Part shown: one piece after another, positions 1 through 64,000 of the stretch
Position numbering within the stretch: the first letter of the stretch is position 1
How the letters are laid out: every line of letters starts with the position of its first letter
Origin: Rhodobacterales bacterium RIFCSPHIGHO2_02_FULL_62_130
GTDB lineage: Bacteria; Pseudomonadota; Alphaproteobacteria; Rhodobacterales; Rhodobacteraceae
Direction of reading: 5' to 3'
DNA: 64,000 nt
Assembly (NCBI GenBank): GCA_001828855.1
Contig: MHZT01000048.1
Span: forward strand, 124,001-188,000
The notes under the pieces: generated by a model
Told to the model about the DNA's origin: nothing
What the model saw: the letters and a program-made list of their open reading frames with translations, nothing else
Databases searched by the model: none
Position numbers and translations under genes: made by a program

Positions 1-773
1 CCGCTGCCTGCCGTGGCTTCGCGGATCTTGCGGCCTACGGCGGTTGAGCCGGTGAAGGCGATCTTGTTCACATCCGCATGGCTGACCAGCGCCGCGCCGG
101 TTTCGCCATCGCCGGTGACGATGTTCAGAACGCCTTTGGGGAGACCCGCCTCGCGCGTGATCTCGGCAAACAGCAGCGCGGTCAGCGGCGTATACTCCGC
201 CGGTTTCAGCACCACCGTATTGCCCGCCGCCAAGGCCGGGGCGACTTTCCATGCCAGCATCAACAGCGGGAAGTTCCACGGGATCACCGCGCCACAAACC
301 CCCAGCGGCTCCTGATCGGGCAGTTCCGAGGACAAAAGCTGTGCCAGACCCGCGTGATAATAGAAATGCCGCGCGACCAGCGGCACATCGATGTCGCGCG
401 CCTCGCGGATCGGTTTGCCGTTGTCCATCGTTTCCAGCACGGCCAGCAGGCGGGAATGTTTCTGCACCAGTCGCGCCAGCGCGTACAGATATTTCGCCCG
501 TTGATGCCCCGAAAGCCGCGCCCATTTCGGTTGCGCCTTGCGCGCCGCCGCAACGGCTGCATCCAGATCACCCACCGAGCCTTGCGTCACCGCTGCCAGC
601 ACCTTGCCTGTAGCGGGGTTCTTGGTTTCAAACGTATCACCGGCGGCGGTAAACGCCCCGTCGATCCAATGGCCAAAGCGGCCCTGATGCTTGGCGATCC
701 ATGCCAAAGCCTCGGCATTCGATTCAGGCGCGGGGCCGTAGGCCATGCTGTCAAAGATGTCACGAACGGTCAT
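1..773 (-). CDS. Aldehyde dehydrogenase family protein, partial (C-terminus outside window)
   Basis: The visible N-terminal 257 residues read as an NAD(P)-dependent aldehyde dehydrogenase. They include the cofactor-binding stretch VIPWNFPLLM, the AWKVAPALAAGNTVVLKPAE segment and the FTGSTAVG glycine motif just before the window edge. The catalytic Cys and Glu lie beyond the edge and cannot be checked. The ATG sits three bases after the deoC stop, so the two genes are probably co-transcribed. DeoC releases acetaldehyde, which this enzyme could oxidise; that pairing is inferred from context. Exact substrate unknown. Confidence 0.9.
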   Translation of the reverse strand, partial: MTVRDIFDSMAYGPAPESNAEALAWIAKHQGRFGHWIDGAFTAAGDTFETKNPATGKVLAAVTQGSVGDLDAAVAAARKAQPKWARLSGHQRAKYLYALARLVQKHSRLLAVLETMDNGKPIREARDIDVPLVARHFYYHAGLAQLLSSELPDQEPLGVCGAVIPWNFPLLMLAWKVAPALAAGNTVVLKPAEYTPLTALLFAEITREAGLPKGVLNIVTGDGETGAALVSHADVNKIAFTGSTAVGRKIREATAGS

Positions 774-776
774 GGA

Positions 777-1763
777 TCACCCCATCGCATGGCGGTTGGC
801 GGCCGAATAGTGGCCGGTCAGGTAATGTTCAAGCTGGCGCTCGATGTCGCCCAGTAGCGACGACGCCCCGAACCGGAACAGGTCGGGTTGCAGCCACGGA
901 TGGCCCAATTCGTCCTTCATCAGGGACAGATAGACCAGCGCATCCTTGGCCTTGGCAATGCCGCCCGCAGGCTTGTAACCCACCTTGATGCCCGTCCGCG
1001 ACTCATAGTCCCGAATGCAGCGGATCATCGTCAAGGACACCGGCAGAGTGGCGTTCACCGGCTCTTTTCCGGTCGAGGTCTTGATGAAATCCGCCCCCGC
1101 CATCATGCAGATCAACGAGGCCCGCGCGACATTGCGCAGGGTGCCAAGCTCGCCCGTTGCCAGAATGGCCTTTACATGCGCCTCGCCACAGGCCGCGCGC
1201 ATTTCTGCCATTTCATCATAAAGCGCCTGCCAGTTCTGCGTCAGCACATGGCGGCGCGAGATGACAATATCGATCTCTTTCGCCCCCGCCTTCACGCTTT
1301 CGCCAATTTCCGCGATCCGCAGGCGGTAAGGCGACAGGCCCGCCGGAAAGCCGGTGGATACCGCCGCCACAGGGATATTCGTGCCTTCCAGCGCGCGAAC
1401 GGCGGTTTCCACCATCTCGTGATAGACACAAACCGCGCCGGTGGTCAGCCCCGGCAGCCCCAGCTTTTCCAGCATCCAAGGTGCCACGGGTTGCCGCGCC
1501 TTGGCGCAAAGCCGCTGCACCCGTCCCGCCGTGTCATCACCCGACAGCGTGGTAAGGTCGATCAGCGAAATCGCCTTCAAAAGCCACGCCGCCTGATATT
1601 CCTTCTTGACGCTGCGCCGCCCGCCCAGCGTCGCCACCCGCCGCTCGATCGCCGAGGTATTGGCCTGTACCGAGGCCACCCAATCCAGATCAAGCGGCAT
1701 GCCGGGATTGCGCGCATGCGCCACCTGCGGCAGTTGGGTCTTTACGGGATCAAGGGTCTGCAT
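777..1763 (-). CDS. deoC: Deoxyribose-phosphate aldolase
   Basis: The 328-residue protein cleaves 2-deoxyribose-5-phosphate to glyceraldehyde-3-phosphate and acetaldehyde in deoxynucleoside catabolism. The class I aldolase residues are visible: Asp165 in EIDIVI, the Schiff-base lysine K228 in FIKTSTGK, and K264 in GYKPAGG. It is longer than E. coli DeoC because of an N-terminal extension of roughly 60 residues, as in eukaryote-like DERA proteins. It lies upstream of an aldehyde dehydrogenase gene with a 3-bp gap and downstream of mnhG on the same strand, separated by about 95 bp. Confidence 0.95.
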   Translation of the reverse strand: MQTLDPVKTQLPQVAHARNPGMPLDLDWVASVQANTSAIERRVATLGGRRSVKKEYQAAWLLKAISLIDLTTLSGDDTAGRVQRLCAKARQPVAPWMLEKLGLPGLTTGAVCVYHEMVETAVRALEGTNIPVAAVSTGFPAGLSPYRLRIAEIGESVKAGAKEIDIVISRRHVLTQNWQALYDEMAEMRAACGEAHVKAILATGELGTLRNVARASLICMMAGADFIKTSTGKEPVNATLPVSLTMIRCIRDYESRTGIKVGYKPAGGIAKAKDALVYLSLMKDELGHPWLQPDLFRFGASSLLGDIERQLEHYLTGHYSAANRHAMG

Positions 1764-1858
1764 CGGGCGCGCTCCGCCGTTGTGACAACGTGGCAGGTTT
1801 GCATGGCAGCCTTGCCTCTGACAAGGCCGTGCGTCGGTTATTTTATCACTTGGTCAAA

Positions 1859-2212
1859 TCATTCTTGCGGTGGGGGCGTGAACCCAGCCCAATCGCTTCC
1901 GGTTCCCGTCGGGGGAAGGCCTTTGCGATCCACCGTGCCATGCAGATGTGCCTTGGCCAGATAAAGGGCGGTCAAAGGGGCGGTCAGGAACAGGAATACC
2001 GCCACCATCGCCTCTTGCCACGGCGCATCGCCGACCAAAACTGCCGTTCCAGCCGAGGCCAGCAGTGCCGCGCCAACCCCCACCGTTGTCGCCTTGGTCG
2101 GCGCATGCAACCGCTGCATCGGCGCGCGCAGTTTCAGCAACCCGAAAGCTCCGATCAGCCCGAACAACCCGCTGATAACCAGAAGCGCCGCGATCAGCAG
2201 ATCCCAGATCAT
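1859..2212 (-). CDS. mnhG: Mrp/Mnh cation/proton antiporter subunit G
   Basis: This is a 117-residue inner-membrane protein with three hydrophobic segments in the first 90 residues and the MnhG-type stretch FGLLKLRAPMQRLHAPTKA after the first helix. It is the last gene of the six-gene antiporter operon. The start ATG overlaps the mnhF stop as ATGA, which fixes the start; an upstream in-frame extension has no family similarity. The subunit is part of the hetero-oligomeric Mrp complex that exports Na+ or K+ in exchange for protons. Confidence 0.93.
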   Translation of the reverse strand: MIWDLLIAALLVISGLFGLIGAFGLLKLRAPMQRLHAPTKATTVGVGAALLASAGTAVLVGDAPWQEAMVAVFLFLTAPLTALYLAKAHLHGTVDRKGLPPTGTGSDWAGFTPPPQE

Positions 2213-2481
2213 TCGATGATGCTCCCGCGCAGCAGGTATTTGCAGAACGCCACGGTCGAGATAAAGCCCGTCATGGCGAACAACACCGCCGCCTCGAAGT
2301 TCAGGCCGGTGCCGGATTTGATGCCATACAGCACCACCAGCGCGATCACATTCACCACCATCGTATCCACCGCCAGAATCCGGTCGGGCAGGGTGGGCGA
2401 AGTGATCAACCGCCACAGGTTCAGCAACAGGGCCAGTGCGAAACAACCGATAGCAAAGGACAGGGCATAGGCTGTCATCAT
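2209..2481 (-). CDS. mnhF: Mrp/Mnh antiporter subunit F
   Basis: A 90-residue protein with three predicted transmembrane helices and the MnhF-type motif PTLPDRILAVDTM between helices one and two. It overlaps mnhE upstream and mnhG downstream by ATGA junctions, indicating translational coupling within the operon. The role is structural within the antiporter complex; which cation is moved cannot be read from this subunit. Confidence 0.93.
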   Translation of the reverse strand: MMTAYALSFAIGCFALALLLNLWRLITSPTLPDRILAVDTMVVNVIALVVLYGIKSGTGLNFEAAVLFAMTGFISTVAFCKYLLRGSIIE

Positions 2482-2969
2482 ATGAAAATCCTTTTCAGCC
2501 GATCCTCGTAGCGGGCCTTGATGTCATCCCGCACCGCGTCGGGGTCGGGGGCATGCAGCGCATGGATCAGCAGCGCCTGCCCGTCCGCCGAGAAATCCGC
2601 CGTAATCGTGCCGGGCGTCATGGTGATGGTGCCTGCCAGCAGGGTAATCGCCTCGGGGCTGGTCAGATCGAGCGGCACGGTGATCCACGCCGATCTGATC
2701 TGATCGGCAGGCTTGAACAGCACGATCACAGCCACCTGAATATTCGCAAGAATGATGTCCCAAACCACCAGCGCGACATAAGCCACCAGCCGCATCGGGC
2801 TTTGCAGGCGGGGCCGCGCGGGCCAATAGGCCGAGGTCAGCAACGGTATCACCGTGGCCAGAAACGCTGCCATCACCAGACTGCCCAAGGCCAGCCGATT
2901 GACCAGCAGCAGCCAGACCATCACCAGCAGCAAGCTAAGGTAAGGATGGGGATAAAGCCGCCGCATCAT
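2478..2969 (-). CDS. mnhE: Mrp/Mnh antiporter subunit E
   Basis: A 163-residue membrane protein whose N-terminal half is hydrophobic (two to three helices). It is followed by the conserved MnhE cytoplasmic region containing NIQVAVIVL and the segment TLLAGTITMTPGTIT, which is diagnostic of the family. The chosen start is the first of two ATGs that overlap the mnhD stop (ATGA). A longer in-frame extension upstream would run deep into mnhD and is not supported. Confidence 0.93.
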   Translation of the reverse strand: MMRRLYPHPYLSLLLVMVWLLLVNRLALGSLVMAAFLATVIPLLTSAYWPARPRLQSPMRLVAYVALVVWDIILANIQVAVIVLFKPADQIRSAWITVPLDLTSPEAITLLAGTITMTPGTITADFSADGQALLIHALHAPDPDAVRDDIKARYEDRLKRIFI

Positions 2970-4441
2970 GGGGACTCCAACCCGTTGGCCGCGATATAGG
3001 CGGCGGGGGCGTGCAAGGCCTCGGCAGTCAGGGTCAGCCATGCCGTTACCGGCCCTGCAAAAACCGTCAGCCCGATCAGCCCCGCCACCAACAACCCCAC
3101 CGCGCCGAAGGCAAGCGGCTGTGCGGGATGGGGTGCCATCTCGCCCGTCTCATGCGCCTTCCAGAACAGCACCGATCCCGCCCGCGCCAGCCCCAGCATG
3201 GTCACAAACGACGCCAGCAAAATCACCGTCCAGACCCAAGCCGCAGGCATCGCCTGCATCACCAGCAGCTTGCCGACGAAACCCGACAGCGGCGGCATCC
3301 CCGCCATCGCCACCGCGCCCGCCATGAACAGCCCCGCGATCAACCCCAATTGCGACATCGGCGCACCCGCCTGCAAGGCCAGCCCCCCGCGCCGTTCCAG
3401 CACCAGATCGGCCAGCAGGAACAGCACCGCCGCTGCCAGCGTCGAATGGATCAGATAATACAGCGCCGCTGCCGTGGCCTGCACGCTGAAGGCCGACACC
3501 GCCAGAAACAGCAGCCCCATCGACCCAATCGCCGCAAAAGCCACCAGCCGCGCCAGATTGCGGCTGCCCAGCACCCCCAGCGCGCCCAGAACAATCGTGG
3601 CCACCGCCGCAGGCTCCAGCATCCCACCGATCAGCGGCCACAGCCCCGGAAACACCAGCGTCCCCATGCGGATCACCGCATAGGCGCCCACCTTGGTCAT
3701 CACCGCAAACAGCGCCGCCACTGGCCCTGGCGCATTGGCATAGGTGCCGGGCAGCCAGAATTGCAGCGGCACCAGCGCGCCTTTCACCGCAAAAACCAGC
3801 ATCAGCATCACCGCCGCCGCGCGGATCAACCCGGCCTCACCCTCCGGCAAAGCAGCCACTTTGCCCGCCAGATCGGCCATATTCAGCGTGCCAGTCACCG
3901 CGTAAATCGTGGCCAGCGCGATCAGGAACAGCGTCGATCCCAGCAGATTGAACGCCACATATTGCACGCCTGCCCGCAGCCGATCCCGCCCGCCGCCGTG
4001 GATCATCAAGCCATAAGAGGCGATCAGCAGCACCTCGAAGAACACGAACAGGTTAAAGGCATCGCCGGTCAGAAACGCCCCGTTCAGCCCCATCAGTTGA
4101 AACAGGAACAGCGCGTGGAAATGCCGCCCGCGCGCATCCCAACCCGTGCCGATCACATAGATCAGCACCGGCACCGACAGCCCCGCCACCAGCGCCAGCA
4201 TCAGCGCCGACAGCCGGTCCAGCACCAGCACGATGCCAAAGGGCGCAGGCCAATTGCCCAAGCGATACACCTCTGGCCCCGCAGTGCTGGCCAGCAGCAG
4301 CAGCGCCGCAATCGCCAGCAGCACCACCGCGCCCACCAATGCAATCCCCCGCTGCGCCGCAAGATTGCCCCGTGCCAACAGCACGATCAGAGCCGCCAGC
4401 ACGGCGGGCAGCACAACCGGCGCGATGATCCAATGGCTCAT
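2966..4441 (-). CDS. mnhD: Mrp/Mnh antiporter subunit D (NuoN/NuoM-like)
   Basis: A 491-residue polytopic protein homologous to the proton-translocating subunits of complex I. About fourteen helices are visible, with the family segments GDAFNLFVFFEVLLIASYGL (conserved Glu) and KGALVPLQFWLPGTYANAPGPVAALF (conserved Lys). It lies between mnhC and mnhE with ATGA overlaps on both sides. It is thought to form an ion channel of the antiporter together with subunit A. Confidence 0.95.
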   Translation of the reverse strand: MSHWIIAPVVLPAVLAALIVLLARGNLAAQRGIALVGAVVLLAIAALLLLASTAGPEVYRLGNWPAPFGIVLVLDRLSALMLALVAGLSVPVLIYVIGTGWDARGRHFHALFLFQLMGLNGAFLTGDAFNLFVFFEVLLIASYGLMIHGGGRDRLRAGVQYVAFNLLGSTLFLIALATIYAVTGTLNMADLAGKVAALPEGEAGLIRAAAVMLMLVFAVKGALVPLQFWLPGTYANAPGPVAALFAVMTKVGAYAVIRMGTLVFPGLWPLIGGMLEPAAVATIVLGALGVLGSRNLARLVAFAAIGSMGLLFLAVSAFSVQATAAALYYLIHSTLAAAVLFLLADLVLERRGGLALQAGAPMSQLGLIAGLFMAGAVAMAGMPPLSGFVGKLLVMQAMPAAWVWTVILLASFVTMLGLARAGSVLFWKAHETGEMAPHPAQPLAFGAVGLLVAGLIGLTVFAGPVTAWLTLTAEALHAPAAYIAANGLESP

Positions 4442-4767
4442 TCCGCGCCCCCGTCCACGCGGTCATCGCCCGAAGACAGGAATGACCCCAGCGCCATCAG
4501 CACGATCACCGCCGTCATGCCAAAGGAAATCACAATCGCCGTCAGCACCAGCGCCTGCGGCAAGGGATCGGTGTATCCGGCCTGAGCCTTGTCAATGATC
4601 GGCGGCAATCCGGGGGCCAGCCGTCCTGCGGCGAAAATGAAGATATTCACCGCATAGGACAGCAGCGACAGCCCAAGGATCACCGGATAGGTGCGTTGCC
4701 GCAGCATCAGGTAAATCCCGCCTGCCGTCAGCAGCCCGATGGCAATGGCAACCAGCGCCTCCATCAA
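4438..4767 (-). CDS. mnhC: Mrp/Mnh antiporter subunit C (NuoK-like)
   Basis: A 109-residue protein with three transmembrane helices, related to NuoK of complex I. The motif YPVILGLSLLSYAVNIFIF covers the second helix, and a PQALVLTAIVISFGMTAV segment marks the third. It overlaps the fused mnhA gene upstream and mnhD downstream by four bases each. Confidence 0.94.
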   Translation of the reverse strand: MMEALVAIAIGLLTAGGIYLMLRQRTYPVILGLSLLSYAVNIFIFAAGRLAPGLPPIIDKAQAGYTDPLPQALVLTAIVISFGMTAVIVLMALGSFLSSGDDRVDGGAE

Positions 4768-7604
4768 TGATCCTCCGGCAAGGGCGCGTCAAAGGCGCGG
4801 GCCTGCACGCGGTCACCGCCCCGTTGCGCCAACCGCGCAAGCGAAAACAGCGCCAGCATCACCGCGCCCAGCACGCAGAAAAACACCCCCAAATCGAACA
4901 GGGCGGCGGTCGCCAGCTCAAACTCCTCCAGAGGCGGCAGGTGGACATAGCCATAGTTCGAGGTCAGGAACGGACGCCCCGCCAGCCACGATCCCGCCCC
5001 CGTGGCCGAGGCGATCAGCACCCCCGTGCCGATCATCGCATGGTAGTCGATCCGCTGCCGCGCCTGCGTCCAGCCCTGACCCGAGGCCAGATATTGCATC
5101 ACCAGCGCAATCGCAAAAACCAGCCCCGCCACAAACCCGCCCCCCGGAAGGTTATGGCCGCGCAGGAAAATATAGGTGCCGACCATCATCGCAATCGGCA
5201 GCATCAGCCGCGTCGCCACCACGAACATCATCGGGTGAACATCGCCCGCATCGCCTTCGCCGGGGTTGCGCGCCAGCAGGCGATCATTGGCGGGGCCTGG
5301 AACCAGCAGCGCCTCGGCCAGCGCAAAGATCACCAGCGCGGCTATCCCCAGCACGATAATCTCGCCATAGGTGTCATAGCCGCGAAAATCGACGATGATT
5401 GTGTTGACCGCATTGGTCCCGCCCGCGCCGGGTTTCGACTGTGCCAGATGGAACCATGAAATCGCCGGATAGGCCGCGTCGCGGATCATCAGCGCATAGG
5501 CCAACCCCGCCACGCCCAAGCCCGCCGCCCCCGCGATCACCCCATCCCGCCAGCGCCGCCAAGCCCCGCTTTCCACCGGCGTCAGTGCGGGAAGGAAATT
5601 CAGCGCCAGCAGCATCAGCACGACCGTCACCACCTCGACCGTGATCTGCGTCAGCGCCAGATCGGGTGCTGCCAGATAGGCAAACCCGACCGAGATCATC
5701 AGCCCGATCACCCCCACAAGCAGCAAGGCCAGCACCCGCTGCCGGTGCAGCACCACCGCGCCTGCAATCGCCGCCACCAGCAATCCCCACGCCACCAAGG
5801 GCGCAAATTCGACCGGCGTCAGCACACGGCTCCCTGCCACATACCCGCCCGTTGCAAAGCCATAGCCCGCAGCCGCCACAATTGTGACCACCGCAATCGC
5901 GATGAACCGCGTCAGTGCGCCATCATGCAGCCGCGCGGTTATGCCTTGCGCCATAGCACCCAGCCCGCCCAGACAGGCGTCGAACATCGCCTTGCCCTCG
6001 GGCCGAACGACCATCTCCCACAAATCGCGCAACGGGCGATAAGCCGCATAGACCAGCAGACCGGCCCCAAAGGCAAACAGCGACATCCAAAGCGCGGGCG
6101 ATTGCAGCCCATGCCACAGCGCCAGATGGGTCTGCACCGCCGCGCCCGTCACCGCTCCCGCCGCTGCATCCACCAGCCAGCCCGCCACTGGCATTGGCCA
6201 AAGCCCCATCGCCACAACAAAAGCCACCAGCACCGCAGGCGCGGCCCACAGCGCAACTACAGGATCATGCGGCCGTGCCGGATAATCGCCCCGCTCGGCC
6301 CCCAGAAACCCATGCGCCAGCAGCCGCAGCGAATAGGCCACCGACAGCATCGCCCCCGCCGTGGCCAGCAGCGCCAAAATCCACGCATTGCCCAGAACCG
6401 GCGTATGGGCTGCCACCTCAAGCATCATCTCTTTGGACAAGAACCCGTTCAGCGGCGGCACCCCAGCCATCGACAGGCTGGCGACCGCCACCAACCCAAA
6501 AGTCACCGGCATCAACCGCCGCAACCCGCCCAAACGGCGGATGTCGCGCGTGTGAACCGCGTGATCGACGATCCCCGCCAGCATGAACAGCGCCGCCTTG
6601 AAACTGGCATGGGCCACGATATGCACGACCGCCGCCACCGCCGCCGCTTTGGTGCCAATCCCCAGCAGAAAGGTGATCAACCCCAGATGGCTGACGGTAG
6701 AATAGGCCAGAATCGCCTTCAGATCGTCCTTGAACAGCGCCACTTTGGCCGCGAACAGCATGGTCAGCAGCCCGGTTCCCGCCACCAGCACGAACCACAC
6801 TTCGGTTCCCGAAAGCACCGGCCACAGCCGCGCCAACAGGAACAGCCCCGCCTTCACCATCGTCGCCGAATGCAGATAGGCCGACACGGGCGTGGGGGCG
6901 GCCATCGCATGTGGCAGCCAGAAATGGAACGGAACCTGCGCCGATTTTGTAAAGGCCCCCAGCAAAATCAGGATCAGCGCGGGCAGATAAAGCGGGCTGG
7001 CCTGAATTGCCTCGCGCTGTGTCAGAATATCAGACAGATCAAAACTGCCCGCAATCCGGCCAAGGATCAGCATTCCCGCAATCAGCGCAAGCCCGCCGCC
7101 GCCTGTAACAGCCAAGGCCATCCGCGCGCCTTGGCGGGCTTCGGGCAGATGCCGCCAATAGCCGATCAGCAGGAAGGACGACAGGCTTGTCAGCTCCCAG
7201 AACACCAGCAAAAGCAGGATGTTATCCGACAGAACGATCCCCAGCATCGCGCCTTGGAACAGCATCAGGAAGGTGTAAAACCGCCCCATCGGATCGGCCC
7301 TGTCCAGATAGAACCGTGCGTAAAGGATGATCAGCAGCCCGATCCCAAGGATCAGCCCCGCGAACAGCAATCCCAACCCGTCCAGCCGGAAATTCGCGTT
7401 CAGCCCCAGCGCAGGCAGCCAGTCGATACGGGTCTGCACCACCTCGCCGCGCAGCACCGCAGGCGCGTGCAGCGCCACCATCCCCAGCGCCAGCGCGGTG
7501 AAAACGCCCGCCCCCAAGGCGCAGGCACTCCGCCCCGCGCGGATCGTCAGCCCCGGCAAAAGGGCGCCCAGAAAGGGCAGGGCGGCAATCAGGGCAAGCG
7601 ACAT
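4764..7604 (-). CDS. mnhA: Fused Mrp/Mnh antiporter subunits A and B (PhaAB-type)
   Basis: A 946-residue membrane protein in which MnhA is continuous with MnhB. The first 500 or so residues are the NuoL-like antiporter core (FWELTSLSSFLLIGYW, KSAQVPFHFWLPHAMAAPTPVSAYLH). A DUF4040-like stretch (LALTQITVEVVTVVLMLLAL) follows, then an MnhB domain with the signature GHNLPGGGFVAG. The fusion is typical of the rhizobial Pha (K+/H+) group 2 operons, so potassium or sodium efflux at alkaline pH is likely; the ion is not determined. The ATG at 7604 is preferred to a TTG at 7616 because it matches the family N-terminus, although an AAGGA sits 14 bases upstream. Confidence 0.94.
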   Translation of the reverse strand: MSLALIAALPFLGALLPGLTIRAGRSACALGAGVFTALALGMVALHAPAVLRGEVVQTRIDWLPALGLNANFRLDGLGLLFAGLILGIGLLIILYARFYLDRADPMGRFYTFLMLFQGAMLGIVLSDNILLLLVFWELTSLSSFLLIGYWRHLPEARQGARMALAVTGGGGLALIAGMLILGRIAGSFDLSDILTQREAIQASPLYLPALILILLGAFTKSAQVPFHFWLPHAMAAPTPVSAYLHSATMVKAGLFLLARLWPVLSGTEVWFVLVAGTGLLTMLFAAKVALFKDDLKAILAYSTVSHLGLITFLLGIGTKAAAVAAVVHIVAHASFKAALFMLAGIVDHAVHTRDIRRLGGLRRLMPVTFGLVAVASLSMAGVPPLNGFLSKEMMLEVAAHTPVLGNAWILALLATAGAMLSVAYSLRLLAHGFLGAERGDYPARPHDPVVALWAAPAVLVAFVVAMGLWPMPVAGWLVDAAAGAVTGAAVQTHLALWHGLQSPALWMSLFAFGAGLLVYAAYRPLRDLWEMVVRPEGKAMFDACLGGLGAMAQGITARLHDGALTRFIAIAVVTIVAAAGYGFATGGYVAGSRVLTPVEFAPLVAWGLLVAAIAGAVVLHRQRVLALLLVGVIGLMISVGFAYLAAPDLALTQITVEVVTVVLMLLALNFLPALTPVESGAWRRWRDGVIAGAAGLGVAGLAYALMIRDAAYPAISWFHLAQSKPGAGGTNAVNTIIVDFRGYDTYGEIIVLGIAALVIFALAEALLVPGPANDRLLARNPGEGDAGDVHPMMFVVATRLMLPIAMMVGTYIFLRGHNLPGGGFVAGLVFAIALVMQYLASGQGWTQARQRIDYHAMIGTGVLIASATGAGSWLAGRPFLTSNYGYVHLPPLEEFELATAALFDLGVFFCVLGAVMLALFSLARLAQRGGDRVQARAFDAPLPEDH

Positions 7605-7695
7605 CTGGGCGGGCAAATCCTTGTGACTGCCCCTAAATGTGAGGATCAGGCCGCTTTGTTCAAGCCTAAAGGCCGGAACGGCCGCGACAAACCGC

Positions 7696-8919
7696 CTATA
7701 CTTCGCGGCCAGCCGCGTTCTGGTCGATCAGATACCGCTGCGAAAGCGGGATCGCCGCCGCCCCCAAAGACCGCGCCTGCGCGCCCAAGGTGCCTTCACG
7801 GATCTGCGGCGGATCAATCCCGTCCAGCTCCAGCCGGTGCAAGGCGGCATGGGTGCGGCGGGTGATTTCGGCCCGCACTTCCACGGGCATCCAGCCGTCG
7901 ATCATCACCGCCTCGATCTCGATCAGCGCGGCGGCAGAGAACGCGGCCCAAGCCAGACCTTCGGCGGCGCTGTCCATCCATGCCGACAGCACGCCTTCGC
8001 TGACCGTCCAGTGATCGGGGCGCTCCCAGAGGTGATCCGAGGATTCGCCCGCTGCCTCCATCGCTTCGGCGAGTTTCGACATCGAGGCCGAGGCAAACAG
8101 CCGCCGCATCCGGCCATCCGGCCCCGGAACCGGCAAGGGACCAACCCCCGCCGCATTGCCGCTGCGGCCAAGGAAAACCTGCCCGTTCAGCACCAGCCCG
8201 CCACCGATGAAGTAGCCGAAGTAAAAATACAGAAAATCGCGCGGCTTTTCGCCCGTGCCGAACACCAGTTCCGCCCCGCAGGCCGAGGTTGCATCGTTCT
8301 GCACATAGACCGGCATCCCCGTCAGTGCGGCCAGTTCCGCCTGAATATCGCGGTCGCGCCATGCGTCCATCTCGGACTGCGGCGCGCCGATCAGTTGCAC
8401 CCAGCTCCACAACTGAAACGGCATCGCCACGCCCATGCCGCTGATCCGGTCGCGCGCGGCAGGCGGCAGGGTGGCCACCAGCTCTGGCCAGGCCCGCGCC
8501 ACAAAGGCCACCACCGCCCCCGGCGTCGGGTATTTGTAGACCATGCGCTCTGTGCCGCGCACCTGCCCCTGAAAATCCACCAAGGTCAGATCCGCCGACC
8601 GCCGCCCGATCTTCAGCCCCAGAAAGAACGCGCCTTCGGGGTTCAGATGCATCGGAATCGACGGCTGCCCGATCCGCCCGCGCACAGGTTCCCCGCGCAG
8701 CAGCAAGCCGTCCTGCTCCAGCGCCCGCATGATCACCGACACGGTTTGCGCCGACAGCCCTGTGATCCGCGCAATATCCGATTTCGCCAAGCCGTCATGC
8801 TGGCGCACCAGCGACAGCACCAGCCGTTCATTATGCGCCCGCATCCCCGACTGGTTCGATCCGCGCAGGCCAACGTCCTCTGCACTGCGGTCCGTCAAGA
8901 TTTCGGCGCCCAAGGGCAT
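7696..8919 (-). CDS. ROK family transcriptional repressor (FrcR-like)
   Basis: A 407-residue protein with an N-terminal winged helix-turn-helix (roughly residues 28-75, including GLAKSDIARITGLSAQTVSVIMRALE split around the turn) followed by a ROK sugar-kinase-like domain. The kinase region retains a NDATSACGAEL motif but is otherwise regulator-like. It lies divergent from the frcBCAK operon and just downstream of the mutarotase gene (9-bp gap). This is the position of the ROK regulator in rhizobial frc loci. It probably represses the transporter in the absence of sugar, through the palindrome at 9453-9473. Confidence 0.88.
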   Translation of the reverse strand: MPLGAEILTDRSAEDVGLRGSNQSGMRAHNERLVLSLVRQHDGLAKSDIARITGLSAQTVSVIMRALEQDGLLLRGEPVRGRIGQPSIPMHLNPEGAFFLGLKIGRRSADLTLVDFQGQVRGTERMVYKYPTPGAVVAFVARAWPELVATLPPAARDRISGMGVAMPFQLWSWVQLIGAPQSEMDAWRDRDIQAELAALTGMPVYVQNDATSACGAELVFGTGEKPRDFLYFYFGYFIGGGLVLNGQVFLGRSGNAAGVGPLPVPGPDGRMRRLFASASMSKLAEAMEAAGESSDHLWERPDHWTVSEGVLSAWMDSAAEGLAWAAFSAAALIEIEAVMIDGWMPVEVRAEITRRTHAALHRLELDGIDPPQIREGTLGAQARSLGAAAIPLSQRYLIDQNAAGREV

Positions 8920-8928
8920 GGTTGTTTC

Positions 8929-9354
8929 CTATTCGGTGGACGAGGGAGCCAAGGCCGCTTTGCGAAGGATCACATTCGCAAACAGCTCCGGCTCGGAGGT
9001 TGCGATAATGGCATAGGCCGAACGGATGCGCGGATACAACTGCTCTCCGGCCAAAGGCGTCAAGCTAAAGTCCTGCGCCGAGGTGTGACACAGATCATCC
9101 AGCGCCTGATGGATCACACCCCGCTGGGCCGGATCATTGTTCAACGACGCCCGAAACGCGGCTTCTACCGGAAAAATTTTCAGAATCGCCCGCAGCATCG
9201 GCATCAGGTGGATGCCGTCGGCGCGGATCAGGCGGCGCGCATGTTCCGCCGCCGGATAGTTGCCATCCACCAGCGCGATCTCGTCGCCATGCCCCATCGC
9301 GCGCAGCGTATGCAGCAAGTCTGGACCCAAAAGCGGGGAGATACCGATCAGCAT
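8929..9354 (-). CDS. RbsD/FucU family sugar mutarotase
   Basis: A 141-residue cytoplasmic protein that starts MLIGISPLLGPDLL and contains MGHGDEIALVDGNYPA, both hallmarks of the RbsD/FucU pyranose mutarotase family (His in GHGDE, Asp in VDGN). The start at 9354 was chosen because the family begins there; an upstream extension of 20 residues is unrelated. It is co-directional with the ROK repressor and divergent from the sugar ABC transporter. It therefore likely interconverts anomers of the imported sugar before phosphorylation. Confidence 0.9.
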   Translation of the reverse strand: MLIGISPLLGPDLLHTLRAMGHGDEIALVDGNYPAAEHARRLIRADGIHLMPMLRAILKIFPVEAAFRASLNNDPAQRGVIHQALDDLCHTSAQDFSLTPLAGEQLYPRIRSAYAIIATSEPELFANVILRKAALAPSSTE

Positions 9355-9452
9355 GGTGTGACGTGCCTTGTGTAAGCGAGGGCAGGGCGATTCCGCCCGC
9401 ACCCCCGATGTCATTTGCCACAGGTTGAAAGCGAAGCGGGGTCGCTGTCAAT

Positions 9453-9473
9453 AATAAATCACTCTGATTTATT
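9453..9473. promoter_or_regulatory. 21-bp palindrome, likely ROK operator in the frc divergent promoter
   Basis: AATAAATC-N5-GATTTATT is a perfect 8-bp inverted repeat in an AT-rich patch between the mutarotase/ROK gene pair and frcB. It lies five bases upstream of a TTGACG that could be the frcB -35 element (9478-9483). The position and symmetry suit an operator for the ROK repressor encoded next door; binding is inferred. Confidence 0.6.
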
Positions 9474-9586
9474 TATCTTGACGCAAAGGCCCGAATCAGG
9501 TTTTGTCTGCCACATCGCAAGGCTGAATGGCTGGGCGACACGCTTCGAATGGGGGAATAATCCCCTAAATCCTTGGGAGGAATACC

Positions 9587-10600
9587 ATGAAACTCAACGC
9601 GAAAGCCCTTTTGGGCGCGACGGCTCTTGCGCTGATCGCAGGCTCGGCTTCGGCTGCCGATCTGGCTTGCTTGATCACCAAGAACAACACCAACCCCTTC
9701 TTCGTGAAGATGAAAGAGGGTGCAGAGGCTGCTGCTGCCGCCGCTGGTCTGGACTTCCAAGCCTACGCTGGCGAAAAAGACGGCGACGCTGCCCCGCAGA
9801 TCACCGCGATTGAAAACTGCGTCGCTGCCGGTGCCAAGGGCATCCTGATCACCGCGTCGAACGACTCGGTCGGTCCGGCCCTGAAAGAAGCCCGCGCGGC
9901 TGGCATCCTTGTCATCGCTCTCGACACCCCGCTGGCGGATACCGAAGCACAGGACATGACCTTCGCGACCGACAACTTCGAAGCTGGTCTGCGTATCGGC
10001 AAATGGGCTGCTGCCAAACTGGGCGCCGAGGCTGCAAACGCCAAGATCGCCATGCTGGACATCAACAAGGACAATATCTCGGTTGACGTTGCCCGTGACA
10101 CCGGCTTCCTCGTCGGCTTCGGCATCGAAGTGCCGGATCTGGCTGTGATGGGTTCGGAAACCGATGCTCGCGTGATCGGCCACGAATCCTCGGACGCGAA
10201 CCCCGAAGGCGGTCTGCGCGCGATGGAAACCCTGCTGGCAAAAGACCCCGACATCAACGTGGTCTACACCATCAACGAACCGGCTGCTGAAGGTGCCTAT
10301 CAGGCGCTCAAGAACGCTGGCAAAGAAGGTCAGGCGATCATCGTTTCGGTTGACGGCGGCTGCCCCGGCATCGCTTCGGTCAAGTCGGGCGTGATCGGCG
10401 CCACCTCGCAGCAATACCCGCTGCTGATGGCATCCAAGGGCATCGAAGCCATCGCCACCTACGCAAAAGACGGCACCAAGCCGACCGCTTCGGAAGGTCT
10501 GTCCTTCTTCAACACCGGCGTGAACCTGATCACCGACCAGCCGGTTGATGGTGTCGAGTCGCTCGACAGCACCAAAGGCACCGAACTCTGCTGGGGCTGA
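9587..10600 (+). CDS. frcB: Sugar ABC transporter periplasmic binding protein (FrcB-like)
   Basis: A 337-residue type I periplasmic sugar-binding protein. It has a classic signal peptide cleaved near GSASA-ADLA (residue 23), followed by LACLITKNNTNPFF, typical of ribose/fructose/galactose binders. A strong GGGAGGA ribosome-binding site precedes the ATG. It is the first gene of an operon with a permease, an ABC ATPase and a sugar kinase in the order of rhizobial frcBCAK, which imports fructose, mannose and ribose. A hairpin follows it, probably limiting readthrough so that the binding protein is made in excess. Confidence 0.9.
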   Translation: MKLNAKALLGATALALIAGSASAADLACLITKNNTNPFFVKMKEGAEAAAAAAGLDFQAYAGEKDGDAAPQITAIENCVAAGAKGILITASNDSVGPALKEARAAGILVIALDTPLADTEAQDMTFATDNFEAGLRIGKWAAAKLGAEAANAKIAMLDINKDNISVDVARDTGFLVGFGIEVPDLAVMGSETDARVIGHESSDANPEGGLRAMETLLAKDPDINVVYTINEPAAEGAYQALKNAGKEGQAIIVSVDGGCPGIASVKSGVIGATSQQYPLLMASKGIEAIATYAKDGTKPTASEGLSFFNTGVNLITDQPVDGVESLDSTKGTELCWG

Positions 10601-10628
10601 TCCAGTCTTAGAACTGGCTTGATTAACG

Positions 10629-10656
10629 GAAGGGCGGCTTTACAGTCGCCCTTCTT
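10629..10656 (+). terminator. Hairpin between frcB and frcC (attenuator)
   Basis: GAAGGGCG (10629-10636) and CGCCCTTC (10647-10654) form a perfect 8-bp stem with a 10-nt loop, followed by TTCATA rather than a full T run. Its position right after the binding-protein gene fits partial termination or 3' mRNA protection. Confidence 0.7.
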
Positions 10657-10710
10657 CATAGGCGAAACCCCGAACGGGTTTCGGGATCATCACGGGGGGA
10701 TACCGAAGCG

Positions 10711-11790
10711 ATGAGCGCAGAAGACGCACCTACCAAAACAATTTCCGATTACGAGGCCACGCTGACCAAAGCTGACAAGGCGGTCGCGACCTTCGAAAAG
10801 GACGACAAAACCTTTGTCCATGTGCTGCGCGGCTATCTGCGTAACTATCCAACACTGATTCCGGCCCTTGTGCTGCTGGTGTCGGTTGCGGCCTTCAGCA
10901 TCATTGCGCCGCGGTTTCTGGGCATGGGGGCGCTGTCGACCGTTCTGAAGCAGGTCACGGTGACGGGCTTTGTCGCCTTGGCGCAAACGCTGATCATCCT
11001 GACCGCCGGTATCGATCTGTCGGTCGGCGCGATCCTTGTGGTCTGCTCGCTGATCATGGGCAATCTGGCGGTGATCTCGGGCCTGCCGGTGCTGCTGGCG
11101 GTGTTCATCGGCATCTTCTTCGGCGGGTTGATGGGCTTTGTGAACGGCGTGCTGGTCGCGCGGGTCAAACTGCCGCCCTTCATCGTGACGCTTGGCACCC
11201 TGTCGATCTTCAACGCGCTGAAGCTGTGGTATTCGCAGTCTGAATCCATCCGCAACGTCGACATTGAAGAGAAAGCCTCGGGCCTGCTGTGGTTCGGCAA
11301 GGGCTTCAACGTCGGCGGGGCCAGCCTGTCTTATGGCGGCATCACGCTGATCCTGCTGGCGGCGGTGCTGTGGTATGTGCTGAACCACACCGCTTGGGGC
11401 CGTCATGTCCATGCCATCGGCGATGATCCTGATGCGGCCATGCTGTCGGGCATCAAGGTCGACCGCACCCTGATTTCGGTTTACGCCGTTGCCGGTCTGA
11501 TCTGTGGCTTTGCGGCATGGATCGCCATCGGTCGCGTCGGTTCGGTCTCGCCCATCGCGTTCGATACGGTGAACCTTGGCTCTATCACCGCTGTGGTGAT
11601 CGGCGGCACCTCGCTGTTCGGCGGGCGCGGGTCGATCATCGGCTCGGTCCTTGGGGCCTTTATCGTGGGCGTGTTCAACACCGGCCTGTCGCTGGCGGGC
11701 GTTGACGACTACTGGCAGATGTTCGCGGCGGGCTGCCTTGTGATCATCGCTGTCGCACTTGACCAATGGCTGCGGAGGGCTTCGCAATGA
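10711..11790 (+). CDS. frcC: Sugar ABC transporter permease (FrcC-like)
   Basis: A 359-residue inner-membrane permease of the RbsC/AraH type. About 40 cytoplasmic N-terminal residues precede eight to ten helices. The family motif GIDLSVGAILV (near residue 110) and the EAA-like loop AIGDDPDAAMLSGIKVDRT are visible. The long charged N-terminal extension also occurs in rhizobial FrcC. The stop codon overlaps the start of the ATPase gene (ATGA), with a GGAGG-like site inside the end of this gene serving the next one. Confidence 0.9.
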   Translation: MSAEDAPTKTISDYEATLTKADKAVATFEKDDKTFVHVLRGYLRNYPTLIPALVLLVSVAAFSIIAPRFLGMGALSTVLKQVTVTGFVALAQTLIILTAGIDLSVGAILVVCSLIMGNLAVISGLPVLLAVFIGIFFGGLMGFVNGVLVARVKLPPFIVTLGTLSIFNALKLWYSQSESIRNVDIEEKASGLLWFGKGFNVGGASLSYGGITLILLAAVLWYVLNHTAWGRHVHAIGDDPDAAMLSGIKVDRTLISVYAVAGLICGFAAWIAIGRVGSVSPIAFDTVNLGSITAVVIGGTSLFGGRGSIIGSVLGAFIVGVFNTGLSLAGVDDYWQMFAAGCLVIIAVALDQWLRRASQ

Positions 11791-12572
11791 CGACTGTTCA
11801 ACCCATCCTCGAAGCGCGCGGGTTGATGAAGCGCTATGGCACGGTTGTCGCCATGAACGGGGCCGATTTCGATCTGTATCCGGGTGAAATCGTGGCCGTG
11901 ATCGGTGACAACGGCGCAGGCAAATCCACGCTGATCAAGGCGCTGTCGGGGGCCGTAACCCCCGACCACGGCCAGATCCTGCTGGACGGCAAGCCGGTGC
12001 ATTTCCGTAGCCCCGACGATGCCCGCGACGTCGGGATCGAGACGGTCTATCAGAACCTTGCCATGTCGCCGGCGCTGTCGATTGCCGACAACATGTTTCT
12101 GGGCCGCGAATGGCGCAAACCCGGTATCATGGGTAAGGTCTTCCGCCAGATGGACCGCCCGCGGATGGAGAAATTCGCCCGCGATAAACTGTCCGAACTG
12201 GGCCTGATGACCATCCAGAACATCAACCAAGCCGTTGAAACCCTGTCGGGTGGTCAGCGTCAGGGTGTGGCGGTGGCACGGGCTGCGGCCTTCGGCTCCA
12301 AGGTTGTGATCCTTGACGAACCCACCGCAGCGCTGGGCGTCAAGGAAAGCCGCCGCGTGCTGGAACTGATCCGCGACGTGCGCGCGCGCGGGATTCCGAT
12401 CATCCTGATCAGCCACAACATGCCGCATGTGTTCGAAGTGGCCGACCGCATCCACATCCACCGCCTTGGCCGCCGCCTGTGTGTGGTCAAACCGGACGAT
12501 TACTCAATGTCCGACGCGGTGGCCTTCATGACGGGCGCGAAACTGCCCGAAGGCGTGACGGAGCCGGTATGA
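11787..12572 (+). CDS. frcA: Sugar ABC transporter ATP-binding protein (FrcA-like)
   Basis: A 261-residue single-domain ABC ATPase: Walker A GDNGAGKST, signature LSGGQRQ, Walker B VVILDEPTAAL, and the H-loop in LISHNMPH. Most transporters of this sugar class use a duplicated 500-residue ATPase (RbsA). The half-length form is characteristic of FrcA, which would act as a homodimer. Start and stop overlap frcC and frcK by ATGA, so the three are translationally coupled. Confidence 0.92.
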   Translation: MTTVQPILEARGLMKRYGTVVAMNGADFDLYPGEIVAVIGDNGAGKSTLIKALSGAVTPDHGQILLDGKPVHFRSPDDARDVGIETVYQNLAMSPALSIADNMFLGREWRKPGIMGKVFRQMDRPRMEKFARDKLSELGLMTIQNINQAVETLSGGQRQGVAVARAAAFGSKVVILDEPTAALGVKESRRVLELIRDVRARGIPIILISHNMPHVFEVADRIHIHRLGRRLCVVKPDDYSMSDAVAFMTGAKLPEGVTEPV

Positions 12573-13177
12573 CGCCCGCCGAACTGGCACAGGTTATCCG
12601 CCAGAAGGCAACAGGGCAGGGGCGGTTTCTGACCGCCCTTGCTGGCCCTCCGGGTGCTGGCAAATCCACCCTCGCCGCCGAACTGGTTGCGGCATTGGGC
12701 CAAGGCGCCAAAGCCGTTCCGATGGACGGCTTTCACTATGACGACCGCGTTCTGATCGCCCGTGGTGCGCGCGACCGCAAAGGCGCCCCCGATACCTTTG
12801 ATGTGCAAGGCTTTCTGCACCTGCTGCGCCGCCTTCGGGTCGAGGATGAGGTCGCCATTCCCCTGTTCGACCGCGATCTGGAAATCAGCCGCGCGGGGGC
12901 CGATATCGTCACCGCCGATGACCGCATCCTGATCGTCGAAGGCAATTACCTGCTGCTGAACGAAGCGCCGTGGCCTGACGCGGCCCCGCTTTTCGATCTG
13001 ACCGTCTGGATCGACGTGGCCGAGTCCGAGCTTGACCGCCGCCTGATGGACCGCTGGGCGCATTTTGGCAAGACGCCGGAGCAGGCGCGGGCGTGGATCG
13101 ACGGGAATGATATGCCCAACATCCGCCGTGTGACGCAAAACAGCCGCCCCGCCGATCTGGTGCTGCGCCACGGCTAA
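12569..13177 (+). CDS. frcK: P-loop sugar kinase of the uridine kinase/phosphoribulokinase fold (FrcK-like)
   Basis: A 202-residue kinase with the P-loop AGPPGAGKST near residue 25, the acceptor-site stretch VPMDGFHYDD, and the RILIVEGNYLLLNE strand. The fold is that of uridine kinase or bacterial pantothenate kinase. It ends the frc operon and overlaps frcA. In rhizobia FrcK is the kinase linked to fructose uptake, so phosphorylation of the imported sugar is the likely role; activity is inferred from context. Confidence 0.85.
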   Translation: MTPAELAQVIRQKATGQGRFLTALAGPPGAGKSTLAAELVAALGQGAKAVPMDGFHYDDRVLIARGARDRKGAPDTFDVQGFLHLLRRLRVEDEVAIPLFDRDLEISRAGADIVTADDRILIVEGNYLLLNEAPWPDAAPLFDLTVWIDVAESELDRRLMDRWAHFGKTPEQARAWIDGNDMPNIRRVTQNSRPADLVLRHG

Positions 13178-13236
13178 GGCTTGCACCCGCGACGGACTTG
13201 CCCGATCAAAGCGGCATAGCTTTGCGGATCGGACAT

Positions 13237-14052
13237 ATGGGTATTGATACAGACTGGACCCGCTTTCTGGCGCACCCCGCCTATTTCCTGAACCTTGATC
13301 GCCGCCCCGACCGTCTTGCCCGCACGGCCCAAGCGCTCGCCGCCGCAGGCTTTACCAACCAGCACCGCTTTGCCGCGATTGACGGGCAAACCGCCGATCT
13401 GCCCGCCGCTTTTGCCAGCCACGGCATTACAACCTTGGGCGCACATGATCAGGGATTCGTAACTTCCAAAGCCAAGCAGGGCTGCATGCTGTCGCACCTT
13501 GCCATCCTGCGCCATGCCCGCGATCTGGACCTGCCATTCGTGCATATTTTCGAGGATGACATCAGCTTTCACCGCGATTTCGCTCGCCTTGCCCCGCAAT
13601 TCCTGCAAGCCACGCCCCGCAGCGCCGATATGATCTACATGGGTGCGCAGATCGAGCCTGCAACTGGCACCGCAAACCGCATGGCCCGCCTAGCCCAGAC
13701 TGTCTGCGCCCCGCTTGGGCTTGCCGCCAAACCCCATCGGGCCTTGGGCGATCTGGGTCGGTTTCCGGTGTTCTGCCTGCACGCCTATAGCCTGACCCGC
13801 ACAGGCGTCGCCGCGCTGTATGATTTTCTGACGCGGCAGGAACAGGGCGTCTACACCGTGGATTGCATGACCATCGACGGTCAGCGCCGTGGCACCCAGC
13901 CCTATGTCACCCGATTTCCCATCCTGCACAGCGTTTGGGATGCCCGCCGCTTTCCCGACCCCGGCCCCCACCGCAGCGCCGAACGCGCCGTCCGCAATGC
14001 CGGTCTGGTCTATCAGGATGCCGATCTGGGCAGCGACATCGGCACGGATTAG
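13237..14052 (+). CDS. Glycosyltransferase family 25 protein
   Basis: A 271-residue protein with the family-25 signatures YFLNLDRRPDR near the N-terminus, GCMLSHLAILRHA in the middle, and an EDD metal/nucleotide-sugar motif (HIFEDDI). Such enzymes typically add galactose or similar residues during lipopolysaccharide or other surface-glycan assembly. The ATG at 13237 is preferred to an upstream TTG (13198). The final codons overlap the convergent EamA gene by 4 bp. No other glycan genes are adjacent, so the acceptor is unknown. Confidence 0.82.
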   Translation: MGIDTDWTRFLAHPAYFLNLDRRPDRLARTAQALAAAGFTNQHRFAAIDGQTADLPAAFASHGITTLGAHDQGFVTSKAKQGCMLSHLAILRHARDLDLPFVHIFEDDISFHRDFARLAPQFLQATPRSADMIYMGAQIEPATGTANRMARLAQTVCAPLGLAAKPHRALGDLGRFPVFCLHAYSLTRTGVAALYDFLTRQEQGVYTVDCMTIDGQRRGTQPYVTRFPILHSVWDARRFPDPGPHRSAERAVRNAGLVYQDADLGSDIGTD

Positions 14053-14969
14053 CCCTGCGGTGTCATGGCTTTGCGGCCCCGCGCGCGCTCCAGCCCCAGC
14101 TTGCGCTCGCGCCAGATGATCAAACAGCCCGCCGTGACCACCAGAACCGCCCCCGCCATCATCGTCCATGTTGGCACCTCGGCAAAGACGAAATAGCCGA
14201 TCCCCAGCGCAAACAGCATCGAGGCATAGTCAAACGGGGCCACCAAAGACGCATCCGCCTCGCGGTAGCTGGAGGTCAGAAATATCTGCCCCACCCCGCC
14301 CAGCAGCCCCGCCGCCACCAGCAGCGCCGCTTCGAAGGGCGAAGGCCATACCCAGCCAAACGGCAACGTCACCAGCGACAGCGTGGTGGCGGTCAGCGAG
14401 AAATAGAACACGATGGCGGGCGTGCGTTCGGTCAGCACCAGTTTGCGGACAAACACCTGTGCCAAGGCCGCGAACACCGCGCCACCCAGCACCAGCATTG
14501 CGCCCAAAGCCTCGGCATGGCCCGTAGCACCCTGCAGCACGGTCAGGCGCGGTGACAGCACAATCAAAACGCCGACCAACCCCAAGATGACCGAGGCGAT
14601 GCGAAACACCCGCACTTCCTCGCCCAGAAACATCGCAGCGAAGATGACGGTCAGCAGAGGCGCCGCATAGCCGATCGCGGTCACTTCCGGCAGCGGCAGA
14701 TAGGCCAGCCCTGCAAAGCCCATCCCCATCGCCAGCGTCCCCATCAACCCGCGCCAGACATGGCCCAAGGGTGCCACCGCCTTGAATCCGCTCGACAATT
14801 CCCGCCGCATCGCCAGCCATGCCACAATCACAGGAATCGCAAAGAAAGACCGGAAGAACACCGCCTCACCGGCAGGCACATGTTGCGCTGTCGCCTTGAT
14901 CAGCGATGACATCACGATGAACACCAGAACCGATGCCAGTTTCAGGGCAATGCCGCGCAAAGGGCGCAT
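14049..14969 (-). CDS. EamA/DMT superfamily transporter
   Basis: About 306 residues with ten predicted helices in two EamA repeats. The first spans [19 protein letters not shown] to VLIVLSP and the second starts at [15 protein letters not shown]. Loops such as [12 protein letters not shown] and [20 protein letters not shown] are typical. It exports or imports a small metabolite in the inner membrane; the substrate is unknown. The ATG at 14969 is preferred over a GTG 36 bases upstream because the helix start and a GAGG site fit. Confidence 0.88.
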
Positions 14970-15088
14970 GGGAAGCCTCGCGTTGGATTGCCCCAGATGG
15001 ATCACCCTTCGCCCGACGATACAAGTCCCACAATCATATCTTGCCGCCCCCGCACTCTTGCTGTTCCCTATGGCAAAGGAGAATTCCC

Positions 15089-16789
15089 ATGCCCTCAGCC
15101 CCGCTGTCTGCCCGCATCGACCAAGGCCGCGGCATCACTCCCGCCGATCTGGTGCTGAAAGGGGGCCGCGTGTTCGATCTGATCACGGGTGATCTGGTGG
15201 AAACCGATGTGGCGATCTGCGGTGATACCATCGTGGGCGTCTTCGGCAGCTATCAGGGCAAGCGCGAGATTGACGTCTCGGGCCGCATCCTTGTCCCCGG
15301 TTTCATCGACACGCATCTGCATATCGAAAGCAGCCTTGTCACACCCTTTGAATTTGATCGCTGCGTCACCCCGCACGGCATTACCACCGCCATCTGCGAT
15401 CCGCATGAAATCGCCAATGTCTGCGGGCTGACAGGGATCAACTATTTCCTTGAGGCTTCGACCCGCACCCTGATGGATATCCGCGTGCAGCTTTCGTCCT
15501 GCGTGCCTTCGACCCATATGGAAACCACCGGCGCACGGCTTGAGGCGGCAGATCTGATCCCGCTGATGGATCATCCCCGCGTGATCGGTCTGGCCGAGTT
15601 CATGAACTACCCCGGTGTGCTGTTCAAAGACGCAGGCTGCATGGCCAAACTGCAGGCATGGCAGGGCCGCCACATCGACGGCCACGCCCCCCTGCTGCGC
15701 GGCAATGACCTGAACGGCTATATTTCCGCAGGTATCCGCACCGAACACGAGGCTACCACTGCCGCCGAAGGGCTGGAAAAGTTGCGCAAGGGGATGCGGG
15801 TGCTGATCCGCGAAGGCTCGGTGTCGAAAGACCTGCATGCGCTGGCACCGCTGCTGACCGAACGCTTTGCCCCCTACCTGTGCCTTTGCACCGATGACCG
15901 CAATCCGCTCGACATCGCCGAACATGGCCATCTGGACTACATGATCCGCACCGCGATCAGCCTTGGCGCGGAACCGCTGGCCGTCTACCGCGCGGCCTCG
16001 CTGTCTGCCGCCGAGGCTTTTAGCCTGAAAGATCGCGGCCTGATCGCCCCCGGCAAACGCGCCGACATCGCCGTGATCGACACGCTTGCGGGCTGTAACG
16101 TCTCGACCGTTCTTGCAGGCGGGGTGGAAATCACGGATGCCGCCTTTGCCGCCCGTGCCGAAATCCCCCCCGTCGCACGCCATTCGGTCAAGGCGACCAA
16201 GGTAGAGCCGCACCACTTCCGCACCTCTGGCAACCGCACCGAAACCCCCGTGATCGGCATCCAGCCCGGCAAGATCATCACCCAGCACTTGACCTTCGAC
16301 ATCGCCCCGCAGGATGGCGACAAGCGCCCCGACATCGCGCGCGATCTGGTGAAAATCGCCGTGATCGAACGGCACGGCGTCAACGGCAACCGCGCCACGG
16401 GCTTTGTGCAGGGCTTTGGCCTGCAACGCGGCGCCATCGCCTCGACCGTCTGCCACGATCACCACAACATCGCCGTTGTGGGGGCCGATTATGCCGACAT
16501 GGCGCTGGCCGCGAACCGTCTGGGCGAGATCGAGGGCGGCTTTGTGGTGGTGGAAGGCGGCAAGGTTCTGGCCGAACTGGCACTGCCCGTGGCAGGGCTG
16601 ATGAGCCTGAACCCCTTCGAGACCGTCCACCAAGACCTGATCGCCCTGCGCGCCGCCGCCCGTTCCCTTGGCGTGGTGCTGGAAGAACCCTTCCTACAAC
16701 TGGCCTTCCTCTGCCTCCCTGTGATCCCGCACCTGAAAATCACCGATCACGGCATGGTCGATGTGGACAAGTTTGAAGTGATGCCCTGA
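15089..16789 (+). CDS. ade: Adenine deaminase
   Basis: A 566-residue amidohydrolase converting adenine to hypoxanthine and ammonia. The metal-binding motif [13 protein letters not shown] is near residue 75, with [10 protein letters not shown], a GHAPLL His motif and the CTDDRNP catalytic region further on. The C-terminal adenine deaminase domain ([17 protein letters not shown]) is complete. An AAAGGAG site lies nine bases upstream of the ATG. It fits with the nucleoside uptake and phosphorylase genes at 41-46 kb in purine salvage. A phage remnant begins directly after its stop. Confidence 0.95.
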
Positions 16790-16842
16790 TACCGTAGACA
16801 GCCTATCTTTCCTCGCGCAACGGTTTTGTCGCGCGGGGGCTG

Positions 16843-17382
16843 ATGTGGGTGCAGGCGCGCAACCGCTCGACGGGTGCGACCGAGACCATGGGCCTGTGGA
16901 CCGGCGAAGAGGACCGCGATTTCAGTATCGAGGGCGGAACGCGGACCTATCACGGGGCGGGCGCGCTTTTGGGGCTGGACCAGATCGTGATGCAGACCGG
17001 CCTGACGGTGCGGATGCAGCGGGTGTCGCTGGCGCCGATCGCGGCGGAAGTGGCGCAGATGCTGCGGGGCTACGACGCGGGCCTTGCCCCTGCCGAGATC
17101 CACCGCGCCCTGTTTGACCCGATGAGCGGCGATCTGATCGCGGAACCCAAACGCCTGTGGAAAGGCGTGATCGACACCGCCCCGATCCACACCGCCGAGA
17201 TCGGCGGGCAATCGACGGTGGATGTGGCACTGGCAAGTGCGGCGCGGGCGCTGACCAAAGGGCTGAGCCTGACCAAATCGGACGCGGTGCAGTCCTTGCG
17301 CGGCGGGGACCGGTTCCGCCGCTATCAGGATGTCACCGGCAAGGTGTCGACCGTCTGGGGCGAGAAGAAGGCAGGTCAATGA
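16843..17382 (+). pseudogene. Phage tail-tip protein, 5'-truncated
   Basis: The frame encodes a protein type I recognise from Rhodobacterales prophage tail modules. It carries ARNRSTGATETMGLWTG, a YHGAGALLGLD segment and an AARALTKGLSLTKSDA tail, and resembles DUF2163-like hub proteins in layout. The coding frame stays phage-like upstream of the ATG at 16843 (LSSRNGFVARGL) but hits a TAG at 16795-16797 without any start codon. The native start and about ten residues are therefore missing. The remaining 179 residues could still be made from the internal ATG. Function: likely tail-tip assembly. Confidence 0.65.
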
Positions 17383-17786
17383 TGCGGCATCCTGATTGGA
17401 AACTGCGCCTGATGCAGTATCTGGGCGAGGCCGCCCGCACCCCGTTCCAGCCGGGCCAGCATGACTGCGCGCTCTTTGCCGCAGGGGCGGTCGAGGCGAT
17501 GACCGGCATCGATTATGCCCGCCCGTTCAAGGGCCGTTATACGACCCTTAAAGGTGGGGTGCGGATGCTGCGCGAAGCGGGCTTTGCCGATCACATCGCC
17601 CTTGCCGCCGCATGGTTTCCCGAGATCGCACCCGCCTTTGCAGCCCCCGGCGATCTGGCCGTGATCGAGACGCCCGACGGTCCCGCCATGGGCGTGGTGC
17701 AGGGCGAAGGCGTCTATGTGCTGACCGTGGACCGGCTTGGCATCATGCCAATGCCGGGGGCCACCCGCGCCTTTCGGGTGATGTGA
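17379..17786 (+). CDS. Phage tail NlpC/P60-like protein (DUF6950 type)
   Basis: A 135-residue protein whose QHDCALFAAGAVEAMTG segment resembles the Cys-containing helix of NlpC/P60 peptidases found at the tail tip of siphophages. A GDLAVIETPDGPAMGVV stretch follows and would correspond to the His strand, though no His is obvious there. It overlaps the preceding gene (ATGA) and the following tail protein gene (TGATG). It probably assists tail-tip assembly or wall penetration; enzymatic activity is doubtful. Confidence 0.75.
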   Translation: MMRHPDWKLRLMQYLGEAARTPFQPGQHDCALFAAGAVEAMTGIDYARPFKGRYTTLKGGVRMLREAGFADHIALAAAWFPEIAPAFAAPGDLAVIETPDGPAMGVVQGEGVYVLTVDRLGIMPMPGATRAFRVM

Positions 17787-20125
17787 TGGTGCAGCTTGTC
17801 TCCCTGATCCTGACCGGCATTGCGGCGCTGCTGGCCTTTGCCGCACCCGCCCATGCGGGGCCGGTGTTTGTCGCCGCGCTCTCTGCCGGTGCAGGGGTGG
17901 GTGCCGCCTTTGCCGCCACCACGCTTGGCCATTTCCTGACGCAGACCTTGCTCGGGCGATTGCTTGGGGCTGTGGCGCTGTCGGCGCTGCAGGCCGCGCT
18001 GATGAAGCCTGCGACCCCCGGCATCACCACCGAAACCATCCGCTCCGGCGGCGTCAATCCATCGTCCTTCCTCCTTGGCCGCTATGCCACCGAAGGCGAC
18101 GAGGTCTGCCCGCCGATGACGCATGGCAAGGCGGACAAGACCCCGAACGCCTACCTGACCTATGTGATCAGTCTGGGCGACATCGCGGGCCAGACCCTGT
18201 CGCGGGTGATCATCGACGGGGAATACACGACCTTCACAGGGGCCGCCCATGCCGATTATGGCACCCCCGCGACGGGTCGCCTCGCAGGCTATGCCTGGAT
18301 CAAATACTATGACGGCACGCAAGTCGTGGCCGACCCGATGCTGCTGGCAAAATATGCAGGCTACCCGGAACGCCCGTGGCTCTCTGACATGGTCGGCACC
18401 GGCATCTGCTATGCGATCCTGACCTTCCGCTATAACCGCGAACTCTATCAAAGCTTCCCGCGCTGCCGCTTCGAGATCGACGGGATCAAGCTTTACGACC
18501 CGCGCAAGGATAGCACGGTGGGCGGGTCTGGCGCGCATCGCTGGGCGAATCCGGCGACATGGGAGCCGACCAACAACCCCGCCGTGATGGCCTATAACAT
18601 CAAGCGCGGCATCAGCCTGCCGGGCTTGGGCATCTGGGGCGGCGATGCGGCGGCTGCGGATCTGCCGCTGGCCAATTGGTTCACCGGCATGAACGAGGCC
18701 GATGTGGCCGAAGCTCTGGCTGCAGGCGGCACCGAGCCGCGCTATCGGGCGGGCTATGAGGTGACGGTCGACAAGGAACCGGCGGCGGTGATCGAGGATC
18801 TGCTGCGGGCCTGTCTGGGGCAGGTGGCCGAGGTCGGGGGCCAGTGGAAGCTGCGCGTGGGCGGGGCGGGCCTGCCGGTGATGTTTGTCACCGACGACGA
18901 CATCATCGTGACCAAGCCGCAGGATTACGAACCCTTTCCGGCCTCGGACCAGCGCTTCAATGGCATCGATGCGCGCTTTCCCGACCCCGGCACCGGCTGG
19001 GAGCCGAAGGCCGCTCCGCCCCGCTACAATGCGACATGGGAGGCCGAGGACGGCAACAAGCGCCGCGTCGCCAGCCTCGATCTGCCTGCCTGCCCCTATC
19101 CCGATCAGGTGCAGCGGGTGATGAAGGGCTATATCGCCGATGACCGCCGGTTCCGCCGCCACAACCTGACGCTGCCGCCCGATGCCGCGATCCTTGAGCC
19201 GCTGGACACGATCAGCTGGACCTCTGCGCGCAACGGCTACACGTCGAAGCTGTTCGACGTCACGGAAGTGCAGGATGATGTGCGGACGCTGCTGCAAGGC
19301 GTTGCCCTGCGCGAAGTCGACCCGACCGACGCCAGCTGGTCCACCGCACTGGAACTGCCCTATTCGACCGCGTCGAGCATTGCGGTCCCGCTCACCAGCC
19401 AGACCGTCGAGTCCTTCGATCTGCAGGCCCATACCATCACGGATGCGGGCGCGCTCGACCGCCGCCCGGCCCTGAAGCTGCTGTGGAACGGGGCAGAGCA
19501 GGATGGCGTGACGGCCATCGAATACGAAGTGCGGGTGGCAGCAACGGCGGTTGTCGTCAAGCGCGGCGCGATCACTGACGTGGGCGCAGGCGCGTTGATC
19601 CTTGCCGAAGGGATACTGCCCTCCACCGCCTATGAGGCGCGGATGCGCCCCGTGGTGGCGGGACCGGTGGCTTGGACGGCATGGGACGTTGCGACAACGG
19701 GGGCGGTGCAACTGGGCCAGATCGATCTGGACGGGTCGGTGGTCAAGGCGGTTCTCGTCGGTCCGGTCGATATTCCCACGACGGTTGGCTACGTGTTTCT
19801 GAGCATGTCGACCGGCCCAATCTCGCCGCATCACCTGTGGCGCTCCGGTCTTTCTGCCGAGGTCAGGAAGAACGGCGGCGGCCCCGGCGATGCGATCCTT
19901 GCCTTCGAGCAGCGCTACAAGTTTGCCGGGGTATGGTCGGCGTGGGTGCAAAAGGGGACCGTGACAGTCACTGCGGTCGCTTGGGACGTCGATGGCATCT
20001 CGTCAGGCTTCGCGGGCCAATACGAGGATGTCGAGTTCCGTCTGTCGGTGGTGTCAAACGCAGGCACCCGCGTTCAGAGCCTTCGCAATGTCTACATGAC
20101 AGCCGTCAACGTGGTGAAATCATGA
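17786..20125 (+). CDS. Phage tail tip attachment protein (gpJ-like)
   Basis: A 779-residue central tail-fibre or host-specificity protein. The N-terminal 70 residues are hydrophobic and Ala-rich, with a helix ending PAHAGP. The middle carries gpJ-like features: VIIDGEYTTF, a FRYNRELYQSFPRCRFEIDG block, GISLPGLGIWGG and NWFTGMNEADVAEAL. C-terminal fibronectin-like beta regions are suggested by WTAWDVATTG. It is shorter than lambda gpJ (1132 residues). The frame is intact, which suggests recent decay or selection on this module. Its neighbours are all tail genes in tight overlaps. Confidence 0.82.
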   Translation: MVQLVSLILTGIAALLAFAAPAHAGPVFVAALSAGAGVGAAFAATTLGHFLTQTLLGRLLGAVALSALQAALMKPATPGITTETIRSGGVNPSSFLLGRYATEGDEVCPPMTHGKADKTPNAYLTYVISLGDIAGQTLSRVIIDGEYTTFTGAAHADYGTPATGRLAGYAWIKYYDGTQVVADPMLLAKYAGYPERPWLSDMVGTGICYAILTFRYNRELYQSFPRCRFEIDGIKLYDPRKDSTVGGSGAHRWANPATWEPTNNPAVMAYNIKRGISLPGLGIWGGDAAAADLPLANWFTGMNEADVAEALAAGGTEPRYRAGYEVTVDKEPAAVIEDLLRACLGQVAEVGGQWKLRVGGAGLPVMFVTDDDIIVTKPQDYEPFPASDQRFNGIDARFPDPGTGWEPKAAPPRYNATWEAEDGNKRRVASLDLPACPYPDQVQRVMKGYIADDRRFRRHNLTLPPDAAILEPLDTISWTSARNGYTSKLFDVTEVQDDVRTLLQGVALREVDPTDASWSTALELPYSTASSIAVPLTSQTVESFDLQAHTITDAGALDRRPALKLLWNGAEQDGVTAIEYEVRVAATAVVVKRGAITDVGAGALILAEGILPSTAYEARMRPVVAGPVAWTAWDVATTGAVQLGQIDLDGSVVKAVLVGPVDIPTTVGYVFLSMSTGPISPHHLWRSGLSAEVRKNGGGPGDAILAFEQRYKFAGVWSAWVQKGTVTVTAVAWDVDGISSGFAGQYEDVEFRLSVVSNAGTRVQSLRNVYMTAVNVVKS

Positions 20126-20508
20126 CAGCACTCTATGCCAAAATGGATGACAGCGGGGTCTATCCGGTCGAGTTGCGGTCCAGCCCGCTGGAAGGCTGGC
20201 TGGCGCTGCCTGCCGGAACGGCGGCAGAAGTGGCGATTGCGATGATGCTGGCGGATGGCGCATGGGTCGCGCGGCCTGCCATTGCCGCCCCGACCGTCAC
20301 GCGCAGCGCGGAAGGCTGGGTGATCGAATTTGCCGCGCCCGATGGTGCCGTGTGTGATGTGGTCGACCCCTATCTGGGCTGGCTGGGCAGTGCCGATGCC
20401 TCGGCAGGCGCGCTGGCCTTCGTGCTGGCCGAGGCTGGCCGCTACCAGCTCGAGGTCACGGCCCCGCGCCCATGGCTCGGGCGCACTGACAATCTGGTGC
20501 TGGCATGA
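20122..20508 (+). CDS. Small phage tail-associated protein
   Basis: A 128-residue protein without a recognised domain. It starts with MTALYAKMDDSGVYPV and ends in a beta-rich stretch (AGRYQLEVTAPRPWLG) that resembles a phage structural domain. The ATG overlaps the gpJ-like gene stop (ATGA) and its own stop overlaps the next gene the same way, so it belongs to the tail operon. Function unknown. Confidence 0.7.
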   Translation: MTALYAKMDDSGVYPVELRSSPLEGWLALPAGTAAEVAIAMMLADGAWVARPAIAAPTVTRSAEGWVIEFAAPDGAVCDVVDPYLGWLGSADASAGALAFVLAEAGRYQLEVTAPRPWLGRTDNLVLA

Positions 20509-20720
20509 AGGTGATCCGCCGCCCCGCTTGTGCCTCCCGCGCCTTCGCCCGTGCCGAAGCCGAGGCCGCCCGCGCCCCGATCCGCGAGGCCCGCCGTGCC
20601 GCCTTCGCCGCCGAGGCCGATCCGCTGGCCTTCAAACTGCTGCGCGGCGAGGCGACCCAAGCCGAATACGCCGCCTGCGTCGCCGCGATCCGCGCCCGTT
20701 ATCCATATCCAGAGGAGTAA
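20505..20720 (+). CDS. Small Ala/Arg-rich phage protein
   Basis: A 71-residue, mostly helical protein rich in Ala, Arg and Glu. It overlaps the preceding gene by ATGA and is followed six bases later by the fibre gene. I recognise no family. Small proteins of this size commonly sit between tail-tip and fibre genes in Rhodobacterales prophages. Confidence 0.6.
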   Translation: MKVIRRPACASRAFARAEAEAARAPIREARRAAFAAEADPLAFKLLRGEATQAEYAACVAAIRARYPYPEE

Positions 20721-20726
20721 GACACG

Positions 20727-22028
20727 ATGGTCGACACTTGCACCGTCAGCTGGACCGCCCGCGATTTCCAGTTCGTGACACTCGCCGCCGCGCGACTGGT
20801 GTTCATCCCGCGTGATGCCCTGTCCCTCGCCGGGGCGGTGGGCGTCCTCTATGTGCCTGCGCGGGCCGAGGCGACATCGGACGGGTCGGGTGCCGGGTCC
20901 ATCGCGCTGGTGCCGGGCTATTACATCCTGCATGTCATCACGGCGGATGGCACGGCCACGGCAGGCATCGCGGTGCCGAACGCGGCGACGGCGGAGATCG
21001 GTGCCTGCATCGACCAGACCCTCGATCTGCCCGCGCTGTCAGAGTTTCAGGCGCTGGTGGTTGCCGCCGAAGCCGCAGCGGATGCGGCGGCGGCCTCGGC
21101 GCTGGCGGCGGCCACCTTTGATCCCGTGCTCTATCTGGCAAAATCCGGCAACCTTTCGGGTCTGCTGAACACGACCACGGCCCTGACCAATCTGGGCGCA
21201 ACGGCAACGGGGGCCAGCCTGTTCACCGCAGCAACTGCGGCAGCGGCCCGCACGACGCTTGGCGCAACCGCCGTGGGGGATGCTGTGTTCACCGCCGCCA
21301 GCACGGCTGCGGCGCAAACCGCGATCGGGGCCAGTGTGGTTGGCAAAGCGCTGATGGTGGCGGTTGACGCGGCGGCGGGGCGCACGGCCATTGCTGCCGC
21401 GCCCTTGGCCTCGCCCGCATTTACGGGGGTGGTGTCGGTTGCCTCAGGGTCGGCTGCTCTGCCGTCTCTCACCTTCTCGGCTGACCTTGATACGGGGTTC
21501 TGGAACCCTGCGAACAACCTGCTTGGCGTGGCCATCAACGGGGTGGAGCGGGCGCGGTTTGACGGGAACTACCTGCGCCTCGCCGCTGGTGGCATCCAGT
21601 TCAACGGCGATACCGCCGATGCGAACAGCCTTGATGACTACGAGGAAGGGTCGTTCACCCCGACGATCTCGGGGGCCGGTGTCAGTGGTGCTGGCACCTA
21701 TACGCTGCAGACGGGCCGCTATGTCAAAGTCGGCAAAGTCGTGACGATCTGGGGCGCGGTCACGATCACCGCCCACACAGGCTCGGGCCAGATGATCATC
21801 GGCGGCTTGCCGTTCACGACCGCCAACGTCGCCAACATGAAGACCGTCGCCAGCATCCTGTACCTGAGCCTGACCGTTCCGGCCTCGTCCTTTGCCGTCG
21901 GCTTCATCGGCCCGAATGAGAGCTGGATTTCCATGAACTCACTGGCAACCGCTGCGACAGGCTATGTTTCCCTGTCAATCGATGCAGCCTGCACCCTGAA
22001 CTTCACCGCCACATACGAGGCCGCATGA
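20727..22028 (+). CDS. Phage tail fibre protein
   Basis: A 433-residue fibre-like protein. Residues 1-110 form a beta-rich head. Residues 110-245 are Ala/Thr-rich, with imperfect 25-residue repeats of the type LGATAxGxxxFTAAxxAAA, consistent with a trimeric shaft. The C-terminus begins with DYEEGSFTPTISG, a motif common at the tips of phage fibres, and continues with GRYVKVGKVVTIWG. A GAGGAG site lies upstream of the ATG. It would determine host binding. Confidence 0.8.
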   Translation: MVDTCTVSWTARDFQFVTLAAARLVFIPRDALSLAGAVGVLYVPARAEATSDGSGAGSIALVPGYYILHVITADGTATAGIAVPNAATAEIGACIDQTLDLPALSEFQALVVAAEAAADAAAASALAAATFDPVLYLAKSGNLSGLLNTTTALTNLGATATGASLFTAATAAAARTTLGATAVGDAVFTAASTAAAQTAIGASVVGKALMVAVDAAAGRTAIAAAPLASPAFTGVVSVASGSAALPSLTFSADLDTGFWNPANNLLGVAINGVERARFDGNYLRLAAGGIQFNGDTADANSLDDYEEGSFTPTISGAGVSGAGTYTLQTGRYVKVGKVVTIWGAVTITAHTGSGQMIIGGLPFTTANVANMKTVASILYLSLTVPASSFAVGFIGPNESWISMNSLATAATGYVSLSIDAACTLNFTATYEAA

Positions 22029-22489
22029 TGCTGAAAATTGAAGTTGTAGAAAACGGAACGGTGATGATCCGCGAGACGATTGACGGCCGATTTCACCGCC
22101 GCACCATCCTGCCGGGTGATGATTATTCGGGCGAACAGGGTGCAGTGTTTGCCGCCTGCGAAAAGGCCCATACGCCCGAGGTCATAGCGGCCTTTCTGGA
22201 CAGCCGGATGGTGCGCCAGCCGTCGCCCGAAGAGCAGCTTGCCGCATGGCGGGCAGGGGCCAAGTGCAGCCGCCTTCAGGGGCGTCTGACGCTGGGGGCA
22301 GAGGTCTGCGCGGCACTGGATGCCATGGCCGCAGATCCCGCGACGCCTTGGGCCATGCGCGAGACCATCACGGGGGCCATCGAATGGCGGCGGTCCAGCC
22401 AGACCATTGACGAGCTAGGCTATCTGCTGGGATATGACGCCCCCCGGATGGACGCGCTGTTCGAGGCCGCCATGCAGGTTGCGGTCTGA
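22025..22489 (+). CDS. Phage protein following the tail fibre
   Basis: A 154-residue protein with no domain I can name. It contains a polar start (MMLKIEVVENGTVMIRETIDG) and a helical C-terminal half (EVCAALDAMAA, TIDELGYLLGYDAPRMDALF). Overlap with the fibre gene (ATGA) suggests a fibre chaperone or assembly factor by position only. A double hairpin follows six bases after its stop. Confidence 0.6.
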   Translation: MMLKIEVVENGTVMIRETIDGRFHRRTILPGDDYSGEQGAVFAACEKAHTPEVIAAFLDSRMVRQPSPEEQLAAWRAGAKCSRLQGRLTLGAEVCAALDAMAADPATPWAMRETITGAIEWRRSSQTIDELGYLLGYDAPRMDALFEAAMQVAV

Positions 22490-22494
22490 CATAT

Positions 22495-22539
22495 CCGGCC
22501 CCCCGAAAGGGAGGCCGGGGGGTGCTGGAAACACCCCCC
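22495..22539 (+). terminator. Two overlapping, mutually exclusive hairpins after the tail genes
   Basis: Hairpin 1: CCGGCC-c-CCC-GAAA-GGG-a-GGCCGG (22495-22518). This is a six-plus-three bp stem with one mismatch and a GAAA tetraloop. Hairpin 2: GGGGGGTG (22517-22524) pairs with CACCCCCC (22532-22539) around CTGGAAA. They share 22517-22518, so full formation of one competes with the other. Neither has a T tract. They likely end or stabilise the tail transcript. Confidence 0.55.
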
Positions 22540-22635
22540 AACACGGGGCAAAGGTAGATCACCGCCCCCATCGACCAGCATCCGCTTATGGCCGCACCGC
22601 CCGTTTCCGGGCAGGCCCAATAGGCAGCGATTCGA

Positions 22636-23448
22636 ATGAACATCAGCTTAACGGCAGACCAGAAAGCCCGCCCCGTCGCCCCTTGGCTGGGCGGCAAACG
22701 CAACCTTGCAAAGCGCATCTGCGCCCTCATCGATGCCGATGACCACCGCACCTATGCCGAGCCTTTCGTGGGCATGGGCGGGATCTTCCTGCGCCGGTCG
22801 CAGCGCGCGCAGGCCGAGTTCATCAACGACCGGGGCCGCGACGTCTACAACCTCTTCCGGGTGATTCAGGAACACTACGTGGCCTTCCTCGATCTCTTGC
22901 GCTTCCAGATCACCACGCAGGCGAATTTCAACCGGCTGTTCGGCGTCGATCCCGAAACCCTGACCGACATGCAGCGCGCCGCGCGCTTCCTTTACCTGCA
23001 GCGGCTGGCCTTCGGCGGCAAGGTCTCGGGGCGCAACTTCGGCCTCGCCAACGACCGGCCCGCGCGGTTCAACCTGACCACGCTGGAGCCTGATCTGGAG
23101 GCGCTGCACAGCCGGTTGTCGGGGGTGACCATCATGTGCCTCGACTTCGCCGAGTTCATCCGCCGGGTGGATGGGCCAAGGGCGCTCTTCTACCTCGACC
23201 CGCCCTATTGGGGCTGCGAGAACGACTACGGCAAAGCCCTGTTCAGCCGTGACCGCTTCGAGGAACTGGCGACCTCGCTGGGGTCGTTAAAGGGGCGTTT
23301 TATCCTGTCTTTAAACGACGTCCCCGGTGTGCGCGAAACCTTCAAGGGCTTCCGGTTCCAAGAGGTGAAAACCACCTACACCATCGCCGGAAAAGGCGCG
23401 CAGCCCGAACGGGCCGAAGTGCTGATCTCGAACTATGATCTCGGGTGA
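22636..23448 (+). CDS. D12-class DNA adenine N6-methyltransferase
   Basis: A 270-residue Dam-like enzyme. It has the AdoMet-binding motif AEPFVGMGGIFLRR near residue 40, the catalytic DPPYWG motif (IV) near residue 192, and the PWLGGKRNLAKRI N-terminal motif. Phages use such methylases to protect their DNA from host nucleases; the target site cannot be read from the sequence. The upstream region lacks a good Shine-Dalgarno. Its GC content matches the tail genes and differs from the two AT-richer genes that follow. Confidence 0.9.
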   Translation: MNISLTADQKARPVAPWLGGKRNLAKRICALIDADDHRTYAEPFVGMGGIFLRRSQRAQAEFINDRGRDVYNLFRVIQEHYVAFLDLLRFQITTQANFNRLFGVDPETLTDMQRAARFLYLQRLAFGGKVSGRNFGLANDRPARFNLTTLEPDLEALHSRLSGVTIMCLDFAEFIRRVDGPRALFYLDPPYWGCENDYGKALFSRDRFEELATSLGSLKGRFILSLNDVPGVRETFKGFRFQEVKTTYTIAGKGAQPERAEVLISNYDLG

Positions 23449-23600
23449 AGGAAGGGGCCGGATCGGTGACGGTACGGCCTCTGCCATGCCTTCGTGGCTG
23501 ACTGCAGGCTACACGGTTCCTTTTTGCGGGGAATGCAAGAATCGTTGCCTGAATTCCTTGGGCGAACAATCTTGGGTAGAAAGTTGCAACGGGAGTAAGC

Positions 23601-24605
23601 ATGAGTAAGACAAGTTCAGTCCAGTATCGCCACTTGAAGACAGAAAATCTCGGCACAAAGTCTGATCTAAAGTCTCTGATAGTTGAGGCGCTTCTGCGAT
23701 CGCAGGCAGATGGACGGAGTCTTTCTCAGAGTGCGAAATTGCGGAAAATCGATCTCGATCAGGATGGTAGTGTAGTAATTCTCAACAAGATTTCTGATCC
23801 CAGTAGTTGGGTAGGCCCGGTGTTCGCCGGGCAACTCATACAGCTCGAACTGGGAACACTTCTACCCGCTGTTACCCAATCCCTTGATGATGACACAGAT
23901 GAGTTCTTGCTCGAAAATCTACAACTTGGAGAGCAGACACAGATCCTCAAGGGAGCGATGTATTTTGCGATTGTTGGTAACCACGTCGCTCTAATCGAGG
24001 GGCAAAGCGTAAAGAGTCGTACGCTGGAGCGCTATCTGACGAGAATTTTGCAGGATGCTGCTCGACTAGAGGCAGGGACGCCCGTGATCCTGACAGCAAA
24101 GTTCGCAAGCGGAGATGGAAAGGCTCTCGAGGCACCTACAGAGGTTACAGTTCGAGCTGCGCCGGTGAAAGCTTCATCCCAAGATGGCGCGCAAGGGATT
24201 CATGAGATTGTCGAACGGGAGGCCGCAAGGGCAAAAGAAGCAGGTCATACCGTTTTTGACGTTTTGGCTACCTTAGGCTGGGATAGAACGGCGATAGAAA
24301 GGCTCAAGAAAGACATTCCTTCGGGTGGATGGATCGAGGGGTTCTTCAAGGTCGTAATCAAGGCAAATCGGGCAAAGAGACCAATTTCGAGAGCTACAAT
24401 CGAGGAGGCGCTCCGTAACATTGACCCGGCAGATCTTGGCCTACGGGGCGAGGGTTCCGAGAAGAACGGTATTGTGAAACTGTCAACGCCGCGATCTGTC
24501 AAAACAAAGGGGCAGCTTCTGGACCCAACAGATGCTATGTTGCAGATAGTGGAAGCCCTTAAGGAATGGGCGTCATCTGGGAAGATCGATTGCAAATTTG
24601 GTTGA
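23601..24605 (+). CDS. RexA-like phage-exclusion sensor protein (putative)
   Basis: A 334-residue soluble protein with no signal or TM segment, preceded by GGGAG at good spacing. By eye it follows lambda RexA (279 residues) over most of its length: an N-terminal leucine-rich start, a MYFAIVGNHVALIEG strand pair, GTPVILTAKF, then VFDVLATLG, KVVIKANRAKRPIS and ADLGLRGEG. Each has a RexA counterpart in the same order. It overlaps a four-TM gene, as expected for rexB. Base composition is clearly lower in GC than its neighbours, a sign of transfer. Assignment rests on remembered RexA sequence, so homology is inferred. Confidence 0.6.
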   Translation: MSKTSSVQYRHLKTENLGTKSDLKSLIVEALLRSQADGRSLSQSAKLRKIDLDQDGSVVILNKISDPSSWVGPVFAGQLIQLELGTLLPAVTQSLDDDTDEFLLENLQLGEQTQILKGAMYFAIVGNHVALIEGQSVKSRTLERYLTRILQDAARLEAGTPVILTAKFASGDGKALEAPTEVTVRAAPVKASSQDGAQGIHEIVEREAARAKEAGHTVFDVLATLGWDRTAIERLKKDIPSGGWIEGFFKVVIKANRAKRPISRATIEEALRNIDPADLGLRGEGSEKNGIVKLSTPRSVKTKGQLLDPTDAMLQIVEALKEWASSGKIDCKFG

Positions 24606-25195
24606 GATCATGGCCGGTGTTTTGCTTGGCGGGGAGCCTCGTGTCCCTTCTGCCGAGTGGCATTTTGGCCGGTGATATCGGTAGGATCGTCACAACTTTT
24701 CTTGGACTGCTTGCCGCCAGCATACTTCCGACGATCTCTTTGATCGTTGGCTCGATGTCGGCTACGGGTCGATCGGTCAAGGGCATCAACGAATTGCACG
24801 ATGAATTTGTTCACTTAGTCGGGGAACTGTTCTCTGTGCTTGGATGGACCATGGTCGCAATCGTCGGTCTGGCTGTCGCCTCCGCTGACATCAATTATCA
24901 GTTTGGAACGTACGAGCCGTTTGGAATTCTCTTCGATTTCAGTTCGCTTCCAGACGTGCTGAAAGGTGCTGGGCAATTCGCTGTGGGATATGCTTCGGCA
25001 GCTGCTTTGGCTCAGTTTTCATTGGTGCCAAAATCCATTTTGAAGGCGCTGGAGCTTCGGCATCATATAGCAGTCGACGAAGCGCGACGTAAGATTTCTG
25101 AAAACGTCCCATCTGCCGATGGCATCCAGAAGATCTTCGGAGCAAAGCAGGGCTTTGGTGAAGTTAAACCCGTATCGATAGTCGAAAAGCTTTAG
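24566..25195 (+). CDS. RexB-like four-TM membrane protein (putative)
   Basis: A 209-residue membrane protein with helices at about residues 17-37, 41-63, 89-108 and 136-155 and a hydrophilic 50-residue C-terminus. The second helix and following loop (VTTFLGLLAASILPTISLIVGS) resemble the corresponding segment of lambda RexB, a 144-residue, four-TM ion channel that depolarises infected cells. The ATG at 24566 overlaps the RexA-like gene by 40 bp; TTG codons at 24590 or 24602 are alternative starts. The pair is probably one functional unit. The C-terminal extension is not present in lambda RexB. Confidence 0.58.
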   Translation: MGVIWEDRLQIWLRSWPVFCLAGSLVSLLPSGILAGDIGRIVTTFLGLLAASILPTISLIVGSMSATGRSVKGINELHDEFVHLVGELFSVLGWTMVAIVGLAVASADINYQFGTYEPFGILFDFSSLPDVLKGAGQFAVGYASAAALAQFSLVPKSILKALELRHHIAVDEARRKISENVPSADGIQKIFGAKQGFGEVKPVSIVEKL

Positions 25196-25315
25196 TCCTT
25201 AGGTTGGCTAACCTGATTGGGTTTACCTAGACCTTCGCCTTGCCCCTTTAGCAGGTGCTTTTGGTGGGGAATCTTGCTGTGCTACATTCGCGGAAATCAG
25301 CAAGGATCACCCTGC

Positions 25316-25540
25316 ATGACCACCTTACACGAAGTGTTGAACCTGCTACTTGTTACCATCGCCGTTCTGGCCGCTGGCTATCTTGGCTACAGGCTTGGCC
25401 GCAGCAGCGAGGATGAAGGGCGTGGCGCAGTCGATGTCATCATCCGTGGCTGCCAACAGCCTTCCGCTCCGCCCGCGAACGCTATCCCAGTGCAACCGCC
25501 ATCCGGTTTCGGATCGGAGAAGCCGATCCACAAGGCTTAG
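25316..25540 (+). CDS. Small single-TM protein
   Basis: A 74-residue protein with an N-terminal helix (LLLVTIAVLAAGYLGYRLG, about residues 9-27) and a polar, Pro-rich cytoplasmic or periplasmic tail. An AAGGA precedes the ATG. No family recognised. It could be the last gene of the phage remnant (for instance a spanin-like or accessory protein) or a host gene. Confidence 0.5.
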   Translation: MTTLHEVLNLLLVTIAVLAAGYLGYRLGRSSEDEGRGAVDVIIRGCQQPSAPPANAIPVQPPSGFGSEKPIHKA

Positions 25541-25967
25541 TACACTGATGCGCCGTGCATCCGCACTTCGGTTTCGCTGAGATTGGGGTGCGGGTCCCGG
25601 CTTGTGTTGACACGTCGCGATAGGCTGAAATCCGAAGTCCAACCGTCGACTAGCCCGCAGCACGTCTTAAGCATGCAGCACCAAGGCCCCGGCGCACCCG
25701 CAATAGTACCGTAACACTGTCCCGTTTCCTTGCAAGCCGCCAAATGCTGTCTGCTGCAAACTCTGCTGTCAAACTCTGCCAACTCTGGTGGCGAGCCACA
25801 CACACCACACTTGTCCACAGAAGATTTACCCAGAAAACACTTTACAGGCTTCCCCCACAGGCACACTATATTTAGTAAGGGAGGCGTCGGGCAGACGCTG
25901 ATCCTTGCCAGACACCCAGTCTCTTGTGGGTCGCGGCCCGCCTGAGGCTTTATAGTGAGGCCGGGGA
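25541..25967. other. 427-bp region without a supported gene
   Basis: Between the small membrane protein and the YbjN gene I see no convincing coding frame, tRNA or attachment repeat. It contains short AAACTCTG-type repeats around 25758-25790. A TATAGT at 25951-25956 could be part of the YbjN promoter. A minus-strand frame here is cysteine-rich but has no ribosome-binding site or similarity. This may hold the lost right end of the prophage. Confidence 0.5.
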
Positions 25968-26471
25968 ATGTCGCTTTCTGAAGATTTTATGTCAACGGAT
26001 GATCTGCATCCCATCGACATCGTCGAAACCTTGGCCGCCCATCATGATTGGGAGTTTGACCGCGTTACCGACGATCAGATTGCCATGGCTGTCGAAGGTC
26101 AGTGGCGCACCTATTCCCTCACTTTGGCGTGGTCTGCACAGGACGAAACCCTGCGGCTGATCTGCACCTTCGAAATGGAGCCGCCTTCCGACAAGCTGGG
26201 CGATCTCTATGATGTGCTGAACCGCTGCAATGACATGGTCTGGACCGGCGCTTTCACCTATTGGTCCGAGCAAAAGCTGATGGTCTGGCGCTATGGCCTG
26301 TGCCTTGCGGGCGGGCAGACGGCGGGGCCAGAGCAGATCGACCGGCTGATTTCCAGCGCGGTAATGGCGGCCGAACGGTTCTATCCGGCGTTCCAGATGG
26401 TGGCTTGGGCCAATAAAACCCCCGCCGAAGCGATGAATGTCGCTATTGCCGAGGCTTATGGCCGCGCCTGA
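25968..26471 (+). CDS. YbjN domain-containing protein
   Basis: A 167-residue cytoplasmic protein of the alphaproteobacterial YbjN family (type III secretion chaperone-like fold). It is recognised by DLHPIDIVETLAAHHDWEFDR at the N-terminus and the central LYDVLNRCNDMVWTGAFTYW and FQMVAWANKTPAEAM segments. A GAGG site precedes the ATG at 25968; an internal ATG at 25989 is an alternative. It lies upstream of proC in the same direction. Function uncharacterised, possibly chaperone-like. Confidence 0.88.
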   Translation: MSLSEDFMSTDDLHPIDIVETLAAHHDWEFDRVTDDQIAMAVEGQWRTYSLTLAWSAQDETLRLICTFEMEPPSDKLGDLYDVLNRCNDMVWTGAFTYWSEQKLMVWRYGLCLAGGQTAGPEQIDRLISSAVMAAERFYPAFQMVAWANKTPAEAMNVAIAEAYGRA

Positions 26472-26577
26472 GGCGGGCCGCTGATCTTGCCCCTGCAAAT
26501 TCGCCGGCAGCTTGGGGCGAATATCAATTCAAAAGCAATGCGATCCGCTTTAACCTGCCGTAAAACCGGAGGTTCGA

Positions 26578-27390
26578 ATGACGCTTGATGGGGTGGCCCG
26601 TGATGGGCTGGTGCTGCTGGGTTGCGGCAAGATGGGAACCGCGCTGCTGACCGGGTGGCTGGCGGCAGGGGTTCCGCCCGCTTCGGTCTGGGTGATCGAG
26701 CCGCAACCGACCGATTGGCTGCGCGCCAGCGGTGTGCATCTGAACGAAGGCATTCCGCCTGCGCCCGCCGTGGCGCTGCTGGCGGTCAAACCGCAGATGA
26801 TGGGGGCGGCGCTGCCCGCGCTGCAGGCTTTGGGCAACGGGAAAACGCTGTTTGTGTCGATTGCCGCCGGCACCTCGATTGCGACGTTTGAACAGGCGCT
26901 GGGCGACCGCACCCCGATCGTCCGCACCATGCCGAACACCCCCGCTATGGTTGGGCGCGGCATCACCGGCATCTGCGCCAATGCCCATGCCGGGGCCGAA
27001 GGTCTGGCCTTGGCCGCTGCCTTGATGCAGGCCGTCGGGCAGGTGGTTGAACTGGAGGGCGAGCATCAGATCGACGCCGTGACCGCCGTTTCCGGCTCTG
27101 GCCCCGCCTATGTCTTCCACCTGATCGAGGCGATGGCCGCAGGCGGCGTGGCGCAAGGCCTGTCGCCCGAAGTCGCCATGCAACTGGCCCGCGCCACGGT
27201 CTGCGGGGCAGGGGAGTTGGCCCATCAATCCCCGGACACGGCATCGCAACTGCGGATAAACGTCACCTCGCCCGGTGGCACCACTGCTGCGGCGCTTTCC
27301 GTTCTGATGGAAGCAGAAACCGGCCTGCCCCCCCTGATGGCACGCGCGATCAAAGCCGCCGCCGACCGCGGGCGGGAGCTTGGCGCATGA
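26578..27390 (+). CDS. proC: Pyrroline-5-carboxylate reductase
   Basis: A 270-residue enzyme for the last step of proline synthesis. It has the Rossmann motif LLGCGKMGTAL at the N-terminus, NTPAMVGRGITGI in the middle, and the family signature TAVSGSGPAYVFHLIEAM followed by GLSPEVAMQLA. A GGAGG lies upstream of the ATG. The stop overlaps the csaA start (ATGA). The order YbjN-proC-csaA is common in Rhodobacterales. Confidence 0.95.
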   Translation: MTLDGVARDGLVLLGCGKMGTALLTGWLAAGVPPASVWVIEPQPTDWLRASGVHLNEGIPPAPAVALLAVKPQMMGAALPALQALGNGKTLFVSIAAGTSIATFEQALGDRTPIVRTMPNTPAMVGRGITGICANAHAGAEGLALAAALMQAVGQVVELEGEHQIDAVTAVSGSGPAYVFHLIEAMAAGGVAQGLSPEVAMQLARATVCGAGELAHQSPDTASQLRINVTSPGGTTAAALSVLMEAETGLPPLMARAIKAAADRGRELGA

Positions 27391-27719
27391 TCACCTATCC
27401 CGATTTCGAAAAGGTTGATATCCGCGTGGGCCGCATCACCCGCGCCGAACCCTACCCCGAGGCCCGCAAACCTGCCTACAAACTCTGGGTCGATTTCGGC
27501 GGCGATCTTGGCGAAAAACGCTCTTCCGCGCAGATCACCAAGCACTACACGCCCGAAGGGCTGATCGGGCGGCAAGTGCTGGCCGTGGTCAACTTTCCGC
27601 CGCGCCAGATCGGCAAGGTGCTGTCCGAAGTGCTGGTACTGGGCCTGCCCGATGCAGAGGGCGAGGTGGTGCTGATCGGTCCGGGCCATGAGGTGCCATT
27701 GGGGGGTAAACTGTTCTGA
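27387..27719 (+). CDS. csaA: tRNA-binding domain protein (CsaA-like)
   Basis: A 110-residue OB-fold protein of the CsaA/EMAP-II tRNA-binding class. It starts with DFEKVDIRVGRI and contains the dimer-interface segment VLAVVNFPPRQIGK and the VLGLPDAEGEVVLIGP end. Homologues bind tRNA and act as export-related chaperones. It is coupled to proC upstream (ATGA) and to the dehydrogenase downstream (TGATG). Confidence 0.92.
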   Translation: MITYPDFEKVDIRVGRITRAEPYPEARKPAYKLWVDFGGDLGEKRSSAQITKHYTPEGLIGRQVLAVVNFPPRQIGKVLSEVLVLGLPDAEGEVVLIGPGHEVPLGGKLF

Positions 27720-28666
27720 TGCAAAAGCTGCTGATCACGCGTCCTTTGCCCGAAACCGTGCTGACCGCCGCCCGCGCCCGCTTTGACGTCACCCTGCGCG
27801 ACAGCACCGCGCCGCTGACCGACCATGAACTGCGCGCCGCCCTGCGCGATTTCGATGCCGTGCTGCCCACGCTGGGCGACCGTTTTCAGGCCGATGTCTT
27901 TGCCGATACCCCCACCCCGCGCGCCAAAATCCTTGCCAATTTCGGGGTTGGCTTCAACCATATCGACGCCGTCGCCGCCCGCGCCGCAGGCATTGCCGTC
28001 ACCAACACCCCCGGTGCCGTCACCGACGCCACCGCCGACATCGCGCTCACGCTGATCCTGATGACCGCCCGCCGCGCAGGCGAAGGCGAACGGCTGGTCC
28101 GCAAAGGCGCATGGACCGGCTGGCATCCCGTGCAAATGCTCGGCATGCATGTCACGGGTCGCACCGTCGGCATCATCGGCATGGGCCGCATTGGCAAAGC
28201 CATCGCCCATCGCTGCCACTACGGCTTTGGCATGCAGGTGGTGTTCCACAACCGCTCGCCCGTCACCGATACGCCCTACGCCCGCCAAGTCCCGCTGGCG
28301 CAAGCCATGGCTGCAGATATCGTCGTCACCGCCGTCCCCGGCGGCGCCGAAACCCGCCACCTGATCAACGCCGAAACCCTGCGCCACATGGCCCCGCATG
28401 CCATCTTCATCAACATCGCGCGTGGCGATGTGGTGGACGAAACCGCGCTGATCGCTGCTCTGCAATCGCGCCAGATCGCGGGCGCGGGTCTCGATGTCTA
28501 CGAACACGAACCCCATATCCCGCCCACCCTCATGGCACTGGAAAACGTCACCCTGCTGCCCCACCTTGGCACCGCCGCTTTGGAAGTGCGCGAAAACATG
28601 GGCCATATGGCCGTCGCCAACCTCATCGCCCATCTGGAAGGCCGCCCCCTTCCTAATCCGGTCTAG
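27719..28666 (+). CDS. D-isomer-specific 2-hydroxyacid dehydrogenase (glyoxylate/hydroxypyruvate reductase-like)
   Basis: A 315-residue NAD(P)-dependent dehydrogenase. The Rossmann motif GIIGMGRIGKAIA is followed by the catalytic Arg in FINIARGDVVDE, the Glu in AGLDVYEHEP, and the His in LLPHLGTAA. The sequence resembles D-glycerate or glyoxylate reductases (GyaR type), but the substrate cannot be fixed. A dispersed repeat copy begins nine bases after the stop. Confidence 0.88.
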   Translation: MQKLLITRPLPETVLTAARARFDVTLRDSTAPLTDHELRAALRDFDAVLPTLGDRFQADVFADTPTPRAKILANFGVGFNHIDAVAARAAGIAVTNTPGAVTDATADIALTLILMTARRAGEGERLVRKGAWTGWHPVQMLGMHVTGRTVGIIGMGRIGKAIAHRCHYGFGMQVVFHNRSPVTDTPYARQVPLAQAMAADIVVTAVPGGAETRHLINAETLRHMAPHAIFINIARGDVVDETALIAALQSRQIAGAGLDVYEHEPHIPPTLMALENVTLLPHLGTAALEVRENMGHMAVANLIAHLEGRPLPNPV

Positions 28667-28674
28667 CGCATGCC

Positions 28675-28707
28675 CATTCACCTTGGCCAAATACTCCCGC
28701 CGGAGGC
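28675..28707 (+). repeat. Dispersed intergenic repeat, copy A
   Basis: This copy reads CACCTTGGCCAAATACTCCC followed by GCCGGAGGC. The short CTCC/GGAG inverted repeat at its end could form a small hairpin. It lies in sense just after the hydroxyacid dehydrogenase gene. Related copies are at 34929, 35123, 50562 and 56218. Confidence 0.75.
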
Positions 28708-28769
28708 ATCTACCCCAAAAGCCACACCGCGCCTCCATGCCAAACCGCCGCTAATGCCGCAGCGCCAAA

Positions 28770-28804
28770 GCCGTCCGCGGCCCCTCGACGGGGCCAAGGA
28801 CGGC
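28770..28804. terminator. Strong interrupted hairpin before the sulfotransferase gene
   Basis: GCCGTCC (28770-28776) pairs with GGACGGC (28798-28804), and inside it GGCCCC (28779-28784) pairs with GGGGCC (28790-28795). The two helices are separated by a 2x2 internal loop and closed by a five-base TCGAC loop. There is no T run. It may end the proC-csaA-dehydrogenase transcript or structure the next gene's leader. Confidence 0.55.
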
Positions 28805-28824
28805 ACTACCCGACAGGTCAAACC

Positions 28825-29481
28825 ATGATCCTGTCGCGCGGGCGCAAATATATCTTCGTGCATATCCCCAAGACGGGCGGCACCGCGCTGTCCCTTGCGC
28901 TCGAAGCCCGCGCGATGAAAGACGATGTGCTGATCGGCGATACGCCCAAGGCCCGCGCCCGCAAGGCCCGCCTGCATGGCGTCAAATCCCAAGGGCGGCT
29001 TTGGAAACATTCGACCCTTGCCGATATCGCGGGCCTCGCCACCGATGCCGAGATTGAAAGTTTCTTCACCCTCGCCCTTGTCCGCAACCCGTGGGATCGC
29101 GCGGTCAGCTACTACCACTGGCTGCGCGACCAAAGCTTTGCCCATCCCGCCGTGGGTCTGGCCAAGGCCCAGGGCTTCAGCGGCTTTCTGAACCACCCGC
29201 AAACCGTGACAAGCCTGCGGCTTTGGCCCTATTCCGCCTACCTGCGCGACCGCCACGGCATTGAGCGCGCCAGCCTGTTCGCGCGGTTGGAGCATCTGGC
29301 CGAAGACCTTGCCCCGTTCGAGGCGCATCTCGGCTTCCGCCTTACCCCCTTGCCCCGCGCGAACCCGTCAGACCGCCCCCCCGATTGGCGGCCCTTCTAC
29401 AGCGACGCCGACGCTGCCCTGATTGCCGACATAGCCGAGGCCGACATCGCCCGCTTCGGCTATGGCTTTGATCCGGCCTAG
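28825..29481 (+). CDS. Sulfotransferase family 2 protein
   Basis: A 218-residue protein starting MILSRGRKYIFVHIPKTGGT, which is the 5'-phosphosulfate-binding loop of PAPS-dependent sulfotransferases. The 3'-phosphate motif LVRNPWDRAVSYYHW is near residue 85. Related bacterial proteins modify surface glycans; the acceptor is unknown. The stop overlaps the convergent fatty-acid oxidation gene by four bases. Confidence 0.88.
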   Translation: MILSRGRKYIFVHIPKTGGTALSLALEARAMKDDVLIGDTPKARARKARLHGVKSQGRLWKHSTLADIAGLATDAEIESFFTLALVRNPWDRAVSYYHWLRDQSFAHPAVGLAKAQGFSGFLNHPQTVTSLRLWPYSAYLRDRHGIERASLFARLEHLAEDLAPFEAHLGFRLTPLPRANPSDRPPDWRPFYSDADAALIADIAEADIARFGYGFDPA

Positions 29482-31664
29482 GCCGCCTTGCGCGCCGCGA
29501 AGCGCCCGTAGAAGGTCTCTCCCTTGGCCGCCATCTCGCGCAGCAGGGCAGGGGGCGCAAACCGCGCCCCGAACCGCGCTGTCAGCCCGTCACAAATCTC
29601 GACCGCCCGTGCCGCGCCGATGATATCCAGCCACGAGAACGGCCCGCCCGACCACGGCGCAAAGCCCCAGCCAAGGATCGCCCCGACATCGCCTTCGCGA
29701 ATATCGGTCAAAACGCCGTCCTGCAGCGCCCGCACCGCCTCCAGCACCTGCGCCATCAGCAAACGGTGCTGCACCTCGCCCAACTCCGGTTGGGTCGCGG
29801 AAACCGGATAGGCCGCCTCCAGCCCGTCCCACAGCCCCTCGCGCCGCCCCGTGGCGTCATAGGCATAGAAACCCGCGCTGGATTTCTTGCCCAACCGCCC
29901 CTGATCGGCCATCGCAAACAGCACCGCATCCACCGCGCCATCGGGATAGGCCTCGCCCATCGCCGCCCGCGTGGCCTTGGCGATCTTGACCCCCAGATCA
30001 ATCGAGGTCTCATCCACCAGTTGCAGCGGTCCCAAAGGCATCCCCACCAGTTTCGCGGCATTTTCGATCAGCGCAGGCTCCACCCCTTCGGCCACCATGC
30101 GGATGCCTTCGTTGATATAGGGAATGATGCAGCGGTTGGCGTAAAAGAAGCGCGCGTCGTTGACCACAATCGGCGTCTTGCGGATTTGCCGCACGAAATC
30201 CAGCGCCTTGGCCACCGCCCGCGCCCCTGTGGCCTTGCCCCTGATGATCTCGACAAGGTTCATCTTGTCCACGGGGCTGAAGAAATGGATGCCGATGAAC
30301 TGGTCAGGCCGCACACTCGCCCCCGCCAGCATCGAAATCGGCAGGGTCGAGGTGTTCGAGGCAAAAATGCAATCAACCCCCACCGCAGCCTCAACCTTTG
30401 CCGTCACCTCGGCCTTGACCTTCGGGTCTTCAAACACCGCCTCGACCACCAGATCACACCCCGCAAGGGCGGTGTAATCCGTCGTCGCCTCGATCCGCGC
30501 CAGCACCTCGGCCTTCTTCTCGGGCGTCACCTTGCGGCGCTGCACGCCCTTGTCCAACAAGCCCTCGGAATAGGATTTCCCCCGCTCTGCCGCCTCTTGC
30601 GTGGCATCGACCAGCACCACATCAATTCCGGCATTGGCACTGACATAGGCGATCCCCGCCCCCATCATCCCCGCGCCGATCACGCCGACCTTACGCACCG
30701 ACTGATCCGGCGCGTCGGGCCGGTTCGCACCCTTCTCCAGCGCCTCTTTGTTGATGAACAGGCTGCGGATCATCGCCGAGGAGGACGGGTTCAGCAGAAC
30801 GGAGGTAAACCACCGCGCCTCGATCCGCAGCGCGGTGTCAAACGGCACCAAGGCCCCTTCGTAAACCGCCGACAACAGCGCCTTGGCTGCGGGATAAACC
30901 CCCATCGTCTTGCCATGCACCATCGCACTTGCGCCAACAAAGGTCATGAATCCCGCCGGATGATAGGGCGCGCCGCCGGGCATCTTGTAGCCCTTGGCAT
31001 CCCACGGCTTGACCAGATCGGCATCCGCCGCGCCCAGCACCCATTCCTTCGCCCGCGCCAGAAGCTGATCGGGGGCCACCACCTCGTCGATCAAGCCCGC
31101 AGCCTTCGCCGCCTTCGGGTCCGACAGCTTGCCCTCCAGCAGGAACGGTGCCGCCATCATCGCACCCAGCTTGCGCGCAAGCCGCGTTGTGCCGCCCGCC
31201 CCCGGAAAGATGCCAACCATGATCTCCGGCAACCCGATCTTCGCCTTCGGATTATCCGCCGCGATGATCCGGTGACAGGCCAGCGGCAGTTCCAGCCCGA
31301 TCCCCAGCGCCGTCCCCGGCAGCGCCGCCACAATCGGCTTGCCACCCTTTAGCGTCTTCGGGTCCATCCCCGCGCGCTCGATCTTCCGCAACACGCCATG
31401 CATCATCATCACGCCGTCGAAAATCGCCTGCGCCCCGCCCGCCCGCATCTCGGCGATCACGTTCAGATCCATCCCGCCCGCGAAATCCTTCTTCGCGCTG
31501 GTGATGATGATCCCCTTCACGCCCGCATCGGCCAACCCCTGATCCACCAGATCGGACAGCAGCGCGAAGGCCGCGGTTGACATGACGTTCATCGACTTGC
31601 CAGCCACATCCCAAGCAATCGTGGCCACGCCGTCGCCGTCCACGGCATAGGTGAAATCGGTCAT
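29478..31664 (-). CDS. Bifunctional enoyl-CoA hydratase/3-hydroxyacyl-CoA dehydrogenase (FadJ/FadB type)
   Basis: A 728-residue multifunctional beta-oxidation enzyme. Residues 1-190 form a crotonase domain (oxyanion-hole segments FAGGMDLNVI and GTALGIGLELPLA, catalytic Glu in GLPEIMVGIFPGAGGTTRL). The dehydrogenase Rossmann motif VGVIGAGMMGAGIAYV follows near residue 310, and two C-terminal 3HCDH domains complete it (FANRCIIPYINEG, GWGFAPWSGGP). Start 31664 has an AAGGAG site and overlaps the upstream NTF2-like gene (ATGA). It ends the acyl-CoA degradation operon. Confidence 0.92.
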   Translation of the reverse strand: MTDFTYAVDGDGVATIAWDVAGKSMNVMSTAAFALLSDLVDQGLADAGVKGIIITSAKKDFAGGMDLNVIAEMRAGGAQAIFDGVMMMHGVLRKIERAGMDPKTLKGGKPIVAALPGTALGIGLELPLACHRIIAADNPKAKIGLPEIMVGIFPGAGGTTRLARKLGAMMAAPFLLEGKLSDPKAAKAAGLIDEVVAPDQLLARAKEWVLGAADADLVKPWDAKGYKMPGGAPYHPAGFMTFVGASAMVHGKTMGVYPAAKALLSAVYEGALVPFDTALRIEARWFTSVLLNPSSSAMIRSLFINKEALEKGANRPDAPDQSVRKVGVIGAGMMGAGIAYVSANAGIDVVLVDATQEAAERGKSYSEGLLDKGVQRRKVTPEKKAEVLARIEATTDYTALAGCDLVVEAVFEDPKVKAEVTAKVEAAVGVDCIFASNTSTLPISMLAGASVRPDQFIGIHFFSPVDKMNLVEIIRGKATGARAVAKALDFVRQIRKTPIVVNDARFFYANRCIIPYINEGIRMVAEGVEPALIENAAKLVGMPLGPLQLVDETSIDLGVKIAKATRAAMGEAYPDGAVDAVLFAMADQGRLGKKSSAGFYAYDATGRREGLWDGLEAAYPVSATQPELGEVQHRLLMAQVLEAVRALQDGVLTDIREGDVGAILGWGFAPWSGGPFSWLDIIGAARAVEICDGLTARFGARFAPPALLREMAAKGETFYGRFAARKAA

Positions 31665-32104
31665 TCGTCTGCTCCTTTCAGGGGCTGGTCCACGCGCGGC
31701 ACCTGAATGGGCCAGCGCATGTTCGATATAGAGTTGGTAATCGCCACCGCGCGCCACGTGTTCCCGATCAGCCGTAGCGTCATGGTAGACCGGAACGGCG
31801 GCACGATCCGCTGGGATCCGGCAATGAAATGAGACACATAGCGCCCCGAAATCAGGTGATCGCTGATATCCACAGCCGATTCCGCCAGCCGGACATAATC
31901 CGTCACCTTCTGGAATTTCAGCATGTTGTGAAAGCTGTCAAAGCCCAGCTTCAGATCGGCTTCGGTGGTGACATTCAACGTTGCGGTTTCGGTAATCAGC
32001 GTGAAAGGCAGATGCACATGGTTGCGATAGGTCTCCCAGTCACCCACCAGAACGGCGGTGCCGATTTCATCCAGATAGGATTGCAGCAGTTGCAGCGCAG
32101 GCAT
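31661..32104 (-). CDS. NTF2-like/SnoaL-fold protein
   Basis: A 147-residue protein with the look of an NTF2-like cone fold: a helical start (LLQSYLDEIGTAVLVGDWETY), then alternating strands (HLPFTLITETATLNV, FRSTMTLRLIGNTWRAVAI). It lies between a cupin gene and the bifunctional beta-oxidation gene, overlapping the latter. The position suggests a small auxiliary enzyme or binding protein of the same pathway, but no substrate can be named. Confidence 0.7.
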   Translation of the reverse strand: MPALQLLQSYLDEIGTAVLVGDWETYRNHVHLPFTLITETATLNVTTEADLKLGFDSFHNMLKFQKVTDYVRLAESAVDISDHLISGRYVSHFIAGSQRIVPPFRSTMTLRLIGNTWRAVAITNSISNMRWPIQVPRVDQPLKGADE

Positions 32105-32563
32105 TCAGACGCTCCTTTCGCGGCCATCGGCATGGGTATAGCGGCGGGTTGCGCCGTCTTTGTGGGTCACCAGATCATGGTCTGGATAGTGGATTACATC
32201 GCGCGGCCCGCGCGTGCCGATCACCAGATAGCGCGCCTCGGCCCCCGACCGGTTCTCAAGACAATGCCCCACCGCCATGCCCGCAGGCCAAGCCGCAGCC
32301 TCGCCCGCGCGCAGCAGCGTTTCGGTGTCTTCCACCAGAACCGCCTCGCCGGACAGGATATAGACCATCTCGTCCTCGGCCTCGTGCCAGTGCCTGAAGC
32401 TGGATTTGGACCCCGGCGGCAGGATTTCGACAAAGGCCCCGAACTGCGACAGCCCGCCCGGATCGCTAAGTAACTGATAGGAATAGGCCCCCGTGCCGGC
32501 CCCCAGAACGGGGTGGCTATAGCCGGTCTCGGTCACAATCGGGGGCGGGGCGATTTTCGGCAT
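32105..32563 (-). CDS. Cupin domain protein 1
   Basis: A 152-residue single-domain cupin with the first metal motif SFRHWHEAEDEMVYILSGEA and a second motif around AVGHCLENRS. The His-X-His-Glu set and His are compatible with metal binding. It abuts a second cupin gene with no gap and shares its layout (RHWHxAEDE), suggesting a tandem duplication within the beta-oxidation operon. Role unknown. Confidence 0.82.
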   Translation of the reverse strand: MPKIAPPPIVTETGYSHPVLGAGTGAYSYQLLSDPGGLSQFGAFVEILPPGSKSSFRHWHEAEDEMVYILSGEAVLVEDTETLLRAGEAAAWPAGMAVGHCLENRSGAEARYLVIGTRGPRDVIHYPDHDLVTHKDGATRRYTHADGRERSV

Positions 32564-33037
32564 CTAGGTCTCGGGCGCGATATAGGGCGCGCCGTCCTTG
32601 CGGGTGAAGGCGGCCTTGCCCGCGTCAATCGTCACCACCAGATCGACATCGGAATAGGTCGCCACCTCGCGCGTGGATTTCGACCCGACCACCAGAAAGC
32701 TGGCAGGTGCCACGCTGCGGTTGATAAAGTGATGCCCGTCCGGCACATTCGCCGGAAAGGCCGCGCAATCGCCCGCCCGCATCACGGTTTCGCCCGCGTC
32801 CTGCACCAGCACACATTCGCCCGCCGTGACCATCACGAATTCATCCTCGGCCATGTGCCAGTGCCGCAAGGATGACAGCGCCCCGGGTTGCAGCGTCACC
32901 AGATTGACGCCGAATTGCGTCAGCCCACCCGCGTCGCCCAAGCGCAGGCTGCTGCGCCCCGTCATCATCGCGGCGTAAGGGGCGGGATAGATCGAACCCG
33001 TCTTGACCGGAACTTTGTCTTTATCAATCAAGCCCAT
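32564..33037 (-). CDS. Cupin domain protein 2
   Basis: A 157-residue cupin, paralogous to its downstream neighbour. The metal motif is LRHWHMAEDEFVMVTAGE and the second motif DGHHFINRS. The start at 33037 overlaps the thiolase stop as TGATG and has a GAGGGTG site. Two such cupins together with an NTF2-like protein in a fatty-acid oxidation operon point to a ring or carbonyl substrate processed upstream of beta-oxidation, but this is inference. Confidence 0.82.
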   Translation of the reverse strand: MGLIDKDKVPVKTGSIYPAPYAAMMTGRSSLRLGDAGGLTQFGVNLVTLQPGALSSLRHWHMAEDEFVMVTAGECVLVQDAGETVMRAGDCAAFPANVPDGHHFINRSVAPASFLVVGSKSTREVATYSDVDLVVTIDAGKAAFTRKDGAPYIAPET

Positions 33038-34248
33038 CACACCCTCTCGATGATTGTGGCTGCCCCCATGCCGCTTGCAATGCACAGCGTTGCAAGGCCC
33101 ACGGATTTGCCGCTGCGTTCCAGCTCGTCCAGCAGCGTGCCGATGATGATCGCGCCGGATGCGCCCAAGGGATGACCCATCGCGATCGCCCCGCCGTTGA
33201 CGTTGACGATGGCAGGATCGACGTTGAACGCCTGCTGGAACCGCAGGACGACGGCAGCAAAGGCCTCGTTCACTTCGAACAGGTCGATGTCGGCGATGGT
33301 CATCCCTGCATCGCGCAGGATCTTTTGCGTCGCAGGCACCGGACCTGTCAGCATGATCGTCGGATCGGTGCCGATCTTGCAGGTCGCCCTGATCCGCGCG
33401 CGCGGCGTCAGCCCGTGGGCCACGCCGAACTCTTTGGTGCCGATCAGGATCGCCGCCGCCCCGTCCACGATGCCCGATGAATTTCCCGCATGGTGGATGT
33501 GATTGATCCGCTCCAGATGCGGATATTTCATCATCGCCACCTTGTCGAAACCGGGCATCATCTCGCCCATGTCCTTGAATGCGGGTTTCAGCGCGGCCAA
33601 AGTCGCCAAGTCGGTGCCCGCCCGCATATATTCGTCATGCGCCAGAATCGGCAGGCCGTTCTGGTCGCCGATGGTGATCACAGACCGCGCAAAGCGGTTC
33701 TCGGCCCAAGCCTGTGCTGCCCGCCTTTGCGATTCCACCGCCAAGGCATCGGCCATCTCTCGGGTAAAGCCGTATTCGGTGGCGATGATATCCGCCGAAA
33801 TCCCCTGCGGTACAAAGTAGGTCTTCATCGCCAAAGAGGGATCGACCGCAATCGCCGCCCCATCGCTGCCCATCGCAACGCGGCCCATCATCTCGACCCC
33901 GCCCGCGATATAGGCCGACCCTGCGCCACCCTTCACCTGATTGGCCGCCAGATTGACCGCCTCCATCCCGCTGGCACAAAAGCGGTTAATCGCAAGCCCG
34001 GGAATGGATTCGTCCAGCCCCGAGGCCAGCACGGCAGAGCGCGCAAGGCAGCCGCCCTGTTCGCCCACCTGCGTGACATTCCCCCAGATCACATCTTCCA
34101 CCGCATGGCCCGAAAGCCCGTTGCGGTCTTTGATCGCATCCAGAATTTTCGCCGACAGGGCAACCGAGGTCAGCTCGTGCAGCGCCCCGTCCGGGCGGCC
34201 CTTGCCACGCGGCGAGCGCACGGCGTCGTAGATGAAGGCGTCGGTCAT
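33037..34248 (-). CDS. Acetyl-CoA C-acyltransferase (thiolase)
   Basis: A 403-residue thiolase that cleaves 3-ketoacyl-CoA with CoA. Catalytic residues are visible: nucleophile Cys91 in NRFCASGMEA, His359 in GHPLGASG and Cys389 in LCIASGMGAA. It belongs to the FadA/FadI group. It follows the GST gene by nine bases and is coupled to the cupin genes downstream, all on the minus strand. Confidence 0.94.
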   Translation of the reverse strand: MTDAFIYDAVRSPRGKGRPDGALHELTSVALSAKILDAIKDRNGLSGHAVEDVIWGNVTQVGEQGGCLARSAVLASGLDESIPGLAINRFCASGMEAVNLAANQVKGGAGSAYIAGGVEMMGRVAMGSDGAAIAVDPSLAMKTYFVPQGISADIIATEYGFTREMADALAVESQRRAAQAWAENRFARSVITIGDQNGLPILAHDEYMRAGTDLATLAALKPAFKDMGEMMPGFDKVAMMKYPHLERINHIHHAGNSSGIVDGAAAILIGTKEFGVAHGLTPRARIRATCKIGTDPTIMLTGPVPATQKILRDAGMTIADIDLFEVNEAFAAVVLRFQQAFNVDPAIVNVNGGAIAMGHPLGASGAIIIGTLLDELERSGKSVGLATLCIASGMGAATIIERV

Positions 34249-34257
34249 AATGGCTCC

Positions 34258-34893
34258 TCAGGCGCGGTCGGCAGGGTTGCCGGGCATCAGATCATAGGGG
34301 GATTTCCAGCCGGGCTGGGCGGCGATGCGGTCCAGCCAAGCGTCGATATGGGGCCAGTCCTTGCGGTCAAAACCGAAAGGCTCGGGGTAGAACAGATACC
34401 CGCAGCAGGACAGATCGGCGATGGTGATCGCCTCGCCCGCGATCCATTTGCGCGCCGAAAGGTGGTCGTTCAACACCGTATAAGCCGCCTTCAACCGGCC
34501 CTGCATAAACGGGATCACACCGGCGGGACGTTTGGCTTCGGGCACGAAATTCGCCAGAAACCGCACCGTGCCGATCTGGGTGGACAGCTTGTGATTGTCC
34601 CAGAACAGCCAGCGCAAAACCTCGCGCCGCTCTGCCGCCGAACGCCCGCCCAGCTTGCCGGACTTGGAGCTGATATAATCCAGAATGACGCCCGATTGCG
34701 TCAGTGTGGTATCGCCGTCCTGCAGAACCGGCACCTCGCCCATTTCGTTCAGCGCGCGGAAGTCCGGCGTGCGGGTGGCGCCATTGAAGAAGTCGACAAA
34801 GACCGGCTCCCACTCCATCCCCGAAAAGGTCAGCGCCAAGGCCGCCTTGTAGGCGTTGCCGGATTCGCCAAAACAGTAAAGTTTCGCTGTCAT
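34258..34893 (-). CDS. Glutathione S-transferase family protein
   Basis: A 211-residue GST. The N-terminal thioredoxin fold contains CFGESGNAYKAALAL and the cis-Pro/glutathione site GEVPVLQDGDTTLTQSGVIL. The C-terminal helical domain has the folding motif AITIADLSCCGYLF. It is the first gene after a repeat-bearing gap and lies directly upstream of the thiolase, so it may conjugate or dehalogenate an intermediate of the same pathway. Confidence 0.9.
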   Translation of the reverse strand: MTAKLYCFGESGNAYKAALALTFSGMEWEPVFVDFFNGATRTPDFRALNEMGEVPVLQDGDTTLTQSGVILDYISSKSGKLGGRSAAERREVLRWLFWDNHKLSTQIGTVRFLANFVPEAKRPAGVIPFMQGRLKAAYTVLNDHLSARKWIAGEAITIADLSCCGYLFYPEPFGFDRKDWPHIDAWLDRIAAQPGWKSPYDLMPGNPADRA

Positions 34894-34928
34894 CGCCTAA
34901 CTCCAAAATTCGTTTCCCGGATCAAGCG

Positions 34929-34980
34929 CCGGGGGTTTTCCACCCCCGGACCCCCGAGAGTATTTTCGCCAAGATGAAAA
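34929..34980 (-). repeat. Dispersed intergenic repeat, copy C, with hairpin
   Basis: On the minus strand the core TTTTCATCTTGGCGAAAATA is followed by CTCTCGGGGGTCC. A perfect 8-bp hairpin comes next (CCGGGGGT/ACCCCCGG, 34929-34949 in plus coordinates). It sits 36 bases upstream of the GST start and is inverted relative to copy B 143 bp away. Confidence 0.75.
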
Positions 34981-35122
34981 ACGAAGTCTTAACCTTTGCG
35001 TGCCAGACTGCGTTTCGTGGAACAGGCTGGAGAGCCGATGGCCACCCAAGGTGAAGCCCCTGCGCCCGACATACCGGATAGCCAAACCGGCGGAGCTTCG
35101 GGTGCAGGGTGTGCCTGTGCCG

Positions 35123-35155
35123 TTTCATCTTGGCCCAAATACTCCCGCCGGAGGC
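35123..35155 (+). repeat. Dispersed intergenic repeat, copy B
   Basis: The copy reads TTTCATCTTGGCCCAAATAC then TCCCGCCGGAGGC. It is the cleanest example of the A/B type. It faces copy C across about 140 bp that holds no gene, so the two copies form an inverted pair downstream of the small ribbon-helix-helix-like gene. Confidence 0.75.
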
Positions 35156-35179
35156 CCTGCCGCTGCGCCATGATCAGGC

Positions 35180-35392
35180 TCATGTCTTGCGCGCCTCCAG
35201 ATCCGCGTTGAACAGCCGCAGCCGGTGGCTCAGGTTGTCCTGATCAATCACACTGGTGAAATTCTCGAACAGAAACGACAGCGCCTCGCCCTCATCCAGA
35301 CCGGCCTCGGTGGCAAAGCGTTTCAGGCGGCGGTAGCCGTCTTCGGTCATCGCAACCGGAAAGCGGCGGGTCAGGCGAAAGCGTTTGGGCAT
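35180..35392 (-). CDS. Small ribbon-helix-helix-like protein
   Basis: A 70-residue basic protein. The strand RFPVAMTE is followed by two helices (DGYRRLKRFATEAG and DEGEALSFLFENF), matching the ribbon-helix-helix plan of CopG/Arc-type DNA-binding proteins. A GGAG site precedes the ATG. A perfect 9-bp inverted repeat sits 21 bases upstream of the start and could be its operator. It lies between the acyl-CoA dehydrogenase and GST genes. Function is predicted only from shape. Confidence 0.65.
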   Translation of the reverse strand: MPKRFRLTRRFPVAMTEDGYRRLKRFATEAGLDEGEALSFLFENFTSVIDQDNLSHRLRLFNADLEARKT

Positions 35393-35412
35393 CGGTGTCT
35401 CCAGGTGCGGTA

Positions 35413-35435
35413 AAGAATTTTCGCAGAAAATTCTT
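35413..35435. promoter_or_regulatory. Perfect 9-bp inverted repeat upstream of the RHH-like gene
   Basis: AAGAATTTT-CGCAG-AAAATTCTT. It lies between the acyl-CoA dehydrogenase stop (35442) and the RHH-like start (35392). The AT-rich palindrome suits either autoregulatory binding by the small protein or a weak terminator; there is no T run beyond the stem. Confidence 0.5.
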
Positions 35436-35441
35436 GATAGA

Positions 35442-37214
35442 CTAGAACGCCTCGGCAGGCAGCGCCATCACCGGATCGGCGCCGCTTTGGATACGCGCCA
35501 GATGCAGCGCAGTCGCGGGCAGGTGTCGTGCCATATAATAGCGGCCCGTCGCCAGTTTCGCGTTCAGGAAATCGGCATCGCCGCCGGCATCCAGCCCCGC
35601 AAGGGCGGCCTTGGCGATCTTGGCCCACATCAGGCCAAGGCAGGTATGCCCCATCATGGTCATGAAATCATAAGACCCCGCCAGCGCCGCATTCGGATTT
35701 TTCATCGCGTTCTGCATGAAGAACATCCCTGCCGCCTGACAGTCTTTTGACGCCTGTTTCAGCGGATCAAGGAAGCCGCGCAGCCGGTCATCGCCCTCGT
35801 TTTCCTTGATGAACCCCTTCACCAATTCGAAAAACGCCATCACATGCTTGCCGCCATCGGCGCCCAGCTTGCGCCCCACAAGGTCCAACGCCTGCACGCC
35901 GTTCGCGCCTTCGTAGATCTGCGCGATCCGCGCATCGCGGACGAACTGGCTGACGCCGTTATCCTCGATATAGCCATGCCCGCCCCAGACCTGCTGCGCC
36001 TGCACGGCCATCTCGAAGCCCTTGTCGGTCTGGAACCCCTTCAGCACGGGGATCAGCAGCGAAACCAGCCCCTCGGCAGCCTCATCCCCCAAGCGCACCG
36101 AGCGGTCGATCAGATGCGCCGCCCAGAAGGTAAACGCCCGCGCGCCTTCGACGAAACTTTTCTGATCCATCAGGTTGCGACGGATGTCGGGATGCACGAT
36201 CAGCGGATCGGCGGGGCCGGTGGGGTTCTTCACCCCCGTCACATCGCGGCCCTGCAAACGGTCGCGCGCATATCCCACCGCGTTCTGATAGGCGGCCTCG
36301 GCCACGGCATAGCCTTGCAGGCCCACACCCAGACGCGCCTCGTTCATCATGGTGAACATGGCCTTCATGCCCTTGTGCAGATCGCCCAACAGCCAGCCGG
36401 TGGCCCCGTCATAATTCATCACACAGGTCGCATTGCCGTGGATGCCCATCTTGTCCTCAACCTTGCCGACGCTGACCGCATTGCGCGCGCCCAAAGTCCC
36501 GTCATCCTTCACCAGAAATTTCGGCACGATGAACAGCGAAATCCCCTTGGTGCCTTCGCCCCCGCCCGGAGCCTTGGCCAGCACCAGATGGATGATATTC
36601 TTGGCCAGATCATGTTCACCGGCCGAGATGAAAATCTTGGTGCCGGTGATGCGATAGCTGCCATCCGCCTGCGGCTCGGCCCGCGTCCGCATCAGGCCCA
36701 GATCGGTGCCGCAATGCGGTTCCGTCAGGTTCATCGTACCGGTCCAGTCGCAGGACACCATCCGTGGCAGGTATGTCGCCTTCTGTTCGGCGGTGCCATG
36801 TGCGCGGATCGCGGAATAGGCCCCATGCGTGAGGCCCTGATACATGTTGAACGCCATATTGGCCGAAACGAAAATCTCGCCCACCGCCGTTCCCATCAGA
36901 TAGGGCAGGCCCTGCCCGCCGTAGTCGGGGTCGCAGTCCAGCGCGGTCCAGCCGCCTGCCTTCATCGCCTCGAATGCCGCTTTGAATCCGGTCGGTGTCC
37001 GCACCACACCGTTCTCCAAAACACAGCCTTCCCTATCGCCCACCGCATTCAGGGGGGCCAGCACATCGCTTGCCACCTTGCCCGCCTCGTCCAGCACGGC
37101 GGCGGTAAAGCCCGCATCCAGATCGGCATAGCCGGGAATATCCGCGCCAGATACAGCAAGCACATCATGCAGCAGGAATTGCATATCTTTCACGGGGGCG
37201 GTGTAGGTTGTCAT
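35442..37214 (-). CDS. Acyl-CoA dehydrogenase, long form with C-terminal extension (DmdC-like)
   Basis: A 590-residue flavoenzyme of the long acyl-CoA dehydrogenase group. The middle has [21 protein letters not shown] (FAD/substrate contacts) and [11 protein letters not shown]. The catalytic-base region [22 protein letters not shown] is followed by an extra C-terminal domain of about 120 residues. This length and layout match 3-methylmercaptopropionyl-CoA dehydrogenase DmdC and relatives, but DMSP metabolism is not proved by similarity alone. A GGAG site precedes the start, and the MerR gene lies 11 bases upstream. Confidence 0.9.
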
Positions 37215-37225
37215 GGCGGCTCCTG

Positions 37226-37636
37226 TTATTCGGCGGCGGCGCGGCGGAAGGCGGCCAGACTAGCCGCCCCTTCTGCGAGTTGAATTTTCAGATCGGCAAT
37301 CGCCTCGTCCAGCTCGGCGCGCTGGGCTTCCATCTGGGCCAGACGGTCGCACCCAAGATCATAGGTGCGCTGCAGCTGCGCCTCGTTCGATCCGTCGCGG
37401 TCATACATGTCCAGAAGCTGCCGGATATCCTCCAGCGAAAACCCGAACCGCTTGCCGCGCAGGATCAGCAGCAGCCGCGCGCGGTCTTGCTTGGTGAACA
37501 AGCGCGCCGTGCCTTTGCGGATCGGGAACAGCAGTTCCTTTGCCTCGTAAAACCGAAGCGTGCGGGGCGTGACAGCAAACGCCTCGCACATTTCGCGGAT
37601 GGTCAGGGTGTCGGTCGTGGACGGGATGGGACTCAT
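37226..37636 (-). CDS. MerR family transcriptional regulator 1
   Basis: A 136-residue regulator with an N-terminal MerR helix-turn-helix ([25 protein letters not shown]), the wing and second helix ([25 protein letters not shown]), and a coiled-coil tail. There is no cysteine cluster for metals, as in LiuR-type regulators of acyl-CoA catabolism. It is the gene immediately upstream of the acyl-CoA dehydrogenase. A MerR-style promoter with an embedded palindrome lies upstream (37689-37716), suggesting autoregulation and control of the operon. Confidence 0.9.
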
Positions 37637-37688
37637 GGCGCTCTCATGGGATCAGGGGTGATCCGAACATGGTGGGTTCCGGATCATC

Positions 37689-37716
37689 ATAGTAGAGCGC
37701 TTGACGTTAACGTAAA
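37689..37716 (-). promoter_or_regulatory. MerR-type promoter/operator upstream of regulator 1
   Basis: On the minus strand TTTACG (-35, 37711-37716) and TACTAT (-10, 37689-37694) are 16 bp apart. The -35 begins the near-perfect palindrome TTTACGTTAACGTCAA (37701-37716), which resembles the LiuR-type ACGTTAACGT operator. An operator within the spacer is the usual MerR arrangement. Confidence 0.6.
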
Positions 37717-37723
37717 TGTAACG

Positions 37724-37749
37724 TCACGTCAGAAATTCCCGTGACGTGA
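37724..37749. promoter_or_regulatory. Perfect 8-bp inverted repeat between the two merR genes
   Basis: TCACGTCA-N10-TGACGTGA, starting two bases after the stop of regulator 2 and eight bases from the palindrome at 37701-37716. The shared ACGT cores suggest a second operator half-site cluster; the alternative is a hairpin ending the regulator 2 transcript. Confidence 0.5.
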
Positions 37750-37751
37750 AG

Positions 37752-38129
37752 TCAGCTTTCGCGGGCGATCTCGGCCACCGCCGTGGCCCGCAAGGCGCGC
37801 AGATCGGCGATGGTGGTGGCCAGTTCGGCCTGCTGCCGTTCCAGATCGGCCAGTTGCCGGTCGGCCAGCATCAGCCAATGCTCCAACTGCGGTTTGGTGC
37901 CTTTTTGCTGATAGATCAGCAGCCATTGCCGGATTTCTTCAAGGCTGAAGCCGAACCGCCGCCCGCGCAGGATCAATGTCAGCCGCGCCACCTCGCGCGG
38001 GCCATAGAACCGCGCACGGCCTTCCTTTTCGGGGGAAAGCAGTTCGATATATTCGTAATAGCGCAGCGTACGTGGGGTCACATCAAACTTGGCACACATC
38101 TCTTTGAAGCTAAGCCGAACATCAGCCAT
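37752..38129 (-). CDS. MerR family transcriptional regulator 2
   Basis: A 125-residue MerR protein, paralogous to its downstream neighbour: [28 protein letters not shown], then [21 protein letters not shown] and a coiled coil. It has no Cys residues suitable for metals. Two MerR paralogues in tandem ahead of an acyl-CoA dehydrogenase suggest layered control by CoA esters. The start at 38129 lies about 100 bp from the divergent thioesterase gene, with an inverted repeat between. Confidence 0.88.
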
Positions 38130-38160
38130 GTCAGATCCTCCGCTGCGGCTAACCTAAGGG

Positions 38161-38179
38161 TTGCGCCGCACGGGCGCAA
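38161..38179. promoter_or_regulatory. Inverted repeat in the merR2/thioesterase divergent region
   Basis: TTGCGCC-GCACG-GGCGCAA, a perfect 7-bp inverted repeat, in the 100-bp gap between divergent genes. On the minus strand its TTGCGC could be a -35 for merR2, with TTAGGT 16 bp away as -10. This would again place the palindrome over a MerR-type spacer. Confidence 0.4.
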
Positions 38180-38231
38180 GAATAGCGCGCGGCCCCTTGC
38201 GTCTGCCGCCAAGCGGGCGATTATGGCAGCC

Positions 38232-38666
38232 ATGACCGACATCCTGCACATCGCCCGACAATTCATTGAAGCCATTCCCCATGCCCAGGCGCTCGGGATG
38301 CAGTTGACCGAGCTTGGACAAGGCCGCGCCACCATCACCATGCCGTGGGACGCGCGGCTTGTGGGCGATCCGGCCACCGGCGTTTTGCATGGCGGCGCGG
38401 TCTCGGCCTTGATGGATACGGCCAGCGGGGCTGCGGTGATGTGCCATCCGGCCGCGCCCATATCAACCGCCACGCTTGACCTGCGGATCGACTACATGCG
38501 CCCCGCCACGCCGCGCCAGACCATCACCGCGCGGGCCGAATGCTATCATGTCACCAAATCCGTCGCCTTCATCCGCGTCACCGCCACAGACGAAGACGAA
38601 TCCCGCCCCGTCGCCACCGGCACCGGCGCCTTTACGCTGGACCGCCCGGCTGGGAGTGTGGAATGA
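38232..38666 (+). CDS. PaaI-type hotdog-fold thioesterase 1
   Basis: A 144-residue hotdog protein with the catalytic stretch [19 protein letters not shown] (His-Gly-Gly and Asp) and the strand [13 protein letters not shown]. It hydrolyses small acyl-CoA or aryl-CoA thioesters. An ATG at 38223 is also possible; 38232 fits the usual N-terminus. The stop overlaps a second thioesterase gene (ATGA). The pair is divergent from the acyl-CoA degradation cluster. Confidence 0.88.
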
Positions 38667-39163
38667 GACGCCCCGAACCCGTTCAGATCATCAAATCCCG
38701 CCGCGACGCCGCCCTTGCGCGGCTGGTGCATGACGTTCCCTATATCGGCTTTCTCGGCATCCAGTTCGACCGTCGCGGCGATGAGCTGACCGCCGTTCTG
38801 CCCTTTGATCCCAAACTGATCGGCAACCCCATGCTGCCCGCCCTGCATGGCGGTGTGACGGCGGCCTTTCTCGAAGTCACAGCCATCATCGAACTCAGCT
38901 GGTCTTTGCTTTGGGAAGAGATGGAGGGCGGCAATCCGAACCCCGACCACCCGCCGCGCCTGCCAAAGACCATCGATTTCACCGTGGATTACCTGCGCGC
39001 AGGCCTGCCCCGTGATGCCTATGCCCGCGCAAGGGTGAACCGCTCTGGCCGCCGCTATGCTTCGGTGCATGTCGAGGCGTGGCAGGACAACCGCCAAAGG
39101 CTTTACGCCCAAGCCACCGGCCATTTCCTGATGCCACCCGCGCCGGGCGAGCCTGCGGAATAG
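38663..39163 (+). CDS. PaaI-type hotdog-fold thioesterase 2
   Basis: A 166-residue hotdog protein paired with the previous one. The core motif [21 protein letters not shown] carries HGG, with Glu replacing the usual catalytic Asp, and the strand [12 protein letters not shown] follows. Coupling by ATGA suggests the two act together, perhaps as a heteromer. The stop abuts the convergent TIGR02186 gene without any gap. Confidence 0.86.
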
Positions 39164-39928
39164 TTAGCTGCGGATAAAGCGGAACACGAAACTGGCCAGC
39201 CAGCCTGCAAAAGCCGCCAGCAGCAGCGCCGCCGCGCCATATAGCGCGGGCTGGTCATGCGCCATGCGGAACAAAAACCGCTCCAGCCCGGTTTTCCGCA
39301 CCCCGATGATCGCGGCACTGTTGTCCACCACCACCCCGTTGCGCGTCAGGAAAATCCGCACATTGTAATTGCCTTCGGTCAGGTTCGCGGGCAGCACCAC
39401 ATCGGCGCGAAACAGCGTTTCCTCCAGAAACTGCACAGAACCTTCCGCCACCCGATAGCGATCCTCGGCCAGCCGGATACGCTGCAACGACTCGACAAAA
39501 TCTTGCGGGTCCGAGGCTTCGGCACTGATCCCCACCGCGCGGATCACCTGCGGCAAGGTGATGGAATGGCGCAAATCCTCGGTTCCCGACAGAATTTCCT
39601 CCAGCGGACCGGTCGTGGCCACCGCGTAGAAACTGGGGGCCTTGTCGATGGTCACCGCATCGCGGTTCAGCCAGATTCCGGCGATCTTTTCCTTGCGCCG
39701 GATCACCAGTGGCGTCGCCGGCCCTTCCACCGTCACGATTACCTCCATCCGGCCCTTGTCCTCCGGGGCAGGGGAGTCGCGCTTGACCGCGCCATAGATC
39801 AGAATCTCGGACCCGTCGAAATTGGCCGTAATCGCCACGCGGTTCTGGCTTAGGCCGGACACGATTTCCTCGGAGGCCAATGCGGGCAGGGCGGCCAGAC
39901 CAAAAGCCAAGGCCAAAGCGCGGATCAT
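39164..39928 (-). CDS. TIGR02186 family membrane-anchored protein
   Basis: A 254-residue protein with a signal peptide (cleavage near ALAS-EE), a large periplasmic domain containing GLSQNRVAITANFDGSEILIYG, and a C-terminal membrane helix (YGAAALLLAAFAGWLASFVF). The family is restricted to Alphaproteobacteria and nearly always sits next to a TauE/SafE transporter gene, as here (ATGA overlap). Function unknown, presumably tied to the transporter. Confidence 0.9.
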   Translation of the reverse strand: MIRALALAFGLAALPALASEEIVSGLSQNRVAITANFDGSEILIYGAVKRDSPAPEDKGRMEVIVTVEGPATPLVIRRKEKIAGIWLNRDAVTIDKAPSFYAVATTGPLEEILSGTEDLRHSITLPQVIRAVGISAEASDPQDFVESLQRIRLAEDRYRVAEGSVQFLEETLFRADVVLPANLTEGNYNVRIFLTRNGVVVDNSAAIIGVRKTGLERFLFRMAHDQPALYGAAALLLAAFAGWLASFVFRFIRS

Positions 39929-40848
39929 GGCAGCAGCCCCGGTGTAATCGAATAAAGCTCCGACGGTTGCAGCAGCAGGTCCAGCGCGATCTTGAACGAC
40001 ACCGCCAGCACCAGAATCGCCAGCAGAATCCGCAACTGTTCGGCCCGCAGCCGCACCCCCACCCGCGTTCCCATCTGCGCGCCGATCACGCCGCCCGCAA
40101 TCAGCAGCAGCGCCAGCAGCATATCAACTGTCTGGTTGGTGATCGCATGCATCAGCGTGGTGAAGCCGGTCACAAAGATGATCTGGAACAGCGATGTTCC
40201 CACCACCACCTTTGTCGGCATCCCCAGCAGGTAAATCATCGCAGGCACAAGGATAAACCCGCCGCCCACGCCCATGATCGCCGCCATGAAACCCACCAGC
40301 GCCCCCACCAGCAAAGGCGGGATCACCGAGATATACAGCCCCGAGGCGCGGAATTTCATCTTCAGCGGCAGGCCATGCACCCAAGTATGGATATGCGCGC
40401 GCCGCACCGGCGCCGCCCCCATCCTGCGCGCCCGCCACAGCGCCCGCAGGCTTTCCTGAAACATCATCGCGCCGATCAGGCCCAGAAACAGCACATAGGA
40501 CAGTTGCACGAACAGATCGATCTGACCCAGATGCGTCATCCATGCGAAAACCCAGCCCCCAAGCGCCGATCCCGCAAAGCCCCCCAGCATCAGCACGATC
40601 CCCATGCGGAAATCGACGGCCTTCCGCTTGAGCTGCGCCAGAACACCCGAAATCGACGAGGCAACAACCTGATTTGCGCCGGTGGCAACCGCGACGGCGG
40701 GCGGGATTCCGATGAAGAACAGCAGCGGCGTGATCAGGAAACCGCCGCCCACACCAAACATGCCGGATAAAAATCCAACCATTCCCCCCAGCCCCAACAG
40801 CAGGAAGGCGTCCACCGAAACCTCGGCTATGGGGAGGTAAAGCTGCAT
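39925..40848 (-). CDS. TauE/SafE family sulfite/organosulfur exporter
   Basis: A 307-residue transporter with about eight helices. Both family repeats are visible: FLSGMFGVGGGFLITPLLFFIG near residue 25 and FMAAIMGVGGGFILVPAMIYLLG near residue 195. It probably exports sulfite, sulfoacetate or a similar anion. The ATG at 40848 is chosen over a TTG six bases upstream. It is translationally coupled to the TIGR02186 gene. Confidence 0.92.
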   Translation of the reverse strand: MQLYLPIAEVSVDAFLLLGLGGMVGFLSGMFGVGGGFLITPLLFFIGIPPAVAVATGANQVVASSISGVLAQLKRKAVDFRMGIVLMLGGFAGSALGGWVFAWMTHLGQIDLFVQLSYVLFLGLIGAMMFQESLRALWRARRMGAAPVRRAHIHTWVHGLPLKMKFRASGLYISVIPPLLVGALVGFMAAIMGVGGGFILVPAMIYLLGMPTKVVVGTSLFQIIFVTGFTTLMHAITNQTVDMLLALLLIAGGVIGAQMGTRVGVRLRAEQLRILLAILVLAVSFKIALDLLLQPSELYSITPGLLP

Positions 40849-40925
40849 GGCCAAAGGCCCGTTCGAAGGCTGGTGATTCTTAAGGCATGAGCGCCTTTGT
40901 CTGCGATGTCAAACCCTTGCCGCTC

Positions 40926-41732
40926 TCATCGCAGCCCGCGCAGAAAATGACGCAACACCTGTTCCAGTTTCGCCGCACCCAAGGGGGCCATCGCCTTGGT
41001 GTGTTCGTGGCTGATCTGTTCGTCACTCATGCCGGCGGCCATATTGGTGATGGTCGAAATCGCCGCCACCCGCAGCCCAAGAAAGCGGGCAAGGATCACT
41101 TCCGGCACCGTGGACATGCCCACTGCATCGCCGCCAAGGATCTTGATCGCCCGAATTTCGGCAGGCGTTTCAAACGACGGTCCCGAATACCACGCATAAA
41201 CCCCCTCGGGCAGGGCGACTCCCACCGCCTTGGCACTGTCGCGCAAGCCTGCGCGCAAATCAGGGTCATGCGCCGTTGTCATCGGCACAAAGCGGGCATC
41301 GGTTTTCTCGCCGATCAGCGGGTTAAGGCCGGAAAAGTTGATGTGATCGCCCAGCAGCATCAGATCGCCGGGCCGTATATCCGCCCGCAACGACCCTGCC
41401 GCATTGGTGGCGATCAGGCTATCGGCCCCCAGCGCCTTCAGCACCGTCAGCGGCAGGCGCATCGCCGCCGGATTGCCGTTCTCATAATAATGCTCGCGCG
41501 CACCGAACACCGCCACGCGCACGCCTTCCAGATCGCCGATCACAAGGTTCGGATTATGCCCCGAAACCCCGACATGCGGAAACCCGTCCAGATCGGCATA
41601 GGGGATCGACACCCCCTGCACCGCCCCCGCCAGATGCCCCAGACCCGACCCAAGGATCAGCCCCAGCCGCACCGGAGCCTCCCCCGCGCGGGACTGGATC
41701 AGTGCAACCAGATCCTCAACGCTCTTTGACAT
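40926..41732 (-). CDS. Purine nucleoside phosphorylase (trimeric class)
   Basis: A 268-residue enzyme that splits purine nucleosides to base and ribose-1-phosphate. Family motifs are GLILGSGLGHLA (phosphate loop), the FGAREHYYENGNP His-Tyr segment, TNAAGSLRADI, the purine-site Glu in YSGPSFETPAEIR, and DAVGMSTVPE. Its start overlaps the upstream permease gene by 17 bases. It would therefore process nucleosides brought in by the adjacent ABC system. Specificity between guanosine/inosine and xanthosine is not resolved. Confidence 0.93.
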   Translation of the reverse strand: MSKSVEDLVALIQSRAGEAPVRLGLILGSGLGHLAGAVQGVSIPYADLDGFPHVGVSGHNPNLVIGDLEGVRVAVFGAREHYYENGNPAAMRLPLTVLKALGADSLIATNAAGSLRADIRPGDLMLLGDHINFSGLNPLIGEKTDARFVPMTTAHDPDLRAGLRDSAKAVGVALPEGVYAWYSGPSFETPAEIRAIKILGGDAVGMSTVPEVILARFLGLRVAAISTITNMAAGMSDEQISHEHTKAMAPLGAAKLEQVLRHFLRGLR

Positions 41733-42684
41733 AGGCCTCGCCCCCTGCGCGCGGCGGGGTGGCCTTGCCCACCAGACCCGCCAGCACCACCACCGTCAGG
41801 ATATAGGGCAGCGCATCCAGCGCCGGTATTGGCACGTTCACGCCCACCACCCGTTCAATCACATCAGGCCGCAGCGCCAAGGCTTGCAAGAACCCGAACA
41901 GCAGCGTCGCATACAGGCAATACCAAGGCCGCCACTTGGCGAAGATCAGCGCCGCCAGCGCGATATAACCCCGCCCTGCCGTCATCTCGCGCCCGAAACC
42001 GGCCTGCAACCCCGTGGCCATATAGGCCCCCGCCAACCCGCACAAAACGCCGGTAATCAGCACCGCCGTATAGCGCAGCCGCACCACCGACACCCCCGCC
42101 GTATCAACCGAGGCCGGATTTTCTCCCACTGCCCGCAGCCGCAACCCGAACCGCGTGCGAAACAGCACCCACCACGTCAGCGGCACCAGCAGCAGCGCCA
42201 CATAGACCAGAATGGTATGCCCCGACAGCACCTCGGCATAAAACGGCCCAAGGATCGGCACCGCCCGCAGGCTTTCCGCAAAGGGCAGATCAATCTGGGC
42301 AAACCGCGCCGCGCCCGTCAGCGCCGCCGTCCGCCCGCCTTGCTGGAACAGGTCCTGTGCGATCAGCACCGTCACGCCAGAGGCCACAAAGTTCAGCGCC
42401 ACGCCCGCGATCAACTGGTTGCCGCGGAAGGTGATCGACGCCACCCCATGCACCAGCGCAAACAGCAGCGACCCGCCGATACCGGCCAAAAGCCCGACCC
42501 AAACCGATCCGGTCAGCGCGGCCACGGCAGCCGAACTCATCGCGGCCATCAGCATCTTGCCTTCCAGCCCGATGTCGAAAACCCCCGCCCGTTCCGAATA
42601 AAGCCCCGCGAGGCAAGCCAGCAGCAGCGGCGTCGCCAGCCGCAGCGTGGCGTCCAGCATCTGCAAAAGCGTTGCGTAATCCAT
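41716..42684 (-). CDS. Nucleoside-type ABC transporter permease 2
   Basis: A 322-residue permease of the BmpA-associated (NupQ/YufQ-like) class with eight or more helices. Motifs include SERAGVFDIGLEGKMLMAA near the N-terminus and GENPASVDTAGVSVVRLRYTAVL, the ATPase-coupling loop. The ATG at 42684 overlaps the previous permease stop (TGATG). It forms the membrane channel with the 381-residue permease. Confidence 0.92.
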   Translation of the reverse strand: MDYATLLQMLDATLRLATPLLLACLAGLYSERAGVFDIGLEGKMLMAAMSSAAVAALTGSVWVGLLAGIGGSLLFALVHGVASITFRGNQLIAGVALNFVASGVTVLIAQDLFQQGGRTAALTGAARFAQIDLPFAESLRAVPILGPFYAEVLSGHTILVYVALLLVPLTWWVLFRTRFGLRLRAVGENPASVDTAGVSVVRLRYTAVLITGVLCGLAGAYMATGLQAGFGREMTAGRGYIALAALIFAKWRPWYCLYATLLFGFLQALALRPDVIERVVGVNVPIPALDALPYILTVVVLAGLVGKATPPRAGGEAYVKER

Positions 42685-43829
42685 CACGCGGCCCCTTTCC
42701 GGTTAGGCCGGAAAAACACGCCCAGCATCATCCGCACCATCTGGTCCAGCGCGCCGGTGAACAGGATCACCAAGCCCTGCACCACCGTCCGCAATTCGAT
42801 CGGGATCGAGGTCCACAACCCCAGCTCCGCCCCGCCCTGATAGAGAATCCCGAACAGGATCGCCGCCAGAAACACCCCCGCCGGATGGTTCCGCCCCATC
42901 AGCGCGACCGCAATCCCGATGAACCCCGCCCCTTCGGCCGAGTTCTGCAACAACCGTTCAGACTCGCCCATCACGTTGTTGATCGCCATCATCCCCGACA
43001 GCGCGCCCGAAATCAGCATCGCCACCATGATGATCTTGAAGGGCGAAATCCCCGCATAACGCGCCGCCTTTTCCGATTTGCCAAAGGCGCGGATCTCATA
43101 GCCCAACCGGGTGCGCCACATCAGCGCCCAGACCGCAAAGCACGCCGCAACGGCGATAAAGAAGGTCACATTGGCCGGAACCTGCTCGTAAACCGCTAGC
43201 CCGTCCTTACCCAGTTTCACCGCCCCATCCGGCCCGTATTTCGCAAACAGGTTCTGCAACAGCGGAATATCGGCAAATTGCGGCAGCTTTGCCCCCTCGG
43301 GGAAACGGGCCGAGGCGGGGTCCATCTGCCCGTCAGGCCGCAGTACGTTCACCAGCAGATAGATCAGCAACGCCGCCGCGATATAGTTGAACATGATCGT
43401 GGTAATCACGATGTGGCTGCCCCGCTTGGCCTGCAACCACGCCGGAATCGCCGCCCAAGCCGCGCCAAACACCGCAGCCCCGATCATCGCCGCCATCAGC
43501 GCCAGCGTCCAATGCGGCCAAGGCAGCGCCAGACAAACCAGCGCCACGCCCAGCCCGCCCAGTTGCGCCTGCCCCTCACCGCCGATGTTGAACAGGCTAC
43601 CGTGAAAGGCCACCGTCACCGCAAGGCCGGTAAAGATAAAACTCGTCGCATAATACAGCGTATAGCCCCAGGCATAGGCCGATCCGACCGATCCTTCGAC
43701 CATCACCGAAAGCGCCTCCATCGGGCTTTGTCCGATGGACAGCAGCACCACCGCCGACACAATCGCCGCCAGCAAAAGACTGATCAGCGGCACCAGAACC
43801 ACATCGGCCCAAGTTGGCAATTTGGTCAT
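42684..43829 (-). CDS. Nucleoside-type ABC transporter permease 1
   Basis: A 381-residue permease (NupP/YufP-like) with the ATPase-coupling loop FGKSEKAARYAGISPFK and the helix end FNIGGEGQAQLGGLGVA. A 60-residue insertion around residues 175-235 (NVLRPDGQMDPAS to VPANVTFF) is probably periplasmic. It overlaps the ATPase gene upstream and the second permease gene downstream. Confidence 0.92.
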   Translation of the reverse strand: MTKLPTWADVVLVPLISLLLAAIVSAVVLLSIGQSPMEALSVMVEGSVGSAYAWGYTLYYATSFIFTGLAVTVAFHGSLFNIGGEGQAQLGGLGVALVCLALPWPHWTLALMAAMIGAAVFGAAWAAIPAWLQAKRGSHIVITTIMFNYIAAALLIYLLVNVLRPDGQMDPASARFPEGAKLPQFADIPLLQNLFAKYGPDGAVKLGKDGLAVYEQVPANVTFFIAVAACFAVWALMWRTRLGYEIRAFGKSEKAARYAGISPFKIIMVAMLISGALSGMMAINNVMGESERLLQNSAEGAGFIGIAVALMGRNHPAGVFLAAILFGILYQGGAELGLWTSIPIELRTVVQGLVILFTGALDQMVRMMLGVFFRPNRKGAA

Positions 43830-45406
43830 GTCGCGGCCTTTCCGTTCATTCCGGCCATCATCAGGCCCAGCTCGCGCTCGTTGGTGGTTTCGGGGTCGCG
43901 GAAGCCCATCAACTGGCCGTCAAACATCACCGCAATACGATCCGACAGCGACATGATCTCGTCCAACTCGACCGAGACCAGCAAGATCGCCTTGCCCTGA
44001 TCGCGCAGCGCGATGATCTGTTTGTGAATGAATTCAATCGCGCCAATATCGACGCCCCGCGTCGGCTGACCGATCAGCAGCAGGTCTGGATTGCGCTCCA
44101 TCTCGCGCGCCACCACGATCTTTTGCTGGTTCCCGCCCGAGAAAGACTTGGCAGGCAGCGACGGGATCGGCGGGCGCACGTCATAGGTCGCCATCTTCTT
44201 TTCCGTATCCGCCCAGATCGCAGCGTTATCCATGATCAGAGGGTTTTTCTGGTATTCCGGCGCGTTGTGATAGCCAAAGGCCACATTCTCCCACGCCGCG
44301 AAATCCATAATCAGACCAAGGGCCTGACGATCCTCCGGCACATGCGAGATTCCCGCTGCGCGGCGCGTCTGCCCGTTGGCCTTTGCCCCCGTCAGCGGCA
44401 GGTTGGTCCCGTTCAGGGCAATCCGCCCCGACGCCCGCGCGATGCCGCCCAAAGCCTCCAGCAGTTCGGATTGGCCATTTCCGGCCACCCCTGCGATGCC
44501 CAGAATCTCGCCCGCCTTGATCTCGAAGCTGACGCCCTTCAGCCGGACAACCCCGTGTTCGTCCTTCACCGACAGGTTTTCCACCGTCAGCACGGTCTGG
44601 CCAACCTTGGCTGGCCCCTTCTCGACCTCCAGCAGAACCTTGCGGCCCACCATCAACTCGGCCAGCGATTCAGGGGATGACTCGGCAGTTTTCACCGTCG
44701 CCACCATCGTCCCGCGCCGCATCACGCTGACGTGGTCGGTGGCCTCCATGATCTCGCGCAGCTTGTGGGTGATCAGGATGATGGTCTTGCCCTGATCCTT
44801 CAAGCCTTTGAGGATTCGGAACAAATGGTCGGCCTCTTCCGGTGTAAGCACACCTGTAGGCTCGTCCAGAATCAGAATGTCGGCCTGCCGATACAGGGCC
44901 TTCAGGATTTCCACCCGCTGCTGGTGGCCCACCGACAGGTCTTCGATCAGTGCGTCGGGGTTCACATCCAGTTCGTATTCGCGCGACAGGTCCGCCAGAA
45001 CCTTGCGCGCCTTGGTCAGGCTGGAGTTCAGCATCGGGCCATCTTCGGCGCCAAGGATGACGTTCTCCAGCACTGTGAAATTCTGCACCAGCTTGAAATG
45101 CTGGAACACCATGCCGATACCGGCGCGGATGGCGCTCTGGCTGTCGGGGATGGCGGTGGGGGTGCCGTTGATCAGGATCTGACCGGAATCCGCGCGGTAA
45201 AAACCGTAAAGGATCGACATCAGGGTCGATTTCCCCGCGCCGTTTTCCCCGATGATGCCGTGGATGGTGCCGCGCGGCACCTGAATATTGATGTCCTTGT
45301 TCGCCTGAACCGGCCCGAAAGCCTTGGATATGCCTTTCAGTTCAATGGCATAGGGCGAAGTGGGGGCGGCAGTTGCCTGCCGCCCCCCTTTGGCTTGTGC
45401 CGCCAT
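43826..45406 (-). CDS. Nucleoside-type ABC transporter ATP-binding protein (two ABC domains)
   Basis: A 526-residue duplicated ABC ATPase of the NupO/RbsA type. The first domain has Walker A GENGAGKST, signature LSVGHQQRVEI and Walker B ILILDEPTGVL. The second has GVAGNGQSELL, a degenerate Walker A lacking Lys, with FSGGNQQKIVVAREM and LLLIGQPTRG. Asymmetric sites are usual for this family. The first 15 codons after the start hold a perfect 11-bp hairpin, and the ATG overlaps the binding-protein stop. Confidence 0.93.
   Translation of the reverse strand: MAAQAKGGRQATAAPTSPYAIELKGISKAFGPVQANKDINIQVPRGTIHGIIGENGAGKSTLMSILYGFYRADSGQILINGTPTAIPDSQSAIRAGIGMVFQHFKLVQNFTVLENVILGAEDGPMLNSSLTKARKVLADLSREYELDVNPDALIEDLSVGHQQRVEILKALYRQADILILDEPTGVLTPEEADHLFRILKGLKDQGKTIILITHKLREIMEATDHVSVMRRGTMVATVKTAESSPESLAELMVGRKVLLEVEKGPAKVGQTVLTVENLSVKDEHGVVRLKGVSFEIKAGEILGIAGVAGNGQSELLEALGGIARASGRIALNGTNLPLTGAKANGQTRRAAGISHVPEDRQALGLIMDFAAWENVAFGYHNAPEYQKNPLIMDNAAIWADTEKKMATYDVRPPIPSLPAKSFSGGNQQKIVVAREMERNPDLLLIGQPTRGVDIGAIEFIHKQIIALRDQGKAILLVSVELDEIMSLSDRIAVMFDGQLMGFRDPETTNERELGLMMAGMNGKAAT
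45362..45387 (-). promoter_or_regulatory. 11-bp perfect hairpin at the start of the ATPase gene
   Basis: GGGGGCGGCAG (45362-45372) pairs with CTGCCGCCCCC (45377-45387) around a four-base loop. On the mRNA it lies about 20 bases after the binding-protein stop and inside codons 7-15 of the ATPase gene. It could stop exonucleases or ribosomes so that the binding protein is made in excess. Confidence 0.65.
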
Positions 45407-46401
45407 CAGAACGTCGCCGCCGGGCAGGTGTTGTCCGACATGTAGTCGTGAACCACCAACTCGCCCGATTTGATCTTCTCGGCTGCGGCGTCGATGGTTG
45501 CCTGCATTTCTGCCGTGATCAGCGCCGCGTTGTTTTCGTCCATCGCATAGCCAACGCCTTCGCCCTTCAGGTCCAGCACGTTGATGCCGGGAACCAGATC
45601 GGTGCCTTCCTTGAACGCGTTATAGACAGCCACATCGACCCGCTTGACCATCGAGGTCAGAACCTTGCCGGGGTGCATGCCGTTCTGGTTGCTGTCGACG
45701 CCGATCGACAGGATGCCTTCATCCGCCGCTGCCTGCAGAACACCCACACCGGTGCCGCCAGCCGCCGCATAGATCACGTCCGCGCCCTGCGATTTCTGCG
45801 ATTTCGCCAGTTCCGCGCCCTTGACCGGATCGTTCCATGCCGCCGGAGTGGTGCCGGTCATGTTCAGGATCACGGTCGCATCGGGGTTCACAGCCTTGAC
45901 GCCCTGCGCATAGCCGCAGCCAAAGCGACGGATCAGCGGGATGTCCATGCCGCCGATAAAGCCGACGGTGTTGGTTTTCGAGGCCAGCGCCGCCGCCATA
46001 CCGACCAGATACGAACCCTGATCTTCGGTGAACACGACCGACTTCACGTTCGGCTGGTCCACCACCATGTCGATGATCGCGAACTTGGTGTCGGGGAAGT
46101 CAGGGGCGACCTGATTCAGCACGTCGCCAAAGGCAAAGCCGGTCATCACAACCGGGTTCGCGCCCGATTCAGCCAGACGGCGCAAAGCCTGCTCGCGCTG
46201 GGCTTCGGACTGCATTTCCAACTCCTTGAAGGTGCCGCCGGTTTCATCGGCCCACTTCTTCGCGCCATTGAAGGCCGCTTCGTTGAAGGATTTGTCGAAC
46301 TTGCCGCCAAGGTCGAAAATGATTGCCGGTTCCGCCAGCGCAACGCCAGAGGTCAGCGCCAGCGTCGCCGCGGCACCCAGCAGGTGTTTCAAAAGGGTCA
46401 T
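45406..46401 (-). CDS. BMP family ABC transporter substrate-binding protein
   Basis: A 331-residue periplasmic protein of the basic membrane protein/PnrA family, which binds purine nucleosides. A signal peptide ends near VALA-EP with no lipobox Cys, so it is soluble rather than lipid-anchored. Family motifs are IIFDLGGKFDKSFNEAAFNGAKKW, GFIGGMDIPLIRRFGCGYAQGVKA and the GVDSNQNGMHPGKVLTSMVK hinge. Start 46401 has a GGGAG site. It is the first gene of the uptake/phosphorylase operon. Confidence 0.93.
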   Translation of the reverse strand: MTLLKHLLGAAATLALTSGVALAEPAIIFDLGGKFDKSFNEAAFNGAKKWADETGGTFKELEMQSEAQREQALRRLAESGANPVVMTGFAFGDVLNQVAPDFPDTKFAIIDMVVDQPNVKSVVFTEDQGSYLVGMAAALASKTNTVGFIGGMDIPLIRRFGCGYAQGVKAVNPDATVILNMTGTTPAAWNDPVKGAELAKSQKSQGADVIYAAAGGTGVGVLQAAADEGILSIGVDSNQNGMHPGKVLTSMVKRVDVAVYNAFKEGTDLVPGINVLDLKGEGVGYAMDENNAALITAEMQATIDAAAEKIKSGELVVHDYMSDNTCPAATF

Positions 46402-46474
46402 GTCAGTCTCCCGGTTACGAATTGCGTCCTCTGCCCTGTCCAAGCCTTGGCTCTCGCGGGCAGATCGTACGCCG

Positions 46475-46504
46475 ATTTAGCGTTCAGGATTGCCAGAGGG
46501 TCAA
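46475..46504 (-). promoter_or_regulatory. Candidate sigma-70-type promoter for the nucleoside uptake operon
   Basis: On the minus strand TTGACC (46499-46504) and CTAAAT (46475-46480) are separated by 18 bp, about 75 bp upstream of the binding-protein start. Further upstream GATCCA/TGGATC (46535-46557) forms a weak inverted repeat that may end the rimI transcript. Judged by consensus only. Confidence 0.45.
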
Positions 46505-46570
46505 CAGGAATCTGATCGCGGAGGCGTGACGTTTGATCCAATGATAAAAAATGGATCGCTTGGTCAGGTT

Positions 46571-46999
46571 TTAGCCCTGCAATCGTGGGGAAATTGCGCG
46601 CGCCATGATCACCGCATCAACGCTGCGGCCATCGGGCGCATGGTAATAGCCCCTGCGCCGCGCGGTTTCCACAAATCCGGCGCGGGCATAAACCGCGCGG
46701 GCGGCTGTGTTAAACTCTGCCACTTCCAGAAAAAACGATTCGGCACCGCGCGCCGCCGCCTCGTCCAGAAACGCCCGCACCAGTCCTGTGCCGATGCCCT
46801 GCCTGCGCGCGGCAGGGTCCACAGCCACGGTCAACAGTTCCGCCTCACCGGCCACCACGCGGCCCAGCAGGAAACCACCTTGCGCCTTGATTGCAAAAGA
46901 AAACGGGCTGTCCAGCAGACCCGCGATCTCGGCTGCCGACCAAGGGCGCGGCATGGTGAAACAGGCGGCATGGATCGCCGCCATATCGGCGGGCGTCAT
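46571..46999 (-). CDS. rimI: Ribosomal-protein-alanine N-acetyltransferase
   Basis: A 142-residue GNAT acetyltransferase. The acetyl-CoA loop is VDPAARRQGIGTGLVRAFLDEA (RRQGIG) and the C-terminal NTAARAVYARAGFVETARRRGYY is typical of RimI, which acetylates the N-terminus of ribosomal protein S18. It is coupled to tsaB (ATGA), a widespread arrangement that supports the assignment. Confidence 0.9.
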   Translation of the reverse strand: MTPADMAAIHAACFTMPRPWSAAEIAGLLDSPFSFAIKAQGGFLLGRVVAGEAELLTVAVDPAARRQGIGTGLVRAFLDEAAARGAESFFLEVAEFNTAARAVYARAGFVETARRRGYYHAPDGRSVDAVIMARAISPRLQG

Positions 47000-47604
47000 G
47001 GCAGGATAACCGGCGGAGGGTCCGAAGGCGGGGCGGCATCGGCCCCGCGCAGATAGAACGGGGCAGGGCGCGGCTGATCCGTGCCAAGCTGCGCAAAGCC
47101 GATCCGCGCAATCGCCTCGACCAGCGGCACCGATGCCGCCAGACCGTCCGCCACGCCCGAACCCGTCACAGCACCGTCAATCGCCGCGCCCGCCTTGTCC
47201 AGATATGCCTGCCCCGCGCCCTCCGGCCCGAACAACTGCACATAAACCTCGCCGCGCTTGGCGTCTTCCACCACCGTCAGAGGGCGCGGCAGGCCATAGG
47301 CCAGCGCCTCAAGCCGCGTGACGCCAATCGCCGGAATCCCCAGCCCCAAGGCCAATCCGCGCGCCGCCGCCACCGCAATCCGCACACCGGTAAAATTCCC
47401 CGGCCCCGTGCCAACCGCAACCGCCGCCAGATCGTGCCAGTCAAGGCCAGCCTCGGCAAGGACTTCTTCCAGCAAGGGCATCAGCCGTTCGGCCTGACCC
47501 TTGTCCATCGACTCGGATTTGACCGACACCACCCCGTCGCACAGCAAAGCGGCGGCGCAATGCGCCGCCGATGTGTCGAATGCCAGAAGTGCCTTAGGCC
47601 GCAA
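46996..47604 (-). CDS. tsaB: tRNA threonylcarbamoyladenosine biosynthesis protein TsaB
   Basis: About 202 residues of the ASKHA fold, partner of TsaD in t6A37 tRNA modification. The N-terminal ALLAFDTSAAHCAAAL and the GTGPGNFTGVRIAVAAARGLALG segment are diagnostic. No ATG is available near the expected start. TTG at 47604 has a GAGG upstream and gives MRPKALLAFDTS, and TTG at 47619 is the alternative. Either start overlaps the end of the NfuA-like gene, indicating coupling. Confidence 0.88.
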   Translation of the reverse strand: MRPKALLAFDTSAAHCAAALLCDGVVSVKSESMDKGQAERLMPLLEEVLAEAGLDWHDLAAVAVGTGPGNFTGVRIAVAAARGLALGLGIPAIGVTRLEALAYGLPRPLTVVEDAKRGEVYVQLFGPEGAGQAYLDKAGAAIDGAVTGSGVADGLAASVPLVEAIARIGFAQLGTDQPRPAPFYLRGADAAPPSDPPPVILP

Positions 47605-48151
47605 CCGGACGCACCTCAAGCACTTCGGGGATATAGTGGCGCAGCAGGTTCTCGATCCCCATCTTCAGCGTCAGCGTCGAGGACGGGCAGCCCGCGCAGG
47701 CCCCCTTCATATGCAGGTAGACCACACCGCGGTCAAAGCCGTGGAAGGTAATGTCGCCGCCATCCTGTGCCACCGCAGGGCGCACACGGGTATCCAGCAA
47801 TTCCTTGATCTGGCGCACAATATCGCCATCCGGCCCGTCATGCGTCGCATGTGCGGCCTGCTCGCCGTCCATCACGGCGGCGCCGGACTGGTAATGCTCC
47901 ATGATCGCGCCAAGGATCGCGGGCTTGATATGCTGCCACTCGGCGGCCTCGGTCTTGGTCACGGTCACGAAATCGGTGCCAAAGAACACGCCCGCCACTT
48001 GCCCTGTCGCAAAGATGCGCTTGGCCAAGGGCGATTTTTCCGCCGCCTCAAGGCTGGGGAAATCGGCGGTGCCAAGCTCCAGCACGGTCTGACCGGGCAG
48101 GAATTTCAGCGTGGCGGGGTTCGGCGTGGATTCGGTCTGGATGAACATCAT
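47594..48151 (-). CDS. NifU-like Fe-S scaffold protein (NfuA type)
   Basis: A 185-residue iron-sulfur carrier. The N-terminal Nfu domain (MMFIQTESTPNPATLKFLPG, FFGTDFVTVTK) is followed by the C-terminal NifU domain carrying the cluster-binding CxxC motif in KGACAGCPSS. GGAG lies eight bases before the ATG at 48151. It heads the tsaB-rimI gene set. Confidence 0.93.
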   Translation of the reverse strand: MMFIQTESTPNPATLKFLPGQTVLELGTADFPSLEAAEKSPLAKRIFATGQVAGVFFGTDFVTVTKTEAAEWQHIKPAILGAIMEHYQSGAAVMDGEQAAHATHDGPDGDIVRQIKELLDTRVRPAVAQDGGDITFHGFDRGVVYLHMKGACAGCPSSTLTLKMGIENLLRHYIPEVLEVRPVAA

Positions 48152-48234
48152 AAGTCTCCGACTATTCCAGTCGGATATGCGCCCGACGGGGGCAGAAGTC
48201 AAGTTTGGAACCGTTCTAAAACGCGGATGCGGCC

Positions 48235-48390
48235 CTATTCGGTGCCATAATAGGCATACATCAGATCAACCGCCAGCATCGGCCCTGCCGCGCGCGCGGG
48301 ACGCTGGGCGACATAGGGCGCAGGGGCGAAATAGGCCAGCGGGTCTTCCAGACGCAGCGGGCTGATTTTGGCAGGGGCAGGACGTTTCAT
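48235..48390 (-). CDS. 51-residue small protein
   Basis: The frame starts MKRPAPAKISPLRLEDPLAYF and ends in VDLMYAYYGTE. A GGAG lies eight bases upstream of the ATG, and codon use is GC3-rich like the neighbours. It is rich in Pro, Ala and Tyr with no TM helix or signal. The gene stands alone between the NfuA and DUF2867 genes on the same strand. No family is recognised. The good ribosome site and typical codon bias make it a likely real gene. Confidence 0.6.
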   Translation of the reverse strand: MKRPAPAKISPLRLEDPLAYFAPAPYVAQRPARAAGPMLAVDLMYAYYGTE

Positions 48391-48492
48391 TGCAAACTCC
48401 GATCATCTCTCCCTGCGGCCAATATGGGCCGGTGCTGCGCCGCAGAAAAGGCCGGATGCTGCAAGTGCGAAATGCGCGGGGCGCATGGGTGG

Positions 48493-48957
48493 CTAGGCAA
48501 AGCGGCGCAGCATGGCCCAGACGATCAGGCGGTGCGCCGGGCCGACCGGCAGCATATAGGCCCGCCCGAACCCGTTATGCGTGATGACAGATGCGGTGAT
48601 CGCCAAGCGGCCGGCATCGGTGGTGATGCAGATCATCACGTCAAGATGGCGGTCGCGGGCGGTCAGGGTCAGCACCGCGTCGGACAGATGCTCGATCAGA
48701 AAGAAATCCAGCCTGTCGCCGACCTGCGGGGCGTCCTGCACTGCACCCGAAAATCCGCCAATCCGTGCCACCCCGAAGCGGGCCGAAATGGCATCGCGGA
48801 GACGGAACGCGGTTTTCATCCCCGGCAGCGGCCGCGCCATCACTTTCCGCCACGCCTGCAACGGCGTGATCGGGTGCGGCAGGCGGATGCTTTGGCAATC
48901 CAGATAGGCCAGTTGTGCGCGCGGGGCGACAAGCATGACTTGGGCAGGCAGTTGCAT
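48493..48957 (-). CDS. DUF2867 family protein
   Basis: A 154-residue protein containing PITPLQAWRKVMARPLPGMK, LRDAISARFGVARIGGFSG and the C-terminal HNGFGRAYMLPVGPAHRLIV. These match the DUF2867 pattern as I know it from Alphaproteobacteria. The fold is related to START/polyketide cyclase-like barrels. The ATG at 48957 has GAAGG upstream; an earlier ATG pair at 49020-49023 has none. Function unknown. Confidence 0.78.
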   Translation of the reverse strand: MQLPAQVMLVAPRAQLAYLDCQSIRLPHPITPLQAWRKVMARPLPGMKTAFRLRDAISARFGVARIGGFSGAVQDAPQVGDRLDFFLIEHLSDAVLTLTARDRHLDVMICITTDAGRLAITASVITHNGFGRAYMLPVGPAHRLIVWAMLRRFA

Positions 48958-49042
48958 CGTCTGGGCCTTCGCGGTAACGCGCAGAGTTTGTGAAAGTGTT
49001 AAGATTTGATTAAGTGGCATCATTAAGTGTTTGATTTTAATA

Positions 49043-49071
49043 AATTAAAAATGGTCCCGCGTTGGGACCAT
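49043..49071 (-). terminator. Rho-independent terminator of the universal stress protein gene
   Basis: ATGGTCCC (49051-49058) pairs with GGGACCAT (49064-49071) around a 5-nt loop. On the minus strand the stem is followed by TTTTTAATTT. The stem overlaps the last base of the stop codon. This is the clearest intrinsic terminator in the window. Confidence 0.9.
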
Positions 49072-49526
49072 CAGGTGATGCTCTCCAACCGCTCTTTCGA
49101 CATATCCCCCGGAACGATCGTAATCGGCACTGGAAGGTTGCCGGAATTGCGGCTCATCTGGGTGACCAGAGGCCCCGGCCCGGATTTTTCCGTGCCAGCC
49201 CCCAGCACCAGAACGCCGACCTGCGGGTCTTCCCGAACCTGCGCCAGAATCTCTTGCACGGGGTCGCCCTCACGGATCACCAGTTCAGGGTTGACCCCCT
49301 GCTTGTCCCGCATCCACTTGGCAAAGACCTCGAAATGCGCCTCGATCCGCTCACGCGCTTCGGCCCGCATCAGATCGGCAACGCCCATCCAGTGCTGATA
49401 TTCCTCGGGCGGGATGATCGACAGAACCTGCACGCCCCCCCCCGTATGCGCCGCCCGCAGCGCCGCAAACCGCATCGCGTTCAGACATTCACGGCTGTCA
49501 TCCAGCACAACCAGAAACTTACGCAT
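49071..49526 (-). CDS. Universal stress protein (UspA family)
   Basis: A 151-residue UspA-fold protein: start MRKFLVVLDDSRECLNAM, then the ATP-binding loop VLGAGTEKSGPGPLVTQMS, a variant of GX2GX9GS, and the end strand PVPITIVPG. AAGGAG lies ten bases upstream of the ATG. It likely binds nucleotide and acts in stress adaptation. It forms a single-gene unit with its own terminator. Confidence 0.9.
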   Translation of the reverse strand: MRKFLVVLDDSRECLNAMRFAALRAAHTGGGVQVLSIIPPEEYQHWMGVADLMRAEARERIEAHFEVFAKWMRDKQGVNPELVIREGDPVQEILAQVREDPQVGVLVLGAGTEKSGPGPLVTQMSRNSGNLPVPITIVPGDMSKERLESIT

Positions 49527-49586
49527 CAGGGTCACTCCTTCGGCGCGGATCATGCCGCTGTCGGGCCGCGAAGGCAAGCCGCGCGG

Positions 49587-50450
49587 TTATCCCTGCGAGG
49601 CCGCCCAATCCCAATAAAGCCGCCGCGCCCGTTCCGTAACGGGCCGCGAGGCGAACATCGTGCCGTCAAATTCTTTCACCGCTGTCACCTTGGCAAAGTT
49701 GCCCGACAGGAAAATCTCATCCGCCGCATGCGCATCTTCAAAGGTCAGCACCGTCTCGCGCACCTCGAACCCATCTGCCCGCAGGTTCGAGATATGCCGC
49801 GCGCGGGTGATGCCCGCCAGAAATGTGCCGTTCGGGATCGGCGTGAACACCACGCCATCCTTGACCAGAAACACATTGGCCGTGGCACTTTCCGCCAGAT
49901 TTCCCATTGCATCGGCAACAAGGGCGTTGCCATAGCCTTTGCCCTGCGCCTCGACCAGCATCCGCGCGTTGTTCGGGTAAAGGCAGCCCGCCTTGGCATT
50001 GCAGACCGCATCTTCCAGCACCGGACGGCGAAAGCGGGTGCGGGTGACGGTGGTGGCAAAGCCGGGATCGGGCATTGCCACCTCTTCCAGACTGATCGCA
50101 AAGCCGGTGGCCCCCGCCATCGGCGCGATCCCCAGATCGGACCCGTGCAGCGCCCAATACATCGGGCGGATATAGACTGCGCGACCGGGACCGAAAGCTG
50201 CCAAGCCTTCGCGGATGATCGCCGCCATATCCTCGGGCGCGCAGGTGGGGGTGATCATCAAGGCCTCGGCCGAGCGGTTCACGCGAGCGCAATGCAGATC
50301 CAGATCGGGACACATGCCGTCGAAATAGCGCGCGCCGTCAAACACGGAACTGCCCTGCCAGATGCCATGATCGGCGGCCTTCATCACGGCCACATCGCCG
50401 TCATGCCAGCGTCCATCCCAGAAGGTGCGGGTCGAAGTTCCGAAGGCCAT
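49587..50450 (-). CDS. Branched-chain amino acid aminotransferase-like (class IV PLP enzyme)
   Basis: A 287-residue fold type IV aminotransferase. The N-terminal FWDGRWHDGDVAVMKAADHGIWQGSSVFDG, the PLP lysine in CNAKAGCLYPNN, the Glu region ESATANVFLVKDGV and the GITRARHI phosphate-binding loop are visible. It is probably IlvE or a close homologue (D-amino acid transaminase-like enzymes share the fold). The ATG at 50450 has an AGGGAG site. Repeat copy E lies upstream. Confidence 0.88.
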   Translation of the reverse strand: MAFGTSTRTFWDGRWHDGDVAVMKAADHGIWQGSSVFDGARYFDGMCPDLDLHCARVNRSAEALMITPTCAPEDMAAIIREGLAAFGPGRAVYIRPMYWALHGSDLGIAPMAGATGFAISLEEVAMPDPGFATTVTRTRFRRPVLEDAVCNAKAGCLYPNNARMLVEAQGKGYGNALVADAMGNLAESATANVFLVKDGVVFTPIPNGTFLAGITRARHISNLRADGFEVRETVLTFEDAHAADEIFLSGNFAKVTAVKEFDGTMFASRPVTERARRLYWDWAASQG

Positions 50451-50561
50451 GCTGTTCTCCCTAAGTTGGGCGCGAGTAAACCACCGTGTCGCTGCGGGGA
50501 AAAGGGGGGAGAGCGGGCTTCGGCGGGTTCTTCGCAAGGGTATGGCAGGAAGAAGTTTTTT

Positions 50562-50594
50562 GCCTCCGGCGGGGATATTTAGGCGAAGAGGATG
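50562..50594 (-). repeat. Dispersed intergenic repeat, copy E (degenerate)
   Basis: On the minus strand the copy reads ATCCTCTTCGCCTAAATATC then CCCGCCGGAGGC. It shares the AAATA core and the GCCGGAGGC end with copies A and B but has lost the exact CTTGGCC. It lies between the VOC gene and the aminotransferase gene. Confidence 0.55.
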
Positions 50595-50655
50595 GGGCCG
50601 GACGGGCGGAACCTTGCCAGCTGCGGGACCGTTTGGGCAGGGTTCCGCCGTTGCC

Positions 50656-51135
50656 TTAAGCCTCGGCCAGCAGGGCGTGCAGGTCCAGCGCACCGTTTGA
50701 CATGGCAAGGCTTCCATCAGCGTTGCGGGGCCAGTCAGCCTCGGCGCGATCGCGGTAAAGTTCGACGCCGTTGCCGTCGGGGTCGGTCAGGTAGATCGCC
50801 TCGGAAACGCCATGGTCCGCTGCACCATCCAGTGGATAATCCGCCTCGACCAACCGCTTCAGCACTTGGGCCAGCGATGTGCGGTCGGCGAACAGAAAGG
50901 CGGTATGATAAAGCCCGGTATGGCCGGGGCCGGGTGGGGTGCCGCCTTTGCTTTCCCAGGTGTTCAGCCCGATATGGTGGTGATAGCCACCCGCCGACAG
51001 AAAAGCCGCCTGCCGGCCGTAACGCTGGGTGACGGCAAACCCAAGGATGCCGGAGTAAAAGCCGATGGCACGCTCAAGGTCCGCGACCTTCAGATGGACG
51101 TGGCCGACGCGGGTGTCGGGATGGATGGCAGACAT
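50656..51135 (-). CDS. VOC (glyoxalase/extradiol dioxygenase) family protein
   Basis: A 159-residue vicinal-oxygen-chelate protein resembling catechol 2,3-dioxygenase-like or glyoxalase-like small proteins. Likely metal ligands are His in VGHVHLKVADLERAI, His in GLYHTAFLFADR and Glu in NGVELYRDRAE. The start follows a GGAGG (on the minus strand) 9-10 bases upstream. A perfect palindrome about 25 bp upstream of the start is a candidate operator. Substrate unknown. Confidence 0.88.
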   Translation of the reverse strand: MSAIHPDTRVGHVHLKVADLERAIGFYSGILGFAVTQRYGRQAAFLSAGGYHHHIGLNTWESKGGTPPGPGHTGLYHTAFLFADRTSLAQVLKRLVEADYPLDGAADHGVSEAIYLTDPDGNGVELYRDRAEADWPRNADGSLAMSNGALDLHALLAEA

Positions 51136-51159
51136 AATGGCCTCCTTGGGCCTATGGTT

Positions 51160-51175
51160 TGTTCATGGCTGAACA
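51160..51175. promoter_or_regulatory. Palindrome upstream of the VOC gene
   Basis: TGTTCA-TGGC-TGAACA is a perfect 6-bp inverted repeat, extended by GGTT and AACC with a one-base offset. It lies 25 bp upstream of the VOC start. MarR- and HxlR-type repressors bind such sites, but no regulator gene is adjacent. Confidence 0.5.
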
Positions 51176-51234
51176 TAACCACGGCGCTGGAGTTTTCTAC
51201 TGGGTGTAAATGCACATCGCTTGCGCGGGCGGGC

Positions 51235-51271
51235 AAGAAAAGACCCCCGGACCGGGGGACTGGTCCGGGGG
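51235..51271 (-). terminator. Intrinsic terminator in the gap before the VOC gene
   Basis: CCCCCGGACC (51244-51253) and GGTCCGGGGG (51262-51271) form a perfect 10-bp stem. On the minus strand it is followed by TCTTTTCTT. It starts at the base before the stop of a 27-codon frame and lies 135 bp after the 356-residue protein gene, so it ends that transcript or a short RNA. Confidence 0.85.
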
Positions 51272-51355
51272 CTAGACAAAATGATGGGCCAAATAGAGCG
51301 GCCCCGGCAGCAGTTGGGGGTAGGCGGCGCAATGGATGCCGCTTGGTCCCATCAT
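51272..51355 (-). other. Possible 27-codon ORF or small RNA ahead of the terminator
   Basis: A frame MMGPSGIHCAAYPQLLPGPL plus seven residues ends in TAG directly at the terminator stem. There is no clear ribosome-binding site. The stretch could instead be the 3' part of a small RNA or the untranslated tail of the upstream gene. Confidence 0.3.
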
Positions 51356-51394
51356 GCCAGCGCAAAGCAACGATTCCGTGACGGGAAAGGGTAG

Positions 51395-51418
51395 GGTGCG
51401 TGATTTCACGCACCTTTT
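51395..51418 (+). terminator. Hairpin at the 3' end of the 356-residue protein gene
   Basis: GGTGCGTG-ATTT-CACGCACC followed on the plus strand by TTTT. It overlaps the last codons and the stop of the minus-strand gene. On the plus strand it looks like an intrinsic terminator against antisense transcription; on the minus strand it lacks a T run. Confidence 0.5.
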
Positions 51419-52476
51419 GCTGTGCGGCGCAGGCGACGGAACAGATAGGATTGCAGAGCCGATCCCATCAGCGCCGCGATGGACATAAGCAGCCCAGACA
51501 GGCCGGAAATCAGCATCCATGCCGTTTCGGACACACGCAAGGTGGTGCGGAACAGGCGGGCTTTGCCCAAGACCTCGGCCCGACCGATCAGGCGGGGACC
51601 AAGGGCTTCGGCGGCGGTGGCAAGGCTGCGGGCGTCTTTGGCATCATCGACAAGCGGCAGCAGGTGCAGGGCGGTGGTGGCATCGGTCGCGGCGCGCAGG
51701 CGTTCAAGATCGCTCAGGGTGGCGGTCAGCGGGGCGAAGGCATCGGCGCGGATGGCGGCGGATATATCATCGACAGAGCGCGCGGCGGGCAGGGCGGCCC
51801 AATCGACCCCCTCTTTCGCCGCCGCAATCGCCATATCGGCCAGCTTTGGCGACACCCTCCCCATCCGCCGCGCCAGTTTGGCAAGGCTTGCCCCCGCCTT
51901 CACCACCACCGAAGTTCCACCCGAGGCCAGCACCGCCGCCGTGGCCCCCAAGCCCACCACCGACAGCGCCAAGTCGATCTGGTCGATGGGGTCGCCGCTG
52001 ACATAGGCCACGCCTGCGCGGGTCACTCCGGCGATGTCGCCAACGGGCGTCAGCGCGACCGGAGCCTGGCACATCATCCCCTGCGACAGCGAGCATTGCG
52101 CCGGGTCATAGGCGCAAAGGGCGCAGGCGCTGGCTTGCGACAGCAGGCTGAAGTCATCGGCGCGCGCCTCGGATAGGCGGCGCAACAGGCTGACGGGCAG
52201 GGCTATGCCGCGCTCGGCCACCAGATCTGTCAGCGCATCCAGCGCCAGCCAATTGCGCGGCGTTTCCTGCAGCCGCGTCTCGATCAGCGCCGCCAGCCGT
52301 TCGGGTGTGGCGTCGGTGGCCAGCACGGCATCTGTGGCCGCGATGATCTCATCCGCCGCGGCCGTTCGAATAGCCGTCAGCGTCGGGTCCGACAACACGC
52401 GCAGGGTGCTAACTCCGGTCGCGGCAAGCGATCCGATCAGGACCACCAGCATCCCCAACCGGACCAGCCGCCGCAT
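51406..52476 (-). CDS. Uncharacterised two-TM protein
   Basis: A 356-residue protein with an N-terminal helix (MLVVLIGSLAATGVSTL), a long Ala-rich helical domain and a C-terminal helix (WMLISGLSGLLMSIAALMGSAL) ending in basic residues. A Cys-rich patch ACALCAYDPAQCSLSQGMMC lies in the middle and would be periplasmic. A short hydrophobic stretch near residues 170-195 might be a third helix. It starts at an ATGA overlap with the GIY-YIG gene stop. I recognise no family beyond similar Rhodobacterales hypotheticals. Confidence 0.72.
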   Translation of the reverse strand: MRRLVRLGMLVVLIGSLAATGVSTLRVLSDPTLTAIRTAAADEIIAATDAVLATDATPERLAALIETRLQETPRNWLALDALTDLVAERGIALPVSLLRRLSEARADDFSLLSQASACALCAYDPAQCSLSQGMMCQAPVALTPVGDIAGVTRAGVAYVSGDPIDQIDLALSVVGLGATAAVLASGGTSVVVKAGASLAKLARRMGRVSPKLADMAIAAAKEGVDWAALPAARSVDDISAAIRADAFAPLTATLSDLERLRAATDATTALHLLPLVDDAKDARSLATAAEALGPRLIGRAEVLGKARLFRTTLRVSETAWMLISGLSGLLMSIAALMGSALQSYLFRRLRRTAKGA

Positions 52477-52502
52477 CAGATATGACGCGAGCGGATCATG
52501 CC
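52476..52502. repeat. Direct repeat copy 1: duplicated trpS 3' end fused to the GIY-YIG gene
   Basis: This copy matches 52851-52877 at 26 of 27 bases, the only difference being the third base of the last codon. On the minus strand it encodes GMIRSRHI plus the stop. It is now the C-terminus of the GIY-YIG protein and keeps the ATGA junction to the next gene. Confidence 0.9.
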
Positions 52503-52799
52503 ACTCTGCCTGCGATGAGTACGATTATAGCCAATCATAGGATCATTTGATCCGTGTTCGACGATCAAGACGCCTTCCATGCGAGACACGTCACCCACGT
52601 TGTCACTCTCAAAAAGAATGTCTTTCTTCAAAGTAAGGCTTAACAACTCTTCTTTGCTGAAGTCTTCTTCAACCAATTTGTTGTTCCAAGACCCGAAATA
52701 GCGAAGTGAGTGACCGCCGCTTCCGACGTCCTTGCCGATGTAAATTTTCCCGTTGGGAAATGTGATCCTGTAAACGACATAAGCAAAGTGCTTGGACAT
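52476..52799 (-). CDS. GIY-YIG nuclease family protein (homing-type insertion)
   Basis: A 107-residue protein starting MSKHFAYVVYRITFPNGKIYIG, the GIY-YIG catalytic strand pair. LRYFGSW follows, then a likely catalytic Glu in RMEGVLIVEHG, and a GYN end motif after NDPMI. The last eight residues are encoded by a duplicated trpS tail. The gene is visibly AT-richer than both neighbours. The ATG at 52799 has AGGA at suitable spacing; ATG at 52805 is the alternative. Stand-alone GIY-YIG genes often act as homing endonucleases. The location fits such a role, but cleavage is inferred. Confidence 0.8.
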   Translation of the reverse strand: MSKHFAYVVYRITFPNGKIYIGKDVGSGGHSLRYFGSWNNKLVEEDFSKEELLSLTLKKDILFESDNVGDVSRMEGVLIVEHGSNDPMIGYNRTHRRQSGMIRSRHI

Positions 52800-52850
52800 C
52801 AGCATTGTCCTAAGAATGAAGCCCGCCCGACAACTCGGAGGGGCCTTACC

Positions 52851-52877
52851 TCACATATGACGCGAGCGGATCATGCC
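52851..52877. repeat. Direct repeat copy 2: native 3' end of trpS
   Basis: The last eight codons and stop of trpS (GMIRSRHM), matched at 26 of 27 bases by 52476-52502. The spacing between copies is 375 bp, a multiple of three. The unique DNA in between (52503-52850) holds only the GIY-YIG gene and its ribosome site. Confidence 0.9.
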
Positions 52878-53894
52878 CATGATCTCGTAGACCTCGTCCA
52901 CGATGGGGCGGGCGATGGCGTCGGCGCGGGCGGCGCCTTCGCCAAGGATGCGGTCGATCTCGGCGGGGTCTTTCATCAGGCGGGTCATCTCGGAGGTGAT
53001 CGGCGACAGCTTTGCCACCGCCAGATCGGCCAGCGCCGGTTTGAAGGTGCCGAACTGTGCGCCTGCGAAATCCTTGATGACCTGCGCGGGGGTATGGCCT
53101 GCGAGGGCTGCATAGATATTCACAAGATTTTTCGCCTCGGGGCGGTCTTTCAGGCCGTCCAGATGCTCGGGCAGCGGTTCGGCGTCGGTCTTGGCCTTGC
53201 GGATTTTCTTGGAAATGGTGTCGGCGTCATCGGTCAGGTTGATGCGCGACTGATCCGAGGGATCGGATTTCGACATCTTCGAGGTGCCATCGCGCAAAGA
53301 CATCACCCGCGTTGCCGCCCCTTCGATCACAGGTTCGACAACGGGGAAGTAATTCACCCCGAAGTCCTTGTTGAACTTGATCGCAATGTCGCGGCACAGC
53401 TCAAGGTGCTGTTTCTGGTCTTCGCCCACTGGCACATGCGTGGCCTTGTAGGCCAGAATGTCGGCGGCCATCAGAGCGGGATAGGCAAACAGGCCCAAGG
53501 ACACGTTTTCGGAATTCTTCCCCGCCTTATCCTTGAACTGGGTCATCCGGCTCATCCAGCCCATGCGGGCTACACAGTTGAAAATCCAGCCCAATTCGAC
53601 ATGGGCCGTCACCTGCGACTGGTTGAACAGCACAGATCGCGCCGGATCAATGCCGGCGGCGATAAAGCCTGCAGCGGCTTCGCGCGTGGCGTGGCGCAGC
53701 TTGGCCGGGTCTTGCCAGACGGTGATCGCGTGCATGTCCACAAGGCAATAGATCGTCTCGATCCCCTCGTCCTGCTTTTCGACAAAGCGTTTCAGGGCGC
53801 CAAGATAGTTGCCAAGGGTCAACCCGCCCGAGGGCTGAATCCCCGAGAAAATGCGGGTCGGGAAGGTCTGAGGCGTTTGGACCGGCTCGGACAT
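52851..53894 (-). CDS. trpS: Tryptophanyl-tRNA synthetase
   Basis: A 347-residue class I synthetase. The HIGH-equivalent region is [19 protein letters not shown] and the KMSKS loop is KMSKSDPSD near residue 197; [15 protein letters not shown] is also diagnostic. GGAG lies before the ATG at 53894, preferred to an ATG 12 bases upstream. The gene is full length. Its last eight codons are duplicated beyond the GIY-YIG gene, so the 3' end appears to have been rebuilt by the insertion. Confidence 0.95.
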
Positions 53895-53979
53895 GGGGAA
53901 CTCCATCTGGAAAATGCTGCGCTTAGGGCTTATCGCTGCAAGGAAGGGGCGTCAATGAAGGCGCCCGGAAAGAGGCAAG

Positions 53980-54663
53980 ATGCAAGACCGGAATGCACCC
54001 CCGTTGAACCCGCTGCCCCCCGTGGTCTGGCTGCTGGCGCTGCCGATGATCGTGCTGGAGGTGGCCTTCAGCCTTGGCGCGGCGGGCGTCGTGGGCGGGC
54101 CGCAAGCGATCGGCTGGCGCAATGCCGCGATTGAACAGTTCGGGGTCTGGCCGGATTACTGGCGCGAGCAATATGCTTTGGGGGCATTGGATTTCGAGCT
54201 GCTGGCGCGTTTCATCGCCTATCCCTTCCTGCACATCAGCTTGTCGCAGGCGCTTTTTGCCATCGTGATCGTGCTGGCCTTGGGCAAGTTTGTCGGCGAG
54301 ATTTTTCGGTGGTGGGCGGTGCTGGTGGTGTTTTTTGCCAGCGCCATCGCGGGGGGGCTGGTCTATGCCTCGATCCCTGCGATCCGCCCGCCGCTGTTCG
54401 GGGCCTATCCGGGGGATTACGGTCTGATCGGGGCGTTCACGTTTCTGTTGTGGGTCAAGCTGGCAGGTACGGGAACAAGCCAGTTCCGCGCCTTTTCGAT
54501 GATCGGTTTTCTGATGGTGGTGCAACTGCTGTTCGGGTTGCTGTTCGGTGGTGGCTATGAATGGGTTGCTGATTTTGTAGGCTTTGCCACCGGATTCGTG
54601 CTGTCCTCCGTGGTCAGCCCGGGGGGCTGGCGACATATGGTAGAGCGTATCCGTCAGCGCTGA
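53980..54663 (+). CDS. Rhomboid-fold membrane protein, catalytic residues missing
   Basis: A 227-residue polytopic protein with rhomboid order: helices with FIAYPFLHISLSQALFAI, then GAYPGDYGLIGAF where active rhomboids have GASGxxxGLxGA, and ADFVGFATGF where they have AHxxGFxxGF. The serine is Tyr143 and the histidine Asp198, so proteolysis is not expected. It probably acts as a pseudoprotease in the inner membrane. AGAGG lies before the ATG. It is divergent from trpS and overlaps murJ convergently by ten bases. Confidence 0.82.
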   Translation: MQDRNAPPLNPLPPVVWLLALPMIVLEVAFSLGAAGVVGGPQAIGWRNAAIEQFGVWPDYWREQYALGALDFELLARFIAYPFLHISLSQALFAIVIVLALGKFVGEIFRWWAVLVVFFASAIAGGLVYASIPAIRPPLFGAYPGDYGLIGAFTFLLWVKLAGTGTSQFRAFSMIGFLMVVQLLFGLLFGGGYEWVADFVGFATGFVLSSVVSPGGWRHMVERIRQR

Positions 54664-56195
54664 CGCCGCAACCTTTTGAAATCGGACAGCCGGAAGGCCC
54701 CGATCATGGCACCTGTGCCGAAATAGGTGACAATGCCCAAACCGATCAACCCCGCAAGGCCCGCATAGCGCCAACCGGGGCTGGCCAGAATATCGCCCAT
54801 CAGGCTGGCCGCGCCCCATAGCACCGCCCCCATCAGGGCAGAGGCCAGCACGATCCGCGGCGCGCGGGTGCGGAAACGGTCGTCCAGCCGCGCCTCATCC
54901 CCCATCTTGCGCGATCCGATCCAAAGCTGTGCCGCCATGATCCAGCCTGCAAGGGTGGTGGCAAGGGCGGCGGCGGCAAAGCCGATCAGTGGCATCAGCC
55001 CCACCGCAATCGCGGCGTTCAGCACCATCGACACCACGGCAAAGCGGAACGGGCTGCGGGTGTCTTCGCGGGCATAGTATAGGGGCTGCAAAACCTTATG
55101 CAGCACGAAGGCGGGCAGGCCCGCGCCATAGATCGCCAGCACAAGCGCGGTGGCGGCGGTGTCATTCGCCCCGAAGGCTCCGCGTTCATAAAGCACAGAC
55201 GTCAGCGGCTCCGCGATGGCAATCAATGCCACGGCGGCAGGCAGGGTCAGTGCCAGCGCAAATTCGGTGCCACGGTTGAAACTGGCGCGGCCACCTTCCG
55301 CATCGCCCGCGCGCAGGCGGCGCGACAGGTCGGGCAGAAGGACTGTGCCGATGGCGATGCCCACCACGCCCAAGGGCAGTTGGTAAAGCCGGTCGGCATA
55401 GACAAGCCACGACACCGCACCTTCGGTGTAGCTGGCGACCTGACGGCCCACCAGCAGGTTGATCTGCACCACCCCGCCTGCCAGAACGGCAGGGGCAGCG
55501 ATCATCGCCAGACGTTTCAAGTCAGGCGTGAAATGCGGCAGGCGCGGGGTAAAGCGCAGGCCCAGACGGTGGGCCGAAACCCATGTAAAGGCCAGTTGCG
55601 CCACCCCCGTCACCGGCACACACCACGCCAGCGTCAGCCCCATGTCCCAGCCGATCCACGCCGCCAGCCACATGGCGGCAATGAAGATCAGGTTCATCAG
55701 AACGGGGACGACTCCGGCCTCGGTAAAGTGGCCATAGGCGTTCAGAACTCCCGACAGCAGGGCGACTAGGCTGATGAACAGGATATAGTTGAAGCCGATC
55801 TGGCCATAGGTCACCGCCAGATCGAACCGAACATCCCCCGCGAAACCCGAGGCCATGGCCCAGACCAGCCACGGCATCGCGAGGGTTCCGATCACCGAGA
55901 ACACGATCAGAATCGCTGCCAGCCCGTTGAAGGCATCGCGGGCAAAACCGGTGGCGTCCTCACCGCCCTCAAGCTTTTTGGCAAACATCGGCACGAAGGC
56001 CATGTTGAAGGCACCTTCGGCGAAGAAACGGCGGAACATGTTGGGCAGGGAGAACGCGACGTTGAAGGCATCGGCCACCGGCCCCGCGCCAAGGTAAGCC
56101 GCCATCATCATGTCGCGCGCAAAGCCCGCGCCGCGTGACAGCAGGGTCCAGCCGCCGACGGTCAGGATAGAGCGGAACAGGCTTATGGGTTTCAT
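54654..56195 (-). CDS. murJ: Lipid II flippase MurJ
   Basis: A 513-residue MOP-superfamily flippase with about fourteen helices. Diagnostic segments are SRGAGFARDMMMAAYLGAGPVADAFNVAFSLPNMFRRFFAEGAF near the N-terminus and GTVLLPDLSRRLRAGD in the middle. It moves lipid II across the inner membrane for peptidoglycan synthesis. It lies downstream of glnD with 81 bp between, which contain repeat copy D. The start at 56195 matches the usual N-terminus MKPISLFRS. Confidence 0.94.
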   Translation of the reverse strand: MKPISLFRSILTVGGWTLLSRGAGFARDMMMAAYLGAGPVADAFNVAFSLPNMFRRFFAEGAFNMAFVPMFAKKLEGGEDATGFARDAFNGLAAILIVFSVIGTLAMPWLVWAMASGFAGDVRFDLAVTYGQIGFNYILFISLVALLSGVLNAYGHFTEAGVVPVLMNLIFIAAMWLAAWIGWDMGLTLAWCVPVTGVAQLAFTWVSAHRLGLRFTPRLPHFTPDLKRLAMIAAPAVLAGGVVQINLLVGRQVASYTEGAVSWLVYADRLYQLPLGVVGIAIGTVLLPDLSRRLRAGDAEGGRASFNRGTEFALALTLPAAVALIAIAEPLTSVLYERGAFGANDTAATALVLAIYGAGLPAFVLHKVLQPLYYAREDTRSPFRFAVVSMVLNAAIAVGLMPLIGFAAAALATTLAGWIMAAQLWIGSRKMGDEARLDDRFRTRAPRIVLASALMGAVLWGAASLMGDILASPGWRYAGLAGLIGLGIVTYFGTGAMIGAFRLSDFKRLRRQR

Positions 56196-56217
56196 GGCAG
56201 GTCTTTCGTGGCAGGCG

Positions 56218-56269
56218 GCGGGGGTTTCACACCCCCGCACCCCCGTGGAGTATTTGGGCCAAGATGAAA
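56218..56269 (-). repeat. Dispersed intergenic repeat, copy D, with hairpin
   Basis: On the minus strand TTTCATCTTGGCCCAAATAC is followed by TCCACGGGGGT and then by an 8-bp hairpin (GCGGGGGT/ACCCCCGC, 56218-56238). It lies in sense eight bases after the glnD stop. It shares the hairpin type with copy C. Confidence 0.75.
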
Positions 56270-56276
56270 GTGGCGG

Positions 56277-59066
56277 TCAGCTTGCGTTTTGCGCGCGTTC
56301 GGCACCTTCGGCAATGGCTTGGCGCAGCTTTTTGTCCAGCGCCTCTTGACGGTGTTTGGCGTGGAGTTTCAGGCCGAACATATCCTTGACGTAGAAGGCG
56401 TCCACCACCTGCGCGCCGAAGGTCGCGATTACGGCGCTGGCGATGTAGATGTTGTTGGCGGCCAGCGTGCGGGTCAGGTCATAAAGCAGTCCGGGGCGGT
56501 CGCGGGTATCGACCTCGATGATGGTGTAGATTTCCGAGCCTTCGTTGTCGAAGGTGATATGGGTGGGAAAGCGGAATTCGCGTTCGCGCTTCTTCACCTT
56601 GTCACGTCCGGCAAGGGCTTCGCGCGGGAGGACTTCTCCCTTCAGAGTTTTCTCGATCATGCCGCGCAGGCGGGGCAGGCGGGCGACCTCGTAGGGCTTG
56701 CCGTCGCTGTCCTGTATCCAGAACACCGGCGTCGCGTAGCCATCCTTTGAGGTGTAGGTGCGGGCATCGACGACGTTCGCGCCTACCAGCGCCAAAGCTC
56801 CGGCAAGGCGTGAAAAGATGCCAGGGTGGTCTGCAAGGGCAAAGCAGGCGCGGGTGGCGTCGCGCTGCGGTTCGGGGTGCAGGTCGATGCGAATCTCGTC
56901 ATCGCCCAGACCTTGCAGCAGGCGGGCGAATATTTCCTGCGCGTCGGTCGAAAGGCCCTGCCAATAGGGCAGGTAGTGGCGGTTCTTTTCGGCAGCAATC
57001 GCTTCGGGGGGCCAGTCGGTCAGGCGGGCGGCAAGGGCGGCCTTGGCCTCGTCCTCGCGCTTGTCACGGTTGACGTTTTCAAGCCCGTCTTCCAGCGCCT
57101 CGGCGGTCAGGCTGTAAAGCTGGCGCAGTAGCATGGCCTTCCAGTTGTTCCATGTTGTCGGGCCAACGCCGCGAATATCGCAGACCGTCAGCACCGTCAG
57201 CAGGTCCAGTCGTTTGCGGGTCTTCACCGCCTTGGCAAAGTCGCGCACCGTGCGCGGATCGCCGATGTCGCGTTTTTGCGCCATGTCGGACATCAGCAGG
57301 TGATAGCGCACCAGCCATTCGACGGTTTCACATTCCTCGGCATCAAGCCCAAGGCGCGGGCAGATCCGACGCGCGATCTGTGCGCCGATGATCGAGTGAT
57401 CCTCGGGGCGGCCCTTGCCAATGTCATGCATCAGAAGCGCGATATACATCACCTTGCGGTTGATGCCGGCCTTGAGGATGCCGGAGGCTACTGGCAATTC
57501 CTCGACCAACTCACCCCGTTCGATCTGTGCCAGCACAGAGATGGTCTGGATGATGTGTTCGTCCACCGTGTAGTGGTGATAGACGTTGAACTGCATCATC
57601 GCGACGATGTTTTCAAACTCGGGGATAAAGGCCGAAAGCACGCCCAGTTCGTTCATCCGGCGCAGGGATCGTTCGGGGTTGCCGTGTTTCAGCAGCAGGT
57701 CGATGAACAGGCGCACGGCTTCGGGGTTATGGCGGAGGTCTTCGTCGATCAGGTCCAGGTTGGAGGCGATCAGCCGCATGATATTGGGGTGCAGCAAATA
57801 GCCCGTCCGCAACGCCTCTTCAAACACGCGCAGCAGGTTCAGCGGGTCTTGCAGGAATTTCGCGGGGTCGGCCACGTCGATGCGGCCTTGGCGCAGCTTG
57901 AAGCCTGCGCGCACGCGTTTGCGGGTGAAAAAGCCCATCAGGCTGGCTTCGGGCTTGGCGTGGCGGGCCTCAAGCTCGGTCAGGAAGATGCGGGTCAACT
58001 CGCCGACGCGGGTGGCGTGGCGGAAGTAATCCTGCATGAAATGTTCGACCGCGCGTCGCCCCGCGCTGTCGCGGTAACCCATGCGGGCGGCAACCTCGAC
58101 CTGCAGATCGAAGGTCAACTGATCCATCGCGCGGTTGGTGATGTAATGCAGATGGCAGCGCGCGGCCCACAGGAAATTCTCGGCGCGCTCGAACGTATCG
58201 TATTCCTCGCGGGTCAGCAGGCCCGCGCCGACTAGCCCTGCGGCGGATGGCACACGGTGCAGGTATTTGCCGATCCAGTAGAGCGTTTGCAAATCGCGCA
58301 AACCGCCCTTGGCCTCTTTGACGTTGGGTTCCAGCACATAGCGCTGCCCGCCCTGGCGTTTGTGACGTTCGGCCCGTTCGGCAAGTTTGGCTTCGATGAA
58401 TTCGGGGCCGGAGTTGCGGAACAGATCGGACCACAGCTTTTTGTCCAGCTCGTCCGCCAAGGGCGCATGGCCTGCGATATAGCGGTGTTCCAGCAGGGCG
58501 GTGCGGATGGTGATATCCTCGCGCCCCAGACGGATGCAGTCTTTGACGGTGCGGCTGGCATGGCCGACCTTCAGTTTCAGATCCCACAGCATATAGAGCA
58601 TGGATTCGATGACGGATTCCGCCCAGGGCGTCGTTTTCCACGGCGTCAGGAATAGCAGGTCGACATCGGAATGGGGGGCCATCTCGGCGCGGCCAAAGCC
58701 GCCCACGGCCAGCACGGCGATCCGTTCGGATTCTGTGGGGTTGGCCAGAGGGTGCAGGTAGGTGCAGGCTACTTTCAGAGCGGTGATCACCAGCACATCG
58801 GTCAGATAGGCCTGCGCGCGGACCAGCAAACGGGCATCGGTGGGACGTTCCAGAAAGGCAGCGGACAGGGCGGTGCTGGCGGCTGTCTTCGCCTCGGTCA
58901 TATGGCGGACGGCGGTGGCGCGGATGCTGCGGGGCTCGGGGTTGGCGGCGATGTCTGCGGCAATGCCTGCAAGCAAAAGGCCGCCGTCGATGATATCGGC
59001 TGGCGGTATCAGGGTGTCGGCCCCGGACAACGCCGGAGCCACAGTCAAATATCGGGAGGCGGGCAT
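56277..59066 (-). CDS. glnD: [Protein-PII] uridylyltransferase/uridylyl-removing enzyme
   Basis: A 929-residue nitrogen sensor that modifies PII proteins. Domains in order are the nucleotidyltransferase (GGFGRAEMAPHSDVDLLFL near residue 120), the HD hydrolase domain (HDIGKGRPEDHS near residue 535), and two ACT domains at the C-terminus (LADHPGIFSRLAGALAL and DRPGLLYDLTRTLA) that sense glutamine. The start at 59066 gives the usual length; a longer in-frame extension would run into the upstream gene. It lies 19 bases downstream of the LppC-like gene. Confidence 0.95.
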   Translation of the reverse strand: MPASRYLTVAPALSGADTLIPPADIIDGGLLLAGIAADIAANPEPRSIRATAVRHMTEAKTAASTALSAAFLERPTDARLLVRAQAYLTDVLVITALKVACTYLHPLANPTESERIAVLAVGGFGRAEMAPHSDVDLLFLTPWKTTPWAESVIESMLYMLWDLKLKVGHASRTVKDCIRLGREDITIRTALLEHRYIAGHAPLADELDKKLWSDLFRNSGPEFIEAKLAERAERHKRQGGQRYVLEPNVKEAKGGLRDLQTLYWIGKYLHRVPSAAGLVGAGLLTREEYDTFERAENFLWAARCHLHYITNRAMDQLTFDLQVEVAARMGYRDSAGRRAVEHFMQDYFRHATRVGELTRIFLTELEARHAKPEASLMGFFTRKRVRAGFKLRQGRIDVADPAKFLQDPLNLLRVFEEALRTGYLLHPNIMRLIASNLDLIDEDLRHNPEAVRLFIDLLLKHGNPERSLRRMNELGVLSAFIPEFENIVAMMQFNVYHHYTVDEHIIQTISVLAQIERGELVEELPVASGILKAGINRKVMYIALLMHDIGKGRPEDHSIIGAQIARRICPRLGLDAEECETVEWLVRYHLLMSDMAQKRDIGDPRTVRDFAKAVKTRKRLDLLTVLTVCDIRGVGPTTWNNWKAMLLRQLYSLTAEALEDGLENVNRDKREDEAKAALAARLTDWPPEAIAAEKNRHYLPYWQGLSTDAQEIFARLLQGLGDDEIRIDLHPEPQRDATRACFALADHPGIFSRLAGALALVGANVVDARTYTSKDGYATPVFWIQDSDGKPYEVARLPRLRGMIEKTLKGEVLPREALAGRDKVKKREREFRFPTHITFDNEGSEIYTIIEVDTRDRPGLLYDLTRTLAANNIYIASAVIATFGAQVVDAFYVKDMFGLKLHAKHRQEALDKKLRQAIAEGAERAQNAS

Positions 59067-59085
59067 CGCAGGAGAGCCGCCCGGA

Positions 59086-60252
59086 TCAGGAACCGGCCCC
59101 GCCAAAGCTGCGCGGTGCGGCATCCACAACGACAACCTGCCCGCCGCGAATTTGCGCCACGGCCAGCCCGCGCTCATTGGTGCCATCGCCCCGCAGCCGG
59201 AAGATGCCGTTCACCCCGACAAAGCCCGCGCCTTGGGTCAGTGCCACTTTCGAGATCGGTCCTGCCGAACCTTGACGCGCCAGCGCACCGATTGCGGCGA
59301 TACCGTCATAGGCAAGGCCAGAAATCGGATGCGCGGCCTCGCCATAGGCGGCGGAATAGCGCGACTGGTATTGGGCATAAAGCGCAGGGTCCGGCAGCGC
59401 AAACCAGCCGCCCTGCACCCCCGGAAGGCCCAGCGTCGCGCTGGGAATATCCCAGCGCGTCAGGCCGATGAATTGGGTGGTGGCAGGCGACAGCCCGTTG
59501 TCAGCCAGCATCTGGCTGATCAGTGGCAGCGCCCCTGCGGTATCCGCGGTCAGGAAAATCGCCGAAGCCCCGCTGGACCGTGCCGAAGCCACGATGGCAG
59601 GGGCGGCCTGCACCACGCCGTTCTGGCTGAACTCATAGCTGCCCACCGCTACGACGGAACCGCCTGCCGCCGCCACACCCCGCTCGATCGCGGTCTTGCC
59701 CAATGCGCCTGCGGTGTTCTGATCATGCACGATCATGATCTTACCCTTGCCGTTTTTCACAGCATAGGAAGCAAGCCGCTGGGCGGTGTTCTGAAAGGTC
59801 GGCCCCAGCACGAAAACGTTGTTTCCGGCAATGTCCGGATTGTTCGAGAAGGCCAGCACATTGACGCCCGATGCCGCCACGGCCACGCCTGCGGCATTGG
59901 CCTCTTGCGCGTAGACGGGGCCAAGGATGACCTGCGCGCCTTCGGCGACGGCCTGCTCGGCCATGGCTTTGGCCTGAGCGGGCGATCCTGCGGTGTTGTA
60001 GACCCGCAGATCGATCTTCACACCTGCCAGATCGCCAATCGCCATCCGCGCCGCGTTTTGCAGGGACCGCGCCAGCAACTCGTCACTGGCCTGCCCCGAT
60101 CCGCCCGGAACCAGCAAAGCCACCTGCACCGCACCGCTGCCCGATTGCACGGTTGGCGTGGTTGTGGGCGTACAGGCCGCCAGTGCAAGGGCCGAAAGGG
60201 CAAAGACAACTTTGCCCAGCGACTTGCGGGCCTTGCTCAAAACGGACAACAT
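59086..60252 (-). CDS. Penicillin-binding protein activator (LppC/LpoA-like lipoprotein)
   Basis: A 388-residue outer-membrane lipoprotein of the LpoA C-terminal family with a periplasmic-binding-protein fold. The signal peptide ends in the lipobox LALAAC, with lipidation Cys near residue 27, and the core starts VQVALLVPGGSG. ILGPVYAQEANAAGVAV and the GLTRWDIPSA region follow. GAGGA precedes the ATG. It is divergent from rsmI, a conserved neighbourhood (lppC-rsmI-yraN) in Proteobacteria. Confidence 0.9.
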   Translation of the reverse strand: MLSVLSKARKSLGKVVFALSALALAACTPTTTPTVQSGSGAVQVALLVPGGSGQASDELLARSLQNAARMAIGDLAGVKIDLRVYNTAGSPAQAKAMAEQAVAEGAQVILGPVYAQEANAAGVAVAASGVNVLAFSNNPDIAGNNVFVLGPTFQNTAQRLASYAVKNGKGKIMIVHDQNTAGALGKTAIERGVAAAGGSVVAVGSYEFSQNGVVQAAPAIVASARSSGASAIFLTADTAGALPLISQMLADNGLSPATTQFIGLTRWDIPSATLGLPGVQGGWFALPDPALYAQYQSRYSAAYGEAAHPISGLAYDGIAAIGALARQGSAGPISKVALTQGAGFVGVNGIFRLRGDGTNERGLAVAQIRGGQVVVVDAAPRSFGGAGS

Positions 60253-60342
60253 AAGGAATTCCTCACTCTCTGGGGCGCAGACAATAGCGTCAAACCTAAG
60301 CGGTTCGGGGACGGAAGTAAACTTGCCAAGGAGGCAACGGGC

Positions 60343-61215
60343 GTGACCATTGGCAAAGCGGGGGCGGAAAAGCGTCCCCTTCCGGCAGGGCTGCACTTTG
60401 TGGCGACGCCCATTGGGGCGGCCCGCGATATAACCCTGCGCGCGCTGGATATTCTGGCATCGGCCGATGTGCTGGCGGCGGAAGACACGCGCACCTTGCG
60501 GCATTTGATGGAGATCCACGGCATCCCCTTGGGCGACCGCCCGCTGGTGGCCTATCACGAACATAACAACGATCAGGCTTTGCCACGGTTGCTTGCGGCT
60601 ATGGAGCAGGGCAAATCGGTGGCCTATGCCTCGGAAGCAGGAACGCCACTGATTTCGGACCCCGGTTTCCAGTTGGGCCGGGCCGCCATTGCCGCAGGCC
60701 TGACCGTGCTGTCCGCCCCTGGCCCCTCGGCGGTGCTGTGCGCGCTGACGGTCTCGGGCCTGCCCAGCGACCGCTTCATGTTCGCCGGATTCGCGCCCGC
60801 TACGAAATCGGCGCGCCAAACCTTCCTGAAAGAACTGGCCCAAGTGCAGGCAACGCTGATCCTGTATGAAAGTCCGAAGCGTATTAACCAACTGTTAGAA
60901 GACTTGGTGCAATGTCTGGGCGAAGGCCGCTACGCTGCAGTGTGCAGGGAATTGACCAAGCGATTCGAGGAAGTGTCGCGCGGAACCTTGGGCGAATTGG
61001 CGGCGGCTTTTGCCGAGCGTGATGTTAAGGGCGAAATCGTCGTCCTGATTGATCGCGCGCCGGAACAGGTGGCAGATGCGGCAACGGTGGAACAGGCATT
61101 GGACAAGGCGATGGGGGAAATGACCATGAAAGATGCAGCAACGGCGGTGGCCGAAGCTTATGGTTTGCCGCGCCGCGAAGTCTATCAGCTTGCCTTGCAG
61201 CGGAGTGGGAAATGA
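60343..61215 (+). CDS. rsmI: 16S rRNA (cytidine1402-2'-O)-methyltransferase
   Basis: A 290-residue tetrapyrrole-methylase-fold enzyme: LHFVATPIGAARDITLRALDIL at the start, then SEAGTPLISDPG and LYESPKRI. The start is a GTG at 60343, supported by AAGGAGG eight bases upstream; the frame runs open further upstream only because of GC bias. It methylates C1402 of 16S rRNA. The stop overlaps the yraN start (ATGA). Confidence 0.94.
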   Translation: MTIGKAGAEKRPLPAGLHFVATPIGAARDITLRALDILASADVLAAEDTRTLRHLMEIHGIPLGDRPLVAYHEHNNDQALPRLLAAMEQGKSVAYASEAGTPLISDPGFQLGRAAIAAGLTVLSAPGPSAVLCALTVSGLPSDRFMFAGFAPATKSARQTFLKELAQVQATLILYESPKRINQLLEDLVQCLGEGRYAAVCRELTKRFEEVSRGTLGELAAAFAERDVKGEIVVLIDRAPEQVADAATVEQALDKAMGEMTMKDAATAVAEAYGLPRREVYQLALQRSGK

Positions 61216-61565
61216 GCGGGATCAGATCTTATCACGCGGGGCTTGCCGCCGAAGAGTCGGTGGCGCTTTACTACAGCCGCAGCGGACGTGCCGTGTGCGC
61301 GCGGCGGTGGCGCGGGCAATCCGGTGAAATTGATCTGATCGCGCGGGACGGGGCCGAGGTGATCTTTATCGAGGTGAAACAAAGTTCAACCCATGCGCGG
61401 GCGGCAGAACATCTGACCGAACGGCAGATGCGCCGGGTTTATAACGCTGCAACGGAATTTCTTGCGGGTGAACCGAATGGGCTTTCGACCGATGTGCGCT
61501 TTGACATCGCCTTGGTCGATGGGAGCGGTCAGATCGAAGTGCTGGAAAACGCTTACGCGGCCTGA
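61212..61565 (+). CDS. yraN: YraN family (UPF0102) endonuclease-like protein
   Basis: A 117-residue protein with the restriction-endonuclease-like core GEIDLIARDGAEVIFIEVK (Glu, Asp, Glu-X-Lys) and QMRRVYNAATEFLAG. The family is broadly conserved and usually adjacent to rsmI and lppC, as here. A role in DNA metabolism is suspected but unproved. ATGA coupling with rsmI. Confidence 0.92.
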   Translation: MSGIRSYHAGLAAEESVALYYSRSGRAVCARRWRGQSGEIDLIARDGAEVIFIEVKQSSTHARAAEHLTERQMRRVYNAATEFLAGEPNGLSTDVRFDIALVDGSGQIEVLENAYAA

Positions 61566-61624
61566 TCAATTGCATCCCGCCAACAGTTGCGCCATCAAGA
61601 GGCAAGTGATTTCGGGAGAGACAC

Positions 61625-62569
61625 ATGCCGCTTAAGGTAGCACTTCAGATGGACCCGATCGGGTTGGTCAATATCAACGGCGACAGCACGTTCCGGATTG
61701 CGCTGGAAGCGCAGGCGCGAGGGCATTCCCTGTTTTTCTATACGCCCGACAAACTGGCCTTTGTCGAAGGGCGCGTGATGGCGCGGGGGTTTCCGATCGA
61801 GTTGCGCCGTGAACCTGGCAATCACGTGACCTATGGCGAAGAGACCGAGGTTGATCTTGGCGAATTCGATGTGGTCTGGCTGCGGCAGGACCCGCCTTTC
61901 GACATGGGCTATATCACCACCACGCATTTGCTGGATATAATTCACCCCAAGACTCTGGTGGTCAACGATCCGTTCTGGGTGCGGAATTATCCCGAAAAAC
62001 TGTTGGTCTTGCGCTTTCCGCAGCTGACCCCGCCCACCGCGATTGCGCGGGATTTGCAGACGATCCGGGAATTCAAGGCGCGGCATGGCGATATCATCCT
62101 CAAGCCGCTTTACGGCAACGGCGGGGCTGGGGTGTTCCGGCTGGACCCGAATGACCGCAATCTGGCCAGCCTTTACGAGATGTTTACCGGCATGAACCGC
62201 GAGCCGATGATCGTGCAGAAGTTCCTGCCTGATGTGTCCAAGGGCGACAAGCGGGTGATTCTGGTGGATGGCGAAGCCGTCGGGGCGATCAACCGTGTGC
62301 CGCAGGCGGGGGAGACGCGGTCGAACATGCACGCGGGCGGGCGACCGGAGAAGATTGGCCTGACCCCTCGCGATCTTGAGATTTGCGCGACCATTGGTCC
62401 GGTTCTGAAAGAGAAAGGCCAGATTTTCGTCGGGATCGATGTGATCGGCGATTATCTCACCGAAATCAACGTCACCTCGCCCACGGGGATTCAAGAGTTG
62501 GAGCGGTTTGACGGCACCAACACGGCCGAACGTATCTGGCAGGTGATCGAGGCCAAGCGGGGGCAGTAG
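61625..62569 (+). CDS. gshB: Glutathione synthetase
   Basis: A 314-residue ATP-grasp ligase joining gamma-glutamylcysteine and glycine. It starts [20 protein letters not shown] and has [23 protein letters not shown], the glycine-rich ATP loop [14 protein letters not shown] near residue 157 and the metal-site Asp and Asn region [24 protein letters not shown] lies upstream of the ATG. Confidence 0.96.
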
Positions 62570-62602
62570 CGGCGACTTGTCGGCCAAGTTTTCGGCGCGG
62601 AA

Positions 62603-64000
62603 TCAGGATTTTGCCCCGACAGCCAGCCGATAGCTGACCGCTTCGGCGACATGTGGCAGGCGGACCTGTGCTGCGCCACCCAGATCGGCGATAGTGCGCG
62701 CCACGCGCAGCACGCGGTGATAGCCGCGTGCTGACAGGCCAAAACGCTCGGCCACCTTGGCAAGCAGGGCGCGGCCTTCGGGATCGGGGGCCGCTACCTC
62801 TTCCAGCAGCGCCCCCTCCATATCGGCATTCACGCGGGTGGCCGGATGCTGTGCAAAACGGGTGCTTTGCCGGGCGCGGGCGGCCTGAACCCGCGCGGCG
62901 ATGGTGGCAGAACTATCGCCCGAGGCAGGCAGATCAAGGTCGGTATAGGCCACGGGTGGCACCTCGACGCGCAGATCGAACCGGTCCATCAGCGGGCCAG
63001 AAATGCGGCCCAGATAATCCTCGCCGCAGACCGGCACCTTGGCACAGGCGCGGGCGGGGTCTGACATATAGCCGCATTTGCAGGGATTGGCGGCCGCCAC
63101 CAGCAAGAAGCGGCACGGATAACGGATATGGGCATTGGCGCGGGCGACCATGATTTCGCCCGTCTCTATCGGTTGGCGCAGGGTTTCCAGCACGGTGCGC
63201 GGAAATTCGGGGAATTCGTCCATGAACAACACGCCATTGTGCGCCAGCGAAATCTCTCCGGGTTTGGCACCCTTGCCACCGCCTACGATGGCGGCCATCG
63301 AGGCGGTGTGGTGGGGTTCCCGAAAGGGCCTTGTGCGGGAAATACCCCCTTCGGACAAAAGCCCCGCAAGCGAGTGAATCATCGATGTTTCAAGGGCTTC
63401 TTGCGCCGACAGTGGTGGCAAGATCCCCGGCAACCGGGCGGCGAGCATGGATTTTCCCGATCCGGGGCTTCCCACCATCAGCGCGTGGTGACGGCCTGCG
63501 GCGGCGATTTCCAGCGCGCGTTTGGCGCGTTCTTGTCCCTTCACCTCGCGCATGTCGCGGCCCAAAGGGGGGGCCAGAACCTCGCCTGCCTCGGCGGGGG
63601 TAATCGGGGCTTGGCCGGTGAAATGACGCACCACCTCGTCCAGCGATCCGGCGGCCAGCACCTGAGTTGCGCCGACCCAAGCCGCTTCGGCCCCGCAAGC
63701 GCGAGGGCAAAGCAGGGCGCGGTCTTCTTCGGCGGCGGCCATAGCGGCGGGCAGCGCGCCGATCACGGGAATCAGGCGTCCATCCAGCGACAGTTCACCA
63801 AGGGAAACCGTCGCCTCGACCTCATCTTTCGGGATGATTTGCAGCGCGGCCAGCAGCGCCAGCGCGATGGGCAGATCGAAATGCGAGCCTTCTTTGGGCA
63901 GATCCGCAGGCGAGAGGTTCACGGTGATCCGCTTGGCAGGCAGCGCGATCGACATCGCATTCATCGCCGCGCGAACCCGTTCCTTTGCTTCGGACACCGC
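62603..64000 (-). CDS. comM: ComM/YifB family Mg-chelatase-like AAA ATPase, partial (N-terminus outside window)
   Basis: About 465 C-terminal residues are visible. The frame enters at SEAKERVRAAMNAMSIALPA, so some 40 N-terminal residues lie beyond the edge. The N-terminal Lon-like domain is followed by the AAA core, with Walker A GSPGSGKSMLAARLPG, the HHTASMAAIVGGG insert and Walker B GVLFMDEFPEF. A Cys-rich insert (CKCGYMSDPARAC) precedes the C-terminal helical domain. ComM drives branch migration during recombination of imported DNA. Confidence 0.93.
   Translation of the reverse strand, partial: AVSEAKERVRAAMNAMSIALPAKRITVNLSPADLPKEGSHFDLPIALALLAALQIIPKDEVEATVSLGELSLDGRLIPVIGALPAAMAAAEEDRALLCPRACGAEAAWVGATQVLAAGSLDEVVRHFTGQAPITPAEAGEVLAPPLGRDMREVKGQERAKRALEIAAAGRHHALMVGSPGSGKSMLAARLPGILPPLSAQEALETSMIHSLAGLLSEGGISRTRPFREPHHTASMAAIVGGGKGAKPGEISLAHNGVLFMDEFPEFPRTVLETLRQPIETGEIMVARANAHIRYPCRFLLVAAANPCKCGYMSDPARACAKVPVCGEDYLGRISGPLMDRFDLRVEVPPVAYTDLDLPASGDSSATIAARVQAARARQSTRFAQHPATRVNADMEGALLEEVAAPDPEGRALLAKVAERFGLSARGYHRVLRVARTIADLGGAAQVRLPHVAEAVSYRLAVGAKS

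Follow-up and report, generated by a model that had tools for sequence, protein, structure and literature searches.

Two overlapping genes at the right edge of a broken prophage from Rhodobacterales bacterium RIFCSPHIGHO2_02_FULL_62_130 are predicted to form a RexAB-type prophage exclusion (abortive-infection) module, a reading to which we give a probability of roughly 0.7. The genes were analyzed within a stretch of 64,000 nucleotides, here called the window. We favor this reading because lambda RexA is the best fold match of the first protein, the two genes are paired almost obligately, relatives occupy the rexAB slot of other phages, the spread is scattered and both genes are intact; purifying selection in Paracoccus pairs, and a size and layout like those of RexABpp from Pseudomonas putida, point the same way. 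Against it count the lack of significant sequence homology to RexA and of any RexB homology for gene 2, Foldseek E-values that are not below 0.001, TM-scores of about 0.3, the non-conservation of RexA residues R219/K221 and a simple search that found no cI-type repressor by the pair in the branch to which the window belongs. The pair likely works like RexAB, and damage to the cell membrane is probably how it blocks other phages; it fails the profile tests for membership in the Pfam families RexA and RexB.

The gene pair and its prophage remnant

The features referred to below are listed here with their positions in the window and the basis of each assignment.

16843..22489, + strand: prophage tail-region remnant with a shortened tail protein, a phrog_2134 protein, a J-like tail fiber, a second fiber-like protein and small ORFs (PHROG matches)
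22636..23448, + strand: D12-class adenine methyltransferase, the upstream neighbor (PF02086, E 2.2e-26; phrog_56)
23601..24605, + strand: gene 1, RexA-like soluble protein of 334 aa, ATG start (intact ORF; full-length phrog_3482 match; lambda RexA, 8twq_B, first in the PDB fold search)
23601..24095, + strand: gene 1 residues 1-165, N-terminal domain rich in beta structure and modeled better than the remainder (model secondary structure and pLDDT; order as in the globular part of RexA)
24243..24509, + strand: gene 1 residues 215-303, presumed equivalent of the dimerization domain, with the three blocks initially lined up with RexA (BLAST and hhalign register with RexA)
24525..24575, + strand: gene 1 residues 309-325, C-terminal helix (AlphaFold2 model)
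24566..24605, + strand: overlap of genes 1 and 2, 40 nt (ORF coordinates)
24566..25195, + strand: gene 2, membrane protein of 209 aa, ATG start, presumed RexB-like effector (ORF; AlphaFold2 model; adjacency to gene 1 in relatives)
24674..24814, + strand: gene 2 residues 37-83, helix 2 and the subsequent loop (conservation on alignment A2)

The initial annotation described two overlapping, AT-richer genes for proteins of 334 and 209 residues behind a phage methylase, and the coordinates, the base composition (51.0% G+C for the pair vs 62.8% for the window) and the PF02086 match confirm this description. When segments of the pair's length are slid along the window in steps of 50, 1 of 1249 is as AT-rich as the pair itself, and the lowest G+C outside the pair is 57.4%. 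Both genes are co-directional and free of internal stops, the first encodes a protein with a calculated mass of 36.2 kDa, and the source genome holds a single copy of the pair. A promoter and terminator scan at the pair gave results at chance level.

The pair sits at the right edge of a prophage remnant of about 9 kb, delimited in this way because the phage genes are flanked by host-type genes on both sides. On the left, the tail genes are preceded by an adenine deaminase gene and ordinary transport and antiporter genes; on the right, the pair is followed by ybjN (PF10722) and then by a gene that reads, from its sequence, as proC. The shortened tail protein covers only positions 203-363 of the 390-position phrog_2048, and the J-like tail fiber matches phrog_5616 with an E-value of 2e-178. 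None of the ORFs tested around the pair is a head, replication, repressor or integrase gene, in agreement with the earlier view of a phage that has largely been lost, and no convincing direct repeats were found as attachment sites. Two small proteins also lie nearby: one of 154 aa (22025-22489), between the second fiber-like gene and the methyltransferase, with weak matches to phrog_6034 and phrog_6228 (both of unknown function), and one encoded by a 75-aa ORF after gene 2 (25313-25540), with a hydrophobic start and no Pfam match.

The same gene order is seen at positions 22636-27390 of the window and at 7084-11358 of a locus from Defluviimonas salinarum (L002): methyltransferase (69% identity), gene 1 (67%), gene 2 (41%), ybjN (77%) and a proC-like gene with a pyrroline-5-carboxylate reductase domain. 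The two pairs look as though they occupy the same site. Upstream, the Defluviimonas locus has a Phage_GPD tail hub, and the tail proteins of the window find no match there. Possibly, one site has been visited by different phages bearing the same cargo, and the methyltransferase and the gene pair may be kept or carried as a unit.

Relatives, pairing and genomic position

One scan of genome contigs returned 13 close loci with gene 1 at 42-67% identity, six from Paracoccus and one each from Defluviimonas, Sphingobium, Brevundimonas, Devosia, Sphingopyxis, Aliiroseovarius and Novosphingobium; gene 2 adjoins gene 1 in all 13. For a wider set, Acinetobacter and Shigella members served as further queries and were followed by an alignment search. 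The resulting collection of 221 loci consists of 200 with gene 1 (duplicates included), 19 lambda-type RexA or other control loci and 2 matches that run into a contig end (L025, L101). Because the 200 loci count the window repeatedly and some contigs twice, clusters were counted instead. At 80% identity there are 45, among them the window's own and three that are remote and low-scoring (L121-L123, the first with a partial gene 1).

Directly behind gene 1 lies a membrane-protein gene in 45/45 clusters when the best locus of each is taken, in 44/45 when the representatives are taken and in 190 of all 200 loci. When the other genes of these loci that encode 250 aa or more are held to a similar criterion, 2 of 175 have such a neighbor. 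In the clusters, the partner gene encodes 160-209 aa with 3-4 hydrophobic spans, and its start lies at -80 to +23 nt relative to where gene 1 stops. As for the 10 loci without a partner, eight have fewer than 500 bases downstream, one has a shortened gene 2 (L016) and one has gene 1 in pieces (L098). The shortened copy, in Shigella phage SfIV (3501-4324 of L016), has an annotated length of 108 aa and stops next to the gene for an IS1 transposase; its relatives have about 170 aa, and it looks interrupted. The co-occurrence that the initial annotation proposed as a check holds up where tried, as the genes were not found apart: across 295 family genomes, the gene 2 model has matches in 2, each time next to gene 1.

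The module is rare and scattered across genomes. With the genome of the window included, gene 1 is present in 3/295 genomes of the family and 3/385 of the class, and phrog_3482 has a match in 10/398 genomes of the phylum. One family genome (G235) carries a divergent gene 1 whose membrane partner is beyond the reach of the gene 2 model. Among 5426 complete E. coli genomes, this gene 1 (LF82-type) is found in 42 and lambda-type rexA in 99. The Rex system that the initial annotation proposed for Rhodobacterales is not peculiar to that order; gammaproteobacterial phages carry the module too. A restriction to Rhodobacterales is rejected, given relatives in other alphaproteobacteria and in Acinetobacter, Shigella and E. 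coli phages. Compared with the Acinetobacter/Shigella phage branch, gene 1 of the window is 18-22% identical and gene 2 10-17%.

The close Paracoccus pairs are under purifying selection, with dN/dS values of 0.10 and 0.26 in gene 1 and of 0.20 in gene 2; the gene 2 value of L010/L011, calculated out of frame, is not counted. For the copy in the window, dS is saturated in the comparison with the nearest relative, which leaves selection on this copy unmeasurable. This saturation and the broken state of the surrounding prophage would fit a decaying leftover without present function, an idea to which we give hardly any credence: both frames are open at full length, the overlap is kept and, in the comparison with Defluviimonas, pN is well below pS.

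In Acinetobacter phages, the pair lies behind cI on the same strand, with one small gene in between. In E. coli phage Perceval and the prophage of E. coli LF82, it likewise lies behind cI on the same strand and is followed by kil, gam and bet; the LF82 repressor is annotated as an XRE-family regulator. Comparison with the lambda locus identifies this position behind cI as that of rexAB. The LF82 pair (L229, 3001-4551), in the lambda rexAB slot, bears the RefSeq name hypothetical. LF82 is the one genome in which the slot of the E. coli copy was inspected, and natural E. coli variants would make Rex infection sensing, an old question, directly testable. Together with lambda RexA as the top PDB fold and the pairing in 45/45 clusters vs 2/175 control genes, the slot supports the proposal, already made in the initial annotation, of a RexAB-like exclusion module.

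Across the clusters, a cI-type repressor is located within 250 bp upstream in 7/45 and at 1.1 kb in an eighth, according to a simple search from five repressors in which 33/45 clusters had >1.5 kb of upstream DNA. Six of these eight repressors were checked by Pfam, and all six have an S24 domain; the remaining two are labeled CI by their records. In the branch of the window, this simple search gave no cI-type repressor in the vicinity of the pair. Neighbors in that branch include integrases (L010, L019, L021), P2-like tail genes (L012) and a tape-measure gene (L003). Since L005 has host-type genes to the left of the pair and several other tested neighbors in the branch matched nothing, a prophage location is established for only part of the copies.

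These positions bear on two other roles. In the first, protein 1 would tune the cI/Cro decision between lysogeny and lysis, and exclusion would be a by-product or absent. RexA is reported to bind DNA and to bias the switch of lambda (PMC11077077), and several relatives of the pair adjoin cI; yet the repressor region of the window is gone while the pair is intact, and the simple search gave no cI-type repressor by the pair in the branch, which makes such a switch improbable. In the second, protein 2 would be holin-like and protein 1 its regulator, within a lysis cassette. The position of the pair after tail genes in the window would suit this role, as would the annotation of protein 2 of Acinetobacter phage Ab1656-2 as holin-x and an NCBIfam CidB/LrgB match of the window protein that is far below threshold (E 0.0088, 15.9 bits vs a cut-off of 267). 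SfIV, however, where the pair lies between the lysis genes and Q, encodes a holin, a lysin and spanins of its own beside the pair, on the other strand, and in Perceval and LF82 the pair stands between cI and kil, away from the late genes. On the strength of the SfIV lysis genes and the Perceval position we reject the lysis role as very improbable.

Beyond the close relatives, the membrane partners of distant gene 1 relatives (L115, L116, L121-L123, L028) look mutually unrelated by eye, as if one sensor were paired with several effectors. A viral scan found no relatives of L123, and tblastn with L122 over phages gave no match. The pair probably belongs to a lineage for which we found no name in the literature, within a broad unannotated family; a search that fell short of most subscription papers turned up no publication naming phrog_3482 or an alphaproteobacterial RexAB. 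The 45 clusters would represent a candidate further RexAB-like type, mostly named hypothetical in the records. More tentatively, and at somewhat under even odds, phrog_3482 and its membrane partners could make up an extensive superfamily of RexAB-type guards that has gone unannotated. A single lineage of RdgC-fold DNA-clamp sensors would then be combined with several unrelated membrane effectors; the superfamily would take the place of rexAB in lambdoid phages of E. coli and in Acinetobacter phages and would reach alphaproteobacteria as prophage-edge cargo. If so, the rexAB genes of lambda itself would represent one branch among others of a strategy general to prophages.

Comparison of the two proteins with RexA and RexB

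Protein 1 matches phrog_3482, a family of unknown function, over its full length (E 9.1e-17, residues 2-329 on 6-342 of 344). Pfam assigns it to no family at E-values up to 5, and PF15969 (RexA) is not matched; lambda RexA itself scores 326.8 bits against that model. Over 398 genomes, PF15969 matched nothing, controls included, and is therefore uninformative at that scale. No Pfam or NCBIfam model names the gene pair, and PADLOC, run without a lambda Rex positive control, gave no match to it.

Short blocks resembling RexA and RexB had initially been lined up by eye. For protein 1, their order holds in BLAST, where residues 168-309 align with RexA 118-242 (E 0.34 for a one-sequence database), but taken by itself the resemblance is close to chance: against RexA, shuffled versions of protein 1 score at least as high in 35 of 500 cases, and against RexB, shuffled versions of protein 2 do so in 15 of 500. 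As proof of Rex homology, the by-eye match is rejected, since shuffles score as well.

Profile-profile tests of protein 1 against RexA conflict. With hhalign, a 30-row alignment (A3) places positions 172-316 on RexA 122-255 (P 0.005, probability 7%) and beats 150/150 column-shuffled controls. A 42-row alignment falls short of the average for its shuffled controls, with the TVFDVLATLG block in the same register; 14 rows give P 0.069 and the other branch P 0.7. In the BLAST alignment, RexA D215 is paired with D278 of protein 1, a residue that is nearly invariant in the family. RexA R219 and K221, whose double mutation is reported to abolish DNA binding (PMC11077077), align in the same register with a variable site and a glutamate in the protein 1 family.

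The AlphaFold2 model of protein 1 was built from 30 sequences and has a mean pLDDT of 66.6. Residues 1-165 and 309-325 are mostly good, and about a third of the chain is poor (169-216 and 239-291, the latter with pLDDT <50). When the model is searched with Foldseek against 350,542 PDB chains, lambda RexA is the first hit (8twq_B, E 0.018, probability 0.93), kinetochore chains occupy ranks 2-4 and a second RexA chain (8twq_A) is at rank 6; there is no match at E <0.001, and TM-scores are 0.27-0.31. The order of structural parts in the model is that of RexA, which is described as grouping structurally with RdgC, IML3 and CHL4 (PMC11077077). This is suggestive of a RexA/RdgC-type fold for protein 1 without being conclusive. 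Foldseek had been named as a check on the Rex assignment: RexA comes top for protein 1, with an E-value that falls short of the level usually taken as certain, and the model of protein 2 has no informative neighbor in a viral structure library. In that library, the sole match of protein 1 at <0.001 is an uncharacterized phage protein. Searches of PDB sequences with protein 1 and with alignment A1 gave no match, and alignment A7 gave one irrelevant match at E 0.54.

The model of protein 2 is better determined (mean pLDDT 83), with helices at 2-27, 37-64, 71-106, 125-151 and 153-179. We read the first four as membrane-spanning and the fifth as a C-terminal helix. The four transmembrane helices noted initially are thus present as hydrophobic helices in the model, while a hydropathy count gives 3 spans for this protein and 3-4 for its relatives. 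On alignment A2, conservation is highest in helix 2 (0.80), followed by the subsequent loop and the C-terminal helix at 0.62 each. In Sbash gp31, two substitutions in the matching loop are reported to abolish defense (PMC6426596).

Neither sequence nor fold shows protein 2 to be a member of the RexB family. PF15968 (RexB) has no match in it, hhalign against RexB gives P 0.55 and 0.24 with no homology seen, PHROG has no match, and the best hit of alignment A2 among PDB sequences is irrelevant (E 0.037).

Tested precedents and a possible mechanism

PMC12894663 counts only five RexAB-like systems described up to January 2026. The closest tested precedent is RexABpp (PP_5643/PP_5644) from prophage P1 of Pseudomonas putida, reported to defend its host. 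We liken it to the window pair by its description, not by sequence. As described in PMC12894663, it too is prophage-borne and has a soluble protein of about the same size (37.5 kDa when tagged) whose best structural relative is lambda RexA, together with a four-TM partner lacking detectable RexB homology. Both systems share an asymmetry, a soluble protein whose best structural match is RexA beside an unrecognizable four-TM partner. According to the same source, two genes separate RexABpp from a cI-like repressor upstream of it, whereas the window pair has no repressor left. When RexBpp was sought among the gene-pair loci by seven published residue positions, none had six or more and the best had four.

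The mechanism we propose is drawn from lambda, Sbash, CarolAnn and, above all, RexABpp. The lysogen would make both proteins from one coupled transcript. Protein 1, with its presumed RexA/RdgC-type fold, would dimerize as a clamp on DNA and sense something made during infection by another phage. It would then activate protein 2, a predicted four-helix inner-membrane protein, which would breach the membrane; growth would stop and the infection would fail. In P. putida, overexpression of RexA is reported to be toxic only with RexB, dye entry and some beta-galactosidase leakage are described in a minority of cells, and the two-hybrid assay and HHpred are said to have shown no RexA-RexB binding and no recognition of RexB, respectively (PMC12894663). 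The same account of this closest tested system mentions no depolarization seen, so the depolarization of the cell attributed to the pair in the initial annotation is not settled.

The roles could also be distributed as in mycobacteriophage Butters, whose gp30/gp31 are likewise a soluble and a four-TM protein (PMC7542560; PMC12894663): protein 1 would be the antiviral effector, and protein 2 a membrane anchor that keeps it inactive until infection. Protein 1 is the better conserved partner (68% mean column identity on A1 vs 55% for protein 2 on A2), which speaks for this arrangement. Lambda, Sbash, CarolAnn and RexABpp are all described with the opposite roles, a sensor that acts on a membrane effector (PMC12894663), and we consider the Butters arrangement unlikely for this pair.

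The RexAB-type reading also draws on likenesses to other pairs. Lambda RexA and RexB (PF15969/PF15968) are two genes in the same order, again for a soluble and a four-TM protein, but of 279 and 144 aa; the window pair differs further in that its genes overlap, are not beside cI and lack significant sequence homology to those of lambda. In Acinetobacter and Shigella phages, phrog_3482 with phrog_4510 or phrog_16807 partners follows the gene order of the window, whose gene 2, unlike those partners, has no PHROG. Sbash gp30/gp31 and CarolAnn gp44/gp43 are described as soluble and four-TM pairs (PMC6426596, PMC6426606). A tblastn search with CarolAnn gp44 over phages found Gordonia and Mycobacterium phages only, and none of the family of gene 1. 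The genes of both pairs overlap, as in the window (41 nt in Sbash and 26 nt in CarolAnn), and the Sbash pair also lies away from the repressor; a position beside cI is thus not strictly defining.
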